A DNA stretch of 64,000 bases. Origin: Bacteroidales bacterium (GTDB taxonomy: Bacteria; Bacteroidota; Bacteroidia; Bacteroidales; JAAYJT01). Below the pieces are notes generated by a model. The model had not been told where the DNA came from. It was given only the letters and a program-made list of their open reading frames with translations, and made no database searches. Positions 1-64,000 of the stretch are shown one piece after another. Numbering within the stretch: the stretch's first letter is position 1; the number at the start of each line of letters is the position of its first letter. Location: assembly GCA_014860575.1 (NCBI GenBank), contig JACZJK010000057.1:1-64000 (forward strand), given 5' to 3'. Both the position numbers and the translations under genes were made by a program.

Positions 1-938
1 GAACATAATCAGCAATGGCTTTCATTTCGAGTCCATCGGTAATCACCAAACCTTCAAAGCCGAGGTCCTGCTTTAACAATTTATTGATTGCCAACTCCGA
101 CAAGCTGGAGATGGCTTTCGGATGGTCATCAATGGCCGAAACCGCAAGGTGGGCGGTCATCACACCCATCAAACCGTTTTGGATCAGGTAGCGAAACGGG
201 AAAAGATGAACGCTGTCAATTTCCTGCATGGACTTGCTGATGAGGGGCAGCGTGTAGTGAGAGTCTTTATCGGTATCGCCATGACCCGGAAAATGCTTGG
301 CTACACTGATGATGCCCATGTCCTGCATGCCTTTCATGTATGCCAGTGATTTGCTGGCAACAAAGAGGCTGTTTTCGCCAAATGAGCGACTGTTGATGAC
401 CGGGTTCATGGCATTGTTGTTGACATCAACCACTGGGGCAAAATTCATGTGCACGCCTATGCGCAGAAGTTGTCTGCCAACTTCAAGGCCCATTTCATAA
501 ATGATCAGGTCATTCTCAATGGCGCCCAATGCCAGTTGCCGAGGATAAGAAATTGCACTGTCGAGCCGCATGCCCAGGCCCCACTCGGCATCAATGGCAA
601 TAAGCAAAGGTGTCTTGGCAACCTGTTGGTAGTGATTGGTCATGATTAACTGCGAAGCAGGAGTGCCGCGAAAGAAGATTACTCCACCCACATTGTATTT
701 TTTAAGAACTCCGGCAATCGAATCGGTGTAGCGTTGCCCCATGTTTGAAAAGGATCGTATCATAATCAACTGTGCAATCCTTTCTTCGGTGCTTAACGAA
801 TTATAAACAGAATCAACCCAAAGTTTTTCCGCAGGCGGGTCGGATACAAAACCAACTCTTGCTTGTTGTGCCTGGGTTTCGGAATAAGCAGTTAGTAATA
901 AAATCAGGGTAAGAATAATGGTAAAGTGCTTTCTCATA
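1..938 (-). CDS. Secreted glycoside hydrolase family 3 protein (3' end outside window)
   Basis: Reading from the ATG at 938 towards position 1 gives an open frame of about 312 codons that leaves the window. The N-terminus is a clear signal peptide (MRKHF, a hydrophobic run, then a TQAQQ cleavage region), so the protein is exported. The GH3 N-terminal barrel shows the family signature KHFPGHGDT near residue 215 and an ITDGLEM segment near residue 300, whose Asp is the position of the GH3 nucleophile. GH3 enzymes of this NagZ-like branch are beta-N-acetylhexosaminidases; in Bacteroidota similar N-termini are often fused to a C-terminal beta-lactamase-like domain, which cannot be checked here. 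It is divergent from the transketolase gene. Function as a hexosaminidase or beta-glucosidase is family inference. Confidence 0.85.
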
Positions 939-1139
939 GGAGGCAGAAATTCATCATTTATAAAAGCCAAAACGGTATATTACTATTAGGAGTATGCCAA
1001 GGTTCAAATACACAAAGATAATAGTCAGAAATTGCAAACCAACAACCCGATCCCACGCAGCAAAGTTCAATGTTTCTGAAGAGTTATAAAAATTTTCTTT
1101 GAGTTAGCCTTTATTATTCCTGCAACTTGATAAATTGCC

Positions 1140-1147
1140 TATTTTTG
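1140..1147 (+). promoter_or_regulatory. Candidate -7 promoter element for the transketolase operon
   Basis: TATTTTTG matches the Bacteroidetes -7 consensus TAnnTTTG and lies 44 bases before the ATG at 1192. No TTTG is seen at the expected -33 spacing, so this is a half-match. If real, it rules out the upstream TTG at 1135 as the start codon. Confidence 0.35.
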
Positions 1148-1191
1148 AAAACTGCAATTCAAGTCCCGCAAACACAACTTCGCAGTCAATT

Positions 1192-2037
1192 ATGAAATCA
1201 ACAAACGAACTAGCCATTATCGCTTCACAGCTAAGGCGGGATGTGCTCCGCATGGTTCATGCCGTACAATCAGGCCATCCGGGAGCGCCACTCGGATGCG
1301 CCGAGTTTTTCTCAGCCATGTATTTCCGCATACTCAGGCATAGTCCCTCCCCCTTCAATATGGATGGAATTGGCGAAGACGTTTTCTTTCTTTCCAACGG
1401 CCATCTTTCAGCCGGATGGTACAGTGTGCTGGCCCGTAGCGGCTATTTTGACGTTGAAGAACTCAGCACTTTCCGGAAAATTAATTCCCGTTTGCAAGGC
1501 CATCCGGCAACAGCCGAACATCTTCCGGGTGTGCGGGTTGCATCAGGCTCGCTCGGCCAGGGATTGTCAGTGGCCATTGGATGTGCATCGGGCAAGAAAC
1601 TGAATAACGACAATCACCTGGTATATGTTCTGATGGGTGACGGCGAAATGCAGGAAGGCCAGATTTGGGAAGCGGCAATGTATGCTGCCGGTAAGAAAAT
1701 TGATAACCTCATCGCTATCGTTGATTATAATGGACAGCAGATTGACGGCATGGTTAACAATGTAATGCCCCTGGGAAATCTGAAAGACAAATGGCTAAGT
1801 TTTGGCTGGAAGGTACTTGAAACCGACGGCAACAACCTGGAAGAATTACTCAATACACTCGAAGAAGCTTTTTCGTTAACAGGTAAAGAAGAGCCTATCA
1901 TCATTCTCATGAAAACTGCTATGGGCAAAGGAGTTGATTTCATGGAGAACCATCATAAATGGCACGGTGTTGCCCCCAGCGATGAACAACTAAAAAAAGC
2001 ACTTGAGCAACTCGATGAAACACTCGGAGATTATTAA
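1192..2037 (+). CDS. Transketolase, N-terminal (TPP-binding) subunit
   Basis: This 281-residue protein is the first half of a split transketolase. It carries the TPP-pyrophosphate domain: SGHPGAPLG near residue 27 with the substrate-contacting His, and the metal/TPP motif starting GDGEMQEGQ and ending about 30 residues later at VDYNGQQIDG. With the partner encoded at 3432-4391 it would transfer two-carbon ketol units in the non-oxidative pentose phosphate pathway in the cytoplasm. An in-frame TTG at 1135 would add 19 residues, but these do not look like the family and overlap a candidate promoter, so ATG 1192 is preferred. The stop overlaps the next gene's start (TAATG), which implies translational coupling to the VWA protein. 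A sugar-specific or DXS-like role is less likely. Confidence 0.93.
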   Translation: MKSTNELAIIASQLRRDVLRMVHAVQSGHPGAPLGCAEFFSAMYFRILRHSPSPFNMDGIGEDVFFLSNGHLSAGWYSVLARSGYFDVEELSTFRKINSRLQGHPATAEHLPGVRVASGSLGQGLSVAIGCASGKKLNNDNHLVYVLMGDGEMQEGQIWEAAMYAAGKKIDNLIAIVDYNGQQIDGMVNNVMPLGNLKDKWLSFGWKVLETDGNNLEELLNTLEEAFSLTGKEEPIIILMKTAMGKGVDFMENHHKWHGVAPSDEQLKKALEQLDETLGDY

Positions 2038-3416
2038 TGAAGAAATTCCTCCTTAATATAATTCTGATTTTTCTGGCTGTTTCACCCTGTGCTTTCGCCC
2101 AGCAAACAGCAGAGGAAAAAAAACCACCGTTAACGCGTATTCTTTTCATCTTTGATGCATCGCAGAGCATGTATGGCCGCTGGCAAAGTGATACAAAAAT
2201 GAATATCGCCCAGCGCATGATGGGCAATCTACTCGATAGTCTCAGAACCGTTGAAAATATTGAACTAGCCCTGAGGGTGTTCGGGCATCAACGGACTTAT
2301 CCGCCGCAGGATTGTTCAGACACAAGGCTTGAGGTTCCTTTCGAACCCGATAACAGCAGGAAAATAAAAAAGAAAATCTACGAGATCACACCTCGGGGCA
2401 CGACTCCTATCGCCGTTTCTTTGATGGAAGCCGAGCATGACTTTCCCGACTGCGATAACTGCCGCAATATTGTGATCCTGATAACTGACGGAATTGAAGA
2501 ATGTGAAGGCGACCCATGCGAAGTTTCGGCAGCATTACAACGAAAAGGTGTCGTATTGAAACCATTTGTTATCGGTATCGGACTCGATTTTCGTGATGCA
2601 TTTGATTGTGTAGGTTCTTACTTTGATGCTTCAAGCGAACATGCATTTACTGCTGCGTTGAATTCTGTGATCTCGCAGGCGTTGCAACGAACCACACTTC
2701 AGGTGAACCTCCTCGATACCTGGGGCAATCCTACTGAAACCAATGTGAACATGACATTTTACGACAGGGTATCCGGTCTGCCAAGGTACAACTACATTCA
2801 CACCATCAACAGTGCCGGAAATCCTGACACTTTGATCATTGACCCTATCCCGGTTTACGATCTAGTGGTTCACACAACGCCGCCGGTTCGGATTGATAAT
2901 CTTGTGCTGGAACCCGAAATTCATAACACAATTATTATCAATTCACCCCAGGGTTCTTTAAACCTGATGGTAAGAGGCAACGATCGCTTGCTCAGAAGCA
3001 TTCCCATTGTGGTCAGACCCCATGAAAAACCTGAAACCATCAACGTACAGATGGTGGGCGAGAACAAGCGCTACCTTACAGGTTTGTATAGTCTGGAAGT
3101 ACTTTCGTTACCTCGGCTGCAAATACCGAGGATTGAAATCTCACAGGATGCCGTTACCAATGTCGAGATCCCATTGCCTGGAATTATCGTAATCAACAAA
3201 TCAATTATCGGGTTTGGAAGCCTTTACGTACTTAAAAACAAAAACCAGGAATGGATTTACGATCTCAGGGACAACCTGCTGCAGGAATCCCTGATCCTGA
3301 TGCCTGGTGATTACTTGCTCGTTTACCGCTCAAAATTCAGCGACCGGTCTATTTTTACAATCGAAAAACGTTTTACAATCCGCTCAGGCGAAACTGTTAA
3401 CCTCAGGGTGTTCTGA
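2037..3416 (+). CDS. Secreted von Willebrand factor type A domain protein
   Basis: 459 residues. The first 21 residues are a signal peptide (hydrophobic run, cleavage after PCAFA), so the protein is exported to the periplasm or beyond. A VWA domain spans about residues 33-220 with a complete MIDAS metal site: DASQS at 40-44, the RGTTPI threonine, and TDGIEE. Several Cys residues (QDCSD, DCDNC, GDPCE, DCVG) suggest disulphides. The C-terminal half (about 225-459) looks beta-rich and matches no family I recognise. Such VWA proteins bind protein partners through a divalent metal; the partner here is unknown. The gene sits between the two transketolase halves, starting on the last base of the first one's stop and ending 15 bases before the second, which is unexpected for an exported protein. 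Confidence 0.85.
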   Translation: MKKFLLNIILIFLAVSPCAFAQQTAEEKKPPLTRILFIFDASQSMYGRWQSDTKMNIAQRMMGNLLDSLRTVENIELALRVFGHQRTYPPQDCSDTRLEVPFEPDNSRKIKKKIYEITPRGTTPIAVSLMEAEHDFPDCDNCRNIVILITDGIEECEGDPCEVSAALQRKGVVLKPFVIGIGLDFRDAFDCVGSYFDASSEHAFTAALNSVISQALQRTTLQVNLLDTWGNPTETNVNMTFYDRVSGLPRYNYIHTINSAGNPDTLIIDPIPVYDLVVHTTPPVRIDNLVLEPEIHNTIIINSPQGSLNLMVRGNDRLLRSIPIVVRPHEKPETINVQMVGENKRYLTGLYSLEVLSLPRLQIPRIEISQDAVTNVEIPLPGIIVINKSIIGFGSLYVLKNKNQEWIYDLRDNLLQESLILMPGDYLLVYRSKFSDRSIFTIEKRFTIRSGETVNLRVF

Positions 3417-3431
3417 GAAAATTACAAATAC

Positions 3432-4391
3432 ATGAAAGAATACATAAATACAGGTAGCAAGGACACCCGCTCAGGTTTTGGTGTAGCCATGCTGGAATTA
3501 GGCAGGAGCAATCCTGATGTAGTGGCACTTTGTGCCGATCTGACGGGTTCGCTCAAACTCGAGGAATTTGCGGCAGAGTTTCCTGAGCGGTTTTTCCAGG
3601 TTGGTATTGCCGAAGCCAATATGATGGGCATTGCTTCAGGGCTAACAATCGGTGGGAAAATTCCCTTTGCAACGACTTTTGCCAATTTTGCTACCGGAAG
3701 GGTTTACGACCAGATCAGGCAATCCATAGCCTATTCCAATAAAAATGTAAAGATTGCCGCCTCACATGCCGGCGTCACCCTCGGCGAAGATGGAGCAACA
3801 CATCAAATACTCGAAGACATCGGGCTCATGAAAATGTTGCCAAATCTTACTGTGATCAATCCCTGCGATTTCAACCAGACCAGGGCCGCGACCCTTGCCG
3901 TTGCAAAACATACCGGGCCTTTGTATCTGCGCTTCGGCCGGCCAAAGGTTCCCAACTTTACTCCGGCAGAGCAGGATTTTGTTATTGGCAAAGCCCTTTT
4001 GCTGCAAACCGGAAATGACGTAAGCATTTTTGCCACAGGCCATATGGTTTGGAAAGCCCTGGAAGCCTGTTTGATCCTGAAAGAAAAAGGCATCTCTGCC
4101 GAAGTGATCAATATTCACACAATTAAACCACTGGATGAAAAGGTAATTCTTGAGTCAGTTAAGAAAACTGCTTGTGCTGTCAGCGCGGAAGAACACCAGC
4201 AAAATGGTGGCCTCGGCGACAGCATTGCGCAATTGCTGACGCTTCATCATCCCACACCTATGGAAATGGTCGCCGTAATAGATTCATTCGGCGAAAGCGG
4301 TAAACCCGAAGAACTGATGCGTAAATATCATCTGGATACCCCGGACGTTGTTGAAGCGGCGATAAAGGTGATTGGCCGCAAGCGATTATAG
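3432..4391 (+). CDS. Transketolase, C-terminal subunit
   Basis: 319 residues forming the pyrimidine-binding and C-terminal domains of transketolase. The sequence starts NTGSKDTRSGFG, then shows the VGIAEANMMGIASGL segment with the Glu that activates TPP, the HAGVTLGEDGATHQ motif, and a C-terminal regulatory-like domain with GHMVWKALEA and the SAEEHQQNGGLG segment. Together with the 281-residue N-terminal subunit it makes about 600 residues, close to a full transketolase. It follows the VWA gene by 15 bases and is the last gene of the operon; the facing TrmH gene ends 33 bases beyond. Confidence 0.93.
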   Translation: MKEYINTGSKDTRSGFGVAMLELGRSNPDVVALCADLTGSLKLEEFAAEFPERFFQVGIAEANMMGIASGLTIGGKIPFATTFANFATGRVYDQIRQSIAYSNKNVKIAASHAGVTLGEDGATHQILEDIGLMKMLPNLTVINPCDFNQTRAATLAVAKHTGPLYLRFGRPKVPNFTPAEQDFVIGKALLLQTGNDVSIFATGHMVWKALEACLILKEKGISAEVINIHTIKPLDEKVILESVKKTACAVSAEEHQQNGGLGDSIAQLLTLHHPTPMEMVAVIDSFGESGKPEELMRKYHLDTPDVVEAAIKVIGRKRL

Positions 4392-4424
4392 ATCTGTCGA
4401 AAGTGTTGAAGTTCTATTGAAGAC

Positions 4425-5225
4425 TTAAGCGGTTCTTTGCCTCAAAGCTTCATAAACCAATACGGCAGCCGAAGTAGAAACATTTAGTGAATCTATACTT
4501 CCGAGCATTGGTATCTTAACCTGGGACTTTGTGTTCTCAAGCCAGAATTCACTGAGGCCATCCGCTTCTGCCCCCATAACGAATGCCAGCGGTTTCCTGA
4601 AGTCGCTTTGATGATAAAAGGATTTAGCGGTCAGCGCGGCAGCAAAAGGTTCAATATTATTTTGGCTCAACCATTGTAACGCTTCCGTGGAGGTGCATGT
4701 AGCAACTTGTTTTATAAACACACAGCCAATGGATGAGCGGATGACATTGGGATTATAAATATCGGTTAGCGGATCGCAAATAATTACGGCATCAACACCA
4801 GCTGCATCAGCTGTACGAAGGATGGCGCCAAGATTTCCTGGTTTCTCTACCGATTCAAGAACGATGAGCAATGGATTTTCTGTAAGCAATATGTCAGTTA
4901 GCTTTTTCTCCCGCGCCTGCATCACCGCCAGCAAACCATCCGATTGATCGCGGTAAGCCATTTTTGCGAACACCTGGCTGTTCACTTCAAAACACTTAAA
5001 ATCATCAATCATGTTCGAGATATCGCCCTGGTTTTTCTCCTGAAAATGAGCGGGGCTAACCATCAGGTATTCAGTTTTAAGGCCTGATTCGATGGCAAGC
5101 CGGATTTCCCGGAACCCTTCAACGATAATCAAACCACTTTCCCTGCGATCCTTTGAACGGTGCAGCTTTACAACCTCTTTCACGCGGAGGTTCTGAAGGC
5201 TTGTTATCTTCTCTAAAATAGGCAT
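4425..5225 (-). CDS. TrmH/SpoU-family RNA 2'-O-methyltransferase
   Basis: 266 residues. The N-terminal part (about 1-105) resembles the L30e-like substrate-binding domain of SpoU enzymes (EGFREIRLAIES). The C-terminal SPOUT domain shows all three motifs: motif 1 at 127-142 (EKPGNLGAILRTADAA), motif 2 at 218-225 (GAEADGLS) and motif 3 at 239-260 (PMLGSIDSLNVSTSAA). The knotted fold binds S-adenosylmethionine and methylates a ribose 2'-OH in tRNA or rRNA; which nucleotide cannot be told from sequence. It is downstream of rpe on the same strand, separated by 91 bases that contain a perfect hairpin. Confidence 0.9.
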   Translation of the reverse strand: MPILEKITSLQNLRVKEVVKLHRSKDRRESGLIIVEGFREIRLAIESGLKTEYLMVSPAHFQEKNQGDISNMIDDFKCFEVNSQVFAKMAYRDQSDGLLAVMQAREKKLTDILLTENPLLIVLESVEKPGNLGAILRTADAAGVDAVIICDPLTDIYNPNVIRSSIGCVFIKQVATCTSTEALQWLSQNNIEPFAAALTAKSFYHQSDFRKPLAFVMGAEADGLSEFWLENTKSQVKIPMLGSIDSLNVSTSAAVLVYEALRQRTA

Positions 5226-5247
5226 GGACCAGAATTTTTATGGTTCG

Positions 5248-5266
5248 AACCTGCTCAACGCAGGTT
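5248..5266 (-). other. Perfect 7-bp hairpin between rpe and the methyltransferase gene
   Basis: AACCTGC (5248-5254), a five-base loop, and GCAGGTT (5260-5266). It lies in the spacer of two same-strand genes, 22 bases before the methyltransferase start. There is no U-tract on the minus strand, so an intrinsic terminator is not supported; an mRNA stability or processing element is possible. Confidence 0.35.
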
Positions 5267-5316
5267 GTGGTCAATGGTTTGGACGCAAGAATAAAATGAT
5301 GGTCAGGAACAATTGA

Positions 5317-5970
5317 TTAATCAAGATGCTTAAGTGAAGCAATAGCCGCCACCGGATCGGCTGCATTAAAAACCGAGTTTCCGGCAACCAGCACATCAAC
5401 GCCTGCATCAACAAGTTTCCGTGCATTTCCGGTTCCAACGCCACCATCTACCTCAATCAATGCAGTTGCGTTCTTTTGTAAAATCAATTCTTTCAGCCTG
5501 CTGATTTTATCAAACGTATTTTCTATAAATTTTTGACCGCCAAATCCAGGATTCACTGACATGAGCAGCACGAGATCAACATCGTTGATAATTTCCCGCA
5601 GGCTTTCAACCGGGGTATGTGGGTTCAGCACAACACCGGCTTTCATGCCTTCTTCACGGATCGCATGAAGTGTACGGTGAAGATGGGTGCATGCTTCAAT
5701 CTGAACACTGAGGATGTCTGCTCCGACTTCCCTGAACTGCTTGATATAGCGTTCGGGTTGTACAATCATCAGGTGAACATCCAGCGGTTTGCTTGCGTAT
5801 TTTTTAATAGCGCTTACAACAGGCAGTCCAAAGGAAATATTGGGAACAAAAACACCGTCCATGATATCCAGATGGAACCAATCAGCAAGGCTGTTGTTTA
5901 CCATTTCAATATCACGGCGAAGGTAGGAAAAATCAGCTGATAATAATGAAGGAGCTACAAGGTGTTTCAT
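5317..5970 (-). CDS. rpe: Ribulose-phosphate 3-epimerase
   Basis: 217 residues, the usual length. It interconverts ribulose 5-phosphate and xylulose 5-phosphate in the pentose phosphate pathway. Visible family features are the PSLLSADF start, the metal-binding HLDIMDG (H33, D35, D38), VHLMI, the phosphate loop VNPGFGGQKF, and EVDGGVG near residue 175 with the catalytic Asp. The ATG overlaps the rpoD stop codon (TAATG on the minus strand), so it is probably translationally coupled to the primary sigma factor gene. It makes the substrate of the transketolase encoded a few kilobases away on the other strand. Confidence 0.96.
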   Translation of the reverse strand: MKHLVAPSLLSADFSYLRRDIEMVNNSLADWFHLDIMDGVFVPNISFGLPVVSAIKKYASKPLDVHLMIVQPERYIKQFREVGADILSVQIEACTHLHRTLHAIREEGMKAGVVLNPHTPVESLREIINDVDLVLLMSVNPGFGGQKFIENTFDKISRLKELILQKNATALIEVDGGVGTGNARKLVDAGVDVLVAGNSVFNAADPVAAIASLKHLD

Positions 5971-6833
5971 TAACCCAGGTAGGTTTTCAGGATTTTGCTT
6001 CTTGATGTATGTTTGAGCCTGCGGATGGCTTTTTCTTTTATCTGGCGAACGCGTTCACGGGTCAGATCAAACTTTTCGCCAATTTCTTCAAGCGTCATCG
6101 GGTGACTGCCGTTAAGCCCGAAGTAAAGCTTCACAACATCCGACTCGCGGCCGGTAAGCGTTGAAATGGCGCGGTCAATCTCCTTGCGCAAACTGTCGTA
6201 AAGCAATTCGGTTTCAGGAGTGGTCACTTCATCGCTGCGGAGCACATCGTAAAGATTGTTGTCTTCGTCCTGTATCAAAGGAGCGTCCATTGATACATGA
6301 CGACCGGAATTACGCATTGAGTCTTTTACCTCGTTTTCAGTAATTTCAAGCATTTCAGCAATTTCTTCGGCATTGGGTTCGCGTTCATAAACCTGCTCAA
6401 GCTTCGCATATGCTTTGTTGATCTTGTTGATGGCGCCAATCTTGTTTAATGGCAAACGCACAATACGTGATTGCTCCGCCAGAGCCTGAAGAATGGATTG
6501 ACGTATCCACCATACAGCGTAGGAAATAAATTTGAACCCGCGGGTTTCATCGAAACGTTGCGCCGCCTTTATGAGCCCGAGGTTGCCTTCATTGATGAGG
6601 TCGGGGAGGCTCAGGCCCTGGTTCTGGTACTGTTTTGAAACAGATACAACAAAACGTAGATTGGCTTTGGTAAGTTTCTCAAGTGCGGCACGGTCGCCTT
6701 GCTTGATGCGCTGCGCCAGGGCGACTTCCTCGTCGGCCGTGATCAGATCAACTTTTCCAATTTCCTGTAAGTATTTATCGAGTGAAGCGGTTTCGCGGTT
6801 CGTAACCTGCTTGGTGATTTTGAGTTGCCTCAT
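5970..6833 (-). CDS. rpoD: RNA polymerase primary sigma factor, short Bacteroidetes type
   Basis: 287 residues, much shorter than the proteobacterial sigma-70, as is normal for the Bacteroidetes housekeeping sigma factor. It starts [14 protein letters not shown], then region 1.2 ([15 protein letters not shown]), regions 2.1-2.4 ([14 protein letters not shown] to [14 protein letters not shown]), region 3, and region 4.2 with the helix-turn-helix ([19 protein letters not shown]). It directs transcription from TTTG/TAnnTTTG promoters, which are seen elsewhere in the window. It lies 93 bases after the pnp stop, with an intrinsic terminator between, and overlaps rpe by one base downstream. Confidence 0.97.
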
Positions 6834-6888
6834 AGTTTATGACAAATTGTTAGCTTATTCTGTACGAACTCAAAGGGGATTAAGTTTC

Positions 6889-6923
6889 AAAAAAGAGAAA
6901 ATATTTCAACAAAGCTGAAATAT
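6889..6923 (-). terminator. Intrinsic terminator of pnp
   Basis: On the minus strand, just after the pnp stop, ATATTTCA and TGAAATAT (6901-6908 and 6916-6923) form an 8-bp stem with a 7-base loop, followed by TTTTCTCTTTTTT (about 6889-6900 read in reverse). Stem plus U-rich tail fits a rho-independent terminator. Confidence 0.7.
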
Positions 6924-6926
6924 CTT

Positions 6927-9059
6927 TTATTGTTCCTGCCTTGGAGGCCTGGGAAGCAACACCTTACGGGAAAGTTTGAGTTTGCCTGTTTTGCTGTCAA
7001 TGTCAATCAGCTTCACTTCAATTTCATCACCAACCTTCAATACACTTTCAACATCTGTGATTCGGGCCCAGTCAATTTCAGAAATATGGAGCAAGCCATC
7101 TTTTCCGGGAATAATTTCGACAAAAGCGCCAAAAGTGGTTATGTTTTTAACTTTTCCTTTGTAAACTTCACCAATTTCGGGAACAGCTACGATTTGGCGG
7201 ATGCGTCTCTTCACCTTCTCAATTGAATCCTGATCGGCGGAAACAATATCAATGATTCCGAATTCACCTACTTCTTCGATCACGATGGTTGAGCCTGTCT
7301 CGCGTTGCATTTCCTGGATGATCTTGCCACCCGGTCCGATAACTGCACCAATAAACTCACGTGGAATAGTCATTTTAACGATGCGGGGAACAAAGGGTTT
7401 GAATTCTTCTCTTGGCGAAGAAATCACTTTTTCCATTTCGTCAAGAATATGCAGGCGTCCAAGTTTGGCCTGATCCAAAGCTTCTGACAAAACCTTGTAG
7501 GATAAGCCGTCAACTTTAATGTCCATTTGGCAAGCAGTGATACCGTTGCGTGTTCCGGTAACCTTGAAATCCATATCACCCAAATGATCTTCATCGCCAA
7601 GAATATCTGAAAGTACGGCGTATTTTCCTGATTTTGTGTCGGCAATCAAACCCATGGCCACTCCTGAAACAGGGCGGCGCATTTTTATTCCGGCGTCAAG
7701 CAAGGCAAGTGTGCCACCGCAAACTGTAGCCATTGATGATGAGCCGTTCGATTCCAGAATGTCTGAAACTATCCTGATGGTGTAAGGGTTCTCATCGGAA
7801 GCAGGAATCATGCTTTTTAAAGCACGGTGCGCCAGGTTTCCGTGGCCGATTTCGCGGCGGCTGGTTCCAAGCATTCGTTTCACTTCACCAGTTGAAAATG
7901 GCGGAAAATTATAATGCAAAATAAAATTGATCTTCTCTTCAATCACAGCGCCATCAATCATCTGCTCATCCAGTTTGGTTCCCAGGGTAACAGTAACCAG
8001 CGCCTGGGTTTCACCGCGTGTAAATATGGCTGAACCGTGAACTGCAGGCAGATAATCCACTTCGCCCCATATTGGTCGAATCTCATCCAGTTTGCGGCCA
8101 TCGAGGCGAATGCGTTCATCCAGCACAACATTCCTGACTGCTTCCTTGTGTGCCTCTTTATAATACCTTCCAATCATGTTGGCCTTTTCTGCCTGTTCTT
8201 CTTCGCTCAAGGTTTCAATGAACTCTGATTTTATCAGACTAAAAGCTTCACTACGTTCTTTCTTTCCAATACCTTGTTTGGCAACTTCATAAATCTTTTT
8301 GTAAACAGCGGTCCTGATTTTTTCACGAAGTTCTTCATCGTTGGTTTCGTGACTATACTCACGCTTTACCTTAGCCTTTTCAACTTCAGCCGCCAATTCT
8401 TTCTGAACCCGGCATTGAATCTTAATGGCATCATGGGCAACTTTCAAAGCTTCGATCATGTCAGCTTCACCCACTTCTTTCATCTCACCCTCTACCATCA
8501 TGATGTTGTCCTCTGAGGCAGCAACAATCATGTCAATATCCAGTTCCGGCAAGTCTTTTACACCAGGGTTAACAATGAATTTGCCATTAAGGCGTCCAAC
8601 ACGTACTTCCGAGATAGGCCCATTGAATGGAATATCTGAAACTGCCAGTGCAGCTGAGGCTGCAAGACCTGCCAGTGCATCGGGCAAGATATTGTTGTCG
8701 CTCGAAATCAGAGTTATAAGCAATTGAACTTCGGCATGATAATCATCAGGGAATAATGGGCGGATAGCCCGGTCAATCAGGCGTGAAATCAACACTTCGT
8801 AATCCGAAGGGCGTGCTTCTCTTTTGAAGAAACCACCGGGGAATCTTCCGCTGGAAGCGTATTTCTCGCGATAATCAACGGTCAGGGGCAAAAAATCAAC
8901 ATTTTCTGCTGCTTCAGTTTTGGCAACCACCGTGGCCAGGAGCATCGTATTGCCCATTTTTACTACTACGGCTCCATCGGCTTGTTTGGCCAATTTGCCG
9001 GTTTCAATGCTAATTGTCCTTCCATCACCAAGATCGAAGGTTTTTGTAATTACGTTCAT
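6927..9059 (-). CDS. pnp: Polyribonucleotide nucleotidyltransferase (PNPase)
   Basis: 710 residues, full length. It degrades RNA 3' to 5' by phosphorolysis. Domain order is the usual one: first RNase PH domain (about 1-140, with [16 protein letters not shown]), an alpha-helical linker, second RNase PH domain (about 310-530, with the [12 protein letters not shown] active-site region), KH domain (about 555-615, [17 protein letters not shown]) and S1 domain (about 620-700, [16 protein letters not shown]). It follows rpsO, the classical rpsO-pnp order, with a terminator in the spacer and another after the pnp stop. Confidence 0.98.
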
Positions 9060-9142
9060 ATAGGGTTTGGTTATAATGTCATCTAAAAATCAATCTGTGT
9101 TGCGTGGTCACAGCCCAAAGCAATGTCAATTTTTCACAATAT

Positions 9143-9169
9143 AAAAAAAGGCAATCAGGAAATTGCCTT
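9143..9169 (-). terminator. Intrinsic terminator of rpsO
   Basis: AAGGCAAT (9148-9155) pairs perfectly with ATTGCCTT (9162-9169) around a 6-base loop. On the minus strand the stem is followed by TTTTT (9143-9147 in reverse). It lies between the rpsO stop and the pnp start, so read-through or a separate promoter is needed for pnp. Confidence 0.8.
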
Positions 9170-9191
9170 CTTGAACAGCTAAATATGCTTT

Positions 9192-9461
9192 CTATTTTCT
9201 GATACCAAGCTTTTTGATAATAGCGCGGTACCGGGTAATATCTTTTTCTTTAAGATAATCAAGCAAGCGCCTTCTTTTACCAACGAGGCGAACCAATGCA
9301 CGTTCAGTAGCTTTGTCTTTCCTGTTTCCTTTTAGGTGCTCAGTAAGATGCTTGATCCTATGTGTGAACAGTGCAACCTGGCCTTCAGGAGAACCGGTAT
9401 CGAATTCCGATTTACCGTATTCTTTAAAAAAATCTTGTTTTGTTTCTTTTGTAAGGTACAT
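9192..9461 (-). CDS. rpsO: Small ribosomal subunit protein uS15
   Basis: 89 residues, the standard S15 length, starting MYLTKETKQDFF and ending IIKKLGIRK. The conserved core TGSPEGQVALFTHRI, LTEHLK and RRRLLDYL is intact. S15 binds 16S rRNA in the platform of the 30S subunit. A longer frame starting with TTG at 9509 would add 16 residues, but that codon lies inside a well-matched promoter, so the ATG at 9461 is the start. Confidence 0.97.
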   Translation of the reverse strand: MYLTKETKQDFFKEYGKSEFDTGSPEGQVALFTHRIKHLTEHLKGNRKDKATERALVRLVGKRRRLLDYLKEKDITRYRAIIKKLGIRK

Positions 9462-9506
9462 ATCCTTGTTATCTATAGCTTTAAACTTCTCTTGAAAAAC
9501 GGGGTG

Positions 9507-9537
9507 CAAAATTAAGATTTCTAATTGGATTTACAAA
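9507..9537 (-). promoter_or_regulatory. rpsO promoter (Bacteroidetes-type -33/-7)
   Basis: On the minus strand TTTG (9534-9537), 19 bases, then TAATTTTG (9507-9514), followed by CA. This matches the published Bacteroidetes consensus TTTG / TAnnTTTG. Transcription would start about 40 bases before the rpsO ATG. Confidence 0.75.
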
Positions 9538-9694
9538 GGATAGAAGTAAAATTTTGTTTTCACTTTTTATTCGAATGGCAAAAGTAAATATTTTACAATT
9601 ATTTTCTGTGCGAACCTCTTGCATGAGGAGAAAGATTTATACATTAGCCCGGCTTTAATTGATACTAATAATCAAATCTTAAAATCAATCAGCA

Positions 9695-10033
9695 ATGGAT
9701 CCACACAAAATTGAACTCTTCTTCGCCACCCAGGCCAGCAAGTTTCAGCCCGAACATTTGCCCATTATCCGCAACTACCTCGAAAAAATGGATGATGACA
9801 AATTCTTTCGACTCCAAACCATGCAGTTTAAAGATCCCACGTTACTATTGGTACTTTCAATACTTGTCGGCCATTTTGGTGTTGACCGTTTTCTCCTGGA
9901 TCAAACCGGTGTTGGGATCGCAAAGCTGTTGACCTGTGGTGGCCTCGGCATCTGGACCCTTGTGGACTGGTTTCTGATCATGGGCCTTACACGTGAATAT
10001 AATTTCAACAAATTCATGCAAGTTGCCGTTTAG
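9695..10033 (+). CDS. TM2 domain membrane protein
   Basis: 112 residues. The first 45 residues are hydrophilic (MDPHKIELFFATQ). They are followed by a TM2 domain: two membrane segments around residues 50-70 and 80-100, with the conserved GHFGVDRFLL turn and GIWTLVDWFLIM. TM2 proteins are small inner-membrane proteins of unknown biochemical role. The gene overlaps the following DUF2752 gene by about 40 bases, and the two probably form one transcript. Confidence 0.85.
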   Translation: MDPHKIELFFATQASKFQPEHLPIIRNYLEKMDDDKFFRLQTMQFKDPTLLLVLSILVGHFGVDRFLLDQTGVGIAKLLTCGGLGIWTLVDWFLIMGLTREYNFNKFMQVAV

Positions 10034-10433
10034 GGTTTTACAGAATTTCTATTTCCGAAACCTGCTTGCCATCGTATTGATTACCGGTGGTTATGCATTG
10101 TATTTGTTGCCGCAGTTTTTGTCAATTGGCGGGATCAAAGGGCTTTGCATGTTCCGTTCAATCACCGGAATCCCTTGTCCGGGATGCGGAATGGGGAAAG
10201 CAAGCATACTTATATCTCAGGGAGATTTCTGGGGCGCTTTCCTGATGAACCCATTAGCAATTCCGTTTGCGCTTGCTGCCATAGCAGCTATTATCTGGCT
10301 GACTATTGATCTGATCAGAAAAAAAGAAACTTTTCTTCCTTTACTGAGCCGCAGGCTGAAATGGCCTTATTTTCTGTTTTTGTTAGCTATTATCGGAGGG
10401 GTTTGGGTGTGGAATATTATGAAGGATTTGTAG
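9993..10433 (+). CDS. DUF2752 family membrane protein
   Basis: Up to 146 residues. The DUF2752 hallmark is present: a Cys-rich loop CPGCGMGKA near residue 60, preceded by LCMFRSITGIP and followed by membrane segments near 80-105 and 125-142. Another hydrophobic segment is at about 22-42. The function of the family is unknown. The start is uncertain: ATG 9993 lies inside the TM2 gene, while the family-like sequence begins near residue 18, so an in-frame TTG at about 10020 could be used instead. It is convergent with the TolC-like gene at 10486. Confidence 0.75.
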   Translation: MNIISTNSCKLPFRVLQNFYFRNLLAIVLITGGYALYLLPQFLSIGGIKGLCMFRSITGIPCPGCGMGKASILISQGDFWGAFLMNPLAIPFALAAIAAIIWLTIDLIRKKETFLPLLSRRLKWPYFLFLLAIIGGVWVWNIMKDL

Positions 10434-10485
10434 CAATGGGTTGAAAATCAAAACTCATAGCTGAAATCTATTTTTCTTCCAACTT

Positions 10486-11793
10486 TTACTCCAGCAACCC
10501 CCCACTAATTTCCCTTAACTCAACTTCTACGATCTTGGCCTGATAGCGGGCGGTAATCAGCCTTCCCTCGGCCGCCAAATAGTTTTTCTGGGCTTCGCGC
10601 AGTTCAAAGCCTGAAAGTTCACCCAGGCGGAAACGTTCCATGGCAATGGCCAGGTTCATATCGGCCACTTCCAGGTTTTCAGCTTCGAAATCTGCAAGCT
10701 GAATTTTGCTCTGCATGCTCAGCCATGTTGCCATCAGGTCGGCTTCAAGCTGGTGACGAAATTCAAGAAGTTCAATTTCTGAACTTTCGAGCATAAGCCG
10801 TGCATTCTCTATCTGACGGTTCAGATTGAACCCGTTAAAAATATTCCATCCAACTGAAAGCCCGTAATTTATTCCAGAAGTACGGTTGGTCTTAATAAAA
10901 CCTGATTCTGACTCGGCGCTGACATAATTGTAACCCAGGTTCGCATTGAGACGTGGCATGCGGAGGGCTTGTATTTCGCGTAAATCCAGTGAAGCTATGC
11001 GATTGTCGGTAAAACTCATCTGTAGATAAGTGTTATTGGCCATCACCGCTTCATGAACGGCAGCCCATTCAGGTAAGATAACCTGGTCAATCTCGGCAGC
11101 AACTTCAAAATCAAAATTTATGTCACGCGCCATCAGGTTGTTGAGGCGTATTTTTGAGGTTCGCATGAGCTCCTCGCTATTCAACAAATCAGAACGATCC
11201 GTATTATAATCTACCTGGGCCTGCAAAATATCCAGCCTTGAAGCTGCGCCCAATTGGAATTTCTCATCAGCTAGCCTGATCCTTTCCTCTGAAATTGCAA
11301 TAGATTTGCCAATCACCTGCAAACGCTGCTTCTGGCGAACCAGGTCATAGTATGACGACAACACGCTGACGATGGTTTGCTCAATAATTGCCCGTGCAGC
11401 CAATTCGCCCATTGCTTCAAATTCCTTCAGTTTCTCGTAGCTTGCAAACATGGCCAGCCCGTCGAACAAGGTCCAGTTAAGGGCTGCATTCAGGTTCAAA
11501 GAGTTTGATTTAGCATTATCTCTTTCATTAATCTCACCCGAAAGGTATTCCTGACGGGAATTTTGAATATTGTTGTTTTGTGAAGCACCTAGGTCAATTG
11601 CAGGTAAAAAACCAGCATTACCGTAAGTCACATTGTTTGAAGAAATTTCCGCCTGCTTTCGGGCAATTCGGATCGAATAATTGTTTTCAAGTGCAATCTC
11701 AACGGCCTGATCTGGAGTTAACAATTCCTGTGAAAAACCCAGCAGCGGCATTAAGGAAACTAAAGTGAGAATTGATTTTATTTTGGAAAACAT
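10486..11793 (-). CDS. TolC-type outer-membrane efflux protein
   Basis: 435 residues with a signal peptide (MFSKIKSILTLVSL, cleavage near GFSQE). Two outer-membrane efflux protein repeats follow, rich in long amphipathic helices (LTPDQAVEIALENN, LDILQAQVDYNT, GELSGFELREAQKNYLAAE). It forms the trimeric outer-membrane channel for the RND pump encoded just upstream on the same strand. Gene order on the transcript is adaptor, pump, channel. Substrate is unknown. Confidence 0.9.
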   Translation of the reverse strand: MFSKIKSILTLVSLMPLLGFSQELLTPDQAVEIALENNYSIRIARKQAEISSNNVTYGNAGFLPAIDLGASQNNNIQNSRQEYLSGEINERDNAKSNSLNLNAALNWTLFDGLAMFASYEKLKEFEAMGELAARAIIEQTIVSVLSSYYDLVRQKQRLQVIGKSIAISEERIRLADEKFQLGAASRLDILQAQVDYNTDRSDLLNSEELMRTSKIRLNNLMARDINFDFEVAAEIDQVILPEWAAVHEAVMANNTYLQMSFTDNRIASLDLREIQALRMPRLNANLGYNYVSAESESGFIKTNRTSGINYGLSVGWNIFNGFNLNRQIENARLMLESSEIELLEFRHQLEADLMATWLSMQSKIQLADFEAENLEVADMNLAIAMERFRLGELSGFELREAQKNYLAAEGRLITARYQAKIVEVELREISGGLLE

Positions 11794-11935
11794 GTTTTTT
11801 TATTTTGTGATGCGGTGGTGCGGTGTCGAGTGGTTAATTGGTTGAATTGTTAATTGGTCAATTAGTGGAGTGATGGAGTATTGGAGTGATGAAGTAAATC
11901 TTTCTTGTTTCTTGTGTCTTGTTTCTTGGTTCTTC
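11794..11935. repeat. Low-complexity intergenic repeat between RND pump and TolC genes
   Basis: Short near-tandem units such as GGAGTGATGGAGTATTGGAGTGATG and TTAATTGGTTGAATTGTTAATTGG, then TTTCTTGTTTCTTGTGTCTTGTTTCTTGG. The same vocabulary recurs at 18132-18618, 28147-28417 and 29640-29935. No coding frame is evident. Confidence 0.6.
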
Positions 11936-14900
11936 TCACGCCGCTTCCACATTCGAAACATCTTTACTTTTCTCAGAAACAAATGAATAGATAGCAGGAA
12001 TCACATACAATGTGAGAATTGTTGCAAATAATAAACCACCAATGATTGCAGTTCCCATTGATGTACGGCTCTCAGCGCCGGCGCCTAAAGCAAGGGCAAT
12101 AGGTGTTACTCCCAGTATAGTTGATAAACTGGTCATCAAAATGGGTCTGAACCTTGCTACCGCCGCTCCCTTGATTGCTTCAAGCTTGTCCAGGCCTTGT
12201 GCTTTGCGCTGATTGGCGAATTCAACAATCAGAATACCATTCTTTGCTACCAACCCTATGAGCATGATCATACCAATCTGACTGAAAATATTCATAGTGT
12301 TCGCTAAATACCAAGTTGTGAGAATTGCACCGGCTAGCGCCAGCGGCACGGTAAACATTATGATCAGCGGATCGCGGAAACTTTCAAACTGAGCTGCGAG
12401 TACCAGGTAAATCAGGATCAATGCAAATACGAATGCAAAGACCAGGCTTGATGAACTTTCAGCAAAATCCTTTGAAGGCCCTGCAAGCGCTGTGCTGAAA
12501 CGGTCGTCGAGTACTTCATCGGCTATACGGTCCATTTCCAATATTCCCTGGCCAATGGTGACCCCATCAACCGGATTAGCTGATACGGTAGCAGAAACAA
12601 ACCTGTTATACCGGAACAACTGTGGTGGATTGGTTTCCTCACGAAGTTGTACCAGGTTGTCGAGCTGGATCATATCACCACGATTGTTTCGGACATAAAG
12701 CGACTGCAGATCAAGTGGTTTGTTGCGGTTTTCACGGTTCATCTGACCTATAACCTGGTATTGCTTGCCGTTCATCACAAAAAACCCGAACCGCTGTCCG
12801 CTGAATGCCAGTGAAAGTGTTTGTGCAATATCCATTGCTGAAACACCCAGGTTACGCGCCTTATCGCGGTCAATGCTTACGCTGATTTCAGGTTTATTGA
12901 AACGAAGGTTAAGATCGGCAAACTGAAACTTCGGACTGGCATATACTTCTTCCATAAAAAGCGGGACAATGTCTCTCAGCGCTTGAAAATTCGGAGCCTG
13001 AATCACATATTGAACGGGAAGTCCACCGCCTTGCCCGCCAATTGACTGATCCTGTGCAACAAAAACCCTTGCAGCTGAAAGCTCACGCACATGGCTTGAA
13101 ATAGCCGCTGCAATCTCCTGTTGTGATCTTGTACGTTGCGAAGGGTCAACCAGGCGCGTTCTAATAAACCCGGAATTAACAGAACTTGCTGCACCAAAAC
13201 CAGGACTTGTAATTGAAATCAAGGCGTCAATTTCAGGCACATCATTCTCCACAAGCTCAACCAGTTCATTCATATAGCTATCCATATACTCATAGGAAAC
13301 GCCCTCGGGTGCGGTGGCCACTATTCTGAGGCCGGAGCGGTCTTCAAGCGGGGCGAGTTCAGAAGGCAGCAAAGAACCAAAGCCCACGATCATTAAAATA
13401 GAAATGATGATGATCACAAATGCTATCCAGCGATGGTTCATAAAAGCATTAAGCGAGTCGCGATACCAGCCGGTAAGATTATTAAAGAAAGGTTCAGTTT
13501 TATTATAAAGCCAGTTATGCTTTTCACGTTTTTTCAGGATGCGTGTTGAAAGCATTGGCGTGAGCGTGAGTGCAACAAAGCTTGAAATGATGACGGAACC
13601 GGCAAGCACTATGCCAAATTCGCGGAACAGGCGACCGGTAATCCCTTCTAAAAATATGACAGGCAAAAACACAGCCGCCAGCGCTATTGTAGTGGCAATA
13701 ACGGCAAAAAATATTTCTGCCGAACCCCGTATACCGGCTTCAACCGGCGATAATCCTGCTTCGATTTTTGTGTAAATGTTTTCCAGCACCACAATAGCAT
13801 CGTCAACCACCAGGCCTATGGCAAGCACAATGCCAAGCAGCGTAAGCACATTGATTGTGAACCCTGCAAGATACATGATGAAAAAGGAGCCTATGAGGCT
13901 AATGGGAATTACGATTACCGGAATGATGGTGGTACGCCAGTCGCGGAGGAAAAAGAAAATGATGAGTACAACCAGGAAAAAGGCAATAAAAATTGATTGC
14001 TGCACTTCTTTGATAGAGTTGCGGATGTACTCTGTGGTATCGAACCCGATAGCGGTTTTGATATCTGCCGGAAGATCTTTTCTTATTTGCTCAAGCCTGT
14101 GGTAAAACTCATCGGCAATTTCAATATGGTTCGAACCAGGTTGAGGTGTAATAGCGTTTCCTACCATAGGAACCCCATCGCGGCGAAGCAATGTGCGTTC
14201 ATTTTCCGGACCCAACTCAGCAACACCCAAATCCCTGAAACGGATTACTGCGTTGTTATCTTCTTTGATGATAAGATTGCCAAATTCCTCTGGCGTTTCA
14301 AGGCGGCTCAAGGTGCGAACCGTGAGTTCCGTTGCATTGCCTTCGATGCGACCTGATGGCAGCTCAACATTTTCACGGAGCAATGCGGTGCGGACATCAA
14401 GAGGCGTAAGTCCATAAGCGGCAAGTTTCAAAGGATCCATATATAAGCGCATGGAGTAGCGCTTGGCGCCCCAGATACCAACCTGGCTGACACCCGGAAT
14501 GGTTTGAAAGCGTTCCTTGAAAATCCGGTCGGCTATATCTGTCAATTCAAGTAGTGAGCGTGATTCGCTTGCAATATTCAGGAAAATGATCGGGCTGCCA
14601 TCAGCATCCGATTTTGAAACCACGGGTGGATCAGCATCAGCTGGTAAGCGAAACAATGACCTTGCAACGCGGTCGCGCACATCGTTGGCAGCAGCTTCAA
14701 GATCAACACCAAGGTCAAATTCAACGCGTATTCCGCTACGCCCATCGCGGCTTGTGGATGTAAGGGTGCGTATGCCCGCAATCCCGTTAATGGATTCTTC
14801 GAGCGGTTCGGTAATCTGCGATTCGATGATGTCGGCATTGGCGCCCACATAATTGGTGCTCACATTGATAATCGGAGGATCAACGCTGGGATACTCACGG

Positions 14901-15001
14901 ACGCCAAGGAAGTTCAACCCAATGAGACCAAAAATGATAATGACAATTGACATTACCGTTGCTAAAACCGGACGTTGTATGCTGAGTGATGAAAGGCCCA
15001 T
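11936..15001 (-). CDS. RND efflux pump, AcrB/HAE1 family permease
   Basis: 1021 residues, typical for an inner-membrane RND transporter: one N-terminal membrane helix, a large periplasmic porter loop, membrane helices 2-7, a second loop and helices 8-12. TM4 carries the proton-relay pair (GLVVDDAIVVLENI, near residue 400). It opens with SIQRPVLATVMSIV and has the GVREYPSVDPP motif of the HAE1 branch. With the adaptor (15129) and TolC protein (10486) it forms a drug or toxic-compound exporter driven by proton motive force. The substrate cannot be inferred, and no dedicated regulator is adjacent. Confidence 0.95.
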   Translation of the reverse strand: MGLSSLSIQRPVLATVMSIVIIIFGLIGLNFLGVREYPSVDPPIINVSTNYVGANADIIESQITEPLEESINGIAGIRTLTSTSRDGRSGIRVEFDLGVDLEAAANDVRDRVARSLFRLPADADPPVVSKSDADGSPIIFLNIASESRSLLELTDIADRIFKERFQTIPGVSQVGIWGAKRYSMRLYMDPLKLAAYGLTPLDVRTALLRENVELPSGRIEGNATELTVRTLSRLETPEEFGNLIIKEDNNAVIRFRDLGVAELGPENERTLLRRDGVPMVGNAITPQPGSNHIEIADEFYHRLEQIRKDLPADIKTAIGFDTTEYIRNSIKEVQQSIFIAFFLVVLIIFFFLRDWRTTIIPVIVIPISLIGSFFIMYLAGFTINVLTLLGIVLAIGLVVDDAIVVLENIYTKIEAGLSPVEAGIRGSAEIFFAVIATTIALAAVFLPVIFLEGITGRLFREFGIVLAGSVIISSFVALTLTPMLSTRILKKREKHNWLYNKTEPFFNNLTGWYRDSLNAFMNHRWIAFVIIIISILMIVGFGSLLPSELAPLEDRSGLRIVATAPEGVSYEYMDSYMNELVELVENDVPEIDALISITSPGFGAASSVNSGFIRTRLVDPSQRTRSQQEIAAAISSHVRELSAARVFVAQDQSIGGQGGGLPVQYVIQAPNFQALRDIVPLFMEEVYASPKFQFADLNLRFNKPEISVSIDRDKARNLGVSAMDIAQTLSLAFSGQRFGFFVMNGKQYQVIGQMNRENRNKPLDLQSLYVRNNRGDMIQLDNLVQLREETNPPQLFRYNRFVSATVSANPVDGVTIGQGILEMDRIADEVLDDRFSTALAGPSKDFAESSSSLVFAFVFALILIYLVLAAQFESFRDPLIIMFTVPLALAGAILTTWYLANTMNIFSQIGMIMLIGLVAKNGILIVEFANQRKAQGLDKLEAIKGAAVARFRPILMTSLSTILGVTPIALALGAGAESRTSMGTAIIGGLLFATILTLYVIPAIYSFVSEKSKDVSNVEAA

Positions 15002-15009
15002 GGGATAAA

Positions 15010-15070
15010 TTAGGATTGTGGATTGACGATTTCAGATTTACGAATTCAGATTTACGAATTACGATTTAGA
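15010..15070. repeat. Short AT-rich tandem repeat
   Basis: Repeated units close to CAGATTTACGAATT between the adaptor and pump genes. No coding content. It is related in style to GATTTACGATTTACG at about 28150. Confidence 0.5.
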
Positions 15071-15128
15071 AAGTAAGATGTGGGCATAGATCCCAGTTTC
15101 AGTTATGTGACCGGCTCCTGACAACACC

Positions 15129-16199
15129 TTAATTTATTTCGCTTAGCGTAACTGGCATTCCTTTTCTTAACTGAAGAATTCCAGTTGTAATGATTGTGTC
15201 TCCCGGGTTCAGACCTGAAGTGATCTGGATTAAATCACTGGTGCGTATTCCGGTTTCTACTTCCATGGGTTCAGCAATGCCATTCTTATAAAGATAAACA
15301 AGTTGTGTTCCCAACATAGGAACCAGCGCTTCAGTAGGAATGGTAACCGCTTCGTAATAAGTGTTGAGCACAAGCTCAACCGTAGCAAAGGAGCCGGGAA
15401 TCACATCGAGTCCAGGATTTGAATACAACGCCCTGAGTCGCAGTGTGCGTGTAGCCTGATCAATGATTGGCTCCACAGCATAAACTTTGGCTTCATATTG
15501 TTTGCTTGCATTTCCGAAGGAAAAACTAATTGGGTTGCCGGGCTTTACTTCAGAGGCGTAACGCTCAGGAATTGAAAATTCAATTTTTACAGGTTGCATT
15601 TTCACCAACGAAGCAATGCGGGTTCCAGGGCTGATATAACTTCCTTCGCTCACCATCCTCAAGCCGATAATTCCATCAAAAGGAGCTTTTATCTGGGTTT
15701 TGGCAATTTGTGCTTCAACCATCAGCATTTCTGCCTGATTGGTATTCAGGTCAGCCAGCGCCCTGTCATACACTTCCTGGCTTACGGCTTCTTTCTCCAA
15801 TAGCATTCGCTGGCGGAATTCACGCTCTTCCAGCAGCGCTTCCTGGTATTTGAACCGTTGCAATTGGGCTTGCATGTCGGCATCATTGATGGTAAGTAAA
15901 AGGTCGCCTTTGCGAACCCTCTCCCCTTCCTTAAAATAAATTGCTGTAATCTTTCCGGAAGCTTCACTTGAAAGCTCAACCGATTCATCGGGCAGTACTG
16001 TACCGCTGGTAAAAATACGGTTGTCGAGATCAGCCGGATTTACAATCAAAGCCTTTACCGGAAGCCCTGAAGGAGCAACTGATTCAACTGAAGTTGCCTT
16101 CTTATCGAAATTGAACCAATCGAGCCGGCGTCCCAGAAGGAAGAGCAAAACAAGCACTACAAGCAGAATAAGAAGAATTCTTTTAAGTATTTTATCCAT
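15129..16199 (-). CDS. RND periplasmic adaptor (membrane fusion protein)
   Basis: 356 residues. One N-terminal membrane anchor (residues about 6-24, LLILLVVLVLLFLLG) is followed by the biotinyl-lipoyl-like half motifs (SSEASGKITAIYFKEGERVRKGDLL and APFDGIIGLRMVSEGSYIS), a helical hairpin between them, and a beta-barrel domain. It bridges the RND pump and TolC channel. It is the first gene of the adaptor-pump-channel operon; the pump starts 127 bases downstream. Confidence 0.92.
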   Translation of the reverse strand: MDKILKRILLILLVVLVLLFLLGRRLDWFNFDKKATSVESVAPSGLPVKALIVNPADLDNRIFTSGTVLPDESVELSSEASGKITAIYFKEGERVRKGDLLLTINDADMQAQLQRFKYQEALLEEREFRQRMLLEKEAVSQEVYDRALADLNTNQAEMLMVEAQIAKTQIKAPFDGIIGLRMVSEGSYISPGTRIASLVKMQPVKIEFSIPERYASEVKPGNPISFSFGNASKQYEAKVYAVEPIIDQATRTLRLRALYSNPGLDVIPGSFATVELVLNTYYEAVTIPTEALVPMLGTQLVYLYKNGIAEPMEVETGIRTSDLIQITSGLNPGDTIITTGILQLRKGMPVTLSEIN

Positions 16200-16237
16200 C
16201 TATTTTATTGAAAAAGTCCCTATTTAAAAACCGGGCG

Positions 16238-16245
16238 CAAAGTTA
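16238..16245 (-). promoter_or_regulatory. Candidate -7 element for the RND operon
   Basis: TAACTTTG on the minus strand (followed by CGC) fits TAnnTTTG and lies about 38 bases before the adaptor ATG. No clear TTTG is found at the -33 position. Confidence 0.4.
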
Positions 16246-16655
16246 GTCATTAACACTCATTTAAGAGCAGGCTGGCAATTTGTAATATAGGTTAGCCATG
16301 AAAAATGCAACCTGTATATAAACCTCCCAATGAATTAACACATAAAAAAAGGTCTTTGTTTGACAACGGATGAGCAGAAAGCTTGCGATCAAAAAGAAAT
16401 AATTTTGTCGAATGCTAGTGAGAAGATTCTGAAGTGCTTCGCAAAGGCGGCACTTTAAATATTAATCGTACATTCGTAACAATTTGAGTTAGCATGTTGG
16501 AAAATTCAGTCACCCTCAAAATTAGGAAGCACTCGTAAAACATTTATGAGTCAGAATGTGTTCAACTCTTAGCTCTATTCACTCAAACAAAATATCTTCA
16601 TTAGTGTTTATGGAGTATTAAAAAAACGATTTTTATCAAACATGTATAACCCATC
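16246..16655. other. Divergent intergenic region (RND adaptor / crtI)
   Basis: About 410 bases between two divergent genes. No protein frame, hairpin terminator or strong inverted repeat was seen. It should hold the crtI promoter, but no TAnnTTTG is close to the crtI ATG; the nearest match, TAATTTTG near 16403, is some 250 bases upstream. Confidence 0.5.
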
Positions 16656-18131
16656 ATGAACAAACATGCAGTAATCATTGGCGCAGGATTTTCCGGACTT
16701 TCGGCAGCAGCTTTTCTTGCCCGCGCAGGCTTTGAAGTGAGTGTGTTAGAGAAAAACTCAATGCCAGGCGGGCGGGCACGTAAGTTCGAAGCCAAAGGTT
16801 TCACGTTCGATATGGGACCAAGCTGGTATTGGATGCCTGATGTTATGGACAATTTTTTCTCGGCTTTTGATCGGAAAACCAGCGATTATTTTGAGCTCAA
16901 GCGCCTGGACCCGTCTTACAGGGTTTACTTTGGTAAGGATGACTTTGTTGAAATTCCCTCAGATGTGGAAGAAACAATTGCATTGTTCGAACGCTTGGAG
17001 CCAGGAGCCGGAAGAAAACTGCAAAAATTTCTTATCGAAGCTGAGAGAAAATATACCATCGGCATCAATCAGTTTGCCACCAAACCTTCACTCTCCATAA
17101 AGGAATTTGCACAATGGAGATTGCTCAAACACTTGTTTGCCATGCATTTGTTCCGATCCTTTCACAGCCATGTAGCACGCTATTTTAAAAACCCGCGGAT
17201 TCACAGGCTGCTCGAATTCCCTATCCTCTTTCTGGGCGGCACCGGCGACACCACACCCGCATTATACAGCCTGATGAATTATGGAGATCTCAAGATGGGA
17301 ACATGGTATCCCATGGGAGGAATGTACGAGTTGGTTGATGCGATGCACAAACTGGCTGTTGAAATGGGTGCTACATTCCACTTTGAAACCGAAGCCAAAG
17401 AACTCGAAATCAAAGATGGAGTAATTAACGCCGTTATAACAAAAAAGGGACGCTTTGAAGCCGATTATGTCATTGGCGCAGGAGATTATCATTATATAGA
17501 ACAAAACCTGCTTCCCGAAAAATACCGCATGTATTCCAAATCATACTGGGCTAAACGGGTTATGTCTCCGAGTTCTCTGATTTTTTATATTGGCCTTGAT
17601 AAGAAGCTGGAAGGTTTCCTGCATCACACTTTGCTGTTTGATACCAACTTCGACATACATGCAGCTGAGATTTATGGCAAGCCTCGCTGGCCCAGCGACC
17701 CGGCGCTTTATGTAAGTGCGACCTCAAAGACCGACCCCAGTGTTGCCGCCGCAGGCCAGGAGAACCTGATGGTGCTCATCCCTGTGGCAACCGGATTGGA
17801 AGATACAGAAGCAATACGGGAACACTATTTTAACATAGTAATGAAACGACTTGAAGATATCAGTGGACAGAAAATCCACGAACATGTGATTTATAAGCGC
17901 TCTTATGCACACAATGATTTTATCTGCGATTACCATGCATACAAAGGCAATGCCTATGGACTGGCAAATACGCTGATGCAAACAGCATTTTTAAAACCCA
18001 GGATGAAAAGCCGGAAATTAAAAAACCTGTATTTTAGCGGACAGTTAACCGTTCCTGGCCCCGGTGTTCCCCCAGCCATCATGTCGGGAAGGATTGCGGC
18101 GGAGGAGATTCTTAAAAATGTGATGCTGTGA
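16656..18131 (+). CDS. crtI: Phytoene desaturase (CrtI family)
   Basis: 491 residues. The N-terminal FAD-binding GxGxxG site (IGAGFSGLSAAAFL, residues 8-21) is followed by the PGGRARKF motif. The C-terminal signature VPGPGVPPAIMSGRIAAEE is typical of CrtI-type desaturases. The enzyme converts colourless phytoene to lycopene or a related polyene. It is the first gene of a carotenoid group (crtI, crtB, idi, crtZ) on the plus strand, but unlike compact operons the crtI-crtB spacer is 487 bases of repeats. A carotenoid isomerase-like or diapophytoene role is less likely given the crtB neighbour. Confidence 0.93.
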   Translation: MNKHAVIIGAGFSGLSAAAFLARAGFEVSVLEKNSMPGGRARKFEAKGFTFDMGPSWYWMPDVMDNFFSAFDRKTSDYFELKRLDPSYRVYFGKDDFVEIPSDVEETIALFERLEPGAGRKLQKFLIEAERKYTIGINQFATKPSLSIKEFAQWRLLKHLFAMHLFRSFHSHVARYFKNPRIHRLLEFPILFLGGTGDTTPALYSLMNYGDLKMGTWYPMGGMYELVDAMHKLAVEMGATFHFETEAKELEIKDGVINAVITKKGRFEADYVIGAGDYHYIEQNLLPEKYRMYSKSYWAKRVMSPSSLIFYIGLDKKLEGFLHHTLLFDTNFDIHAAEIYGKPRWPSDPALYVSATSKTDPSVAAAGQENLMVLIPVATGLEDTEAIREHYFNIVMKRLEDISGQKIHEHVIYKRSYAHNDFICDYHAYKGNAYGLANTLMQTAFLKPRMKSRKLKNLYFSGQLTVPGPGVPPAIMSGRIAAEEILKNVML

Positions 18132-18618
18132 TGCAGTGGGCGAGGTAGTTTGCGATGAGGGGGTATTGGAGTAATGGAGTGATGGAGTGATGGAATTCTT
18201 AATTCAAAATTCCAGATTTAAGATTCATAAATCTACAAATGACATCAATTTTATATTTGAAATTCTGGAATTTGGGTTTTGAACTTTGGATTTTGGGCTT
18301 TGATGTTTGGTTAATTAGTGGAAATGGAGTGGTGAATGGTTAATTAGTTAGTTGGTATGGGTCAATATAGTGATGGAGTAGTGGAGTGATGGATTATTGT
18401 GACTAAGTTTGCGAAGAGCTCATCCCCCTTGGAGAAGGGGGTTAGGGGGATTGACCGATTTAACTAACTGGTATTCAGCAAATCATTGATACGGTAGCTT
18501 GGAGCTTGGAACTTGGGACTTGGATTTTGGAACTTGGGATTTGGGACTTGGGGCTTGGAACTTGGGGCTTGGAACTTGAGACTTTGAACTTGGAACTTTG
18601 AACTTTGAATTTAACACG
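18132..18618. repeat. Composite low-complexity repeat region between crtI and crtB
   Basis: Several repeat blocks in series: GGAGTGATGGAG units (about 18165-18192 and 18365-18395); a roughly 120-base segment (18181-18302) recurring near 29745-29862, with AAATTCCAG and CTGGAATTT as inverted ends; a hairpin CCCCCTT-GGAG-AAGGGGG at 18424-18441; and GGAACTTGGGACTTGG and TTGAACTTTGAACTT tandem units up to the crtB start. No gene is visible. Confidence 0.75.
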
Positions 18619-19461
18619 ATGAAAGAGCTTTTCGATATGATTTCACGCGAGTCGAGCAAGATGACAACTACTACTTATAGTACGTCTTTCTCGCTTGGTA
18701 TTAAGTTCTTTAGCAAGAAGTTTCACGACCCAATCTATGCAATTTATGGGTTTGTGCGCTTTGCCGACGAGATCGTGGATTCTTTTCATGGGTTCGATAA
18801 AGCAAAATTGCTCAAACGCTTTTCTGAAGACACTTACCAGGCCATTGAGGAAGGAATCAGTCTGAACCCAATTTTGAATAATTTCCAGGCAACGGTGAAT
18901 AAATATAAAATTGATCGGGTGCTGATTGAGCTCTTTCTCAGAAGCATGGAGATGGATCTCACGAAAAAAGTTTACGATACTGCCGATGAATACAAGGAAT
19001 ATATCTTTGGCTCGGCCGATGTGGTGGGTTTGATGTGTTTGCGTGTTTTCTGCGAAGGCAATAACGAGAAATTTCAGGAATTAAAGCCACGTGCTATGCG
19101 CCTGGGATCAGCTTTTCAGAAAATCAATTTTCTCCGCGATCTCAAAGCTGATCATTATGGTTTGGGTCGAACCTATTTCCCTGGTGTGAATATGGATAAG
19201 TTTGATGAAACCGAGAAAAAGAAGATAGAAGACGATATTCAGAAAGATTTCGACGAAGCACTAGCCGGAATCAAGCAGTTGCCTGAAGGTGCAAAGTTTG
19301 GGGTGTATGTGGCTTATGTTTACTTTTACGCCTTGCTGAAAAAGATCAAACGTTTACCGGCAAAACGCGTTTTGAACGAAAGGGTTCGTATCAGCGACCA
19401 AAATAAATACTGGTTGCTTGTGACCTCGCTTGCAAAGTATAAAACCGGGTTGCTGAATTAA
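18619..19461 (+). CDS. crtB: Phytoene synthase
   Basis: 280 residues from ATG 18619 (MKELFDMISRESSKM). An in-frame ATG at 18598 adds 7 residues but lies inside the tandem repeat, so it is disfavoured. The first aspartate-rich motif DEIVD is at 50-54; the second, INFLRDLKADHYGLGRTYFP, is near 170. It condenses two geranylgeranyl diphosphates head-to-head to phytoene. It works upstream of CrtI; the family also includes squalene synthases, but the carotenoid context supports CrtB. Confidence 0.93.
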   Translation: MKELFDMISRESSKMTTTTYSTSFSLGIKFFSKKFHDPIYAIYGFVRFADEIVDSFHGFDKAKLLKRFSEDTYQAIEEGISLNPILNNFQATVNKYKIDRVLIELFLRSMEMDLTKKVYDTADEYKEYIFGSADVVGLMCLRVFCEGNNEKFQELKPRAMRLGSAFQKINFLRDLKADHYGLGRTYFPGVNMDKFDETEKKKIEDDIQKDFDEALAGIKQLPEGAKFGVYVAYVYFYALLKKIKRLPAKRVLNERVRISDQNKYWLLVTSLAKYKTGLLN

Positions 19462-19490
19462 GACCGAATTTGTCTCTAAAGGCCAAATCT

Positions 19491-19561
19491 TGTCATCCTG
19501 AACGAAGTGAAGGATCTATTTCTAGCTGTAAATCAGATTCTTCGCTCCACTCAAAATGACA
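19491..19561. repeat. Imperfect palindromic repeat (TGTCATCCTGAACGAAG type)
   Basis: The left arm GTCATCCTGAACGAAGTG and right arm ending CGCTCCACTCAAAATGAC pair over about 26 bp with a few mismatches. This arm sequence is a widespread intergenic repeat in Bacteroidota genomes. It lies in the crtB-idi spacer and could form a large hairpin in the mRNA. Confidence 0.7.
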
Positions 19562-19607
19562 AAATATAATAAATAAAAAAGTTTTCAGACGGAAAGAAAA
19601 TATAAAT

Positions 19608-20120
19608 ATGGAACAAGTTATTCTCGTTGATATAAATGACAATCCGATAGGTTCGGAAGAAAAAATCAAAGCCCATGAACTGGCTTTGTTGCACAGGGCT
19701 TTCTCGGTTTTTGTGTTCAATAAAAAAGGTGAACTGCTATTACAGCGCCGTGCTTTGCACAAATATCATTCACCAGGTTTGTGGACCAACACCTGTTGCA
19801 GCCATCCGCGGCCCGGTGAAGAAACCATAGATGCCGCTCGCAGGCGCCTGATGGAAGAAATGGGACTTGATTGCGATCTTAAATGGAAGTTCTCATTCAT
19901 TTACAAAGCCACATTTGATAATGGCCTTACCGAACACGAATTCGATCATGTATTTTTTGGATCATACGACCACAAACCGGTGATAAACCCCGCCGAAGTG
20001 GATTCATGGAAATGGATAAATATGGATGCATTGCTGATCGACGTGCTGAAGAACCCGGAAGACTATACAGTTTGGTTCAGGATCGCACTGGAAAAGATGA
20101 TTGAGCTGTCAGGAAAATAA
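19608..20120 (+). CDS. idi: Isopentenyl-diphosphate delta-isomerase, type I
   Basis: 170 residues, a Nudix-fold enzyme that interconverts IPP and DMAPP. The active-site Cys is in WTNTCCSHPRPGE, the Nudix-like segment is RRRLMEEMG, and the metal-binding Glu region is TEHEFDHVFFG. It starts MEQVILVDINDNPIG, as is usual for this family. Placed between crtB and crtZ, it would supply the allylic starter for carotenoid synthesis. Confidence 0.95.
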   Translation: MEQVILVDINDNPIGSEEKIKAHELALLHRAFSVFVFNKKGELLLQRRALHKYHSPGLWTNTCCSHPRPGEETIDAARRRLMEEMGLDCDLKWKFSFIYKATFDNGLTEHEFDHVFFGSYDHKPVINPAEVDSWKWINMDALLIDVLKNPEDYTVWFRIALEKMIELSGK

Positions 20121-20210
20121 ACCGGTTTTAGTGCTATGCTGTTTGGTTACAAATGATTCAAACAAATTGAGATTAACCTCGTTATAATATTATTAGAAAG
20201 ATAAAAAACT

Positions 20211-20660
20211 ATGAATTGGTATATTGCAACACTTCTTGTTCTGGCTGCCTTTTTCTTTATGGAATTCTGGGCCTGGTTCAGCCATAAGTACATTATGCAC
20301 GGTTTTTTGTGGTCGCTGCACAAGGACCACCACATCCGCGATGGCCGTAAATGGGAATTCAATGATTTGTTTGCTTTTATGTTCGCCATTCCAAGTATCA
20401 TCCTGATCATACTGGGGGTTTCAAACGGATTTGATTACCGTTTCTACATCGGACTGGGCATTGCGCTTTACGGACTGGCTTACTTCATTTTCCATGATGT
20501 GCTGGTTCATCAGCGGTTGAAAATGTTGTCCGGTTTAAGGAACCGATACCTGAATGCCACCATCAAGGCCCACCTTGAACATCACAGACCTCACCAGCAC
20601 AGGAATTATGGATTCCTGGTGGCGCCCTGGAAATATTACAAAGAGGAATTTGGAAAGTGA
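20211..20660 (+). CDS. crtZ: Beta-carotene hydroxylase (CrtZ, fatty acid hydroxylase superfamily)
   Basis: 149 residues with about four membrane segments. All histidine clusters of the non-haem di-iron hydroxylases are present: SHKYIMH, HKDHH, HDVLVH and HLEHHRPHQH. It hydroxylates the beta-ionone rings of carotenoids (for example to zeaxanthin) using O2. A ring substrate requires a lycopene cyclase, and none is seen in this window. It ends 33 bases before the facing MscS-type gene. Confidence 0.9.
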   Translation: MNWYIATLLVLAAFFFMEFWAWFSHKYIMHGFLWSLHKDHHIRDGRKWEFNDLFAFMFAIPSIILIILGVSNGFDYRFYIGLGIALYGLAYFIFHDVLVHQRLKMLSGLRNRYLNATIKAHLEHHRPHQHRNYGFLVAPWKYYKEEFGK

Positions 20661-20663
20661 ATG

Positions 20664-20686
20664 GTTATTGGTGATTAGTCAATAAC
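20664..20686 (+). terminator. Possible terminator hairpin after crtZ
   Basis: GTTATTG and CAATAAC (7 bp, 9-base loop) sit directly after the crtZ stop and before the end of a convergent gene. The tail is only moderately T-rich, so this is tentative. Confidence 0.3.
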
Positions 20687-20693
20687 TACATTA

Positions 20694-21956
20694 TCATTCT
20701 TTCCCCGCCAGTTTCCTAAAATCCGCTCCGGTAGGCTCCTGGAAAACTTCCAGTTCGAACTGTGGGATAACTGCCAGGAGGTGGTCAAAAATGTCGGACT
20801 GGATATCTTCATAATTCGCCCAGGCTTTATCGGAGCTGAAAACATAAATTTCAATGGGTATGCCGGCTTGCGTGGGCTGCAACTGCCTCACCAGCATGGT
20901 CATGTCAGTGTTCACCTTTGGATGGTGTTTGAGGTACTCCTTGGCATAAGCCCTGAAAACACCCAGGTTGGTCTGGCGGCGACCGTTCACCATCACCGAA
21001 CTATCAATATTCTGACTGGAATTGTGTTCCCGCAGTTCTTTCTCTTTACGGTCAATATAATCAGTGAGCCGATGAATTTTTCGGAACCTTTCAAGCATTT
21101 CCGGGGTGCAGAACTTCACGCTGTTCATATTGATCTGTATGGAACGTTTGATCCGGCGCCCGCCCGATTCTTCCATCCCGCGCCAATTCCTGAAAGATTC
21201 GCTGATGAGGGCATAGGTTGGAATATTTGTGATGGTCATGTCCCAGTTGCGAACCTGCACTGTTGTAAGGTTCATTTCAATTACCGCACCATCAGCATTG
21301 AACTTGGGCATTTCAATCCAGTCGCCGGGTCGAACCATATCAAGCGCCGAAAGCTGTATGCTCCCGACAAGGCCCAGGATTGTGTCTTTGAATATCAGGA
21401 GAAGGATCGCAGAAATAGCGCCCATGCCGGTAAGAATTGGCCAGGGAGAAGTTCCTACAAGCATAGAAACAATCAGCACTGCAACGATAATATACATGAC
21501 TATCTTTACCACCTGCAGGTAACCTTTTATTGGCTTCACTTTGGCGATATCGTAATGCTGGTAGATTACATGCACCGCGTTAAGGAAAGCGCTTATTACT
21601 GCAGTAAGAACAAAAACCATATAAACCTGCAAAGAAACCTGTACAAAACGGCTCAAACCTTCGATATCGGTCACTGTATCCGGCCCGACATTGTAAATCA
21701 TCATGGCAGGAATAAATAGAATGAGGCGCTGGAAAAATTTTTGCTCGATCAGTATATCATCCCATTTGCTGGAGGTTGTTCTGGCCACTACCTTAATCAC
21801 CCTCAGTGCAATATACTTAAGCAGGAAATAAAGCAAGACTCCCACCAGCAATATGCACCCAAATACAATCAGATCGCTGATTTTGAGCGCCATGCTTTCT
21901 GACAAGGCCGAATTTAACAGCCAACGGGTAATGAGCTCATCGAAATATTCTATCAT
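20694..21956 (-). CDS. MscS-family mechanosensitive ion channel
   Basis: 420 residues. Membrane segments lie at about 30-50, 75-95, 105-125, 145-165 and 172-190. They are followed by the MscS pore and beta domain: LIFKDTILGLVGSIQLSALDMVRPGDWIEMP, VIEMNLTTVQVRNWDMTITNIPT. The long C-terminal cytoplasmic part with an insert resembles the YbdG-like subgroup. It gates on membrane tension to release solutes in osmotic downshock. It is a single gene, convergent with crtZ. Confidence 0.9.
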   Translation of the reverse strand: MIEYFDELITRWLLNSALSESMALKISDLIVFGCILLVGVLLYFLLKYIALRVIKVVARTTSSKWDDILIEQKFFQRLILFIPAMMIYNVGPDTVTDIEGLSRFVQVSLQVYMVFVLTAVISAFLNAVHVIYQHYDIAKVKPIKGYLQVVKIVMYIIVAVLIVSMLVGTSPWPILTGMGAISAILLLIFKDTILGLVGSIQLSALDMVRPGDWIEMPKFNADGAVIEMNLTTVQVRNWDMTITNIPTYALISESFRNWRGMEESGGRRIKRSIQINMNSVKFCTPEMLERFRKIHRLTDYIDRKEKELREHNSSQNIDSSVMVNGRRQTNLGVFRAYAKEYLKHHPKVNTDMTMLVRQLQPTQAGIPIEIYVFSSDKAWANYEDIQSDIFDHLLAVIPQFELEVFQEPTGADFRKLAGKE

Positions 21957-22044
21957 GATTTAACTTTTTACATCTTTATGCAAGGAGAAAATCTCCCGGG
22001 CAAGTCATTCAGTTTTTGAGTCGCAAGTAAATTCAGAACCATGC

Positions 22045-24147
22045 TTAGTTCAATCCCCGCTGTTTGAGCAGTGGTTCAATTGAAGGTTCTTTGCCCCTGA
22101 ATTTTACGTATTGCTCCATTCCCTCGCCTAGGGCGTTTTCGGCCAGGATGTATTTTCTGAATTTATCGGCAAGCTCACGGTTGAATAAATCACCACTTTC
22201 CCTGAAGGCATCGTAAGCATCGGCATCAAGCACGCCAGCCCATAAGTAAACATAGTAGCCCGCAGCATAGCCGGTTCCGAAAACATGATTGAAATATGTG
22301 GTGCGATAGCGTGGGATAATTTCATCAATCAATCCGATTTTTTCCATTGAGGCTTGCTCAATGGCGCGAATATCAAGATCGCCGCTCACATCCATGGTAT
22401 GGTATTCCATATCCAACAGTGCCGCTGAAACGTACTCAACAGTTGTAAAACCCTGGTTGAAGTGAGTGCTTTTTTTGAGTTTGGCAATCAGTTCGTCGGG
22501 CATGGGTTCGCCGGTTTCATAATGAAGGGCATAAATTTTCAGCATTTCGGGTTCGCCTGCCCAGTTTTCGAGGACCTGGGAAGGCAATTCCACGAAATCG
22601 CGGGGAACATCACGGCTGGTGCGGCGGTAATGGCCATCGGCAAAAAGGTTATGCAATCCGTGGCCGAATTCATGGAAATAAGTGGTCACCTCATCCCAAC
22701 TCCACATGGCCGGATTATCGCCAACCGGACGGGCAAAGTTGGTGACAATCGTAACAATGGGATAAACTTTTTCAGCGTTTTCGTACGAACCGCTCCTGAA
22801 AGTTCCACACCATGCTCCGGCGCGCTTGCCCGGACGGGGATGGTAATCCATATAAAGCAATCCAAGGTGCGAACCGTCATGATCAAATACTTCATACACT
22901 TCAACTTCTTCGTGGTAAACGGGCAAATCAAAATGCTGTTTGAAAGTAAGGCCATAGAGTTGTTCGCAGAGATAAAAAACGCCATTCCTTACATTATCCT
23001 TTGTGAAATAGGGTTTTAACTCCTCTTCATCAAGGTCATATTTTTCTTTTCTCAGCTTTTCTGCATAATACCACCAATCCCATGAAGCAAGCTCAAAATC
23101 ACCACCTTCACGGTTAACAATCTCCTGCATTTCGTCGCGTTCATTTTTGGCGATCTTCAGGGCCGGTTCCCAAACCTGATGGAGGAAATTAACAACATTT
23201 TCAGGGCTTTGGGCCATATTTACATCAGTTGCAAATGCAGCGAAATTTTCAAAACCCAGGAGTTTCGAACGCTCATCGCGCAGTTTCAGAAGTTCGGCAA
23301 ACAATGCCTTGTTATCAAACTCATTGTCGTTATCGCCACGCATAAAATAGCCACGGTAAAGTTTCTCGCGCAAATCGCGGCGCTGAGCATACTGAAGAAA
23401 AGGAATCCAGCTTGGTTTCTGAAGTGTGAAAACCCATTTTCCTTCCATATTCACACGTTTTGCTTCAGTTGCAGCTCCGGCAATGATTTCATCACTGAGG
23501 CCGGCAAGGTCCTCAGCATTTTCAATGATTAGCTGAAAATTGTTGGTTTCGGCAAGCACATTCTCGCCAAGTTGCAATGAGATCATGGATAAGCGCTCGT
23601 TGATTTCCTTGAGCCTGTTACGTTGATCTTCAGGCAGGGCTGCTCCGTTGCGTGCAAAATCCTGGTAAACTTTTTCAACCACACGCATCTGTTCAGGATC
23701 GAGGTTCAAACTTTCACGCTTTTCATACACAATTTTAACTTTCTCAAACAAGTCCTGGTTCAACCTGATCTCATTATTATGAGCGGAGGTCAAAGGCGTA
23801 ATTTCCCTGGCAATCGCCTGCATGTTCGGATTTGTGTTCGCACCATTAAGGCGATAAAACACTCCGCCCACTTTCCTGAGCAATTCGCCGGCGTTGTCGA
23901 AGGCAACAATAGTATTCTCAAAATCAGGTTCGGCTGTATTGCTGATGATGGCATCAATCTCAGCTTTTTCCTGGGCCATTCCTTCCTGGAATGCCGGAAG
24001 ATAATGAACCTCTTCAATCAGGTGAAAAGGAGGAACATCGAAAGGTGTGTTGTAATCAGATAAAAACGGATTTTCCATAGGAGTTTGCTGTGTGCAGGCG
24101 GCCAGTAACAAGCCGGCAAGAATTAGAACAAGGTTAAATTTTCTCAT
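22045..24147 (-). CDS. M3-family metallopeptidase lipoprotein (peptidyl-dipeptidase Dcp type)
   Basis: 700 residues. The N-terminus is a lipoprotein signal (MRKFNLVLILAGLLLAAC, Cys 18), so it should be anchored in a membrane facing the periplasm. The zinc site FHEFGHGLH is at about 489-497, with the family segment DFVELPSQVLENW shortly after. Length and the C-terminal GTGYAAGYYVYLWAGVLDADAYDAF block match Dcp/oligopeptidase M3 enzymes, which cleave short peptides. Lipid-anchored Dcp proteins are usual in Bacteroidota, whereas the E. coli enzyme is soluble. Confidence 0.94.
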   Translation of the reverse strand: MRKFNLVLILAGLLLAACTQQTPMENPFLSDYNTPFDVPPFHLIEEVHYLPAFQEGMAQEKAEIDAIISNTAEPDFENTIVAFDNAGELLRKVGGVFYRLNGANTNPNMQAIAREITPLTSAHNNEIRLNQDLFEKVKIVYEKRESLNLDPEQMRVVEKVYQDFARNGAALPEDQRNRLKEINERLSMISLQLGENVLAETNNFQLIIENAEDLAGLSDEIIAGAATEAKRVNMEGKWVFTLQKPSWIPFLQYAQRRDLREKLYRGYFMRGDNDNEFDNKALFAELLKLRDERSKLLGFENFAAFATDVNMAQSPENVVNFLHQVWEPALKIAKNERDEMQEIVNREGGDFELASWDWWYYAEKLRKEKYDLDEEELKPYFTKDNVRNGVFYLCEQLYGLTFKQHFDLPVYHEEVEVYEVFDHDGSHLGLLYMDYHPRPGKRAGAWCGTFRSGSYENAEKVYPIVTIVTNFARPVGDNPAMWSWDEVTTYFHEFGHGLHNLFADGHYRRTSRDVPRDFVELPSQVLENWAGEPEMLKIYALHYETGEPMPDELIAKLKKSTHFNQGFTTVEYVSAALLDMEYHTMDVSGDLDIRAIEQASMEKIGLIDEIIPRYRTTYFNHVFGTGYAAGYYVYLWAGVLDADAYDAFRESGDLFNRELADKFRKYILAENALGEGMEQYVKFRGKEPSIEPLLKQRGLN

Positions 24148-24544
24148 TTCAATAAATTTTTATGAATGATTATAAGAGGTACTTTTCAAGAAAATACTCA
24201 ATTGGGTTGCTGGAATAATGAGAGGCACGGTTGGCATATACTGATGAGGCCATATAAGGCATGCAGGAACTTATCGTTTTAATGCGACAAAAATAGTCAT
24301 TTATTAAGAAAAGAAAAGTTTGAGGTGAAGTTCTGCTTTTCTTGCGGCGTCATATGGTAAGATTTGAACCTGAATTCCGTTGGTTGAATTAGCGACGTTA
24401 AAGCATTAAAAGTGTAAGGGCATCTTTTCCATTGGCTAAGCGGCAATTGCATTGCCGCTTGGAACATAATTGTATTTGCAATTCAATACTTCGGCATAGC
24501 TATACAAAGCCAATACTATAGGCCGGATAACGTAAAACACAGTT
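24148..24544. other. Intergenic region with a strong nested hairpin
   Basis: No coding frame in about 400 bases. AAGCGGCAAT-TGC-ATTGCCGCTT (24438-24460) is a perfect 10-bp stem. It is enclosed by ATTGGCT (24431-24437) and AGCCAAT (24508-24514). A further AATTG/CAATT pair lies between. CAAAAATA at 24288-24295 is a possible minus-strand -7 element (TATTTTTG) for the M3 peptidase gene. The hairpin has no U-tract on either strand, so it looks like a repeat or attenuator-like structure rather than a terminator. Confidence 0.45.
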
Positions 24545-25444
24545 TTATTGCTTCACAGTTAGCATAAGCATACTCAAAGCTTCTTTATACTTTCCTGCTT
24601 CAATCCATTGCTGCGCCAGGCGATGCAAGCTTTCACTCTGTGCAAGTTCATTATTCTTGTTTTCGCTAATAATACACGATACATAAGGATTTCGCCGGGA
24701 GGCTTCAATTTCATCAGATGTGGGCAAACTTTCAAGATTTCCCAACCGGCCCAGGTCATTGCCGGTAAGCATCGTGCTCAGGCGGATTTTATCCGGAAGA
24801 TTATCAACACCGATTCCAAGGCGTGCCAATGGTTTTTCAACTTCAAACAAAGCATCGCCTGCAGCCCGCACATAAAAATCAGCACCCATGCGGCCTACTA
24901 AATCCATTTTCCGGGTGTCAATTTTGCCTTGTGCATTTAAAACATCGGGATGAACATGAATGAGCAGGATTTCACAAATTACAAGATTTGCAGCGCCACC
25001 CTGATCACCGGTTTCTATCACCTGCCTTACTTTACATTCAAACTGTACAGGCGATTCCTTTACCCTGAAAGGTTTTACTATTTCAGAAGCCAACGGGCTC
25101 AGACCCGATTTTTCAAACTCATTTACACCTCTGGGGTATTCAGTACTTGCCAGGCTGACTTGCTGCACCATGCCGTAAGTAACCGCGTTGATAACCACTT
25201 CGGGAACTTCTTTCACATTTTCGTAGGTGTTTTTTACCGTGTTATCGCGGCCACGGCGTGAAGGCGAAAAAATCAGGGTGGTGGGGTTCACACCAAAAGC
25301 GTTATAAAAACTAAACGGAGATAAATTTGGTTTTCCTTCCCGGTCTATTGTACTGGCAAGGGCTATCGGACGGGGTGCTATGGCGCCAAGCATTAGCTGA
25401 TGAAGTTCAGTAACCGATATATCGGATGGGATGATTGTTTTCAT
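24545..25444 (-). CDS. Flavin reductase-like FMN-binding split-barrel protein
   Basis: 299 residues from ATG 25444 (MKTIIPSDISVTELH); an in-frame upstream start would add 17 unrelated residues. The flavin-reductase-like domain occupies about residues 1-200: GAIAPRPIALASTID, NLSPFSFYNAFGVNPTTLIFSPS and RDNTVKNTYEN are typical of the family's FMN site. A C-terminal tail of about 90 residues (QSESLHRLAQQWIEAGKYKEAL) is helical. It follows fahA on the same strand by 119 bases in the tyrosine-degradation block, so it may serve that pathway, but no specific reaction is established. Confidence 0.8.
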   Translation of the reverse strand: MKTIIPSDISVTELHQLMLGAIAPRPIALASTIDREGKPNLSPFSFYNAFGVNPTTLIFSPSRRGRDNTVKNTYENVKEVPEVVINAVTYGMVQQVSLASTEYPRGVNEFEKSGLSPLASEIVKPFRVKESPVQFECKVRQVIETGDQGGAANLVICEILLIHVHPDVLNAQGKIDTRKMDLVGRMGADFYVRAAGDALFEVEKPLARLGIGVDNLPDKIRLSTMLTGNDLGRLGNLESLPTSDEIEASRRNPYVSCIISENKNNELAQSESLHRLAQQWIEAGKYKEALSMLMLTVKQ

Positions 25445-25563
25445 AAAGCCAGAATTAAAAACAAGGAATAACCCCGCCTGCCAGTGCATTGGCAAAAATT
25501 GGGCGGACAGGGATTTTTGATTTTCGAAGTAAACATTAATTGTAATATAAATCCATTTAACCC

Positions 25564-26823
25564 TTACAATGCCGGTAAAATCTTTGTGACTGACTCGCCA
25601 AATCCAACCCTGAGTCCGTCTTTTTCGGCAAAAGCATGCATAATCACTGTATCATGGTCTTCAATAAATTTTCGTGTGATCCCAGCCGGAAGCTCAATGG
25701 GTTTTGTGCCTTTCCATGTAATTTCTAGCAAGGAGCCAAATGAACCTGCATCCGGGCCGCTGATGGTTCCCGAAGCGTACATATCGCCAATATTGATATT
25801 GCAACCGTTCACGGTCTGGTGCGCCAGTTGCTGGCTCATGTTCCAGTATAAGTACTTTGTGTTCGAACGGCAAACTGTGGTTGCTTCCTGGTTTTCAGGT
25901 TGTATAAGCACTTCAAGGTTGATGTCGAAACTTTTATTGCCGTTGAATTGCAGGTAAGGTAAAACTTCAGGTTCCTGTTTAGGGCCGGCGGTTCGGAAAG
26001 GCTCAAGCGCATCAAGGGTAACTACCCAGGGCGAGATTACTGAACCAAAACTTTTAGACAAAAACGGCCCGAGCGGTACGTATTCCCATTTCTGGATGTC
26101 GCGCGCTGATAAGTCGTTAAAGATCACCAGTCCAAAAATATAATCCTCAGCATTTTCAACCGGGATGTTTTCTCCAAGCCTGGTGTTCCGGCCTGTAATA
26201 AATGCCATTTCAAGTTCAAAGTCCAGGAGGCGGGTTGGCCCGAAAACAGGCTTCTCCACATCATCGGGCTTGGTTTGGCCCTTTGGGCGGTGAATCGGCG
26301 TTCCGGAAACCACAATGGAACTGGCCCTGCCATGATAACCAACCGGGATATGTTTCCAGTTTGGCAGCAAAGCGTTTTCCGGGTCGCGAAACATGATGCC
26401 CACATTGGTAGCGTGCTCTTTGCTGGAATAAAAATCGGTGTAATCGCCCACCCTGACGGGCATGAGCATGGTCACTTCCTTAATATTATAAAACATAAAG
26501 CCGGGTTGTTCCATGAAAGCCTTCAAAGAATCATCATTTTCCGAAAACAAATCTATGATAGTGTTCCTGATGGCTGTAGTTTGGTTTTTGCCAAGTGCGA
26601 TGAAATCGTTCAGGTGGCGGTTCTCAAAAACACGTTGTTTGCCTTGCAACTCTTCTCCAAAGCAGCCCCAACCGCTCATCGCAGCCAGGCTGATGACGGT
26701 ATTACCGATCCGTGTGGCAACAAAGGTTTCCTTATCTGAATTTTGGGCAATTCCAAAAGGGATGTTGTTCAGGGAGAAATCGTCGTCGGGTTTGGTTTTG
26801 ATCCAGGAATTTTTTGCGGACAT
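25564..26823 (-). CDS. fahA: Fumarylacetoacetase
   Basis: 419 residues, the full length of two-domain FAH. It hydrolyses fumarylacetoacetate to fumarate and acetoacetate, the last step of tyrosine degradation. The C-terminal catalytic domain shows FELEMAFITGRN, YIFGLVIFNDLSARDIQ, WEYVPLGPFLSKSFG and MYASGTISGPDAGSFGSLLE; the N-terminal domain has GWGCFGEELQG. Together with HppD and HmgA on the same strand it makes a catabolic block; maleylacetoacetate isomerase is not in the window. Confidence 0.96.
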   Translation of the reverse strand: MSAKNSWIKTKPDDDFSLNNIPFGIAQNSDKETFVATRIGNTVISLAAMSGWGCFGEELQGKQRVFENRHLNDFIALGKNQTTAIRNTIIDLFSENDDSLKAFMEQPGFMFYNIKEVTMLMPVRVGDYTDFYSSKEHATNVGIMFRDPENALLPNWKHIPVGYHGRASSIVVSGTPIHRPKGQTKPDDVEKPVFGPTRLLDFELEMAFITGRNTRLGENIPVENAEDYIFGLVIFNDLSARDIQKWEYVPLGPFLSKSFGSVISPWVVTLDALEPFRTAGPKQEPEVLPYLQFNGNKSFDINLEVLIQPENQEATTVCRSNTKYLYWNMSQQLAHQTVNGCNINIGDMYASGTISGPDAGSFGSLLEITWKGTKPIELPAGITRKFIEDHDTVIMHAFAEKDGLRVGFGESVTKILPAL

Positions 26824-27045
26824 TTTTTATGGGTTTTGAGGAGTTGAGGCGTTTAGAGGGTTTAGACTGTTTAGAAGTTTAGAGGTTTAGAGTGTTTAGG
26901 TGTTTAGGTGTTTAAGTGTTAAGGTGTTTAGTGGGTTTTGGGGTTTAGAGGTTTAGTAAGTTTCATTCTTCATTCGTAATTCGTAATTCAAAATTCAAAA
27001 TTCGTAATTTAACAATCGTAAATCATAAATCTAAAATCTTGAATC
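26824..27045. repeat. Low-complexity repeat between hppD and fahA
   Basis: Tandem TTTAGAGGTTTAG/GTGTTTAGGTG units (about 26840-26960), then ATTCGTAATTCAAAATTC units up to the hppD stop. No coding frame. Confidence 0.6.
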
Positions 27046-28146
27046 TTAAAGGGTTCCTCTGCGTTCCTGTTCCCGCTCAATTGATTCAAACAAGGCTTTG
27101 AAATTTCCTTTTCCGAATGATTTGGCGCCTTTGCGCTGGATAATTTCATAGAATACGGTCGGGCGGTCCTGGACAGGTTTTGTAAAAATCTGCAAAAGAT
27201 AGCCTTCATCGTCGCGGTCAATCAAAATGCCGAGTTTACTCAATGAGGACAGTTGCTCGTCAATTTCACCCACACGATCACTAACGGTATCGTAATATGA
27301 TCCCGGAACGGTAAGGAAATCAACACCACGTTTTTGAAGCTCACTCACAGTAGCAATTATATCATCGGTTGCCATGGCCACATGCTGAACCCCTGGCCCT
27401 TTGTAAAAATCAATGTATTCTTCGATCTGGGATTTCTTGCGGCCTTCGGCAGGTTCGTTGATCGGGAATTTGATGCGGCCATTGCCATTGCTCATCACCT
27501 TGCTCATCAATGCGGTGTATTCGGTGCTGATGTCTTTATCGTCGAAGGAAACAAGTTGTGAGAAACCCATCACCTTGGCATAAAAATCAACCCATTTATT
27601 CATTTCACCCCAACCTACATTGCCTACCATGTGGTCAACATATTGCAGGCCAACATCAGCGGGCTTATAATTTGGGTTCCAGGCAATATACCCTGGCAAA
27701 AAGATTCCTTTGTAATTTTTGCGTTCAACAAAAACATGAACCGTTTCGCCGTAGGTTTTTATGCCGGAAACAATAACTTCACCCTGCTCATCTTTCTGAA
27801 CCGCTGGTTCCATGTACGATACAGCGCCACGGCTCGTAGTTTCATGGTATGATTTTGTTGCATCATCAACCCATAACGCTACTACTTTCACACCATCGCC
27901 ATGAAGTTTTACATGATCACTGATGGGCGATTTCGGATCAAGCGCTGATGTTAACACAAATCGGATCTTTCCCTGTTGCAGAACGAAGGAAGTGCGGTCT
28001 TTCAACCCGGTTTCCAATCCGGCATAAGCCAAGGGTTGAAAGCCAAAAGCTGTTTGATAAAAGTGAGCTGCCTGTTTAGCATTGCCCACATAAAATTCAA
28101 CATAATCAGTACCATTGATAGGGAGGAAGTCTTTTTGATCAGCCAT
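27046..28146 (-). CDS. hppD: 4-hydroxyphenylpyruvate dioxygenase
   Basis: 366 residues, the normal length. It is a non-haem Fe(II) enzyme that converts 4-hydroxyphenylpyruvate and O2 to homogentisate. The three iron ligands are visible: His in VDHMVGNV (about 170), His in VQHVAMATDD (about 254) and Glu in FYEIIQRKG (about 331). It sits between hmgA and fahA on the same strand; both spacers are repeat-filled, so co-transcription is possible but not certain. Confidence 0.97.
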   Translation of the reverse strand: MADQKDFLPINGTDYVEFYVGNAKQAAHFYQTAFGFQPLAYAGLETGLKDRTSFVLQQGKIRFVLTSALDPKSPISDHVKLHGDGVKVVALWVDDATKSYHETTSRGAVSYMEPAVQKDEQGEVIVSGIKTYGETVHVFVERKNYKGIFLPGYIAWNPNYKPADVGLQYVDHMVGNVGWGEMNKWVDFYAKVMGFSQLVSFDDKDISTEYTALMSKVMSNGNGRIKFPINEPAEGRKKSQIEEYIDFYKGPGVQHVAMATDDIIATVSELQKRGVDFLTVPGSYYDTVSDRVGEIDEQLSSLSKLGILIDRDDEGYLLQIFTKPVQDRPTVFYEIIQRKGAKSFGKGNFKALFESIEREQERRGTL

Positions 28147-28417
28147 TTGTATTTTCGATTTTGGATTTACGATTTACGATTTTGTGAAGCGGTGATGCAG
28201 TGATACTGTAATACAGTAGTGGAGTGATGGAGTAATGGAGTAATGGAGTGATGGAGTAATGGAGTGATGGAGTAGTGAATGGTTAATTGGTTGATTGGTT
28301 GAATAGTTACTTGGTTAATTGGTAATTCGTTGATTCGTTGAGCTTTGAATTTTCAATTTGGAACTTGGGGCTTGGGGCTTTGAACTTTGAACATTTGAAC
28401 TTTGAACTTTGAACTTT
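28147..28417. repeat. Low-complexity repeat between hmgA and hppD
   Basis: Ordered blocks: GATTTACGATTTACGATTT; a run of at least seven GGAGTGATGGAGTAAT units (about 28215-28275); TTAATTGGTTGATTGG; GGAACTTGGGGCTTGG; and TTGAACTTTGAACTT. Same block order as at 18132-18618. No gene. Confidence 0.7.
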
Positions 28418-29575
28418 CTATTCCAGCCACGACAAAAAGTACTCCTTCTCCTCAATCTCCATGGCCTGTTTTGTGATTTTCAGCGGGCGGAAGGTATCAA
28501 CCATCAGCGCGAGTTCTTTGGTTTCTTTTGCACCCAGGCTTTTCTCAACGGTTCCGGGATGCGGCCCGTGTGGGATGCCCATAGGATGCAAAGTGATCTG
28601 TCCACGGGTTACATGCTTGCGGCTCATAAAATCGCCATCCACATAATACAACACCTCATCAGAATCAATATTGCTGTGATTGTATGGAACCGGGATACCG
28701 AGTGGATGATAATCGTAGAGACGGGGAACAAAGTTGCAGACTACAAAAGTTTTGGTTTCAAAAACCTGGTGAACCGGAGGCGGCTGATGCACCCGCCCCG
28801 TGATGGGTTCAAAATCATGAACTGAAAGTGCATAAGGAAACAAATATCCATCCCAGCCAATCACATCAAACGGATGCGATTCAAGGTGATAGGGAAAAAT
28901 CATATCCTGCTTTTTTATAAGCACCTTGAAATCGCCTTTCTGGTCGAAAGTTTCAAGATTCTGTGGTTTACGAATGTCGCGTTCGCAGAAAGGCGAATGC
29001 TCAAGCAATTGTCTGTTGTGGTTCAGATAACGTTTAGGAAATCTTAAAGGACTGAAAGATTCAACAATAAATAAGCGGTTGTTTTCATCTTTGAACTCTA
29101 ACTGGTAAATGGTTCCTCGGGGGATCACGATTTGGTCGCCATAAGCAAACGGGATTTGGCCATACATACTTTTCAGAACGCCTTCGCCTTCATGAATGAA
29201 TATAATCTCGTCGGCCATTGAGTTCTTAAAGAAATAGTTGTCGGTGCCGCTTACAGGCGCCGCCAGCGAAAGATAAACATCGTTGTTTACCAACACTGGA
29301 ACACGGCTTTGCAGGTAATCACCGCCAGGCTTTACATTAAACCCTTGGTAACTACGGTGTTGCATATTCTTTTCAATCGCAATTTCAGGTGCAACTGAAT
29401 AAGGCTCATCAATTCCAATAACCCTGGTAGGCTCATAAACATGATAAGTCAGTGAGCATACATCGGAGAATCCTTCGGTAGAAACAAGTTGCTCAGAATA
29501 AAGCCCTCCATCGGGTTTGCGAAACTGGGTATGCCGCTTACGGGGTATTTGTCCGAGGGTGTGATAATGAGGCAT
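28418..29575 (-). CDS. hmgA: Homogentisate 1,2-dioxygenase
   Basis: 385 residues from ATG 29575 (MPHYHTLGQIPRKRHTQF). It opens the homogentisate ring with O2 to give maleylacetoacetate. Cupin-fold features are seen: PYSVAPEIAIEKNMQHRSYQG, HEGEGVLKSMYGQIPFAYGDQIVIPRGTIYQ, ESHPFDVIGWDGYLFPYALSVHDFEP and the C-terminal GIPHGPHPGTVEKS. It is shorter than the roughly 440-residue proteobacterial/human enzyme, as is usual for this bacterial branch. First gene of the hmgA-hppD-fahA block. Confidence 0.93.
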   Translation of the reverse strand: MPHYHTLGQIPRKRHTQFRKPDGGLYSEQLVSTEGFSDVCSLTYHVYEPTRVIGIDEPYSVAPEIAIEKNMQHRSYQGFNVKPGGDYLQSRVPVLVNNDVYLSLAAPVSGTDNYFFKNSMADEIIFIHEGEGVLKSMYGQIPFAYGDQIVIPRGTIYQLEFKDENNRLFIVESFSPLRFPKRYLNHNRQLLEHSPFCERDIRKPQNLETFDQKGDFKVLIKKQDMIFPYHLESHPFDVIGWDGYLFPYALSVHDFEPITGRVHQPPPVHQVFETKTFVVCNFVPRLYDYHPLGIPVPYNHSNIDSDEVLYYVDGDFMSRKHVTRGQITLHPMGIPHGPHPGTVEKSLGAKETKELALMVDTFRPLKITKQAMEIEEKEYFLSWLE

Positions 29576-29588
29576 AATCAATATGATT

Positions 29589-29612
29589 GTTTGTTAAACA
29601 AACACAAATATA
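29589..29612 (-). promoter_or_regulatory. Candidate hmgA promoter -7 element with adjacent inverted repeat
   Basis: On the minus strand TATATTTG (29605-29612) matches TAnnTTTG. Immediately downstream is the inverted repeat GTTTGTT-A-AACAAAC (29589-29603), 14 bases before the ATG. A repressor site overlapping the transcription start is plausible; no -33 TTTG is found. Confidence 0.35.
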
Positions 29613-29639
29613 CGCCTATTGTTTAAGTTTCCGGCCATT

Positions 29640-29935
29640 TTGTGATGCAGTTATACTGTAGTGTTGTGATGCAGTGGGTGAATGGTTATTTGGTTGATTA
29701 GTCAAATGGTCAAATGGTTGATTGATTTGGACAAATGGAGTGATGGAGTGATGGAGTAATGGAATTGCTAATTCAAAATTCCAGATTTAAGATTCGAAAT
29801 CCAATTGACATCTATTTTGAATTTGAATGGAATTTGGATTTTGGGCTTTGATTTTTTGGCTTTGGACTTTGATTTATTGGAGTAATGGAATTGCTAATTC
29901 AAAATCCGAGATTTAATTCCACCGGTTTGAATAAT
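29640..29935. repeat. Low-complexity repeat region downstream of the hmgA promoter
   Basis: GATGCAGTTATACTGTAGTG, TGGTTGATTAGTCAAATGGTC, GGAGTGATGGAGTGATGG, then a copy (about 29745-29862) of the 120-base segment at 18181-18302, and GGATTTTGGGCTTTGATTTTTTGG units. No coding frame. Confidence 0.65.
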
Positions 29936-29939
29936 ATTT

Positions 29940-29947
29940 TATTTTTG
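29940..29947 (+). promoter_or_regulatory. Candidate -7 element for the hypothetical membrane protein
   Basis: TATTTTTG followed by CA, 31 bases before the ATG at 29979; fits TAnnTTTG. The nearest TTTG upstream is too close for a standard -33 box. Confidence 0.4.
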
Positions 29948-29978
29948 CATCAACCCATTCACTAATACCAGAAACAAC

Positions 29979-30635
29979 ATGCAAAATCAACTGATTAGAA
30001 TCAAAGTCAGCAAAAACTTAAAAGGACTTCGCAATGCCTTTACTGTTTGCATTGCCTCTCTCATGCTTATCGTTGCTGCTCAAATTGTGTCAGCACAGGA
30101 AGTGTACCGGATACTCCTGCCCGACCCAATTCCATCAGTTTACTTGGGTATTGCTTCCGGAATAAACAATTACAGCGGATTAATAGGAATCGCAATAGAA
30201 GCGCCGATAAGCCCGCCAATTTCTTTGTTCGGCCAGGCTGGGATAGGAACATGGGGAACCAAAATCGGAGGTGGATTCAGGTATTATCAAAATCCTGACC
30301 TTTACGGATCGGCATGGTCAATTGGCTATGCAAGTGCATCGGGTCTCACTGATTTTGAGGTCGAAATGGAAGTTGAGAACCCCAAAAGAAATGAAATGGT
30401 GCTGCTTGATCTGGAAAAAGTTAGCACTTTAAATCTCGACTATTCCTACAATATCAGGATCGGAACCAAAAGCAAAATCAGCCTGCACCTTGGTTATGCG
30501 TATCCACTCAACAAAGGCGACAATTATAAACTAAAAACCTCGGGGGTTCAACTCAGCACAACCTCAAAACAATCGTTGAAACTGATTCAACCCGGAGGAT
30601 TGTTAGTGGGGCTGGCTCTCATGCTGGGTATTTAA
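29979..30635 (+). CDS. Putative outer-membrane beta-barrel protein, family not recognised
   Basis: 218 residues. After a basic N-terminal stretch (about 1-20) comes a hydrophobic signal sequence ending near residue 40 (LIVAAQIVSAQEVY). The mature part has short alternating strands rich in Gly and aromatic residues (YLGIASGINNYSG, LFGQAGIGTWGTKIGGGFRYY, GSAWSIGYASASG, NLDYSYNIRIGTKSKISLHLGYAY) and a hydrophobic C-terminus. This is the look of a small outer-membrane barrel. I do not recognise the family. The stop codon overlaps that of the convergent RND pump on the opposite strand within a shared TTAA. Confidence 0.6.
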   Translation: MQNQLIRIKVSKNLKGLRNAFTVCIASLMLIVAAQIVSAQEVYRILLPDPIPSVYLGIASGINNYSGLIGIAIEAPISPPISLFGQAGIGTWGTKIGGGFRYYQNPDLYGSAWSIGYASASGLTDFEVEMEVENPKRNEMVLLDLEKVSTLNLDYSYNIRIGTKSKISLHLGYAYPLNKGDNYKLKTSGVQLSTTSKQSLKLIQPGGLLVGLALMLGI

Positions 30636-33600
30636 TCCTGAACTTTATCAGCAATCACTTTTTCCCCCTTCATCCAGACGGATAACCGGCGTTGCATTGA
30701 AAGCGTGATCTGATACATGCTTGGCACAATCACCAGGGTGAGAAATGTTGCAACTGTAAGTCCAAAAATAACGGTCCAGGCCATTGGGCTCCAAAAAGCT
30801 GCGTTGTCGCCGCCAAAATAAATCTGTGGGTCCAGCTCGGTCATAAGTGTAACAAAATCAATATTCAGCCCGATCGCTAGTGGGAAAAGGCCAAGCACCG
30901 TTGTAATGGCAGTAAGTATCACCGGCCTGAAACGTGTTTCCCCTGCCAGCCTGATCAGTTCTGTAGAAGTAGCGTCGTCAAGATAAAGATTATCAGGAAT
31001 GTCGTTATCTGATTTGCGCAGGTCGTGGAGATAGTCGGTGTAATCAATTAATACGATGGCATTGTTTACAACAACACCGGCCAGGCTTATAATACCAATG
31101 CCGGTCATGATAACCACAAACTCCATATTGAAAAGGCCCAGCCCGAAAAATACACCGGCAGTGCTGAAAATTACGCTGCCAATAATAATGAAAGGCTTCA
31201 CAATAGAATTAAACTGCGTAACCAGTATCAAACTGATCAACGAAACTGCTATAAGCAATGCCACCATAAGGAATGCCATTGATTCGGCCTGCTCCTGCTG
31301 CTCGCCGGTAAAGGCATAAGCGTATCCATCGGGCATGGTTGTGTCCTGCAACAAGTCTTTTATTTGCTGGTTCACACTTGTAGCATTGTAGCCGGGCAAA
31401 ACATTTGAAGTCAAGGTTATAACCCTGTCCATATTGATTCGGTTTACTGAACCATAGGTTTTGCTGTACTCAACAGTTGCCACAGCCGATATAGGAATCT
31501 GCATAATCTGGCCGCTGCTTTGGCTTCGGAAAGTAATACGTTGATTTATCAGGCTGGCCATGTTATTCCTGTATTCTTTGTCGAGTCTGAGCTGGATCGG
31601 AAACTCATCTTCCCCGATTTTAAAGTTTGATATTTCGTTGCCGAACAAGGCGGTACGTATTGTGTTTGCGATCAGATAAGTTGAAATACCATAACGTCTT
31701 GCCCTGTCGCGGTCAATATGAACGATGATCTCGGGTTTGTCCACATCAAGATTCTTGGCGAGGCTTTCAATGCCCTGTATTCCCGAACCCTCAATGCGTT
31801 GCTGGATCCTATCGGTGATTGTAAGCAACTGATCGAAATTTCTGCCACTGATTTCAAGGTTTATTGCTTTCCCCGAAGGCGGTCCTGTTGCGTCTTTTTC
31901 AATATTGAATTCTACACCCGGATATTTTCCGAGCAATGCTTCGCTGATTTCAGCCTGTATATCGGATGTATTGATTCCCTGCCTGCTTTCAAATTCCACA
32001 AATGTAACTGTGATCCGGCCACGGTTCGGAGTATCGCCCGCACCGCCTTCAAATTCGCCAACGGCACCTTGCCCAACTGTAGTTAGAACCGATTTCACGA
32101 TATGACGATAAGGCTTGATTATTCCTTCAACATCCTGCTCAATTTGAATGATCCGATTATTGGTTTCATTGATATCGTAACCGATTGGCATTTCGGCAAG
32201 GATATTAATGAACTTTGGCTGGCTCTCAGGAAAGAATAACACATTGGGAGTTTTAACAGCAAAAAATACAATTGAAGCGACAAGGAATAGAAAGGTTCCA
32301 ACAATAAAAAAATATGGATTTCTGCCTCTCAATGCAAAATTAAGAGTCCGGGAATAAAGCCTTTCATTATAAGGCAATGCTTTTATCTGGAACCAAAGAG
32401 CAATTTTATTGAACACAAAATATCCTAAAAATATTAAAATGGCAATTAGCAGGATGACATTGGCAAGTAAAGTCATTGAGGCCAGATGCAACAAAATACC
32501 AAGCAGTACCAGGATGCCAACCAGGATCAAACGTCTGACCCGTAATTTTCTGTGATTCTGCTTGCGGGATGCATCAGCTTCTGTTTGTTTTTTGTCCTTG
32601 AAAAATGCTTCTGCGAACACAGGGATAATCACCAGGGCTACAAAAAGTGAAGAGGAAAGCACGATGATCAGGGTAACAGGAAGAAATTTCATAAACTCAC
32701 CAACAATGCCTTGCCAGAAAGCCAATGGCAGAAATGCTGCCAGGGTGGTTGCTGTTGAAGTGATGATGGGCAATGCTATTTCACCTATGCCAAGTTTTGC
32801 TGCTTCAAAAACGCTATAGCCCCTTTCAATGTAACGGAAAATATTGTCAACGGCCACAATGCCGTTATCTACCAGTAATCCCAAAGCCAGGATCAAGGAA
32901 AAGAGTACGATCATATTGATCTGGATGCCTATGATCCCGAAAACAACAAACGAGACCAGCATTGAAAGCGGTATAGCGATTCCAACGAATAGCGCATTCT
33001 TCAATCCAAGGAAAAAGTAGAGTACCAGTATCACAAGGATGACAGCCATGATCACACTATTTTCGAGGTTTGTGATCTGGTTGCGGATTTCTTCCGATTG
33101 ATCGTTAGTAATTGTAATATTCAAATCAGCAGGAAGGTTTCCACCATCCTTTGATTCCTGGATGACCCTGAAAATTTTATCGGTTGCAGATAACAGGTTC
33201 TGACCCGATTTTTTAACAACCTGCAACGAAACAACCGGTTGATCGTCGAGACGGGCAAAACTGACGGGATCAGCATAAGTATCTTCCACGCTTGCAACAT
33301 CGCGCAGGTATACGATGGCTTCATTCTCATGCTTGATGATAATATCGCCAATATCCCTGACATCCGTATACTCTCCAATGGTTCTGACAGCCCAGCGTGT
33401 ATTGTCATCAAATAATACAGAACCTCCAGAAATAGAAACATTTTCCTGCGTGATAGCATTCTCAATATCGGTGAAGCTAAGTTCGTTGGCATCAAGCAGC
33501 AATGGGTTCACATTAATCTGAATCTCTCTTTCGGGTATGCCGGTAATTTCAACTTTCGAAATCTCGGTAATATTTTCTATTTCATCCTGCAGATAATCAG

Positions 33601-34087
33601 CATAGCGCTTGAGATCGTTTATACCATAATTGCCGGAGAGGTTGATGTTAATGATTGGAAATTCCGAAAAATCAATATCCAATACAATAGGGTCGGTTGG
33701 CAGATCAATAGGAAGGTCGCCTTTTACCCGGTCAACCGCATCCTTCACATCCTGTAGTGCTGCCTTGATTTCAACATCGGTTTGAAATTCCACGATAATA
33801 TCAGAATTATCTTGTGTTGATGTAGAGCTGAGTTTCTTAATACCGGTGATGGTATTGATCTCGTTTTCAAGAGGCCTGGTGATCAGGTTTTCCATATCCA
33901 CTGGCGGGTTGCCCGGATAAATTGTTTTCACCAAAATTGTAGGGATCACTATTTCAGGAAACAACTCCTTGGGAAGCGACCGGTATGAAATGATCCCGAA
34001 AATAGCGAATATAAAGACCAAAAGAAAAACGGTATTTTTGTTCTTCAGCGCTAAGGTTGTTAACTTAAATTCGCGGACTTGTTTCAT
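30632..34087 (-). CDS. RND efflux permease, long variant
   Basis: 1151 residues, about 120 more than AcrB. The extra length lies in the middle (about residues 505-600): a charged cytoplasmic loop (DKKQTEADASRKQNHRKL) and two extra hydrophobic segments before the second half begins. TM4 reads LGLLVDNGIVAVDNIF, so the second Asp of the usual Asp-Asp proton pair is Asn. The porter domains are otherwise complete. It is the last gene of the tetR-tolC-adaptor-pump operon. It should export lipophilic or toxic compounds; the substrate is unknown. Confidence 0.92.
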   Translation of the reverse strand: MKQVREFKLTTLALKNKNTVFLLVFIFAIFGIISYRSLPKELFPEIVIPTILVKTIYPGNPPVDMENLITRPLENEINTITGIKKLSSTSTQDNSDIIVEFQTDVEIKAALQDVKDAVDRVKGDLPIDLPTDPIVLDIDFSEFPIININLSGNYGINDLKRYADYLQDEIENITEISKVEITGIPEREIQINVNPLLLDANELSFTDIENAITQENVSISGGSVLFDDNTRWAVRTIGEYTDVRDIGDIIIKHENEAIVYLRDVASVEDTYADPVSFARLDDQPVVSLQVVKKSGQNLLSATDKIFRVIQESKDGGNLPADLNITITNDQSEEIRNQITNLENSVIMAVILVILVLYFFLGLKNALFVGIAIPLSMLVSFVVFGIIGIQINMIVLFSLILALGLLVDNGIVAVDNIFRYIERGYSVFEAAKLGIGEIALPIITSTATTLAAFLPLAFWQGIVGEFMKFLPVTLIIVLSSSLFVALVIIPVFAEAFFKDKKQTEADASRKQNHRKLRVRRLILVGILVLLGILLHLASMTLLANVILLIAILIFLGYFVFNKIALWFQIKALPYNERLYSRTLNFALRGRNPYFFIVGTFLFLVASIVFFAVKTPNVLFFPESQPKFINILAEMPIGYDINETNNRIIQIEQDVEGIIKPYRHIVKSVLTTVGQGAVGEFEGGAGDTPNRGRITVTFVEFESRQGINTSDIQAEISEALLGKYPGVEFNIEKDATGPPSGKAINLEISGRNFDQLLTITDRIQQRIEGSGIQGIESLAKNLDVDKPEIIVHIDRDRARRYGISTYLIANTIRTALFGNEISNFKIGEDEFPIQLRLDKEYRNNMASLINQRITFRSQSSGQIMQIPISAVATVEYSKTYGSVNRINMDRVITLTSNVLPGYNATSVNQQIKDLLQDTTMPDGYAYAFTGEQQEQAESMAFLMVALLIAVSLISLILVTQFNSIVKPFIIIGSVIFSTAGVFFGLGLFNMEFVVIMTGIGIISLAGVVVNNAIVLIDYTDYLHDLRKSDNDIPDNLYLDDATSTELIRLAGETRFRPVILTAITTVLGLFPLAIGLNIDFVTLMTELDPQIYFGGDNAAFWSPMAWTVIFGLTVATFLTLVIVPSMYQITLSMQRRLSVWMKGEKVIADKVQD

Positions 34088-34193
34088 TGCAGATTAGTGT
34101 TGAAGTTAGTTTGGGGTTCGAACCCATAAGCATGTTGGCAAGGTTCGAAGTTCGTAGTTTAAGGTTCAAAGTCTTGAATTTGCTAAATGTGAT

Positions 34194-35402
34194 TTATTCA
34201 ATACTGATCAGGGTTCCGTCGCCAACCTGGTTATGCCCGCGCTGTATGACCCGGGTGCCCGGTTCCAAACCAGATTTGATCATTGTTAGCCCTTCACTTT
34301 CAAGACCTCTTTCGATATATTTTTTTCGGGCGTTCAAATCGCCATTATCTGCCTGTTGCGCGATATATACAAAGTGACCCTGCACATCCTGTTTGATCAG
34401 TATTGAAGGTAGTACCAGTGTGGAGTCGGAGGTAAAAGTCTGGATGTTTACGCTGGCAACCATATTGGGTTTAAACTTTTCGCCAGGATTATCAATGCGC
34501 AATTGAAGCTGGAAAGTTCTGTTTTCAGGATTGATAACATTACCAAGGCGATGGATCGGTACCTTCGCTTCAAAATCAGGGAAAGTTGGAAATCGCAGAA
34601 TCACATCGGCTTTAGTATTAATCATCGGGAGAAAAGATTCAGCGATATCAGCGTTTATGTAAACACGTCCAAGATTAATGATCTGCATGACCGGAACTCC
34701 AGGAATGGCAAGTTCACCCTCCTTCAGGAAAATCTCATCAACAATGCCATTGAAAGGAGCTCGCATCACTGCCATATCCAATTGCGATTCCAGCGTTTTC
34801 TGACGCGTTTGCATTGCGTCGTAGTTGTTTTTTGCTTCAAGGTATTGTATCTCGCTGCCAATTTCCTGATCCCACAAACCTTTTTGCCGTTCATAAACTG
34901 TTTTTGCAAGTTGCAGGCTTGTTTTTATTTCTTCGATACTGTTTTCGATCACTGATGTATTCAGCTTTGCAACCACCTGACCGGCGCTTACACGCTGTCC
35001 TTTGGTAACAGCAATCTGGGTCAGTTGCCCACTGATCTCGGGACTTATAATTGCTTCCTGAACAGCTTCAACGGCGGCGTTCACACGAAAAAAGTGATTG
35101 AAAGATTGCGGCTGCAGTTCCATCACCTCCACCGCGGTGAGAGAACGGTTTGCAGGCTGCTCTCCCATGGCCTCAAGTTGCCGTTCAAGTTCGTTGACTT
35201 TCATTGTTGATTCCATTATTTGCTTCTGGTGTTCAGCAATCTCGTTGCGGATGGCGTCGGCATCCGATTCCGGTGCATTGTTGCTGCAGGAAGCCAGAAA
35301 CATTAAACCCGCCACCGGGATTATTAGTGCAAGTCTGCTAAGAAGAGGTTTGCCTGGCAGCATAAACATTTTACGATTTATAAGATGATAGTTACGGTTC
35401 AT
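34194..35402 (-). CDS. RND adaptor lipoprotein (membrane fusion protein)
   Basis: 402 residues. An N-terminal lipobox (LMFLASCSNN, Cys near residue 40) predicts a lipid-anchored periplasmic protein. It has an early coiled-coil segment (IRNEIAEHQKQIMESTMKVNELERQLEA), the lipoyl half motifs (SPEISGQLTQIAVTKGQRVSAGQVV and APFNGIVDEIFLKEGELAI) and a beta-barrel domain. The start is uncertain: ATGs at residues 12 and 14 would also give a lipoprotein signal. It pairs with the long RND pump 106 bases downstream. Confidence 0.9.
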   Translation of the reverse strand: MNRNYHLINRKMFMLPGKPLLSRLALIIPVAGLMFLASCSNNAPESDADAIRNEIAEHQKQIMESTMKVNELERQLEAMGEQPANRSLTAVEVMELQPQSFNHFFRVNAAVEAVQEAIISPEISGQLTQIAVTKGQRVSAGQVVAKLNTSVIENSIEEIKTSLQLAKTVYERQKGLWDQEIGSEIQYLEAKNNYDAMQTRQKTLESQLDMAVMRAPFNGIVDEIFLKEGELAIPGVPVMQIINLGRVYINADIAESFLPMINTKADVILRFPTFPDFEAKVPIHRLGNVINPENRTFQLQLRIDNPGEKFKPNMVASVNIQTFTSDSTLVLPSILIKQDVQGHFVYIAQQADNGDLNARKKYIERGLESEGLTMIKSGLEPGTRVIQRGHNQVGDGTLISIE

Positions 35403-35474
35403 TGTATCTGAGATATTATTGAAAAGACGTTAATTATTATTGTCGCTTAGCTTTAGAAGTATAATTTGTAAAAC

Positions 35475-36884
35475 CTAGATACCCCTGGCTTTCTGAATAT
35501 TGTTTCTGGCATTGAGAAGTTCGAAAATGGAATTGAGAAAGTTAGCCTGCGTCATAAGGAACTGATCGTTTGCCTGTGTGAGCTCCAAGCTGCTCGCAAG
35601 TCCTTCGCGGTGCATAATTGTAGTTCGTTGCAATATTCTTTGCGCAAGTGAGAGGTTCTCTTTTTCATTTCCATATTTTTCCTGAGCAGTCTCAAAATCA
35701 GCCCGGGCCTGCTGCATCTGAAGTTTCAACATTTGCGCGGTTTCAGCGGTGGCCAACTCTGATTTTTCAAGTTTCAGCTTTGCCTGCTGAATCCTTGAGG
35801 AACGATTGCCGCTTGAGAAGATTGGGATATCCAGGTTTACAGCAAGAAAGGATGTCGGAAACCAGGGTTCATTGGTTTTGAAAAAATTAAATTCGTTGCG
35901 CATGGCCATTTGCTGGTAAGTGTATGAAGCCGATAAGCGTGGAAGCATAAATGATTGCTCACGCCTCATGCTCATAAAATCCATTGTTTGTTGCGAACGC
36001 ATAATCTGCAGGTCAATATGGTTATCAATTTCAAATTGGGCAACGCTTTCAGCTTCAAGCGCTATGGACTCAAAAAGTCCTTCAAGCGAATCGGTAAGTT
36101 CAATGGGCAATGAAATATCAAAGCCGAGTTGAAATTTCAGCAAGTTCAGGGTAACCGTATTTTGCCGCTCAAGGTTGGCAATGGTATTTTTCATATTGGC
36201 AACGGCAAGTTTCAACTGATCTACATTGATTGGGTCAGTAAACCCTGCTTTGAAGATTTGTTCAGTTTCGGTGAGTGTTTGCTGCATATTACCAAGGTTT
36301 TGTTGCACAATTTCCAGATTCTCGCGGGATAGCAGCACAAGAAGATACGATTCAGTGACTGTGCTCCGGATCTCAATTTCAGAACGCTTGAGGTTTTGAT
36401 TGGCAAGTTCTTTGAAAATACGGGCAGCACGCAAGCCAACAATGTACGAACCATCAAACAATAACTGGCTAAGCGTTGCAGATGCATTCAAGTTTTGCTC
36501 AATGCCAAACTGTATTTCGGCAAATTCTCCGGGTTCGCCACCGAAAAACTCAGCAGGCACAAGCGAGGTTGGAATGTTGAAATAATATTGGTAGCCTACG
36601 CTTGCATCAAGCTGCGGCAAACCGGTGGAGGTAATTTCCCAAATCTGCTTTTCGGCAATCTCAAGATCGGCCATAGCTGTTTTGATCTTTATGCTGTGCT
36701 CCAATGCATATTCTTTTGCCTGCTCAAGCGACAATTTCATTGCATTTTCCTCATTGTTTTCATTGAGTGTACTTGCGGCAATCCAATAAGGAAAAGCAAC
36801 GTAAATTCCTATCAACAAAAGCCAACGCCAGGATTCAGACCTGAATAAAATATAATCTAGTTTAGGTTTAATTATCTGATTCAT
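35475..36884 (-). CDS. TolC-type outer-membrane efflux protein
   Basis: 469 residues with a long N-terminal region, then a hydrophobic signal-like segment (WLLLIGIYVAFPYWIAAS), then two outer-membrane efflux protein domains (LSLEQAKEYALEHSIKIK; GFTDPINVDQLKLAVANM; LASSLELTQANDQFLMTQ). It is the outer-membrane channel of the second RND system. Its ATG overlaps the tetR stop by four bases (ATGA), so regulator and channel are translationally coupled. Confidence 0.9.
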   Translation of the reverse strand: MNQIIKPKLDYILFRSESWRWLLLIGIYVAFPYWIAASTLNENNEENAMKLSLEQAKEYALEHSIKIKTAMADLEIAEKQIWEITSTGLPQLDASVGYQYYFNIPTSLVPAEFFGGEPGEFAEIQFGIEQNLNASATLSQLLFDGSYIVGLRAARIFKELANQNLKRSEIEIRSTVTESYLLVLLSRENLEIVQQNLGNMQQTLTETEQIFKAGFTDPINVDQLKLAVANMKNTIANLERQNTVTLNLLKFQLGFDISLPIELTDSLEGLFESIALEAESVAQFEIDNHIDLQIMRSQQTMDFMSMRREQSFMLPRLSASYTYQQMAMRNEFNFFKTNEPWFPTSFLAVNLDIPIFSSGNRSSRIQQAKLKLEKSELATAETAQMLKLQMQQARADFETAQEKYGNEKENLSLAQRILQRTTIMHREGLASSLELTQANDQFLMTQANFLNSIFELLNARNNIQKARGI

Positions 36885-37504
36885 TGCAATCTTAGATTTT
36901 CGATTTCATTACCGGCCAAGAGTTCTTCGAGGTATTTGCGGCCATTTTCATTGGCGATGCCCCTTACATGATATTGAAAGAGAGTAAGAAACACTTCATG
37001 ATAAGAGAATTTTTCCAATTCCGGAAATCCACCAGGTGAGTATAGTTCCATACGTGACACAAAAACAAAGGCGAGAATATCGTAGTTGAGATCCTTACGG
37101 TATAAGCCCTCTGCAATTCCTTTGCGTATGTTGGCCATGATATGCTCCAGAATTGTTTTGCTTTTAAACTGTACTAGATTGTTCCAAACAGGTGGATAGT
37201 ATTTTCTAAGGTCGTATGCGAACGATGGGTTAACTGACTTTAAGTGTTCGGAAATATAACGGCTCATCTGCAAAAGTTCGTCAATAGCATTGATAGCATT
37301 ATTGTTGTTTATGGCAGCAATGCAATCCTGCTGATCATGGATCATGAACTCAACTACATTGCGAACTACTTCCTCTTTATCAGTAAAATATTGGTAAAGT
37401 GTCTTTTTTGAAACACCCAATTCACGGGCGAGATCGTCCATTGTAACACTCCTGATCCCGTACCTGGCGTAAATATCTCTGATTTTAGGAATTACTTCTT
37501 CCAT
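36881..37504 (-). CDS. TetR-family transcriptional regulator
   Basis: 207 residues. The N-terminal helix-turn-helix is complete: IRDIYARYGIRSVTMDDLARELGVSKKTLYQYFTDKEE (residues about 8-45). The C-terminal ligand domain (about 50-207) matches no specific subfamily by eye. First gene of the tetR-tolC-adaptor-pump operon, so it most likely represses this efflux system until a substrate binds. No clear operator palindrome was found in the 270 bases upstream. Confidence 0.93.
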   Translation of the reverse strand: MEEVIPKIRDIYARYGIRSVTMDDLARELGVSKKTLYQYFTDKEEVVRNVVEFMIHDQQDCIAAINNNNAINAIDELLQMSRYISEHLKSVNPSFAYDLRKYYPPVWNNLVQFKSKTILEHIMANIRKGIAEGLYRKDLNYDILAFVFVSRMELYSPGGFPELEKFSYHEVFLTLFQYHVRGIANENGRKYLEELLAGNEIENLRLQ

Positions 37505-37774
37505 GTATTGTTACCTATTCTATGCTTCTTATTCCTGATCCTTGATTCATGGAAAAAAGGAACTGAGAAAACTTTTGGTGAGTAGAAAGTTTACCAAGTA
37601 ACACATGAAAGCCCGTAAATGTTTTAGCCATTTTGAACGAATTATTCGCGCTCCATGAGGAAAGGCAAATACCCACGTTAAATAATAGTCGTAAAAAGCT
37701 GGATTATCAGGCACTTAAAAGAAAGGTTCAGCAATGATATTTATATCTTAAATGTCCTGAAAAGCTTGAAGGCA

Positions 37775-38275
37775 CTACTTTATGCTTGCCACATCAATTC
37801 CGGCTGGTATACCTTCCGGAAACCTTGCAAACATTTTGAGGGATTCAAGGCTAATTTCGTTGGCGCGGTATCTATAAGCATTTCTCCCTTCGCTGTAAAT
37901 GATGGTTGTGGCAATCAGGTTTACCGGAAATGATATAGCTAAAAACCAGCCATGACTTATTGTTACCAATGAGTATAGCGGAATAGCCCAACCATAGTTT
38001 TTTGGCTGGGCATAATACAAGCTATATCGCTTTATACCAGAAACTGGCATCGAGGTACAGTTGCGTGTAGATTTTTCCAATACTATAATGCTATCATTAC
38101 CAATTGCTATGAGCTCTCCTTGAAGGTTCGGGCCATCCTGCATTGAAAGGCTGATGTATGAACCATATTCATTCACACCCAGTTGATCAGGCGAAGGCAA
38201 ATATTTGGGCAAGCCGATGCTGCAGCCGCTGAGCACAAACACAAGCAAGGCTAATAATCCGGTTTTATTCTTCAT
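37775..38275 (-). CDS. Small lipoprotein of unknown function
   Basis: 166 residues from ATG 38275 (MKNKTGLLALLVFVLSGCS). The lipobox is LSGC with Cys at 18; an upstream in-frame start is unlikely because it would destroy the signal peptide. The mature part begins IGLPKYLPSPDQLG, has an NLQGELIAIGNDSIIVLEK segment (an SH3-like or beta-barrel pattern), a hydrophobic segment near residues 95-125, and a polar C-terminus. It overlaps the preceding lipoprotein gene by 11 bases. I do not recognise the family. Confidence 0.7.
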   Translation of the reverse strand: MKNKTGLLALLVFVLSGCSIGLPKYLPSPDQLGVNEYGSYISLSMQDGPNLQGELIAIGNDSIIVLEKSTRNCTSMPVSGIKRYSLYYAQPKNYGWAIPLYSLVTISHGWFLAISFPVNLIATTIIYSEGRNAYRYRANEISLESLKMFARFPEGIPAGIDVASIK

Positions 38276-39866
38276 GGTAAGAAAAGGTTTTGGTGTCAAT
38301 TCTTGAATTCCAGAATGCCTGCTCCATGGAGCTTTCATATATCTTGAAATCACGAGCCTCGGCCTTCAGAAATGATTCGGGCGCATAAACCATTTGTGCA
38401 AGTTTTGTCAGGTCTTTATCCTTGAGCCAATGTTCACGCATCCATTCCAGGTAATATCCTTTTGAATAAAGAAACAGCTCATAGTCAGCATTTTCTTGCG
38501 GAAGTGTAAAATTAAACTTGTATTCATCGCCTGGCATTGAAATCAAATAGCTTTCCGGATCAGATATTTTTTTCAGCGCTTGGGGATTAGGTTCCCCTTT
38601 TGACAATATATTATCGGGTTTGATCTCAATGGGTTCAACCTGCCTGATGATATTCGTTAATGCGATGTAATCAAGGCGCCACAAGCCTTTGTTAAGTATG
38701 AGTTTGATCCTGACCCCGGCATCTGAGTCAAGCCTGCCGACAGGAATAAACTGTTTATTAATGGCAATGGGCCCGGTTTCATAAAATGAATCTTGAAACT
38801 GCCAATCATTAAAACGTTCATTCCACATAAACACATCAATTCCACCCATCAGCTTGCTCGTTGCATCAAATTTTTCGCGCATATCCGGGTCTGTTTCAAG
38901 CATTGCAAACATATCGCTCACTTCATCGCCCATATAACCCATGGCGCTGTAAAAAAGATAAGTTGTCATAAGGGCTTGCCTGAAATTCAATACAAGCCCA
39001 AGATTATCAATATTATCAATACTGCCAAAATCAAAATAGATTTCCTCTTTGCTATTCAGATTGTTTGGGTCAGAAAGAGAGAATCGCTCGATATTATCAT
39101 CATGGTTTATGAGCGGTGTGATATCTCCTTCTTCAGCACTTGCTTTTTTTACCCTATAGAGGTTCTCACATAAATAGAAATCATTCACAGGCGACTGATA
39201 CACACGTTCATGTTCATAGCGTGGATAAGCAAGTAACTTTACTTCATTCACACAATGGGTTTCCAGGGCTTCATTCTTCATTGTAAGAGAAAATGTATTG
39301 CCCGTAAGCGGTTTATTATTCAAGGCGTCAATATCAAAATACTCCATTGATGGAGAGATAGCATTTGTAAACCCTTCTGCATCGGCATAATGAAAATTAT
39401 CATGCTCATTCATGTAAAAAGTTGGGCAAGAACCAAAACAAGCTTTTGGGTTAATAAGACATAGAACACCTATAATTGCGTCCACTCCGGCCATGATACT
39501 TAAAGCCGTTACTCGTCCTGCCTCAGGCTTAACCAATTTGGTATTGGTTTCAAAAATAGCAACACTGTCAATTGGAATCGAAAGCTCGCCTTCAAATACA
39601 CTGTTTCGGTTAAAATCAAACATTTGTCCGGAACCACTTACCTGGTTTTGCACGGTATCAATGTTCCAGGTATCTGAAAGGATGCAAATGTCGCCGTTTT
39701 TCAGATGTGCCTTCAGGAATGGCCTGGTCTGCAAATTGGCAGTTTCGTGAATCAAACTGTTGGTTTCCTTATAGGTTGAACGAAATTGATAGGTTGCGCA
39801 GGACTGAATTGAAAGTATCACTACAACCAGAACTGTAAACAAAAGGAGGAAAAGTTTTTTTGTCAT
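38265..39866 (-). CDS. Large lipoprotein of unknown function
   Basis: 533 residues. A lipoprotein signal (MTKKLFLLLFTVLVVVILSIQSC, Cys 23) is followed by CATYQFRSTYKETNS. Residues about 50-110 (HLKNGDICILSDTWN, SIPIDSVAIFETN) resemble the start of the small downstream lipoprotein's beta-rich part, and a short hydrophobic segment with Cys residues (IIGVLCLINPKACFGSCPTFY) lies near 130-150. The rest is polar and unrecognised. It is co-transcribed with the small lipoprotein, and both may form one surface or periplasmic assembly. Confidence 0.7.
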   Translation of the reverse strand: MTKKLFLLLFTVLVVVILSIQSCATYQFRSTYKETNSLIHETANLQTRPFLKAHLKNGDICILSDTWNIDTVQNQVSGSGQMFDFNRNSVFEGELSIPIDSVAIFETNTKLVKPEAGRVTALSIMAGVDAIIGVLCLINPKACFGSCPTFYMNEHDNFHYADAEGFTNAISPSMEYFDIDALNNKPLTGNTFSLTMKNEALETHCVNEVKLLAYPRYEHERVYQSPVNDFYLCENLYRVKKASAEEGDITPLINHDDNIERFSLSDPNNLNSKEEIYFDFGSIDNIDNLGLVLNFRQALMTTYLFYSAMGYMGDEVSDMFAMLETDPDMREKFDATSKLMGGIDVFMWNERFNDWQFQDSFYETGPIAINKQFIPVGRLDSDAGVRIKLILNKGLWRLDYIALTNIIRQVEPIEIKPDNILSKGEPNPQALKKISDPESYLISMPGDEYKFNFTLPQENADYELFLYSKGYYLEWMREHWLKDKDLTKLAQMVYAPESFLKAEARDFKIYESSMEQAFWNSRIDTKTFSYHEE

Positions 39867-40010
39867 TTCTGTGATATTATTTGACTTAAAATCTTATTAT
39901 AAAAACCTGCATATTGTCCACAACAAAAGTAGGGTATAATGGTTCATTAAACATAAGATATCGCAATTCTATCAAACATGTTAAAGAGCAGGCCATTAAC
40001 CTTGCTCCGT

Positions 40011-42317
40011 TCAGGTAGAAAGCTTTTTGAGTTTCTCAATTGAAAGCAAAACAATCTCATTATTAGCCGGAAGTTCAAAGTCGGGTTCAAACCTGTGATC
40101 AGCCACAGCGGAGATGGCATCTTTAATTGCAAGCCAAACAGAAAATGCAAGCATTAAAGGCGGTTCACCAACAGCCTTGCTCTTCTTAATCACCGAAGGG
40201 TTTGGAGCATCTTTAAGCAACTCAATATTAAATATTTCGGGCATATCGCCTATTGAGGGAATTTTATAAGTATCGGGCGAATGATTGAGTAGATGGCCAT
40301 CTTTGTTCCACTTCACCACTTCTGTGGTACACCATCCCACGCCCTGTATAAAACCGCCGGTAACCTGTCCCAGGTCAATGCCTTCGTTGATGGAATCACC
40401 AACATCGTGCAGAATATCGGTTCTCAATAATTTAACACCGCCTGTAAGTACATCCACCTGTACTTCAGATACAGCCATTCCATATGCGAAATAATGAAAT
40501 GGAACACCTTTGCCTTTTTCACGGTCGAAAAAGATATCGGGTGTACGGTAGTAGCCGGTTGTGCTCAGGCTGATCTGATCCAAATGTGCCTGTTGAACAA
40601 GCTTTTCAAAAGGCAGCCTGCGATCTGGAAATGCCTGGTCAGCAACATATCCTTCTTTGTACACCAGTTCTTCCGGTTCAGAACCAAATTGATTGGAAAG
40701 CATCTTCTTAGCGCATGGTTCGAGCCTTTTTTTCAAAATATCTATAGCATTTTTCACAGCCATACCGTTCAGATCGGTACCGGAAGATGCCGCCGTTGGA
40801 GATGTGTTCGGAACTTTGGAAGTATTGGTTGCATTCACTTTTATCTTTTCAGGTGGCAAACCAAATTCAGATGCTGCAATCTGCCAGATTTTGGTATGCA
40901 GCCCCTGCCCCATTTCAGTTCCACCATGGTTCACCAACACGGTTCCATCTTTATATATCATCACCAGGGCGCCAGCCTGGTTCAGAAATGAGGTAGTGAA
41001 TGAAATACCGAATTTCACGGGGGTAAGTGCGAGGCCTTTTTTAATGAATTCATTTTCCCGGTTAAATTCATTGATCTTCCGGCGCCGCTCAAAATAATCA
41101 GATGAAATGACAAGCCTGTCCCACAACATATAAAGACGGTTGTTTGGCACCGGTTGATTGTAATGAGTTGTGTTTCGATCCGTCATTCCATAAAAATTCC
41201 TGAACCTGATTTCAGCAGCATCTTTATTCAGATATCGTGCGATCCGATCAATGGCGTTCTCAATAACGGCCATTCCCTGCGGCCCGCCAAAACCACGAAA
41301 TGCGGTGTTTGAAGGAAGATTAGTTTTCCACATGGTTCCGGTTGTGCGCATATTTGGGATGTAATATGCATTTTCGGCGTGGAATAACGCCCGCTCAAGA
41401 ATGGCAAGCGAAAGGTCGCGGGCTATACCGGCATCGGCATGCATTTCAACGATGTAGCTTGTAATCAAACCTTCGTCGTCAAACCCTATATTATAATTGC
41501 TTTGAAAGCGATGTCGTTTTCCGGTGATTTTCTGATCGTCGTCGCGGAATAGAACCATTTGCACTGGTCTGCGGGTATGGTGTGCCAACAAAGATGCCCA
41601 GGCAGCAACGTGGTTTCCCTGGGTTTCTTTTCCTCCGAACCCACCGCCCATGCGCTTCACTTCGCACACCACTTCATTGGCTTGCAAGCCCAAAACTTCT
41701 GCAACAACCAATTGGGTTTCTGTTGGGTTTTGCGATGAGGCATGCACAGTCATTTCACGGTTCTCACAAGGAATGCAAACTACTGCCTGGGTTTCGAGAT
41801 ACCAGTGTTCCTGTGCGCCGGTTTTTAATGAACCTGCTAGTACATGTTTTGATTCATTCAATGCCTTTTCGGGATCCCCTGTTTCAATTTTGCGGGATGG
41901 AGCCAGCATATTATTTGCAGCGATGGCATCATCAATATTGAGAATGGCGGGAAGCGGCTTGTAGTTAATCTTGATTTTCTTTTCAGCTTCCGCGGCTGCA
42001 AGTTCATTTTCGGCGGCGATCAGAAAAACTGCCTGCCCAATACAATTCACTTTGCCTTCGGCCAGGCAAGGCTCATCATGAGCCAAAGGGTTTAGCTCAT
42101 TCTGGCCAGGAATTCGTTTATAATCCAGGATATCCCACACGCCTTTGACTTTGAGCGCTTCGCTTAAGTCATAATCCAGGATCTCAGCATGCGCATGAGG
42201 GCTGTAAACCACCCGGCCAACAAGCATTTCCTCACCCAGGTGAATATCACCGGCATAAACGGCTTCGCCGGTTACATGCTGGATGGCGCTTTCGTGGTGG
42301 ATTTTTGGATTTTCCAT
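40011..42317 (-). CDS. xdhB: Xanthine dehydrogenase molybdenum-binding subunit
   Basis: 768 residues from ATG 42317 (MENPKIHHESAIQHVTGEAVYAGD). It contains the molybdopterin cytosine/guanine dinucleotide domains: GGGFGGKET, AFRGFGGPQGM with the substrate-binding Arg, GTEMGQGLHTKIWQIAASEFG, and the C-terminal SKAVGEPPLMLAFSVW with the catalytic Glu. These residues match XDH rather than aldehyde oxidase or CO dehydrogenase. It oxidises hypoxanthine/xanthine to urate with the FAD/2Fe-2S subunit encoded just upstream. The spacer to that gene carries two GC-rich hairpins. Confidence 0.93.
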   Translation of the reverse strand: MENPKIHHESAIQHVTGEAVYAGDIHLGEEMLVGRVVYSPHAHAEILDYDLSEALKVKGVWDILDYKRIPGQNELNPLAHDEPCLAEGKVNCIGQAVFLIAAENELAAAEAEKKIKINYKPLPAILNIDDAIAANNMLAPSRKIETGDPEKALNESKHVLAGSLKTGAQEHWYLETQAVVCIPCENREMTVHASSQNPTETQLVVAEVLGLQANEVVCEVKRMGGGFGGKETQGNHVAAWASLLAHHTRRPVQMVLFRDDDQKITGKRHRFQSNYNIGFDDEGLITSYIVEMHADAGIARDLSLAILERALFHAENAYYIPNMRTTGTMWKTNLPSNTAFRGFGGPQGMAVIENAIDRIARYLNKDAAEIRFRNFYGMTDRNTTHYNQPVPNNRLYMLWDRLVISSDYFERRRKINEFNRENEFIKKGLALTPVKFGISFTTSFLNQAGALVMIYKDGTVLVNHGGTEMGQGLHTKIWQIAASEFGLPPEKIKVNATNTSKVPNTSPTAASSGTDLNGMAVKNAIDILKKRLEPCAKKMLSNQFGSEPEELVYKEGYVADQAFPDRRLPFEKLVQQAHLDQISLSTTGYYRTPDIFFDREKGKGVPFHYFAYGMAVSEVQVDVLTGGVKLLRTDILHDVGDSINEGIDLGQVTGGFIQGVGWCTTEVVKWNKDGHLLNHSPDTYKIPSIGDMPEIFNIELLKDAPNPSVIKKSKAVGEPPLMLAFSVWLAIKDAISAVADHRFEPDFELPANNEIVLLSIEKLKKLST

Positions 42318-42345
42318 GATATTCTTAATCAAACTAAGTTTTCAT

Positions 42346-42400
42346 GGGGCTAAAGCCCCGGGAATTTCTCTGATATCATTAACCCGGCCTAAAGGCCGGG
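42346..42400. repeat. Paired GC-rich hairpin repeats between xdhA and xdhB
   Basis: GGGGCT-AA-AGCCCC (42346-42359) and CCCGGCCT-AA-AGGCCGGG (42383-42400), about 25 bases apart. Both are perfect stems with a two-base centre. Such GGGGCTAAAGCCCC and CCCGGCCTAAAGGCCGGG pairs are common intergenic repeats in Bacteroidota. Here they sit inside an operon and could shape relative mRNA stability. Confidence 0.7.
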
Positions 42401-42419
42401 GCAATATGTCTGACTCACA

Positions 42420-43877
42420 TTACAGCTTTGTTGGAACTGGCTCCTGAATCAACATCTTCATCAACAAATTTTTTGCTGCCATCATCCGGTATTCAGCGCC
42501 GGAGCGGGCATCGGAAATGGGTGTGAAATCTTTTTCAATCATTTCTTTTGCAAGGGCTATTGTTTCTTTTGTCCAGGGTTTATTTACAAGAAAAGTTTCA
42601 GTGTTTGCAGCTCTTTTAGGTCTGTCAGCCATGCCACCGTATGCCAGAATGATTTCTTCAACCATGTTTCCGGCATTTGTTTTTAATCGCATAGCAATGC
42701 TTAGCGTGGAAATATCAAGATCGCGGCGGGTGGATATTTTTTTTGTTTTAAACACAATGCCTGGTTCAACAAAAGGAATGAAAACTCCTTTGATCAGTTC
42801 ATCTTTTCTCAGACAGTTTTTCCGGTAGCCGAGGATAAATTCTTCCATTTCAACCCAGCGTGATCCGGCTTTGCTCATCAACTCCAGCTTTACCTTAAGC
42901 GCTATGAACAATGGAATCAGATCGCCAATGGGTGAAGCTGTTGCCAGGTTTCCGCCAATGGAAGCCACATTCCTGATCTGCCAGGATGCAAAAACTTCGA
43001 GCATTGGAAGTAGCTGCGGCAAGTTGGTTCCGGCAAAAGCAAGGAAAGCTTCCAGGCTTACACCGGCGCCCAAATAATAACCATCATTCTGTTTACTTAT
43101 GGTTCGCAATTCAACAACAGCCGAAACATCCAGAATTTCAGGCAGATACTCATGCATTTTATTCTGGCGGATGGCGGTATCAGTAGCGCCATTCACCACA
43201 TGGGCTTTAGGGTTCTCAGCCTTGAAAAACAATGCATCTTCCATGTTTGCAGCAAGGAAATAGTTTTGATTTACCGAACGGATTTCAAGACTTTCTCCAG
43301 CTTCACGAATCTCATTAATCATTTTGATTACTTCTACTTTGCCTTCATCGAACTGATCGGGTTGGCGGTTCGAACAACATTGAACTGCAGCCTTGTAAAT
43401 AGGATCGTAACCTGTGCAGCGGCATAAATTGCCTGCCAGCGCCTGGATCACATTATGCCTGCTGATCTCAATATCTGATTTGTAAAGCGCAAACAACGCC
43501 ATTACAAAGCCGGGTGTGCAAAACCCGCACTGACTTCCGTAATTCTCAACCATGGCAAGCTGCACCGGATGCAGTTTAGTTTCATATCCGTTTCTGATTG
43601 CAAGGTTTTCAACGGTAATCAATTGCTTTCCGTGGATTGCTGGCAGAAACAACAAGCAGGAATCAACTGCGCGATAATGCATCTTCCCGTTCACCAACTC
43701 GCCCAGCACAACGGTGCAGGCACCGCAATCGCCTTCGGCACAGCCTTCCTTTGTGCCGCGATGGCCGGGCAAGGATCGCAAATAATTGAGAACCGTTGTA
43801 GAAGGTAGCAATTTGGTTTCATGAAAATCCAATTCTACGATCTGCCCATCGAACACGAATCTAAAAATGCCGTTCAT
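42420..43877 (-). CDS. xdhA: Xanthine dehydrogenase small subunit (2Fe-2S and FAD domains)
   Basis: 485 residues. First 2Fe-2S domain: GCAEGDCGACTV (C46, C51, C54) with a fourth Cys near 73. Second: CGFCTPGF and NLCRCTGYDP (about 110-155). The FAD domain (about 200-370) shows NGATDTAIRQNK and IGGNLATASPIGDLIPLF, followed by the CO-dehydrogenase flavoprotein C-terminal domain. It passes electrons from the molybdenum subunit to NAD+. The start codon overlaps the xdhC stop by four bases (ATGA). Confidence 0.95.
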   Translation of the reverse strand: MNGIFRFVFDGQIVELDFHETKLLPSTTVLNYLRSLPGHRGTKEGCAEGDCGACTVVLGELVNGKMHYRAVDSCLLFLPAIHGKQLITVENLAIRNGYETKLHPVQLAMVENYGSQCGFCTPGFVMALFALYKSDIEISRHNVIQALAGNLCRCTGYDPIYKAAVQCCSNRQPDQFDEGKVEVIKMINEIREAGESLEIRSVNQNYFLAANMEDALFFKAENPKAHVVNGATDTAIRQNKMHEYLPEILDVSAVVELRTISKQNDGYYLGAGVSLEAFLAFAGTNLPQLLPMLEVFASWQIRNVASIGGNLATASPIGDLIPLFIALKVKLELMSKAGSRWVEMEEFILGYRKNCLRKDELIKGVFIPFVEPGIVFKTKKISTRRDLDISTLSIAMRLKTNAGNMVEEIILAYGGMADRPKRAANTETFLVNKPWTKETIALAKEMIEKDFTPISDARSGAEYRMMAAKNLLMKMLIQEPVPTKL

Positions 43878-44641
43878 AACCGTAGCGTATTTTTCACATC
43901 AATAAGTTTAGCAACAATGCTTAGGGCAATTTCTGCCGGAGTTTCAGCATAGAAAGAAATACCGATAGGCATGTCCACAAAGTTCAACTGATCTTCGGTC
44001 AGGATATTTTCAGTTAACAGGCGTTTACGGGCTTCGGCTACTTTTCGCTTGCTGCCGATCATGCCCAGGTAAGCGAGTTTTTCTTTGGCCAATTTCCCTA
44101 GGAGATTCTCGTCGTATTCATGCCTGGGTGTTGTGATCACAACAAAATCACGGGCGCTGAAGTTGATTTTTGCCAAAGATTGAACATAATCATCAACAAT
44201 GCATTTGGCATAAGCGCTTTCAAATTCCTTGTAAATTTCGGACCTGTGGTCAATAAAGATCACACTGAAACCAAACTCCCTGGCGAACTTTCCTACTTCA
44301 CGACCAACATGGCCGGCACCGAAAATATAGAGTTTCAGTTCTTCAAAGAAAGGTTCAAAATAAATTTCCATATTGCCCCCGCAATGCATTTGAAGATCGT
44401 CTTCGAGCTGATATTTTTTCTTGAAAGGTTTACCTGATTCAAGCGCCAGCAATGTTTCAGCAATAGCCTGCATCTCTATCGAACCACCGCCAATGGTTCC
44501 CATGATGCTGCCATCATTGAAAACGATCATGCGGGCGCCTTCTTTTCGTGGTGTTGAACCTTGGGCTTCGGTTACGAGACAGAGGACAAAAGGCTTTCCC
44601 TGCCGCTGGAGTTCAGGAAGTTGATAAAGGATATCTTTCAT
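43874..44641 (-). CDS. xdhC: XdhC-family molybdenum cofactor maturation protein
   Basis: 255 residues from ATG 44641 (MKDILYQLPELQRQGK). The N-terminal XdhC/CoxI domain has GSTPRKEGARM and GTIGGGSIE; the C-terminal Rossmann domain has IFGAGHVGREVGKFA and ends with the ETPAEIALSIVA motif. XdhC proteins bind the molybdenum cofactor, aid its sulfuration and insert it into XDH. Its coupling to xdhA supports that role here. Confidence 0.95.
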   Translation of the reverse strand: MKDILYQLPELQRQGKPFVLCLVTEAQGSTPRKEGARMIVFNDGSIMGTIGGGSIEMQAIAETLLALESGKPFKKKYQLEDDLQMHCGGNMEIYFEPFFEELKLYIFGAGHVGREVGKFAREFGFSVIFIDHRSEIYKEFESAYAKCIVDDYVQSLAKINFSARDFVVITTPRHEYDENLLGKLAKEKLAYLGMIGSKRKVAEARKRLLTENILTEDQLNFVDMPIGISFYAETPAEIALSIVAKLIDVKNTLRL

Positions 44642-44749
44642 TATTTGAGTATAGGTAATTCTGCAGACAGGCAAAAATAGGTAAAATCAAAGCATAATAT
44701 CACGCAAAAGCGCTTATTCTGAAGCGAAGGGCAGTAGAGGCGCTTACGT

Positions 44750-45556
44750 TTAGCCTGTAGTTGAATTCACCTCTTTGAGGAACCTCTTTTTTATTAAATT
44801 CCTTCGTAATTTTCCTGGCAGGAAAAGGTTAATCACCAGCAGGAATCTGTTGATTCTTTTGGGTATGATGACTTCTTTCCTGTTCAACATTCCATTGATT
44901 GAAACTTTGGCCAATATGTTCGCTTCAATCTTGGTAAGATTACCAAAAAAACCATGTGCTTTTATTCTGGTAAAAGTGCCGGAATTGGTTTCAACTCCAT
45001 TCGGACAAACCACACTTACCGAAATATTGGATTGCGCAAGTTCACTGGAAAGCGCCTGGCTGAAGCTAAGCACGAAAGCCTTCGAAGCTGCATAAACGGC
45101 CTTATATGGTATTGAAAAGTAAGCGGCCATGCTTGCAATATTGAGTATATAGGCTTTGGGGTGGATTTCGAGCAAGGGTATAAACAATTGAGAGAGCAAA
45201 GCCATTGCCCTGATATTAACCATGATGCGGGTATCGGTGTAGGCCAATTCAGATGATTTAAACACTCTTGAGCCCGCGAGCCCAGCATTGTTGACCAGCA
45301 CATTAACCTTGTAATCACTTGCAACACACCATTTATAAACTAACTCTGGACCATCAATCATGGCCAGGTCAACTGCGAACGTGTGAACTAAAACATTGAA
45401 TTTAGCGGCAATCTCATTGGCAGTTTCTTCGAGCTCCTTACCGGGCAAGGCAACAAGCAACAAATTCATTCCCCTTGAGGCACAATCATGGGCAATGGCT
45501 TTGCCTATTCCCATTGAACCTCCTGTGATGAGCGCGTAAACTTCAGGTTTTTCCAT
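44750..45556 (-). CDS. Short-chain dehydrogenase/reductase
   Basis: 268 residues from ATG 45556 (MEKPEVYALITGGSMGIG). Cofactor motif TGGSMGIG at 11-18, NNAG at 89-92, and the catalytic Ser142 with Y155-AAS-K159. The C-terminus is basic and hydrophobic (FLLVINLFLPGKLRRNLIKKRF), as in membrane-associated SDRs acting on lipids (17-beta-HSD/3-ketoacyl reductase-like). It overlaps the upstream epimerase gene by 14 bases, so these two form one unit. Substrate unknown; a lipid ketone is a guess from the tail and the neighbourhood. Confidence 0.85.
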   Translation of the reverse strand: MEKPEVYALITGGSMGIGKAIAHDCASRGMNLLLVALPGKELEETANEIAAKFNVLVHTFAVDLAMIDGPELVYKWCVASDYKVNVLVNNAGLAGSRVFKSSELAYTDTRIMVNIRAMALLSQLFIPLLEIHPKAYILNIASMAAYFSIPYKAVYAASKAFVLSFSQALSSELAQSNISVSVVCPNGVETNSGTFTRIKAHGFFGNLTKIEANILAKVSINGMLNRKEVIIPKRINRFLLVINLFLPGKLRRNLIKKRFLKEVNSTTG

Positions 45557-46535
45557 TGTTCTTGATCCAATCAATTGTTTTTGTAAGACACTCCTTAAGC
45601 GGTGTTTGTGTATAGCCGATTTCACTCATTGCTTTCAGGGAATTCACACGCCAATTATAATTAAATTTTCTCATTAGTCCTTTGGTTATAAACGGTTTAA
45701 CTCCAGTCAACCTATTTACCAACATTGCCAGATCAGAAGCAAAGTAGATAGGCGACAAAGGAACTTTCAACATTAAACGTCTTTTTCCTGAAATTTCGCC
45801 TAATAGTTTAAAAAAATCATTGTAGCTGATGTTTTCTCCACCTAATAAATATTTCTCCCCGGGCTTACCTTTTTCCATTGCCAGTACATGGCCGTTCACA
45901 GCATCATCAATAAACACATAATTACCAACACTATTGCCATCGCCAGGAATAATCCTCCACGTGCCGGACATGTATGCGGCAATAAGTTTGGTAACGCTGT
46001 TGCTTGGGTTCAGAACACCCGGGCCATAAACACGGGTTGGGTTCACGATTCTGATGTTCAGGCCCGATTTTAAAAACTCAAGTGCCATTTCCTCTGCAAT
46101 AGCTTTGGTACGTTCGTATTCAATAAAGAAATCTATTTGCCGGATGGATGTTTCTGAGACTTCATTACCATCGAGCGATGGCCCGAATACGCCGGCGGTG
46201 GAAGAAATAACAATGTCTTTTATACCGGTTTCCATAGCAGCGTTCAGCACATTCAATGTTCCGGTCACATTGAGTTCGTAAATGCGCGATTCATCTTTGA
46301 CCCAAACCTTAGTAAAGGCAGCCATATGATAAATCTGCTGGCAGTCTGTCATTGCATTTTTCAAACTATTGTAATCAAGGATATCTCCTTTGAATAAATG
46401 AATATCCGGATGTCGTAAAATAATGGCTTTGCTTTCCGAGCGATACAATGCATGTACCTGATGTCCAGAACCCGCAAGCTTTAAACAAAGCTGCGATCCT
46501 ATAAAACCTGTAGCGCCAGTTACAAAGGTTTTCAT
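45543..46535 (-). CDS. NAD(P)-dependent epimerase/dehydratase, 3-beta-HSD/OleD-like
   Basis: 330 residues. Extended SDR with the cofactor motif GATGFIG at 7-13 and the catalytic pair in EYERTKAIAEE. Its sequence pattern (NVTGTLNVLNAAMETG, NPTRVYGPG, VFIDDAVNGHVLAMEKG) resembles dihydroflavonol reductase/3-beta-hydroxysteroid dehydrogenase-type enzymes, the same broad family as OleD (52935-53909). It lies 7 bases after the CPBP protease gene and overlaps the next SDR. Substrate unknown. Confidence 0.87.
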   Translation of the reverse strand: MKTFVTGATGFIGSQLCLKLAGSGHQVHALYRSESKAIILRHPDIHLFKGDILDYNSLKNAMTDCQQIYHMAAFTKVWVKDESRIYELNVTGTLNVLNAAMETGIKDIVISSTAGVFGPSLDGNEVSETSIRQIDFFIEYERTKAIAEEMALEFLKSGLNIRIVNPTRVYGPGVLNPSNSVTKLIAAYMSGTWRIIPGDGNSVGNYVFIDDAVNGHVLAMEKGKPGEKYLLGGENISYNDFFKLLGEISGKRRLMLKVPLSPIYFASDLAMLVNRLTGVKPFITKGLMRKFNYNWRVNSLKAMSEIGYTQTPLKECLTKTIDWIKNNGKT

Positions 46536-46542
46536 TCTTTAA

Positions 46543-47235
46543 TTATTTTCTTAGCACTTTCATTTCAGGATGGACCCTCAGTGAAAACCATTCATTGCTT
46601 AAAGCCATCACCACATGCACCACAAAGGCAATCAACAGATTTCCGGTAATCAGGGTGAGATAGCAAAGCAGGATTCCAAGTGGAATAGCGCCCAATGCTT
46701 CTGTTTTTCCTTTTGGAATATGCACCAATGAGTATATGGAAGTATTGATTGCGATGGCAGCCACCATGCCCAGCTCACTGTATAAAGCAAAGAGCAAAAA
46801 CCCGCGAAACATAAATTCATACGCTGCAAGGTACAGTATCCAAGTAATTGCACTGATGAATATTGTGGAAGCGCTCCAAACAGGTATGCGTATCTGCGGA
46901 TACATAGCAAGGTTTGACTTTTGGGGTGCATTTAAAAAATTCATAGTAATAATTGCAACAGATAGTATTGCAATCCACATCCATGAAAGAAATCCAGCCT
47001 GGGTTCCAAACCCAAAGTCCTTTAATCGGAAGTCTGCCATGAAGAATATTGCAATCAAGGGAAGTCCGCCAAATAAAAGAAAGCCAAGTAAGCGGTTAGC
47101 CACAACCTGGTCAAAAGATGCATTTCGATAACCAAGCAGGGTTTCAACTCTACGCTTAAATGCTAGCGAACCACTACTGAAATGGTAAATCAGGAATGCG
47201 CAGGTAGTGACGGCTACGGCTATGGCTATGGTCAT
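46543..47235 (-). CDS. CPBP-family intramembrane metalloprotease
   Basis: About 230 residues from ATG 47235 (MTIAIAVAVTTCAF); a TTG at 47253 would add six. Several membrane segments are evident. The CPBP motif is YEFMFRGFLLF near 145 (one Glu, where most members have EExxxR), followed by YSLVHIPKGK with the motif-2 His and a final NLLIAFVVHVVMALSNEW. CPBP (Abi) proteases cleave membrane or prenylated substrates, but many bacterial members are of unknown role. First gene of an operon with the epimerase and SDR; a good promoter lies upstream. Confidence 0.85.
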   Translation of the reverse strand: MTIAIAVAVTTCAFLIYHFSSGSLAFKRRVETLLGYRNASFDQVVANRLLGFLLFGGLPLIAIFFMADFRLKDFGFGTQAGFLSWMWIAILSVAIITMNFLNAPQKSNLAMYPQIRIPVWSASTIFISAITWILYLAAYEFMFRGFLLFALYSELGMVAAIAINTSIYSLVHIPKGKTEALGAIPLGILLCYLTLITGNLLIAFVVHVVMALSNEWFSLRVHPEMKVLRK

Positions 47236-47280
47236 TGGATGAGGTTCTTTCAAAATCGGGGTTGGTTAAGCGCGTTGGTG

Positions 47281-47309
47281 CAAAAATATGATTTTTAAAA
47301 CATGACAAA
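47281..47309 (-). promoter_or_regulatory. Promoter for the CPBP-epimerase-SDR(-xdh) operon
   Basis: On the minus strand TTTG (47306-47309), 17 bases, TATTTTTG (47281-47288), then CA. This fits TTTG/TAnnTTTG with slightly short spacing. It separates the operon from the MocA-like gene upstream. Confidence 0.5.
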
Positions 47310-47365
47310 GATGATTTGATATTTAGAAACGGAAATATTAGTGTAATGATTTGTCTTAATTAGCC

Positions 47366-47965
47366 TTAGAATCTTCTCATTCTCCAATTTTGGTAATCTT
47401 TTAATGTATTAATGTTTGTTAGCATACCAAAATCATTAATCTCGATTGTTGACTTTATGAAACGATTCAGAAAAACTTTCAGAATCATGTCATCCGCCTT
47501 TTCATTGATTATTTCGTGCACGATCATTTTTCTTATTAGAACCGGATGGCCACCTTTACCACGAAACACTGGGTAAGTGTAATCAGTATTACCAACATGA
47601 TCAAGTAAGGCAGTAAGCCAATCAACGCTTATATCCGGATTATCAATATTTTGAAGAAAAACAAAATCTTCATTTTGTAAACTCATCAACCCGGTTTTTA
47701 CTGAAGCAAATCTTCCTCTTTCAGGGTACGCATTCACAACAACCTCAACTTTGCCAGGGAATTGAAACAAGTTTTGTTTAATAATTTTCTCGCCTCGTGG
47801 ATTAACAACAACAACAATTTTCCCGCACCCAAACTGGTGGTACTGATGAACTATGTGCTCCAGGAAAGAAACTCCAGGCGTGAATTCTAGTGCAAATTTT
47901 TCCTGTCCCATTCGTTCAGAAAAACCGGCAGCAAGCAGCAAGACTGAAGTTGTCTTGTTTTTCAT
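47366..47965 (-). CDS. MocA-like molybdenum cofactor nucleotidyltransferase
   Basis: 199 residues. The nucleotide-binding start LLLAAGFSERMGQEKFALEF is the LAAGxSxRMGxxK motif; further features are VVNPRGE, NIDNPDISVDWLTALL and the YPVFRGKGGHPVLI segment typical of MocA/MobA-like proteins. MocA attaches CMP to molybdopterin, giving the MCD cofactor used by xanthine dehydrogenases. Proximity to xdhC-xdhA-xdhB on the same strand supports this, though a CPBP-epimerase-SDR operon lies between. It is divergent from oleB. Another sugar or phospholipid nucleotidyltransferase role is less likely. Confidence 0.8.
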   Translation of the reverse strand: MKNKTTSVLLLAAGFSERMGQEKFALEFTPGVSFLEHIVHQYHQFGCGKIVVVVNPRGEKIIKQNLFQFPGKVEVVVNAYPERGRFASVKTGLMSLQNEDFVFLQNIDNPDISVDWLTALLDHVGNTDYTYPVFRGKGGHPVLIRKMIVHEIINEKADDMILKVFLNRFIKSTIEINDFGMLTNINTLKDYQNWRMRRF

Positions 47966-48516
47966 ACTTTTATGAAATTTGAATTATAATATACCGAACC
48001 AAAAAAATAATTTTAGAAATTGCCCTTAATATATTGGATTCTTTCTTTCTATCAGCTAATTATTCACAATCTAATACAAAATATGTTCATTCAGGTTTAT
48101 CATTGGCAAGCACCTATCTTGCATCAGTGATAAAATTCATTTTAATAAAAATACTGCCCAAAATTTCAGTGATGCTCACAATAGTAAACATAATCATTTT
48201 AGTAAATTCAATTTAAGGAGCAGAACCCAAGTTTTCAGTTACATCATAATTGACATTTTTTAGATTAGCTAAATATAAGGTATTGAAGTAAGAAATGTTA
48301 CATTGAAAGTTTTCGCAGGAGCTAAGGCAAAAATAAAGGAAAAGCAATTATGCTTTAAACTCAATATTATTATCGCATAAAATTTCTTATCTTTGAAGGA
48401 TAAATCAATCATCCTACTTTCTTCATCAGGTTTACTCAGGAACTCTGCATTCAACTTGCTCGCCTTGGTACAAATAATTGTGATAGTTCATTGCTTATCA
48501 ACAATTGCCTTAAAAG
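47966..48516. other. AT-rich divergent intergenic region before the ole operon
   Basis: About 550 bases, very AT-rich. A 60-codon frame from a TTG near 48034 and a 61-codon frame near 48393 show no family features and are not called. The only signal found is the candidate oleB promoter element at 48388. Confidence 0.5.
48388..48395 (+). promoter_or_regulatory. Candidate -7 element for the ole operon
   Basis: TATCTTTG followed by AA fits TAnnTTTG; it is 121 bases before the oleB ATG, implying a leader of about 115 bases. No TTTG at the -33 position. Confidence 0.35.
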
Positions 48517-49410
48517 ATGTCTCTGAAGAAATCAAAAAATGGCGAAAAATATCCACTTCTGAGCGGATATCCCTGTAAATCTAACTTTATAGGAGTAGAA
48601 GGCATTCAAATTCATTATATTGCAGAAGGTGAGATAGGGTCACCAACCGTTCTGTTACTCCACGGTGTTCCAGGCTGGAGTTACACCTACCGAAATATTA
48701 TACCGATATGTGTTGCCAGTGGATTGCGAGTAATCGCTCCTGATTTACCAGGTTTTGGGAAATCAGATAAACCTTTGGATAAAAATTTTTACTATCTGGA
48801 AAAGCTCGTTACAGTAATTGAGAGCTTCATCCTGAAACTGAATCTGGAAAGAATCTTTTTATTCTCTCATGACTGGGGTGCGATAATCGGTATGATTATA
48901 GCCGCTAAGAATCCGGTTTTGTTTTCTGGAATCATAGCTTGCAATGGGTTCCTTCCAATGGCCGGTCAAATGATTCCTTTGTCGTTTCGGCTGTGGCAAT
49001 GGTTTACGCAATATTCACCATATATCCCGGTTGGAAAAATTATCAACTTTGCTACAAGCAGAGGGCTTTCAAAAGTGGAACAGGCTGGGTATGATTACCC
49101 GTTTTCAAATGAAAGAGAAAAAATAGCCATAAGAATTCTTCCGGGACTCATCCGGGAAATCACAAAAGAACCAGGAATACCAGCAATCAATAAATGCTGG
49201 AATGAGCTGAAGAAGTTTGATAAACCCTTCTTAACTGTTTTTAGCAACAACGATCCCATCAGCCGGGGTGGCGAAAAAATACTTCAGTCATTGATACCTG
49301 GAACCAGAGATCAACCCCATATGGTCCTGAAGGGGAGCCATTTTTTACAGGAAGATGCTCCTACCGAACTGGGATTAATTATCAGAGAATTTGTAAAAAG
49401 AAATAAATGA
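48517..49410 (+). CDS. oleB: OleB-like alpha/beta hydrolase (beta-lactone decarboxylase candidate)
   Basis: 297 residues of the haloalkane-dehalogenase-like alpha/beta hydrolase fold. Oxyanion motif LLHGVPGWSYTYRN (48-60), DLPGFGKSDKP, nucleophile Asp119 in FSHDWGA, and catalytic His275 in KGSHFLQED. In known ole clusters OleB uses this Asp to decarboxylate a cis-beta-lactone to a cis-olefin. Alone it could be called a haloalkane dehalogenase, but it is the first gene of a five-gene operon with OleA, OleC and OleD homologues, with a four-base overlap (ATGA) to the next, so the OleB role is preferred. The actual product remains inference. Confidence 0.82.
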   Translation: MSLKKSKNGEKYPLLSGYPCKSNFIGVEGIQIHYIAEGEIGSPTVLLLHGVPGWSYTYRNIIPICVASGLRVIAPDLPGFGKSDKPLDKNFYYLEKLVTVIESFILKLNLERIFLFSHDWGAIIGMIIAAKNPVLFSGIIACNGFLPMAGQMIPLSFRLWQWFTQYSPYIPVGKIINFATSRGLSKVEQAGYDYPFSNEREKIAIRILPGLIREITKEPGIPAINKCWNELKKFDKPFLTVFSNNDPISRGGEKILQSLIPGTRDQPHMVLKGSHFLQEDAPTELGLIIREFVKRNK

Positions 49411-50456
49411 TTGCAGGAAGTAAAATAGAAAGCATTGGTGTAAGGCTTCCTGAAAAAAGTGTTGCTACCTCTGATATAATTAACAGGTTAAGAGTATCTA
49501 AGCCAATCAGGTTAGAGTTATTGACGGGGATAGCAAAACGAAGAGTTTGCTCCGAAAATGAAGATTCTTTAACTCTTGCTGTTGATGCAGTCCACGATTG
49601 CCTGAATCATTCAAAATTTGAAGCAAAGGATATTGAAATGATCATTTGCTGTTCCATTTCAAGGTTCGTTAACGGTTTGAACCATTATTACGAGCCACCG
49701 CTTTCCTTGCTTATTAAGCAAAAATCCGGATGCATCAATGCTGTGAGCCTTGACATTTCAAATGCCTGTGCAGGTATGATGACCGGTGCATATATTGCCA
49801 ATAACTTTATCTCGCGGGGTGTTGTTACTAATTGTCTTGTAGTTAGTGGTGAATTTATTACAAGCATTAGCAATAATGCAGAACAAAGAGTAGATTCACC
49901 AAAGCATTTAGAACTGGCCTCACTCACTGTTGGTGATGCCGGTGCAGCAGTTATTTTATCGCAAACTGAAAATATTGAGGATTGCTTTTCGGCCTTTGAA
50001 ATGGTAACACTAAGCCAATACAGTGATTTGTGCCTTGGTAATCAAAGTACAAGCTTTCCAGGTGCTGTCATGAGAACCTGTATAAAGAAAATTCATGAAG
50101 TGTCTATCCTGAATGCACCCCCACTTATTGAAAATGCATTAAAGCTTGCAGGATTAAGGATGAACCAGATTGACTTTTTGATCCCCCATCAAACGGCAAA
50201 AGCTTCCATACAGTCGGGGGCAAAACATTTTGCTCAATATTTTGGAGAAGAACCCGGAGAAATCGTTATTAATCTCGATGAAACCGGAAACACAGCCTCA
50301 ACAACACATTTTACAACGCTTTGCAAGTACCTGAATGAAAACCGGCTTAAGGAGGGTAATAAGATAATGTTGGTGAGTTTTGCATCAGGTCTTGTTATTG
50401 GAATTGCGGTTTTCACCATACACGATTTAGTAAAAAAATATGGGAACAATCATTAA
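49407..50456 (+). CDS. oleA: OleA-like ketosynthase III (acyl-CoA head-to-head condensing enzyme)
   Basis: 349 residues, KAS III/thiolase fold. The catalytic triad is complete: Cys121 in DISNACAGMMTG, His261 in LIPHQTAK, Asn295 in DETGNTAST. It also has the OleA-type Glu96 in HYYEPPLSLL, aligned with the Glu (E117 in Xanthomonas OleA, DYLEP) that acts as base across the dimer interface. OleA joins two fatty acyl-CoAs into a beta-keto acid. It overlaps oleB by 4 bases and the next ketosynthase-like gene by 17 bases, so it is co-translated with the degenerate homologue, likely as partner subunits. Confidence 0.85.
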   Translation: MIAGSKIESIGVRLPEKSVATSDIINRLRVSKPIRLELLTGIAKRRVCSENEDSLTLAVDAVHDCLNHSKFEAKDIEMIICCSISRFVNGLNHYYEPPLSLLIKQKSGCINAVSLDISNACAGMMTGAYIANNFISRGVVTNCLVVSGEFITSISNNAEQRVDSPKHLELASLTVGDAGAAVILSQTENIEDCFSAFEMVTLSQYSDLCLGNQSTSFPGAVMRTCIKKIHEVSILNAPPLIENALKLAGLRMNQIDFLIPHQTAKASIQSGAKHFAQYFGEEPGEIVINLDETGNTASTTHFTTLCKYLNENRLKEGNKIMLVSFASGLVIGIAVFTIHDLVKKYGNNH

Positions 50457-51321
50457 ATCAGTTGCTTTTCACAGACCCTGCTTTCGAACTGGTATTTTGA
50501 AGTTAACTTCCCAGGCAGCGAGCAGGTGTCTAAGCTATGCTGGATTGAGTATGGCAAATGTTGGAATGTTGATAAATACTACCGTTTATACAGAAAACCA
50601 TCTTGCAGAACCAGCACTCTCTGCACTGATTCTGAATAAATTACAAATATTAAAGGTCAAGAAAAACAACAAATACAGAAATTCAGGAAAGATTTTTTCC
50701 TTCGACTTGCATGGTGGTAGTACCGGTGTAATGAGCGCTATGCAAATCATTGATGGATTTATTCAATCAGGGCAAATCGAAAATGGACTGATAATAGCTG
50801 GTGATACCAAACCTCGCGCAGGTCATACATTGAATTACAATTATGAAGATAATGCAGGCGCCATACTTCTTTCAAATGATCCGCGGATCAAAGGGTTTGA
50901 AAAATTTAAAACTTACACCTATCCAGAATTTGAAAGTAGTGTTATTAGTTCGATCACATGGGGTTCCGGAAAATTCAGGTTTGTAATAAGTCAAAGTGAA
51001 AACTACCTCAAAGATTGCCTGAAATGTGTCGAGATTTCACTTCAGCAATTTTTTATGAAGACAAATTCAGGCTGGGATCAAGTTGATTTGATCGTTACCT
51101 CACAAAGCCCGCCTGGATTTTCATCATTGCTTATGAAGAAGTTTGATTTAGAAGGCAAAATTCTACCTATAAATGGAAAAAGTGAAATCTTTACTGCCGG
51201 TGTAGTTTTTTCTTTGAAAAAGGTTTTTACAAACGGAAAATTCAAAGCAGCAACAAATATCCTGTTTGTAACAGTCAGCTCTGGAATTACGGTATCGCTT
51301 TCGTTATACTTAAATCAATGA
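50440..51321 (+). CDS. Degenerate OleA-like ketosynthase, probable partner subunit
   Basis: 293 residues, about 55 shorter than its neighbour but clearly the same fold (VGMLINTTVYTENHLAEPALSALIL; FDLHGGSTGVMSAMQIIDGF; GLIIAGDTKP; AGAILLSND). The catalytic Cys is replaced by Ser94 (HGGSTG), the His by Ser221 (VTSQSPPG), and the Asn motif is gone, so it cannot be a normal condensing enzyme. The OleA glutamate is kept as Glu57 in LAEPALS. In lipstatin (LstA/LstB) two OleA homologues form a heterodimer with divided labour; here the same arrangement is inferred. It overlaps oleA by 17 bases and precedes oleC by 9. Confidence 0.82.
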   Translation: MGTIIKSVAFHRPCFRTGILKLTSQAASRCLSYAGLSMANVGMLINTTVYTENHLAEPALSALILNKLQILKVKKNNKYRNSGKIFSFDLHGGSTGVMSAMQIIDGFIQSGQIENGLIIAGDTKPRAGHTLNYNYEDNAGAILLSNDPRIKGFEKFKTYTYPEFESSVISSITWGSGKFRFVISQSENYLKDCLKCVEISLQQFFMKTNSGWDQVDLIVTSQSPPGFSSLLMKKFDLEGKILPINGKSEIFTAGVVFSLKKVFTNGKFKAATNILFVTVSSGITVSLSLYLNQ

Positions 51322-51330
51322 AAGGCCAGA

Positions 51331-52938
51331 ATGAAAAATATTCCTGATTATTTATTCGATTTTGCCCAGTCAAACCCTGACAAGCCGGCTTTGCTCCATC
51401 CTGATAAAATAAGTTTTTCGGGACTATGCCTCCTTACAAACAGATATGCTGCCGGATTTCAGGATATTGGAATTACCCAGGGAATGAAAACCATTGTCCT
51501 GGTAACCCCCGGAGTTGACTTTTTCGCAATTACATTCGCACTGCTTCGTATTGGTGCAGTGCCAGTTATGATTGATCCGGGAATGGGTAACAAAGCAATG
51601 GCATATGCCCTGTCGAAAACGGAATCCCGTGCATTTATCGGAATACCAAAAGCCCACCTGCTACGCTTAATGTACCCTCACGCTTTCCGACATGTTGAAA
51701 TATTCGTGACGACCGGCTTTTCATTAAGATGGCAAGATCACAGCCTAAAGGCCATCCGGAAATCGGAATGCTTCAATTATGAGATTTGCCATGCTATGCC
51801 TTCGGATGTGGTGGCGGTATTTTTTACCAGCGGTAGCACTGGCCCGGCAAAAGCTGTAATTTATCAGAATCGCATGATTGATGCACAAATTAAGTACTTG
51901 AGAAATCACTTTAATTACAAATCTGACGATATTGATCTTTGCACATTTCCCCTGATTGGACTGCTTGTAATTTGTCTCGGGCTTTCTATTGTTTTGGCCG
52001 ATATGGACATGACACATCCATTACGCCTGAAACCTGATAAACTTATCATGAATATTGAGCAATTTAATTGTTCAAGTATGTTCTGCTCACCACTGGTTTT
52101 GAGACTAATAACTGATTATTGTATCGCTAATAAACTACATATCAAATCATTAACAAGAGTTTTAACTGCTGGTGCACCTGTTTCTCCAGCATTATTGAGA
52201 AATATTAAAAGAGTGCTTCCGGAATGTTCTGTTGTTCACACACCATTCGGTTCAACAGAAGCTCTTTCAGTTACAGATGCAGTGGATTCAGAATTACTGG
52301 CTGTTTATGGAAACTCTGAAAACTATTTTAACGGAATTTGTGTAGGCTACCCATTAAAAGGCATCAGGTTAAAGATTATTAAAATTACAGATAATCCTGT
52401 TGAAACAATTGAAAACGTTCAGGAGATGAATGCCGGAGAAGTAGGAGAAATAGTGGTAAATGGCCCGAATGTAACCCAAAGCTACCTGGCTGATGATTGG
52501 GCCAGTAAAATTTCTAAAATAGCAGAAAGCAATAGTTCTTTACTATGGCACAGGACCGGTGATGTTGGAAAAAGCGATGAAAACGGAAGAATCTGGTATT
52601 TTGGAAGAAAATCGCAGAGGGTTGAAACAGGCACAGGAACTTTATTCACCATACCCTGTGAAGCAGTGTTTAACCAGCATCCGGCAGTTTTCCGTTCTGC
52701 TTTAGTTGGTATCAAATCAAATTCTCAAACAGAACCAGTAATTTGTATTGAGTTGAAAGCAGGAATAAAAAAGTCAGAACATCTTGTAAAAGAACTACTT
52801 AACCTCGCACAGGAAAATAAGTGGACAAAGAAAGTATCAACTGTGCTGTTTCATAAAAATTTTCCTGTTGATCCGCGACATAACGCTAAAATTTTTCGTG
52901 AGAAACTATCCGAATGGGCTAAAATTCAATTAAAATGA
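51331..52938 (+). CDS. oleC: OleC-like beta-lactone synthetase (ANL superfamily)
   Basis: 535 residues of the AMP-forming ligase family. Motifs: FFTSGSTGPAKAV (P-loop, 165-176), TPFGSTEALSVTDA (about 298), LWHRTGDVG (about 416), and the OleC-typical C-terminal stretch IWYFGRKSQRVET, FTIPCEAVFNQHP and DPRHNAKIFREKL. The FxxHPxVFRSALVG and RHNAKIFREKL blocks point to OleC rather than a generic fatty acyl-CoA ligase. OleC turns a beta-hydroxy acid into a beta-lactone using ATP. It starts 9 bases after the degenerate ketosynthase gene and overlaps oleD by four bases. Confidence 0.9.
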   Translation: MKNIPDYLFDFAQSNPDKPALLHPDKISFSGLCLLTNRYAAGFQDIGITQGMKTIVLVTPGVDFFAITFALLRIGAVPVMIDPGMGNKAMAYALSKTESRAFIGIPKAHLLRLMYPHAFRHVEIFVTTGFSLRWQDHSLKAIRKSECFNYEICHAMPSDVVAVFFTSGSTGPAKAVIYQNRMIDAQIKYLRNHFNYKSDDIDLCTFPLIGLLVICLGLSIVLADMDMTHPLRLKPDKLIMNIEQFNCSSMFCSPLVLRLITDYCIANKLHIKSLTRVLTAGAPVSPALLRNIKRVLPECSVVHTPFGSTEALSVTDAVDSELLAVYGNSENYFNGICVGYPLKGIRLKIIKITDNPVETIENVQEMNAGEVGEIVVNGPNVTQSYLADDWASKISKIAESNSSLLWHRTGDVGKSDENGRIWYFGRKSQRVETGTGTLFTIPCEAVFNQHPAVFRSALVGIKSNSQTEPVICIELKAGIKKSEHLVKELLNLAQENKWTKKVSTVLFHKNFPVDPRHNAKIFREKLSEWAKIQLK

Positions 52939-53909
52939 GGGTATTGGTAACAGGTGGCGGCGGTTTTGTTGGACTTGCACTGGTGCAGCGACTTATTGAA
53001 TTGGGCTACGACGTTACATCCTTTTCAAGAAGCCTGCATACTGAGCATTTCGATCTTAAAGTAAAAATTATCAGGGGCGATTTAATGAACCCATCTGAAA
53101 TTCATTCAGCTTGCAAAGGAATGGATGTAGTATTTCATAATGCTACCAAAGTTGGCTTTTGGGGTTCATATCGCGATTTTTACAACACCAATGTTCTTGG
53201 TACATCCCATCTGATTGATGCTTGTATCCATAATGGAATTAGTAAGTTGATCTATACAAGTTCAGCAAGTGTTGTTTATAGTGGAACTGATCTTGAAGGA
53301 GTTAATGAGTCAATTGGTTATCCTTCCAAGCCTGTTTCCCATTATACTTCTACCAAAGCTGTTGCAGAACAATTGGTTTTAAGTGCGAATGCCGAAACTT
53401 TCAAAACTATTGCCTTGCGCCCACACCTGATATGGGGGCCTGGTGATACACAATTGCTTCCAAAAATTATTCAGCGGGCAAAATCAGGGAAATTAAGGAA
53501 GCCTGGAAACAAAGATCATCTGATTGACACAACTCACATCAACAACCTGATCAATGCACTTTTACTGGCTATGAAAAAAATGGATGAAAATCCAATAGTA
53601 TGTGGAAAAGCATTTTTTATAACTAATGGCAAACCAGTATTGGTGTGGGATTTCATTAATGAAATTATTCATTCTGCTGGCTTACCCCCGGTTCAAAAAA
53701 CAATACCAAAACCGCTTGCGTTTTTCACAGCATGGATATTAGAAAGGTTCTATTTTTTACTGTGCATAAAATCAGAGCCTTACATCACACGGTTTCTGAT
53801 TCAGGAATTATGTTCTCATCATTGGTTTGATATTTCTGCAGCAAAGAATTTATTGGGGTATACTCCAATTGACTATTCCAACTGTGGTGTCGAGATGCTG
53901 CTGAATTAA
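52935..53909 (+). CDS. oleD: OleD-like NAD(P)H-dependent 2-alkyl-3-ketoalkanoic acid reductase
   Basis: 324 residues, extended SDR. Cofactor motif GGGGFVG at 7-13; catalytic Y137-TST-K141 in SHYTSTKAVAEQ; OleD-like segments FHNATKVGFWGSY, ALRPHLIWGPGDTQLLP, FFITNGKPVLVWDF and EPYITRFLIQELCSHHWFDISAA. OleD reduces the beta-keto acid from OleA to the beta-hydroxy acid used by OleC. Four-base overlap with oleC; last gene of the operon. ygfK begins 119 bases downstream on the same strand. Confidence 0.9.
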   Translation: MRVLVTGGGGFVGLALVQRLIELGYDVTSFSRSLHTEHFDLKVKIIRGDLMNPSEIHSACKGMDVVFHNATKVGFWGSYRDFYNTNVLGTSHLIDACIHNGISKLIYTSSASVVYSGTDLEGVNESIGYPSKPVSHYTSTKAVAEQLVLSANAETFKTIALRPHLIWGPGDTQLLPKIIQRAKSGKLRKPGNKDHLIDTTHINNLINALLLAMKKMDENPIVCGKAFFITNGKPVLVWDFINEIIHSAGLPPVQKTIPKPLAFFTAWILERFYFLLCIKSEPYITRFLIQELCSHHWFDISAAKNLLGYTPIDYSNCGVEMLLN

Positions 53910-53961
53910 TGACCACAAGAGTATATCTTTTGGGATTATCATGTTCTATCTCGCCTATTCT

Positions 53962-54009
53962 AGAATATTCTGTTTCTTCTGCGTTCAATTTAATCTTGCT
54001 AATTTAGCA
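53962..54009. promoter_or_regulatory. Two short inverted repeats upstream of ygfK
   Basis: AGAATATTCT (53962-53971) is a perfect 10-bp palindrome and TGCTAA-T-TTAGCA (53997-54009) a 6+1+6 inverted repeat ending 19 bases before the ygfK ATG. They could be operator sites for the purine operon; nothing shows this directly. Confidence 0.3.
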
Positions 54010-54028
54010 GAAATTTAAGCCGCACATC

Positions 54029-57000
54029 ATGCCATCCGATAAATTCTTTCCTGCTCCCCTACCCGTCTTACTTCAAATCATTCTTAATCAATACAATCGC
54101 AATAAAAGCATTTTGGGGATTACAGAGAATTTATTTTTCCGACCCGTTATTTCTGATCCGTTCAGGACAAATCGCTACGAGCGTTTACTGGAAACGCCTA
54201 TCGGACTTGCGGCTGGGCCTCACACCCAGCTTTCGCAAAACATTGTGGCAGGTTGGCTCACAGGTGCAAGATTCATCGAACTTAAAACCATTCAAACCCT
54301 TGATGAACTGGAAATCTCAAAACCCTGCATTGACATGCAGGACGAAGGCTATAACTGTGAGTGGTCGCAGGAATTGAAGGTTGAACAATCTTTTGATCAA
54401 TACCTCAATGCCTGGATTCTGATCCATGTGCTGAAAGATCATCTCAGAATCGGGTCAGCGGAAGAACCGGGTTTTATTTTCAACATGAGCGTGGGATACG
54501 ACCTCAAAGGCATACTGAGCGACAATGTACAATGGTTCCTGGAAAAAATGCAGAATGCCACTCAAGAACTAGCGGCGAAAATTGAGGAAATTAAACCTAT
54601 CTATCCCCGCATCACACAATTGAAAATTAGTCAGAAATTATCGGATAATGTAACGCTTTCCACCATGCACGGTTGTCCGCCGCACGAAATTGAAGCCATT
54701 GGCACTTATCTGCTAAGAGACAAAAAACTGCACACAACTATTAAGCTCAACCCAACTTTATTGGGCAAAGAAGAATTGCAAAAGATCATGAAGAATTCAG
54801 GATTCGAAACCAATATTCCTGATAAGGCATTCGAACACGACCTGAAATACGATGATGCAATCAAAATCATTTCATCACTTGATGAAGCTGCGTCCATTCA
54901 CAATCTGCACTTTGGGATAAAACTCACAAATACTCTTGAAAGTGAGAACCACAAGGATGTATTTCCGCCTCATGAAAAAATGATGTACATGAGCGGCAGG
55001 GCGCTGCATCCGGTTTCGGTGGCGATTGCAAACAAAATTCAGCAGGACTTTAATGGCCGCCTCAATATATCATTCAGCGGAGGTGCTGATGCTTTTAATG
55101 TGACTGATTTGATAGCTTCCGGCCTGGATCCGGTCACTGTCTGCACCGACCTGCTGAAACCTGGCGGCTATGGCAAGCTACATCAATATATTGAAGAGCT
55201 GCGCAATGATTTTGCCCAGAAAAAAGCACATAGCATCGAAATATTTATATCGGCCCGGGCAGGTCATCCCGAAGCCGGTCTGAACCAAGAAGTGCTGACA
55301 AACCTTGAAAATTATGCTGAAAAGGTGTCGCAACAAGAGCGCTACAAGAAAACCAACTTGCATGACCCCAGCATCAAAACCACACGCCCATTAGGTTGGT
55401 TCGATTGCATCCATGCACCCTGCGAAGACACCTGCCCAACCAACCAGGACATTCCAAATTATAATTATCACACCGCAAACGGTGAATTTCAAAAAGCCGC
55501 TGCGGTGATCAGGCAAACCAATCCTTTCCCGCAAACTACCGGCATGATCTGCGACCATCTCTGTCAGTTAAAATGTACTCGCCTCAACTACGATCACCCG
55601 GTTCTGATCAGGGAAATAAAGCGTTTTGTGGCTGAGCGGGCAATAATGGGCGACCCGAAGCTGCCAGATCAGGTAAAGCCCGTAACCGGCAAAAATGTGG
55701 CGGTGATTGGCGCCGGGCCTTCCGGATTATCCTGCGCTGCTTTCCTTGCCCGTGCCGGATTCCAGGTTGAAATTTTTGAAACCAAATCAAGGCCTGGTGG
55801 CATGGTTTCCTCTGGCATTCCCTCATTCCGCCTGACTGATGAAGCCATAAAGAACGATGTCGCTGACATTGAATCGCTTGGCGTGAAAATTCATTATGAT
55901 GAGGAAATCAATCAATCACGCTTCGAAAAACTGAGAAATGAATACGACTACATCTATATTGCAGCAGGCGCTCAGCGATCCAGCAAACTCAGGATCGAAA
56001 GTATAGAAGCTGCTGGAGTAATTGATCCTTTACACTTTCTTGAGGATCTGAAAGATGGAAAGAAAGTCTCGTTGGGAACCAATATTGTGATCATCGGCGG
56101 AGGCAATACAGCCATGGATGTGGCCCGAACGGCTTTCAGGCTGGTAGGCAAAAACGGAAAAGTCACCATCGTTTACCGCCGAACCATTAAGGAAATGCCG
56201 GCCGATATGGGTGAAATCAAAGCCGCACTGGCCGAAGGCACGGAAATTATTGAACTGGTTGCGCCTGTTCGTGTGAACACCAAAGATGGAAAAGTTACCT
56301 CAATCACATGCATCAAAATGGCGTTGGGCCAGAAAGATGCCAGCGGCAGGCCAACACCTGTGAAGATTCCCGGTTCAGAATTTGAAATAGAAGCTGACAC
56401 AATTATACCGGCTGTTGGACAGGAACTCGCCATTGATTTTTGTGATCCTACCTTATTGCGAACCAAATCAGGTTCGTACGAAACACAAATTCCCCGGATT
56501 TATATTGGCGGTGATGCCATGCGTGGCGCTTCCACTGCAATCAACGCCATTGGTGATGGACGGAAAGTAGCACAGGAAATCATTGACCGGGAAAAAATTG
56601 CGTTCAGCACAAAACCTGAAAATTTAAGAATGCCGCAGGATATAAACTGGCATGCGATGATGCGGGCAACGAAAATGCCAGCGGTTGAAGTGAGGGAAAC
56701 ATCGCTGGAAGGCCGGAAAAACTTCAACCTCGTGTCTTCTACCATCAGCGAGGAAGAAGCCATGTATGAAGCTTCACGCTGCCTGCTCTGCGACGAAGTT
56801 TGTAATATTTGTACCACCGTTTGTCCGAACCTGGCATTTCATAGTTATGAGATTCAGCCGATTTCAATACAGCTACAAAAACTGGTTCGCAAAAATGGAA
56901 ACTGGGAAATTGCTGAGGATAATCAGCCCTTTGAAGTAAAGCAGCAGCGGCAGATTCTCCACATCGCCGACTGGTGCAACAATTGCGGGAATTGTAACAC

Positions 57001-57337
57001 TTTTTGCCCATCTGCTGATGCACCTTACAAAGTTAAACCGCATCTATTCCTGAATAACGAAGCCTTTGAGAGTGAAGATGAAGGCTTTTGGCTTGAACAC
57101 GCAAACGGAAAAAGAATCCTGCACAGTAAATCAAAAGGGAAACTAACAAAATTTACCCGGGAAGAAGGCAGATTGATTTATGAATTTGGTAACAATCGTA
57201 TTGTGCTGGATGAAAACAAGATGGAGGTCATTGATTACGAAATTAATAGTTTTGAGGAAGCAGAAATTGAGTTAAGCAAGTTTGCAGAAATGGCTATAAT
57301 TCTTTCTGGTGTGATATCATTTATGGAACGCGAATGA
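54029..57337 (+). CDS. ygfK: YgfK-like flavin/iron-sulfur oxidoreductase ('putative selenate reductase' subunit)
   Basis: 1102 residues, a multi-domain protein. Residues about 1-430: dihydroorotate-dehydrogenase-like barrel (TPIGLAAGPHTQLSQNIV, FIELKTIQTLDELEISKPCID). About 455-555: GltD-like cluster domain (CIHAPCEDTCPTNQDIPN, MICDHLCQLKCTR). About 560-870: FAD and NAD(P) sites (GAGPSGLSCAAFLARAG, GGGNTAMDVARTAF). About 915-1000: ferredoxin-like motifs (CLLCDEVCNICTTVCP, CNNCGNCNTFCP). E. coli YgfK lies with ssnA and xdhD and belongs to anaerobic purine/urate breakdown clusters, so 'selenate reductase' is a weak name. Here it may pass electrons between NAD(P)H and the FAD-less XdhD. The last codons and stop lie at the edge of an inverted-repeat element. 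Confidence 0.93.
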   Translation: MPSDKFFPAPLPVLLQIILNQYNRNKSILGITENLFFRPVISDPFRTNRYERLLETPIGLAAGPHTQLSQNIVAGWLTGARFIELKTIQTLDELEISKPCIDMQDEGYNCEWSQELKVEQSFDQYLNAWILIHVLKDHLRIGSAEEPGFIFNMSVGYDLKGILSDNVQWFLEKMQNATQELAAKIEEIKPIYPRITQLKISQKLSDNVTLSTMHGCPPHEIEAIGTYLLRDKKLHTTIKLNPTLLGKEELQKIMKNSGFETNIPDKAFEHDLKYDDAIKIISSLDEAASIHNLHFGIKLTNTLESENHKDVFPPHEKMMYMSGRALHPVSVAIANKIQQDFNGRLNISFSGGADAFNVTDLIASGLDPVTVCTDLLKPGGYGKLHQYIEELRNDFAQKKAHSIEIFISARAGHPEAGLNQEVLTNLENYAEKVSQQERYKKTNLHDPSIKTTRPLGWFDCIHAPCEDTCPTNQDIPNYNYHTANGEFQKAAAVIRQTNPFPQTTGMICDHLCQLKCTRLNYDHPVLIREIKRFVAERAIMGDPKLPDQVKPVTGKNVAVIGAGPSGLSCAAFLARAGFQVEIFETKSRPGGMVSSGIPSFRLTDEAIKNDVADIESLGVKIHYDEEINQSRFEKLRNEYDYIYIAAGAQRSSKLRIESIEAAGVIDPLHFLEDLKDGKKVSLGTNIVIIGGGNTAMDVARTAFRLVGKNGKVTIVYRRTIKEMPADMGEIKAALAEGTEIIELVAPVRVNTKDGKVTSITCIKMALGQKDASGRPTPVKIPGSEFEIEADTIIPAVGQELAIDFCDPTLLRTKSGSYETQIPRIYIGGDAMRGASTAINAIGDGRKVAQEIIDREKIAFSTKPENLRMPQDINWHAMMRATKMPAVEVRETSLEGRKNFNLVSSTISEEEAMYEASRCLLCDEVCNICTTVCPNLAFHSYEIQPISIQLQKLVRKNGNWEIAEDNQPFEVKQQRQILHIADWCNNCGNCNTFCPSADAPYKVKPHLFLNNEAFESEDEGFWLEHANGKRILHSKSKGKLTKFTREEGRLIYEFGNNRIVLDENKMEVIDYEINSFEEAEIELSKFAEMAIILSGVISFMERE

Positions 57338-57341
57338 CGCA

Positions 57342-57426
57342 ATAGAACGCGGATGACGCGGATTGAACAGATTTTCGCGGATTTAATCCCTACTTATCCG
57401 CTTGATCCGCATAATCAGCGTTCTAT
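57342..57426. repeat. Inverted-repeat element, unit A (after ygfK)
   Basis: The left arm ATAGAACGCGGATGACGCGG (57342-57368 in full) and the right arm ending AATCAGCGTTCTAT (57400-57426) pair over 27 bp with about six mismatches. A further related copy (GGAACGCGAATGACGC, 57325-57340) overlaps the ygfK stop codon. It occupies almost the entire spacer to the GxxExxY gene. Confidence 0.75.
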
Positions 57427-57440
57427 CAAAAAGTAATCCT

Positions 57441-57824
57441 GTGAATCTGATTGAAAAAGAACTTATTGAGAAAATTATCAATGCATTTTATGAGGTTTAC
57501 AATACCCTCATTTATGGCTTTCTTGAGAAAGTTTATGAACATGCACTATACAAAGAGCTTAACAATAGGGGGTTTCATGTATCAAGGCAGGAGCCGATAG
57601 GAGTATTATATAAAGGACAAAAAGTTGGTGAATACTATGCCGATCTGGTAGTTGAAGGAAAAGTAATCCTTGAGCTTAAGGCGTCAGAGTCAATTTGCGA
57701 CGAGCACAAATACCAATTAATCAATTATTTAAAAGCAACAAATATTGAGGTTGGACTTTTATTTAATTTTGACAGAAAACCTCAATTCGACAGAAAAGTA
57801 TTTCAAAATAAAAACAAAATCTAA
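57441..57824 (+). CDS. GxxExxY-family protein
   Basis: 127 residues from a GTG at 57441 (VNLIEKELIEKIINAFYEVYN). A TTG at 57402 would add 13 residues translated from the inverted repeat, so GTG is preferred. The family signature is seen as YGFLEKVYEHAL, then EPIGVLYKGQKVGEYYADLVVEGKVILELKA, which resembles a PD-(D/E)xK nuclease core (D in YADL, E-x-K in ELKA). The biochemical role of the family is not established. It is set between two of the inverted-repeat elements, suggesting it arrived with or belongs to them rather than to the purine pathway. Confidence 0.85.
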   Translation: MNLIEKELIEKIINAFYEVYNTLIYGFLEKVYEHALYKELNNRGFHVSRQEPIGVLYKGQKVGEYYADLVVEGKVILELKASESICDEHKYQLINYLKATNIEVGLLFNFDRKPQFDRKVFQNKNKI

Positions 57825-57849
57825 TCCGTAAGAATCAGCTAATTTTGCG

Positions 57850-57976
57850 TCATACGCCACGGTGCACAAGTCCGTGTTCCATTTTGGAAACTTTATCCGT
57901 AAGACCGCTAGAAGCGGTCGGACTGTTTTAATTAATTCGCGATCATCCGCTCAATCCGCGTCATCCGCGTTCTATT
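57850..57976. repeat. Inverted-repeat element, unit B (after the GxxExxY gene)
   Basis: Contains CACGG-N9-CCGTG (near 57858-57876), a perfect hairpin GACCGCT-AGA-AGCGGTC (57903-57919), and the right arm CAATCCGCGTCATCCGCGTT (within 57949-57976), but no left arm. The missing left arm is matched by unit A on the other side of the GxxExxY gene. It ends 9 bases before the next start codon. Confidence 0.7.
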
Positions 57977-57985
57977 CAAAAGACT

Positions 57986-59434
57986 ATGAACAACAAACAA
58001 AAAACACTCGAAAACACTATCCAACGCTTCAGGGAGAAAAAGATCATTCTCCCCACTTTTGCTCAAATGCGAAATCCTGAGCTTATCCCTGAAACAATCA
58101 AAACCAAACTTAAAAACATTGGCCTTTGGGATCTTGATCCTCTCAACTTATTCAGGATCACCTGGAAAAACGAACCCAAAGCTTTTGGCGGTGGTTTTGG
58201 AAAGGTCAATTATCTTGAAATTCCCCCTGAGCTCACCGGCATTAAAGCCAGGGTAGTGATGATCGTTGGAAAGTGGTTTCCCACTGGTGCTCACAAAGTT
58301 GGCGCAGCATACGGCTGCCTGGCACCCCGTATTATCCAGGGTGAGTTCGATCCCACCCATCACAAGGCTGTGTGGCCCTCAACCGGAAATTACTGCCGGG
58401 GCGGCGCCTTTGATTCTTACCTGATGGGTTGTCATGCCGTTGCAATCCTTCCGGAGGAAATGAGCCAGGAGCGTTTTGAATGGCTGAAGGAAATTGGCGC
58501 GGAGATTTTTGCAACACCCGGCTGCGAATCGAACGTCAAAGAGATTTATGATAAATGTTGGGAACTCCGCCGAACCAAACCTGACTACATCATTCTGAAC
58601 CAGTTTGATGAGTTTGGGAACCCGACCTGGCATTATCATGTTACTGGTCCGGCGATAGAGGAAGCTTTCAAGGAAGTGAAAACGCCTGGTTCAACATTGA
58701 CAGCCTATGTTTCAAACACCGGTTCGGCAGGCACAATCGCTGCTGGTGATTATTTGCGGGAGAAATACCCGCTGATGAAAGTGGTGGCATCGGAAGCGCT
58801 GCAATGCCCTACACTGCTAAATAATGGCTTTGGCGGGCATCGCATCGAGGGCATCGGCGACAAACATGTGCCCTGGGTTCACAATGTTAAAAATACGGAT
58901 GTTGTTACAGCCATTGATGATGAAGATTGTATGCGACTGCTCCGCCTTTTCAATGAAGCTGCCGGAAAAGAATTTCTTAAAAATGAAGGTGTTGACCCTG
59001 AAGTTGTTGATCAACTGCATTTATTAGGGATTTCAAGTATTGCCAATCTTTTATCGGCCATAAAAACCACTAAATATTTTGAATATACTGAAAATGATGT
59101 AATTATGACCATCGCTACCGACAGTGTTGAGTTGTATCAATCGCGGCTGGAAGAACTCAAAAAGGAACGGGGGGAATACACAGCGCTTCAGTCTGCACGC
59201 GATTTTGAGAAATGCCTGATGGGAACCCAGACTGATAATATGAAAGAACTTTCCTATCAGGATCGCAAGGCTATACATAACCTGAAATATTTTACCTGGG
59301 TGGAGCAACAAGGCAAAACGGTGGATGAACTCAACGCCCAATGGTACGACCCGGATTATTTTGATACGCATTTTAAGATGGCGGATGATTGGGATGTTAT
59401 GATCAAGGAATTTAATGAGAAAACAGGCGTGTAG
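57986..59434 (+). CDS. Fold-type II PLP-dependent enzyme (TrpB/cysteine-synthase-like)
   Basis: 482 residues. The PLP lysine is very likely Lys104 in PTGAHKVGAAYG. The substrate-carboxylate loop is PSTGNYCRGG (131-140), and NTGSAGTIAAG (about 240) is the phosphate-binding glycine loop. An N-terminal extension of about 60 residues and a C-terminal extension of about 120 (FEKCLMGTQTDNMKEL, HFKMADDWDVMIKEF) go beyond cysteine synthase. Elsewhere, purine-degradation clusters carry the PLP enzyme YgeX (2,3-diaminopropionate ammonia-lyase) near ygfK; this protein is a different subfamily but may do a related elimination. Exact reaction unknown. Confidence 0.8.
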   Translation: MNNKQKTLENTIQRFREKKIILPTFAQMRNPELIPETIKTKLKNIGLWDLDPLNLFRITWKNEPKAFGGGFGKVNYLEIPPELTGIKARVVMIVGKWFPTGAHKVGAAYGCLAPRIIQGEFDPTHHKAVWPSTGNYCRGGAFDSYLMGCHAVAILPEEMSQERFEWLKEIGAEIFATPGCESNVKEIYDKCWELRRTKPDYIILNQFDEFGNPTWHYHVTGPAIEEAFKEVKTPGSTLTAYVSNTGSAGTIAAGDYLREKYPLMKVVASEALQCPTLLNNGFGGHRIEGIGDKHVPWVHNVKNTDVVTAIDDEDCMRLLRLFNEAAGKEFLKNEGVDPEVVDQLHLLGISSIANLLSAIKTTKYFEYTENDVIMTIATDSVELYQSRLEELKKERGEYTALQSARDFEKCLMGTQTDNMKELSYQDRKAIHNLKYFTWVEQQGKTVDELNAQWYDPDYFDTHFKMADDWDVMIKEFNEKTGV

Positions 59435-59439
59435 AAGAC

Positions 59440-59554
59440 AATAGAACGCGGATGATGCGGATAAAGCCCGTCCGACTGCTCCAAGCGGTCTGATGGATAA
59501 AATAACTTCAAAATCAGCGATCATCAGTTCAATCCGCGTCATCAGCGTTCCAAT
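59440..59554. repeat. Inverted-repeat element, unit C
   Basis: The left arm AATAGAACGCGGATGATGCGG (59440-59462) and the right arm AATCCGCGTCATCAGCGTTC (within 59527-59554) are inverted. The centre contains GTCCGACTGCTCCAAGCGGTC, close to the reverse complement of the hairpin in unit B. It begins five bases after the PLP gene stop and ends 9 bases before the next ATG. Confidence 0.75.
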
Positions 59555-59563
59555 CAAAATCAA

Positions 59564-60802
59564 ATGGATCAAAAGTTCAAATACCAGTGCACCACCTGCG
59601 GATCGGAATACGGTTCAGAAGAGGTAATTTACCTATGCCCGGAATGCAACAGATACCAACATCCCAAAGAGCCACCCAGGGGCGTGTTGAAAGTAATCTA
59701 CGATTACCAGGCTTTAAGAGAAAGAAAGATAGATTTCCAACAACTGAAGCAAAATGGATTTCTTGATATTCTGCCAATTGAAAGCCTTTCCAGCCTGCCT
59801 AAGCTAAAAATCGGGAAGACACCACTTTATCAAATCGAAAAGTTAAATGGGGTAAATATTCCTTTCAATTTATATATAAAAGATGATTCCCAAAACCCGA
59901 CCTTCTCATTCAAAGACCGCGCTTCAGCCTTGGTCTCAACTTTCGCTAAAGAAAGAGGGCTAAATAACATAGTTGCTGCTTCAACAGGAAATGCAGGTTC
60001 ATCGCTTGCCGGGATTTGTGCCGCACAGGGTCAGAAGGCGATCATTATGGTTCCGGAAACTGCACCCATTGCCAAGCTGACACAAATCATGATGTATGGA
60101 GCAATCATTGTTCCGGTTAAGGGAACCTACGACCAGGCTTTTGATTTGAGCATTGAAGCTTCAGATAAGTTCGGATGGTACAACCGCAATACTGCCTACA
60201 ATCCCCTCACCATCGAAGGGAAAAAAACAGTAGCCTTTGAATTGTTTGAACAAATGGGGTTTACGGTTCCTGACAGAATATTCGTTCCGGTTGGTGATGG
60301 AGTAATTATTTCGGGTGTTTACAAGGGATTTGAAGATTTGTTAAACCTGGGCATCATCGAAAAGATGCCAATCATTGTTGCTGTGCAATCCTCGGGAAGT
60401 GACAACCTTGTAAGAAACTTAACAAACACTGTGTTTGAATCCAGAGCGAGTGTAACCATAGCCGATTCAATAGCGGTTGATTATCCGCGAAACTTTCACA
60501 TGGCCAAAAAGTACATTGAAATATACAATGGCGAAACGTTGATCATCCCTGACAACGCGATTATTGATGCATCAAAACTCCTTGCAAAAGAAACAGGCAT
60601 TTTTACTGAACCGGCATCGGCGGCGGCCTATGGAGGATTGTGTTTATATCAGCATAAAGCTTTGATTGAGCCTGGTTCAAGCAATGTAGTTTTACTCACC
60701 GGAAGCGGACTCAAAGATACAGGATGCCTTGGATCTGTAATTAAGTTGCCTTCATCAATCAGTCCAACAATTGCGAACCTGAAAGATTTTATCAAATGGT
60801 AA
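59564..60802 (+). CDS. Threonine-synthase-like PLP enzyme with zinc ribbon
   Basis: 412 residues. An N-terminal zinc ribbon (C9, C12, C25, C28) is followed by a fold-type II PLP domain with Lys117 in FSFKDRASALV, STGNAGSSLAG (about 145) and the C-terminal LTGSGLKDTG. The domain layout is that of class II threonine synthases, but there is no thrA/thrB neighbour. Its ATG-region sits after a repeat and its stop overlaps the xdhD start by 7 bases, so it is translationally coupled to a purine enzyme. A role in metabolising an amino acid released in purine breakdown is more likely than threonine synthesis; not proven. Confidence 0.82.
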   Translation: MDQKFKYQCTTCGSEYGSEEVIYLCPECNRYQHPKEPPRGVLKVIYDYQALRERKIDFQQLKQNGFLDILPIESLSSLPKLKIGKTPLYQIEKLNGVNIPFNLYIKDDSQNPTFSFKDRASALVSTFAKERGLNNIVAASTGNAGSSLAGICAAQGQKAIIMVPETAPIAKLTQIMMYGAIIVPVKGTYDQAFDLSIEASDKFGWYNRNTAYNPLTIEGKKTVAFELFEQMGFTVPDRIFVPVGDGVIISGVYKGFEDLLNLGIIEKMPIIVAVQSSGSDNLVRNLTNTVFESRASVTIADSIAVDYPRNFHMAKKYIEIYNGETLIIPDNAIIDASKLLAKETGIFTEPASAAAYGGLCLYQHKALIEPGSSNVVLLTGSGLKDTGCLGSVIKLPSSISPTIANLKDFIKW

Positions 60803-63354
60803 ATTTTACGCTCAACGGAACATTGGTGGTTTACAATGGCGCTCCAGATAAAACATTGCTAAATTTCCTTCGCCTCGACCAACACCTCACAGCAGAAAAA
60901 GATGGCTGCTCAGGTCAGGGCGTTTGCGGGGCTTGCACCGTCGAGATCAATGGAGAAGCAAAGCTTGCATGTCTGATTAAAATGGCAAAATTGCAGGATG
61001 CTGTGGTTCTTACGATGGAAGGCTTTCCGGATTATGTTAAAGAAACAATCGCCAAATCCTTTGTAAATAGTGGCGCTGTGCAATGCGGTTTCTGTATTCC
61101 GGGTTTTATTGCCCGAACCAAGGTGCTGCTGCAAAAGAACCCAAACCCTGACATCCACGAGATTCGACAGGCTATCAAACCGCATTTATGCCGATGCACG
61201 GGTTACAAGAAAATTGAAGAAGCAATTCTCGAATCTGCTAAGGCTCTTCGTGAGAACCTTCTGGTTGAGATTACTGAAACCACAGGTGAGGTTGGCAACT
61301 CACATCCAAAATACAAAGCTTTCGAAACCGCCCTGGGAATCCGAAAGTTTGTTGATGATATTTTCCTTGACGGAATGCTTTTCGCAGCTTTGAAGTTCAG
61401 CGATCATCCGAAAGCAATTGTTAAAAATATTCACACCAAAAAAGCTGCTGCATTGCCTGGGGTTCAGAAAATATTTACAGCCGCCGACATTCACGGCAAG
61501 CAGAACGTGGGTTTGATTTATGACGACTGGCCGATAATGATCGCCGAAGGGCAAGCTAATCATTACATTGGCGATGTTATTGCCGGCGTGGTGGCCGATT
61601 CGGAAGAAATTGCCCGTAAAGCTATTTCACTAATTGAAGTGGATTATGAAGTGCTCAAACCGGTTACCGATGTGTTTGAAGCCATTGACGGCGAGCGGGT
61701 TCATCCAGGAAAACCCAACCATTTCGACACCACAAAATTCACCGTTGGCGACACCGGTGCTGCCTTTAGTGAGGCAAAGTACATTTCTCGAGGCAGCTAT
61801 GAAACCCAGCGCATTGAGCACGCCTTCCTGGAAAAGGAAAGCGCCATCGCCCACCCCGATGAAAATGGAAGATTGGTGCTTTACAGTCAAAGTCAGGGAA
61901 TTTATGTAGATCGCCGACAAATCGCCCCGGTTCTGAATATTCCTGAAGAAAGAATCCATGTGATCCAGGTTCCCAATGGTGGCGGGTTCGGAGGAAAAGA
62001 GGATTTGAGTGTGCAGGCACATGCCGCGCTGTTCGCATTTCTGCTTCAGAAACCGGTGAAACTAAGCATCAGCCGTGGCGAAAGCATCCGCCTGCATCCC
62101 AAGCGGCATCCGGTTTTTATGGATATGGAACTTGCTGCCGACGAAAACGGGAAAATTATAGGATTAAAACTACTGGCCACCGGCGATACCGGCGCTTACG
62201 CCTCGGTGGGAACCAAGGTGATGGAGCGCGTAGCAGGCCATGCTGCCGGTGGTTATTTTATCCCCAATGTTTCCATTGAAGCCCGAACCGTTTACACCAA
62301 CAACATTCCCAGTGGCGCCATGCGTGGTTTCGGTGCGAACCAGGTGAATTTTGCGCTCGAAAGCTGTATTGATGATATTTGCTACCAGGCCGGCTTCGAC
62401 CGCTGGAAGTTTAGGTATGACAACGCTTTGGTGGATGGTTTGGCTACTTCCACCGGCCACAAAGTGTATGGTGTGGGCATCAGGGCCTGCCTTGAAGCGT
62501 TGAAAGAAGATTTTTATAAATCCAAATTTTCCGGGATCGCCACCGCCATCAAAAACTCAGGGGTTGGCAACGGGATGATTGACGAATCAAAGGTGATAAT
62601 CGAAATTGTTTCGATTGATAAAGTCGTGATCAAACATGGTTGGACTGAAATGGGCCAGGGAGTTCACAACATGGCCATACAAACCCTTTGCACAGAAACC
62701 GGCATTGATCCACAGATAATTGATGTAGTGGTTGATACAAATGCTGGAATTCCCACCGGCATGACTACTTCCTCACGCGCAACAGCTTTATTGGGTCTCG
62801 CAATCATCAATGCTGCAAAACCCTTGATAGAAGATTTGAAATTAAAATCGCTGAAAGAGCTTGCCGGTAAAACCTACCGCGGGGAATTTGTATGTGACTG
62901 GACCACAAAACCCGGAACGTCTGGCGTAGAGCAAATCACTCATTATTCTTATGGCTATGCCGCTCAGCTTTGCGTATTGAATGAAAAGGGAGAAATTGAA
63001 AAAATTGTCGCTGCCCATGATGGCGGTAAAATCATGAATCCCATGCTGTTTGAAGGACAGGTACATGGAGGCGTGCATATGGGGCTTGGTTATGCTCTCA
63101 CCGAAAACCTACCAATGAAAGACGGTTTTTTAGTAAGCGACAATATGCGCGACCTGAAAATCCTGCGTGCACATGAAACTCCTGAAATTGTGGTCAAAAT
63201 GGTGGAAGTGAAAGACCCTGTCGGGCCTTACGGCGCCAAAGGCATTGGAGAAATCGGGCTGGTTCCTACAGCTTCGGCTGTTGCAAACGCTTTTTATAAT
63301 TTTGACGGAATAAAGAGAACGAAATTACCTTTAAAACCGATAGAACGCGGATGA
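60796..63354 (+). CDS. xdhD: Fused selenium-dependent-type xanthine dehydrogenase (XdhD-like)
   Basis: 852 residues joining a 2Fe-2S part and a molybdenum part without the FAD domain. First 2Fe-2S cluster C38, C44, C47, C59 (GCSGQGVCGACTVEI); second C97, C100, C132, C134 (CGFCIPGF, LCRCTG). The molybdenum domains follow: GGGFGGKEDLSVQAHAA, SGAMRGFGANQVNF, GWTEMGQGVHNMAIQ and GAKGIGEIGLVPTASAV with the catalytic Glu. This layout matches the selenium-dependent XDH/XdhD family of anaerobic purine degradation. No in-frame TGA is present, so selenium would be a labile ligand, not selenocysteine. The stop codon (GGA TGA) is supplied by the inverted repeat that follows. Confidence 0.92.
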   Translation: MVNFTLNGTLVVYNGAPDKTLLNFLRLDQHLTAEKDGCSGQGVCGACTVEINGEAKLACLIKMAKLQDAVVLTMEGFPDYVKETIAKSFVNSGAVQCGFCIPGFIARTKVLLQKNPNPDIHEIRQAIKPHLCRCTGYKKIEEAILESAKALRENLLVEITETTGEVGNSHPKYKAFETALGIRKFVDDIFLDGMLFAALKFSDHPKAIVKNIHTKKAAALPGVQKIFTAADIHGKQNVGLIYDDWPIMIAEGQANHYIGDVIAGVVADSEEIARKAISLIEVDYEVLKPVTDVFEAIDGERVHPGKPNHFDTTKFTVGDTGAAFSEAKYISRGSYETQRIEHAFLEKESAIAHPDENGRLVLYSQSQGIYVDRRQIAPVLNIPEERIHVIQVPNGGGFGGKEDLSVQAHAALFAFLLQKPVKLSISRGESIRLHPKRHPVFMDMELAADENGKIIGLKLLATGDTGAYASVGTKVMERVAGHAAGGYFIPNVSIEARTVYTNNIPSGAMRGFGANQVNFALESCIDDICYQAGFDRWKFRYDNALVDGLATSTGHKVYGVGIRACLEALKEDFYKSKFSGIATAIKNSGVGNGMIDESKVIIEIVSIDKVVIKHGWTEMGQGVHNMAIQTLCTETGIDPQIIDVVVDTNAGIPTGMTTSSRATALLGLAIINAAKPLIEDLKLKSLKELAGKTYRGEFVCDWTTKPGTSGVEQITHYSYGYAAQLCVLNEKGEIEKIVAAHDGGKIMNPMLFEGQVHGGVHMGLGYALTENLPMKDGFLVSDNMRDLKILRAHETPEIVVKMVEVKDPVGPYGAKGIGEIGLVPTASAVANAFYNFDGIKRTKLPLKPIERG

Positions 63355-63425
63355 CGCGGATTGAACTGATGATCACAGATTAATCAGCGTAAATCCGCAT
63401 AATCTGCGTCATCTGCGTTCCAATT
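63340..63425. repeat. Inverted-repeat element, unit D (xdhD stop to ssnA)
   Basis: The left arm ATAGAACGCGGATGACGCGG (from 63340) and the right arm CATAATCTGCGTCATCTGCG (ending at about 63425) are inverted, with the inner copies CAGATTAATCAGCGTAAATC. The xdhD stop codon TGA (63352-63354) is inside the left arm, so the last residues IERG are repeat-encoded. Confidence 0.75.
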
Positions 63426-63434
63426 ATAAACATT

Positions 63435-64000
63435 ATGGCAATTCTACTTAAAAATGCAACATTCATCAATTGGGAAACTCTCAAATTCTCACAAACCAAT
63501 ATTCTTGTTGAAGAAGGTGAAAGAAAGCAACTGAAGTCTTTTAAAAATTCAGACCAGGTTCAAACTGACTCACATGATGAGATCATTGACTGCACCGGCA
63601 AATATGTTACCAAATCCTTTGCCGTTGGGCATCACCACGTATATTCCGCGCTGGCGCGAGGTATGCCTGCCCCGGCAAAATCCCCACAGAACTTCAGGGA
63701 AATTCTTCAATACATCTGGTGGAACCTCGACAAAGCATTGGATAAGGAAAGCATTGAAGCCAGCGCTTTGGCAACTGCCATGGCCTGCGCCAAAGCCGGC
63801 GCTACCTTCGCCATTGACCACCACGCTTCTCCAAATTGCATTGAAGGCTCACTTGAGATCATTGCCAATGCTTTTGAAAAAGTGGGTGTGAGCCATTTGC
63901 TCTGTTATGAGATCACCGACCGTGACGGCAAGGATAAAGCTGAACAGGGTTTGGATGAAAATGAACGCCATCTGGAAAACAATCAGGGGTTGGTAGGAGT
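63435..64000 (+). CDS. ssnA: SsnA-like amidohydrolase (3' end outside window)
   Basis: The first 188 codons from ATG 63435 (MAILLKNATFINWETLKF), open to the window edge. It matches SsnA of E. coli in the metal-binding segment FAVGHHHVYSALARGM (compare SHNHFYSGLSRG), the IWWNLDKALDKESIEASA block and FAIDHHASPNCIEGSL. SsnA is a TIM-barrel aminohydrolase of the ygfK-ssnA-xdhD purine cluster. Its reaction is not firmly known to me; ring opening or deamination of a purine-derived product is likely. It follows xdhD after an inverted-repeat spacer. Confidence 0.9.
   Translation, partial: MAILLKNATFINWETLKFSQTNILVEEGERKQLKSFKNSDQVQTDSHDEIIDCTGKYVTKSFAVGHHHVYSALARGMPAPAKSPQNFREILQYIWWNLDKALDKESIEASALATAMACAKAGATFAIDHHASPNCIEGSLEIIANAFEKVGVSHLLCYEITDRDGKDKAEQGLDENERHLENNQGLVG

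Follow-up and report, generated by a model that had tools for sequence, protein, structure and literature searches.

The 64,000-nucleotide window analysed here, a stretch of a Bacteroidales genome, carries five genes that appear to encode a self-contained pathway for fatty-chain condensation, with a cis-olefin as its most likely product. Condensation of the LstAB (lipstatin synthase) type would be followed by OleD- and OleC-type steps and by lactone opening through a haloalkane dehalogenase (HLD)-like protein. The source genome (4.4 Mb in 66 contigs) is 95% complete and 1.2% contaminated, and the window lies within a contig of 172 kb.

The forward strand encodes, in order, an HLD-like alpha/beta hydrolase in the oleB slot (48517–49410), a KAS III subunit A of OleA/LstA type (49407–50456), an LstB-type KAS III subunit A' (50440–51321), an OleC-type beta-lactone synthetase (51331–52938) and an OleD-type 2-alkyl-3-oxoalkanoate reductase (52935–53909). 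The ORF coordinates give junctions with 4-, 17- and 4-base overlaps and a single 9-base gap. Re-reading these coordinates reproduced the ORFs, strand, overlaps and gap described in an earlier sequence-only reading, and the residues and motifs it quoted were found on the translations (D119 and H275; E96, C121, H261 and N295; SGSTGPAK and RHNAKIFREKL; GGGGFVG and YTSTK). Pfam and NCBIfam families were, in gene order, haloalkane dehalogenase, KAS III, KAS III (weak), fatty acid CoA ligase/olefin beta-lactone synthetase and 2-alkyl-3-oxoalkanoate reductase. Best NCBIfam E-values for proteins 1 to 5 were 2.1e-84, 7.7e-40, 2.8e-12, 1e-171 and 4.8e-102, with the best models above cut-off for proteins 1 and 4 and below it for proteins 2, 3 and 5. 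Together with an identical gene order in 15 further loci, these values place the five-gene match above chance. The 64,000-nt window held no tRNA, and promoter and terminator scans stayed at chance level (20 found against 20.0 expected, and 4 against 5.1).

OleC scored 571.9 bits with NF006754, above the cut-off of 478; the next-best models, two olefin beta-lactone synthetases, gave 462 and 452 bits, below their cut-offs of 850 and 900. OleD matched NF042423 (341 bits) and NF042422 (333 bits) far ahead of the next other model (125 bits). Both scores lie below the cut-offs of 580, which may be too narrow for OleD. The identities first proposed for these two proteins are upheld by the model scores. 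In quick tree searches with one support value each, the C and D proteins of the five-gene operons each formed one group (support 100 for C, with 14 of 16 operons included, and 98 for D, with 13). For C, the Nocardia/Streptomyces type was a closer neighbour than canonical Ole (branch support 92), and D grouped with canonical OleD, not with Nocardia D.

The ketosynthase pair is unequal. Subunit A has the whole catalytic set, Cys, His and Asn with Glu-Pro (C121, H261, N295 and E96-P97), in a single chain; LstA-type proteins do too, so this set does not discriminate them from canonical OleA. Subunit A' has lost the Cys, His and Asn and retains E57-P58. Of 83 A rows, all have the Cys and 80 the Glu of Glu-Pro; His and Asn are each present in all 82 readable rows. 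Among 80 A' rows (79 readable), the catalytic columns held Cys and His in none and Asn in 4, and Glu-Pro was present in all 79. Only 8 columns of a 26-row A' alignment were invariant, E57 and P58 among them. A retains Glu-Pro as well, which means that an argument from Glu does not single out A'. Several A' proteins carry a Cys shifted one residue downstream of the catalytic column.

Both subunits fell below the 285-bit cut-off of the OleA model NF006720 (A, 122.4 bits; A', 46.6 bits), compared with 394–438 bits for four canonical OleAs. A ketosynthase tree covering 13 of the 16 five-gene operons, again a quick search with single support values, separated canonical OleA (support 100) from an A group (98) and an A' group (100). 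Canonical OleA orthology of A was rejected on the score and the separate grouping. The two OleA homologues announced by the sequence-only reading therefore survive in part: A is a KAS III protein with the catalytic residues named, but not a canonical OleA, and the third gene is a second ketosynthase-like gene whose product, missing the catalytic Cys, His and Asn, is not a full enzyme. Xanthomonas OleA, for comparison, is a homodimer.

Among 80 related loci, counted after removal of L025 and L026 as duplicates of L042 and L028, A and A' occurred together in 77, as separate genes in 50 and fused in 27; of the others, L051 and L072 are truncated at contig ends, and no A' was seen in L047. Trees of A and A' over 29 loci, likewise quick searches, shared 14 of 26 splits and differed in 12; in 1000 shuffles the number shared averaged 0.2 and never exceeded 3. 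In both, the window sat beside other five-gene operons and then Myxococcota and Actinomycetota pairs, with Nocardia/Streptomyces pairs more distant. The predicted A' model is a complete KAS III fold (pLDDT 90.6, pTM 0.90) that matched X. campestris OleA at a Z of about 31, level with FabH and PqsD. A model of a fused A-A' protein from a Chitinophagaceae MAG (pTM 0.91, mean pLDDT 85.4, poor only in linker 357–372) is compatible with a fixed packing of the two halves. Lipstatin synthase requires LstA C128, H271 and N305 and LstB E60 for activity or solubility (PMC12141560). LstB counterparts are widespread next to LstA in the same account, so the A/A' pairing itself is already known. From the residue patterns, we read A and A' as an LstA/LstB-type pair, a putative heterodimer in which A' would be the partner subunit and not a second full enzyme.

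The first protein had been called OleB; its profile, pentad, tree position and AU test place it instead with subfamily I haloalkane dehalogenases. It scored 283.5 bits with NF002043 (cut-off 265), and the operon HLDs scanned were above cut-off in 3 of 3 cases. Its closest solved structures were 5esr (223 bits), 6f9o (221 bits) and 4mj3 (203 bits), which we take to be DccA, DpcA and DmrA; the DhaA group scored about 90 bits. The OleB of a canonical cluster (L150) instead matched the DhaA group, at 166 bits.

Subfamily I has an Asp-His-Asp plus Trp-Trp pentad and subfamily III an Asp-His-Asp plus Asn-Trp pentad (PMC6920932, available excerpt), and X. campestris OleB is assigned to subfamily III (PMC10503415, available excerpt). 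The pentad D119, W120, W160, D246 and H275 is intact in 16/16 five-gene operons. Position 51 is Val in 13 of 15 readable operon proteins and Glu in subfamily I relatives. A reading of V51 as a lost catalytic residue was rejected: subfamily I relies on a pair of Trp in its pentad, so the HLD active site is complete for that subfamily. The window protein does fail the OleB (subfamily III) pentad: the OleBs of L150, L151, L058 and L017 have Asn where it has V51, and lack the cap Trp that it has at W160.

In a careful tree with 15 of the 16 operons, the operon HLDs and subfamily I fell on one side of a branch with support 98/95, while the operon HLDs as their own group (56/95) were not firm. Forcing them together with OleB was 28 log units worse (AU p 0.019) in a test run after the first tree, itself a quick search with one support value. 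With the pentad Asn absent, OleB orthology was rejected. Judged from its sequence, the oleB slot is occupied by an HLD subfamily I-type protein from outside the OleB lineage. Its gene lies immediately upstream of A in 16/16 operons and was not found in the retrieved flanks of 16 Nocardia/Rhodococcus/Streptomyces A-A'-C-D loci. A second Asp-nucleophile relative was not found in the window's genome, where two other matches carry Ser.

The gene order was surveyed, as had been proposed, by searching 84,980 species with an alignment of A subunits and two A-type peptide patterns. This was no census: the best 80 of 425 relatives were retained. Gene calls and profiles identified HLD-A-A'-C-D in 15 of these best 80, or 16 operons with the window. 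Of the 15, 13 are labelled Bacteroidota, one Chlorobiota (L033) and one only 'bacterium' (L035). The HLD of L033 is nearly identical to that of L032, a Bacteroidales MAG. All five genes are unbroken in 11/16 operons. One of the remaining five, L040, is truncated at a contig end; in the others, a stop interrupts the HLD gene (L028), A' is frameshifted (L029 and L042) or C is split (L032). The damage in these four could be either draft-assembly error or decay. Flanking ORFs matched at most two other operons at E 1e-6, with little flank on some contigs. As the flanks vary between operons, the unit is the five genes, and it is one of shared ancestry.

The operon is rare in the genome sets scanned. 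The same operon occurs in two genomes of the window's order (G752 and G624), already counted above as L028 and L042. OleC-family proteins above cut-off were found in 3/393 genomes of the order and 3/395 of the phylum, the window's genome being included in both counts; one phylum-scan OleC match (G317) was left out of the longer retrieval. An A-type ketosynthase at E 1e-60 was present in 2/395 genomes of the class, and OleC at E 1e-40 in 1/60 relatives, namely the window's own genome. No relative was found in 27 stretches from a viral contig scan with A', or in 16 stretches from a genome contig scan with OleC alone. A plasmid search detected A-type proteins at 33–39% identity in 13 records, each from Rhodococcus or Streptomyces. 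One Syntrophaceae locus (L058) shows another arrangement, in which A-A' stands with D and a canonical OleBC fusion.

The operon lies within a stretch of about 6.0 kb (47983–53995) between a mobA-like and a ygfK-like gene that is missing from the matching site of a same-genus genome (G002). There, the two genes adjoin, matching the window's mobA-like gene at 53% over 201 residues and its ygfK-like gene at 68%, and the ends of the matches lie about 56 bp apart. The other same-genus genome gave no ygfK-like match, and the operon is absent from both. The empty site could reflect either gain or loss, and a search for repeats at the operon junctions revealed no clear target duplication. GC3 of the operon genes is 0.324–0.370, against a mean of 0.450 (sd 0.042) for the 37 other ORFs of the window. 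Low GC3 alone was rejected as weak evidence of a foreign operon, because the mobA-like neighbour is also low (0.332) and yet present at the empty site. That low GC3 and the operon's absence from two same-genus genomes are what a foreign contig or MAG assembly contamination would predict. We consider this explanation highly improbable and rejected it: both flanks agree with a single locus of G002, and 13/15 other operons are labelled Bacteroidota. The Bacteroidota host and the operon structure of the first description are both supported.

Reactions, their order, substrates and product are inferred here from characterised relatives. The two-part condensing enzyme A/A' would join two fatty chains head to head, OleD would reduce the ketone and OleC would close the beta-lactone ring. 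We regard the route up to this point as likely. It draws on the OleC and OleD models and the single C and D groups, on the A/A' residue asymmetry with invariant E57-P58, the 27 fusions in 80 loci, the mirrored trees and the fused model, and on the LstAB precedent with LstB E60 (PMC12141560). The HLD-like protein would then open the beta-lactone, with Asp119 as the nucleophile, and CO2 would most likely be lost, leaving a cis-olefin. This last step finds support in the intact pentad, the leading position of the gene in all 16 operons and its absence from the Nocardia-type flanks retrieved. As the enzyme is outside the OleB lineage, olefin formation is not readable from orthology, and the olefin as end product is our favoured guess. 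The original proposal of a long-chain olefin or beta-lactone from two different acyl chains is plausible.

The alternatives differ mainly in what the first protein does. The end product could be a beta-lactone resembling lipstatin or nocardiolactone, or a hydroxy acid, with the HLD hydrolysing surplus lactone for self-protection or turnover, without decarboxylation. In the trees, the Nocardia/Streptomyces type is closer to A, A' and C than canonical Ole is; an OleB of the usual lineage is missing, and dehalogenases are hydrolases. We nonetheless find this outcome rather unlikely, given that characterised beta-lactone clusters carry no such gene in the accessible text of PMC7064751, while here it comes first in 16/16 operons, and that D sides with canonical OleD and not with Nocardia D. 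Improbable, too, is a first protein that works on another substrate, either as a genuine dehalogenase or as an esterase, while the other four genes yield a beta-lactone or a ketone formed by spontaneous decarboxylation. The complete subfamily I pentad and the scores of 203 to 223 bits with solved members of that subfamily speak for it; the HLD-A translational overlap in the window and the constant position in 16/16 operons speak against it. An ordinary oleABCD system with homodimeric OleA and true OleB would account for four activities alike by name and for the OleC and OleD models. It is very improbable, with canonical OleA in a separate group (100) at 394–438 bits against 122 for A, the OleB pentad Asn missing and the OleB grouping rejected at p 0.019. 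The decarboxylating, olefin-forming route is the one we prefer. More tentatively, and with some doubt, we suggest that a Bacteroidota olefin pathway was assembled independently, by recruitment of a subfamily I HLD as beta-lactone decarboxylase together with a heterodimeric ketosynthase, so that two selected acyl chains would give mixed-chain alkenes.

The pathway, if so read, places complete head-to-head condensation in a phylum with none in a broad survey. That 2020 survey found ole clusters in 1082 genomes and detected none in Bacteroidetes (PMC7158056), in line with the remark in the sequence-only reading that early surveys did not list the phylum. The OleA pattern given there, EPxx[AS]x(14,18)DxxNACL, is matched by the window's A except for the last letter. 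Every A row listed reads NACA, not NACL; the pattern cannot see the A type, which explains the miss. Three ole contexts are named in the accessible part of PMC7064751 (oleABCD, oleBC fusions and oleACD without oleB), where Bacteroidetes are unmentioned, and oleC or oleBC was reported in 46 MAGs with Bacteroidota not among the phyla named in the portion available (PMC13170169). A paired ketosynthase with a lactone-processing step is a combination outside those three contexts, as they stand in that part of PMC7064751. No report of an HLD-A-A'-C-D operon was found in the open-licence literature, a search to which subscription papers are mostly external. The operon offers a test case for asking whether beta-lactone decarboxylases arose repeatedly from the dehalogenase scaffold, and would be an added candidate biological source of long-chain alkenes in Bacteroidota-rich sediments and waters.

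Among known systems, LstA/LstB of Streptomyces toxytricini shares the adjacent KAS III pair, with Cys/His/Asn in one member and Glu in the other. The window A/A' pair belongs to another tree branch than the LstA/LstB type, compared through Nocardia and Streptomyces hygroscopicus loci. Nocardia nocardiolactone-type clusters have homologous A, A' and C in the same order; we presume that the Nocardia A-A'-C-D loci correspond to the nocardiolactone cluster, genes NltA-D. Unlike the window operon, these loci have no dehalogenase-like gene in the retrieved flanks, and their D is of a different branch. Lipstatin clusters likewise have no OleB-type gene (PMC7064751, accessible part), whereas the window operon is led by a dehalogenase-like gene. 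With canonical oleABCD of the Xanthomonas and Shewanella type (L150, L151), the operon shares the OleC and OleD families and likely Claisen condensation, reduction and beta-lactone closure. In contrast, the canonical system has the order A-B-C-D, a subfamily III OleB and a single OleA, which is homodimeric (PMC7064751, accessible part). The solved subfamily I enzymes (5esr, 6f9o and 4mj3) share the Asp-His-Asp plus Trp-Trp pentad and are the closest solved relatives of the first protein; the window-type HLD differs from them in having mostly Val51 in place of Glu and, in each of the 16 operons, in being encoded next to ketosynthase genes.

The A subunit, a KAS III with catalytic Cys/His/Asn, and its degenerate partner A' were fused into one polypeptide of ~670–705 aa at 27 of 80 related loci (the best 80 of 425 relatives), as at L078:7977–9995. 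Longer proteins of ~1714–1785 aa enclose the fused A-A' in Mycobacterium, one planctomycete and one further bacterium. In several A' sequences (L034, L035, L037, L040 and others) a cysteine lies one residue beyond the lost catalytic position, within NGGCG or NGACG. Main-type OleC/OleD did not adjoin the A-A' pair at L039, L041, L045 (Myxococcales), L050, L053, L054 and L056; the pairs of these seven loci possibly make a different condensation product.

The operon lies within an apparent molybdenum hydroxylase cluster (window 43874–63354), where xdhC-, mobA-, ygfK- and xdh-like ORFs, named by eye, surround it. A further NAD-dependent epimerase on the minus strand (window 45543–46535; 314 bits against the OleD profile) has an SDR and a membrane protein of the CPBP type as its neighbours. 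At window 48388–48395, 122 bases upstream of the operon's first start codon, TATCTTTG matches TAnnTTTG, the Bacteroidota −7 promoter motif, and is a candidate promoter element.

A second ole-like arrangement occurs within the window's class in genome G177 (L017:7333–10882 and L154:8137–10137), comprising an OleB (Asn type)-OleC-OleD set with a fused ketosynthase pair ~18 kb away. This set adjoins PKS/NRPS and desaturase genes. At one Syntrophaceae locus (L058:8004–13588) the gene order is A-A', then an OleBC fusion, then OleD, and here the A-A' pair occurs together with canonical OleB.
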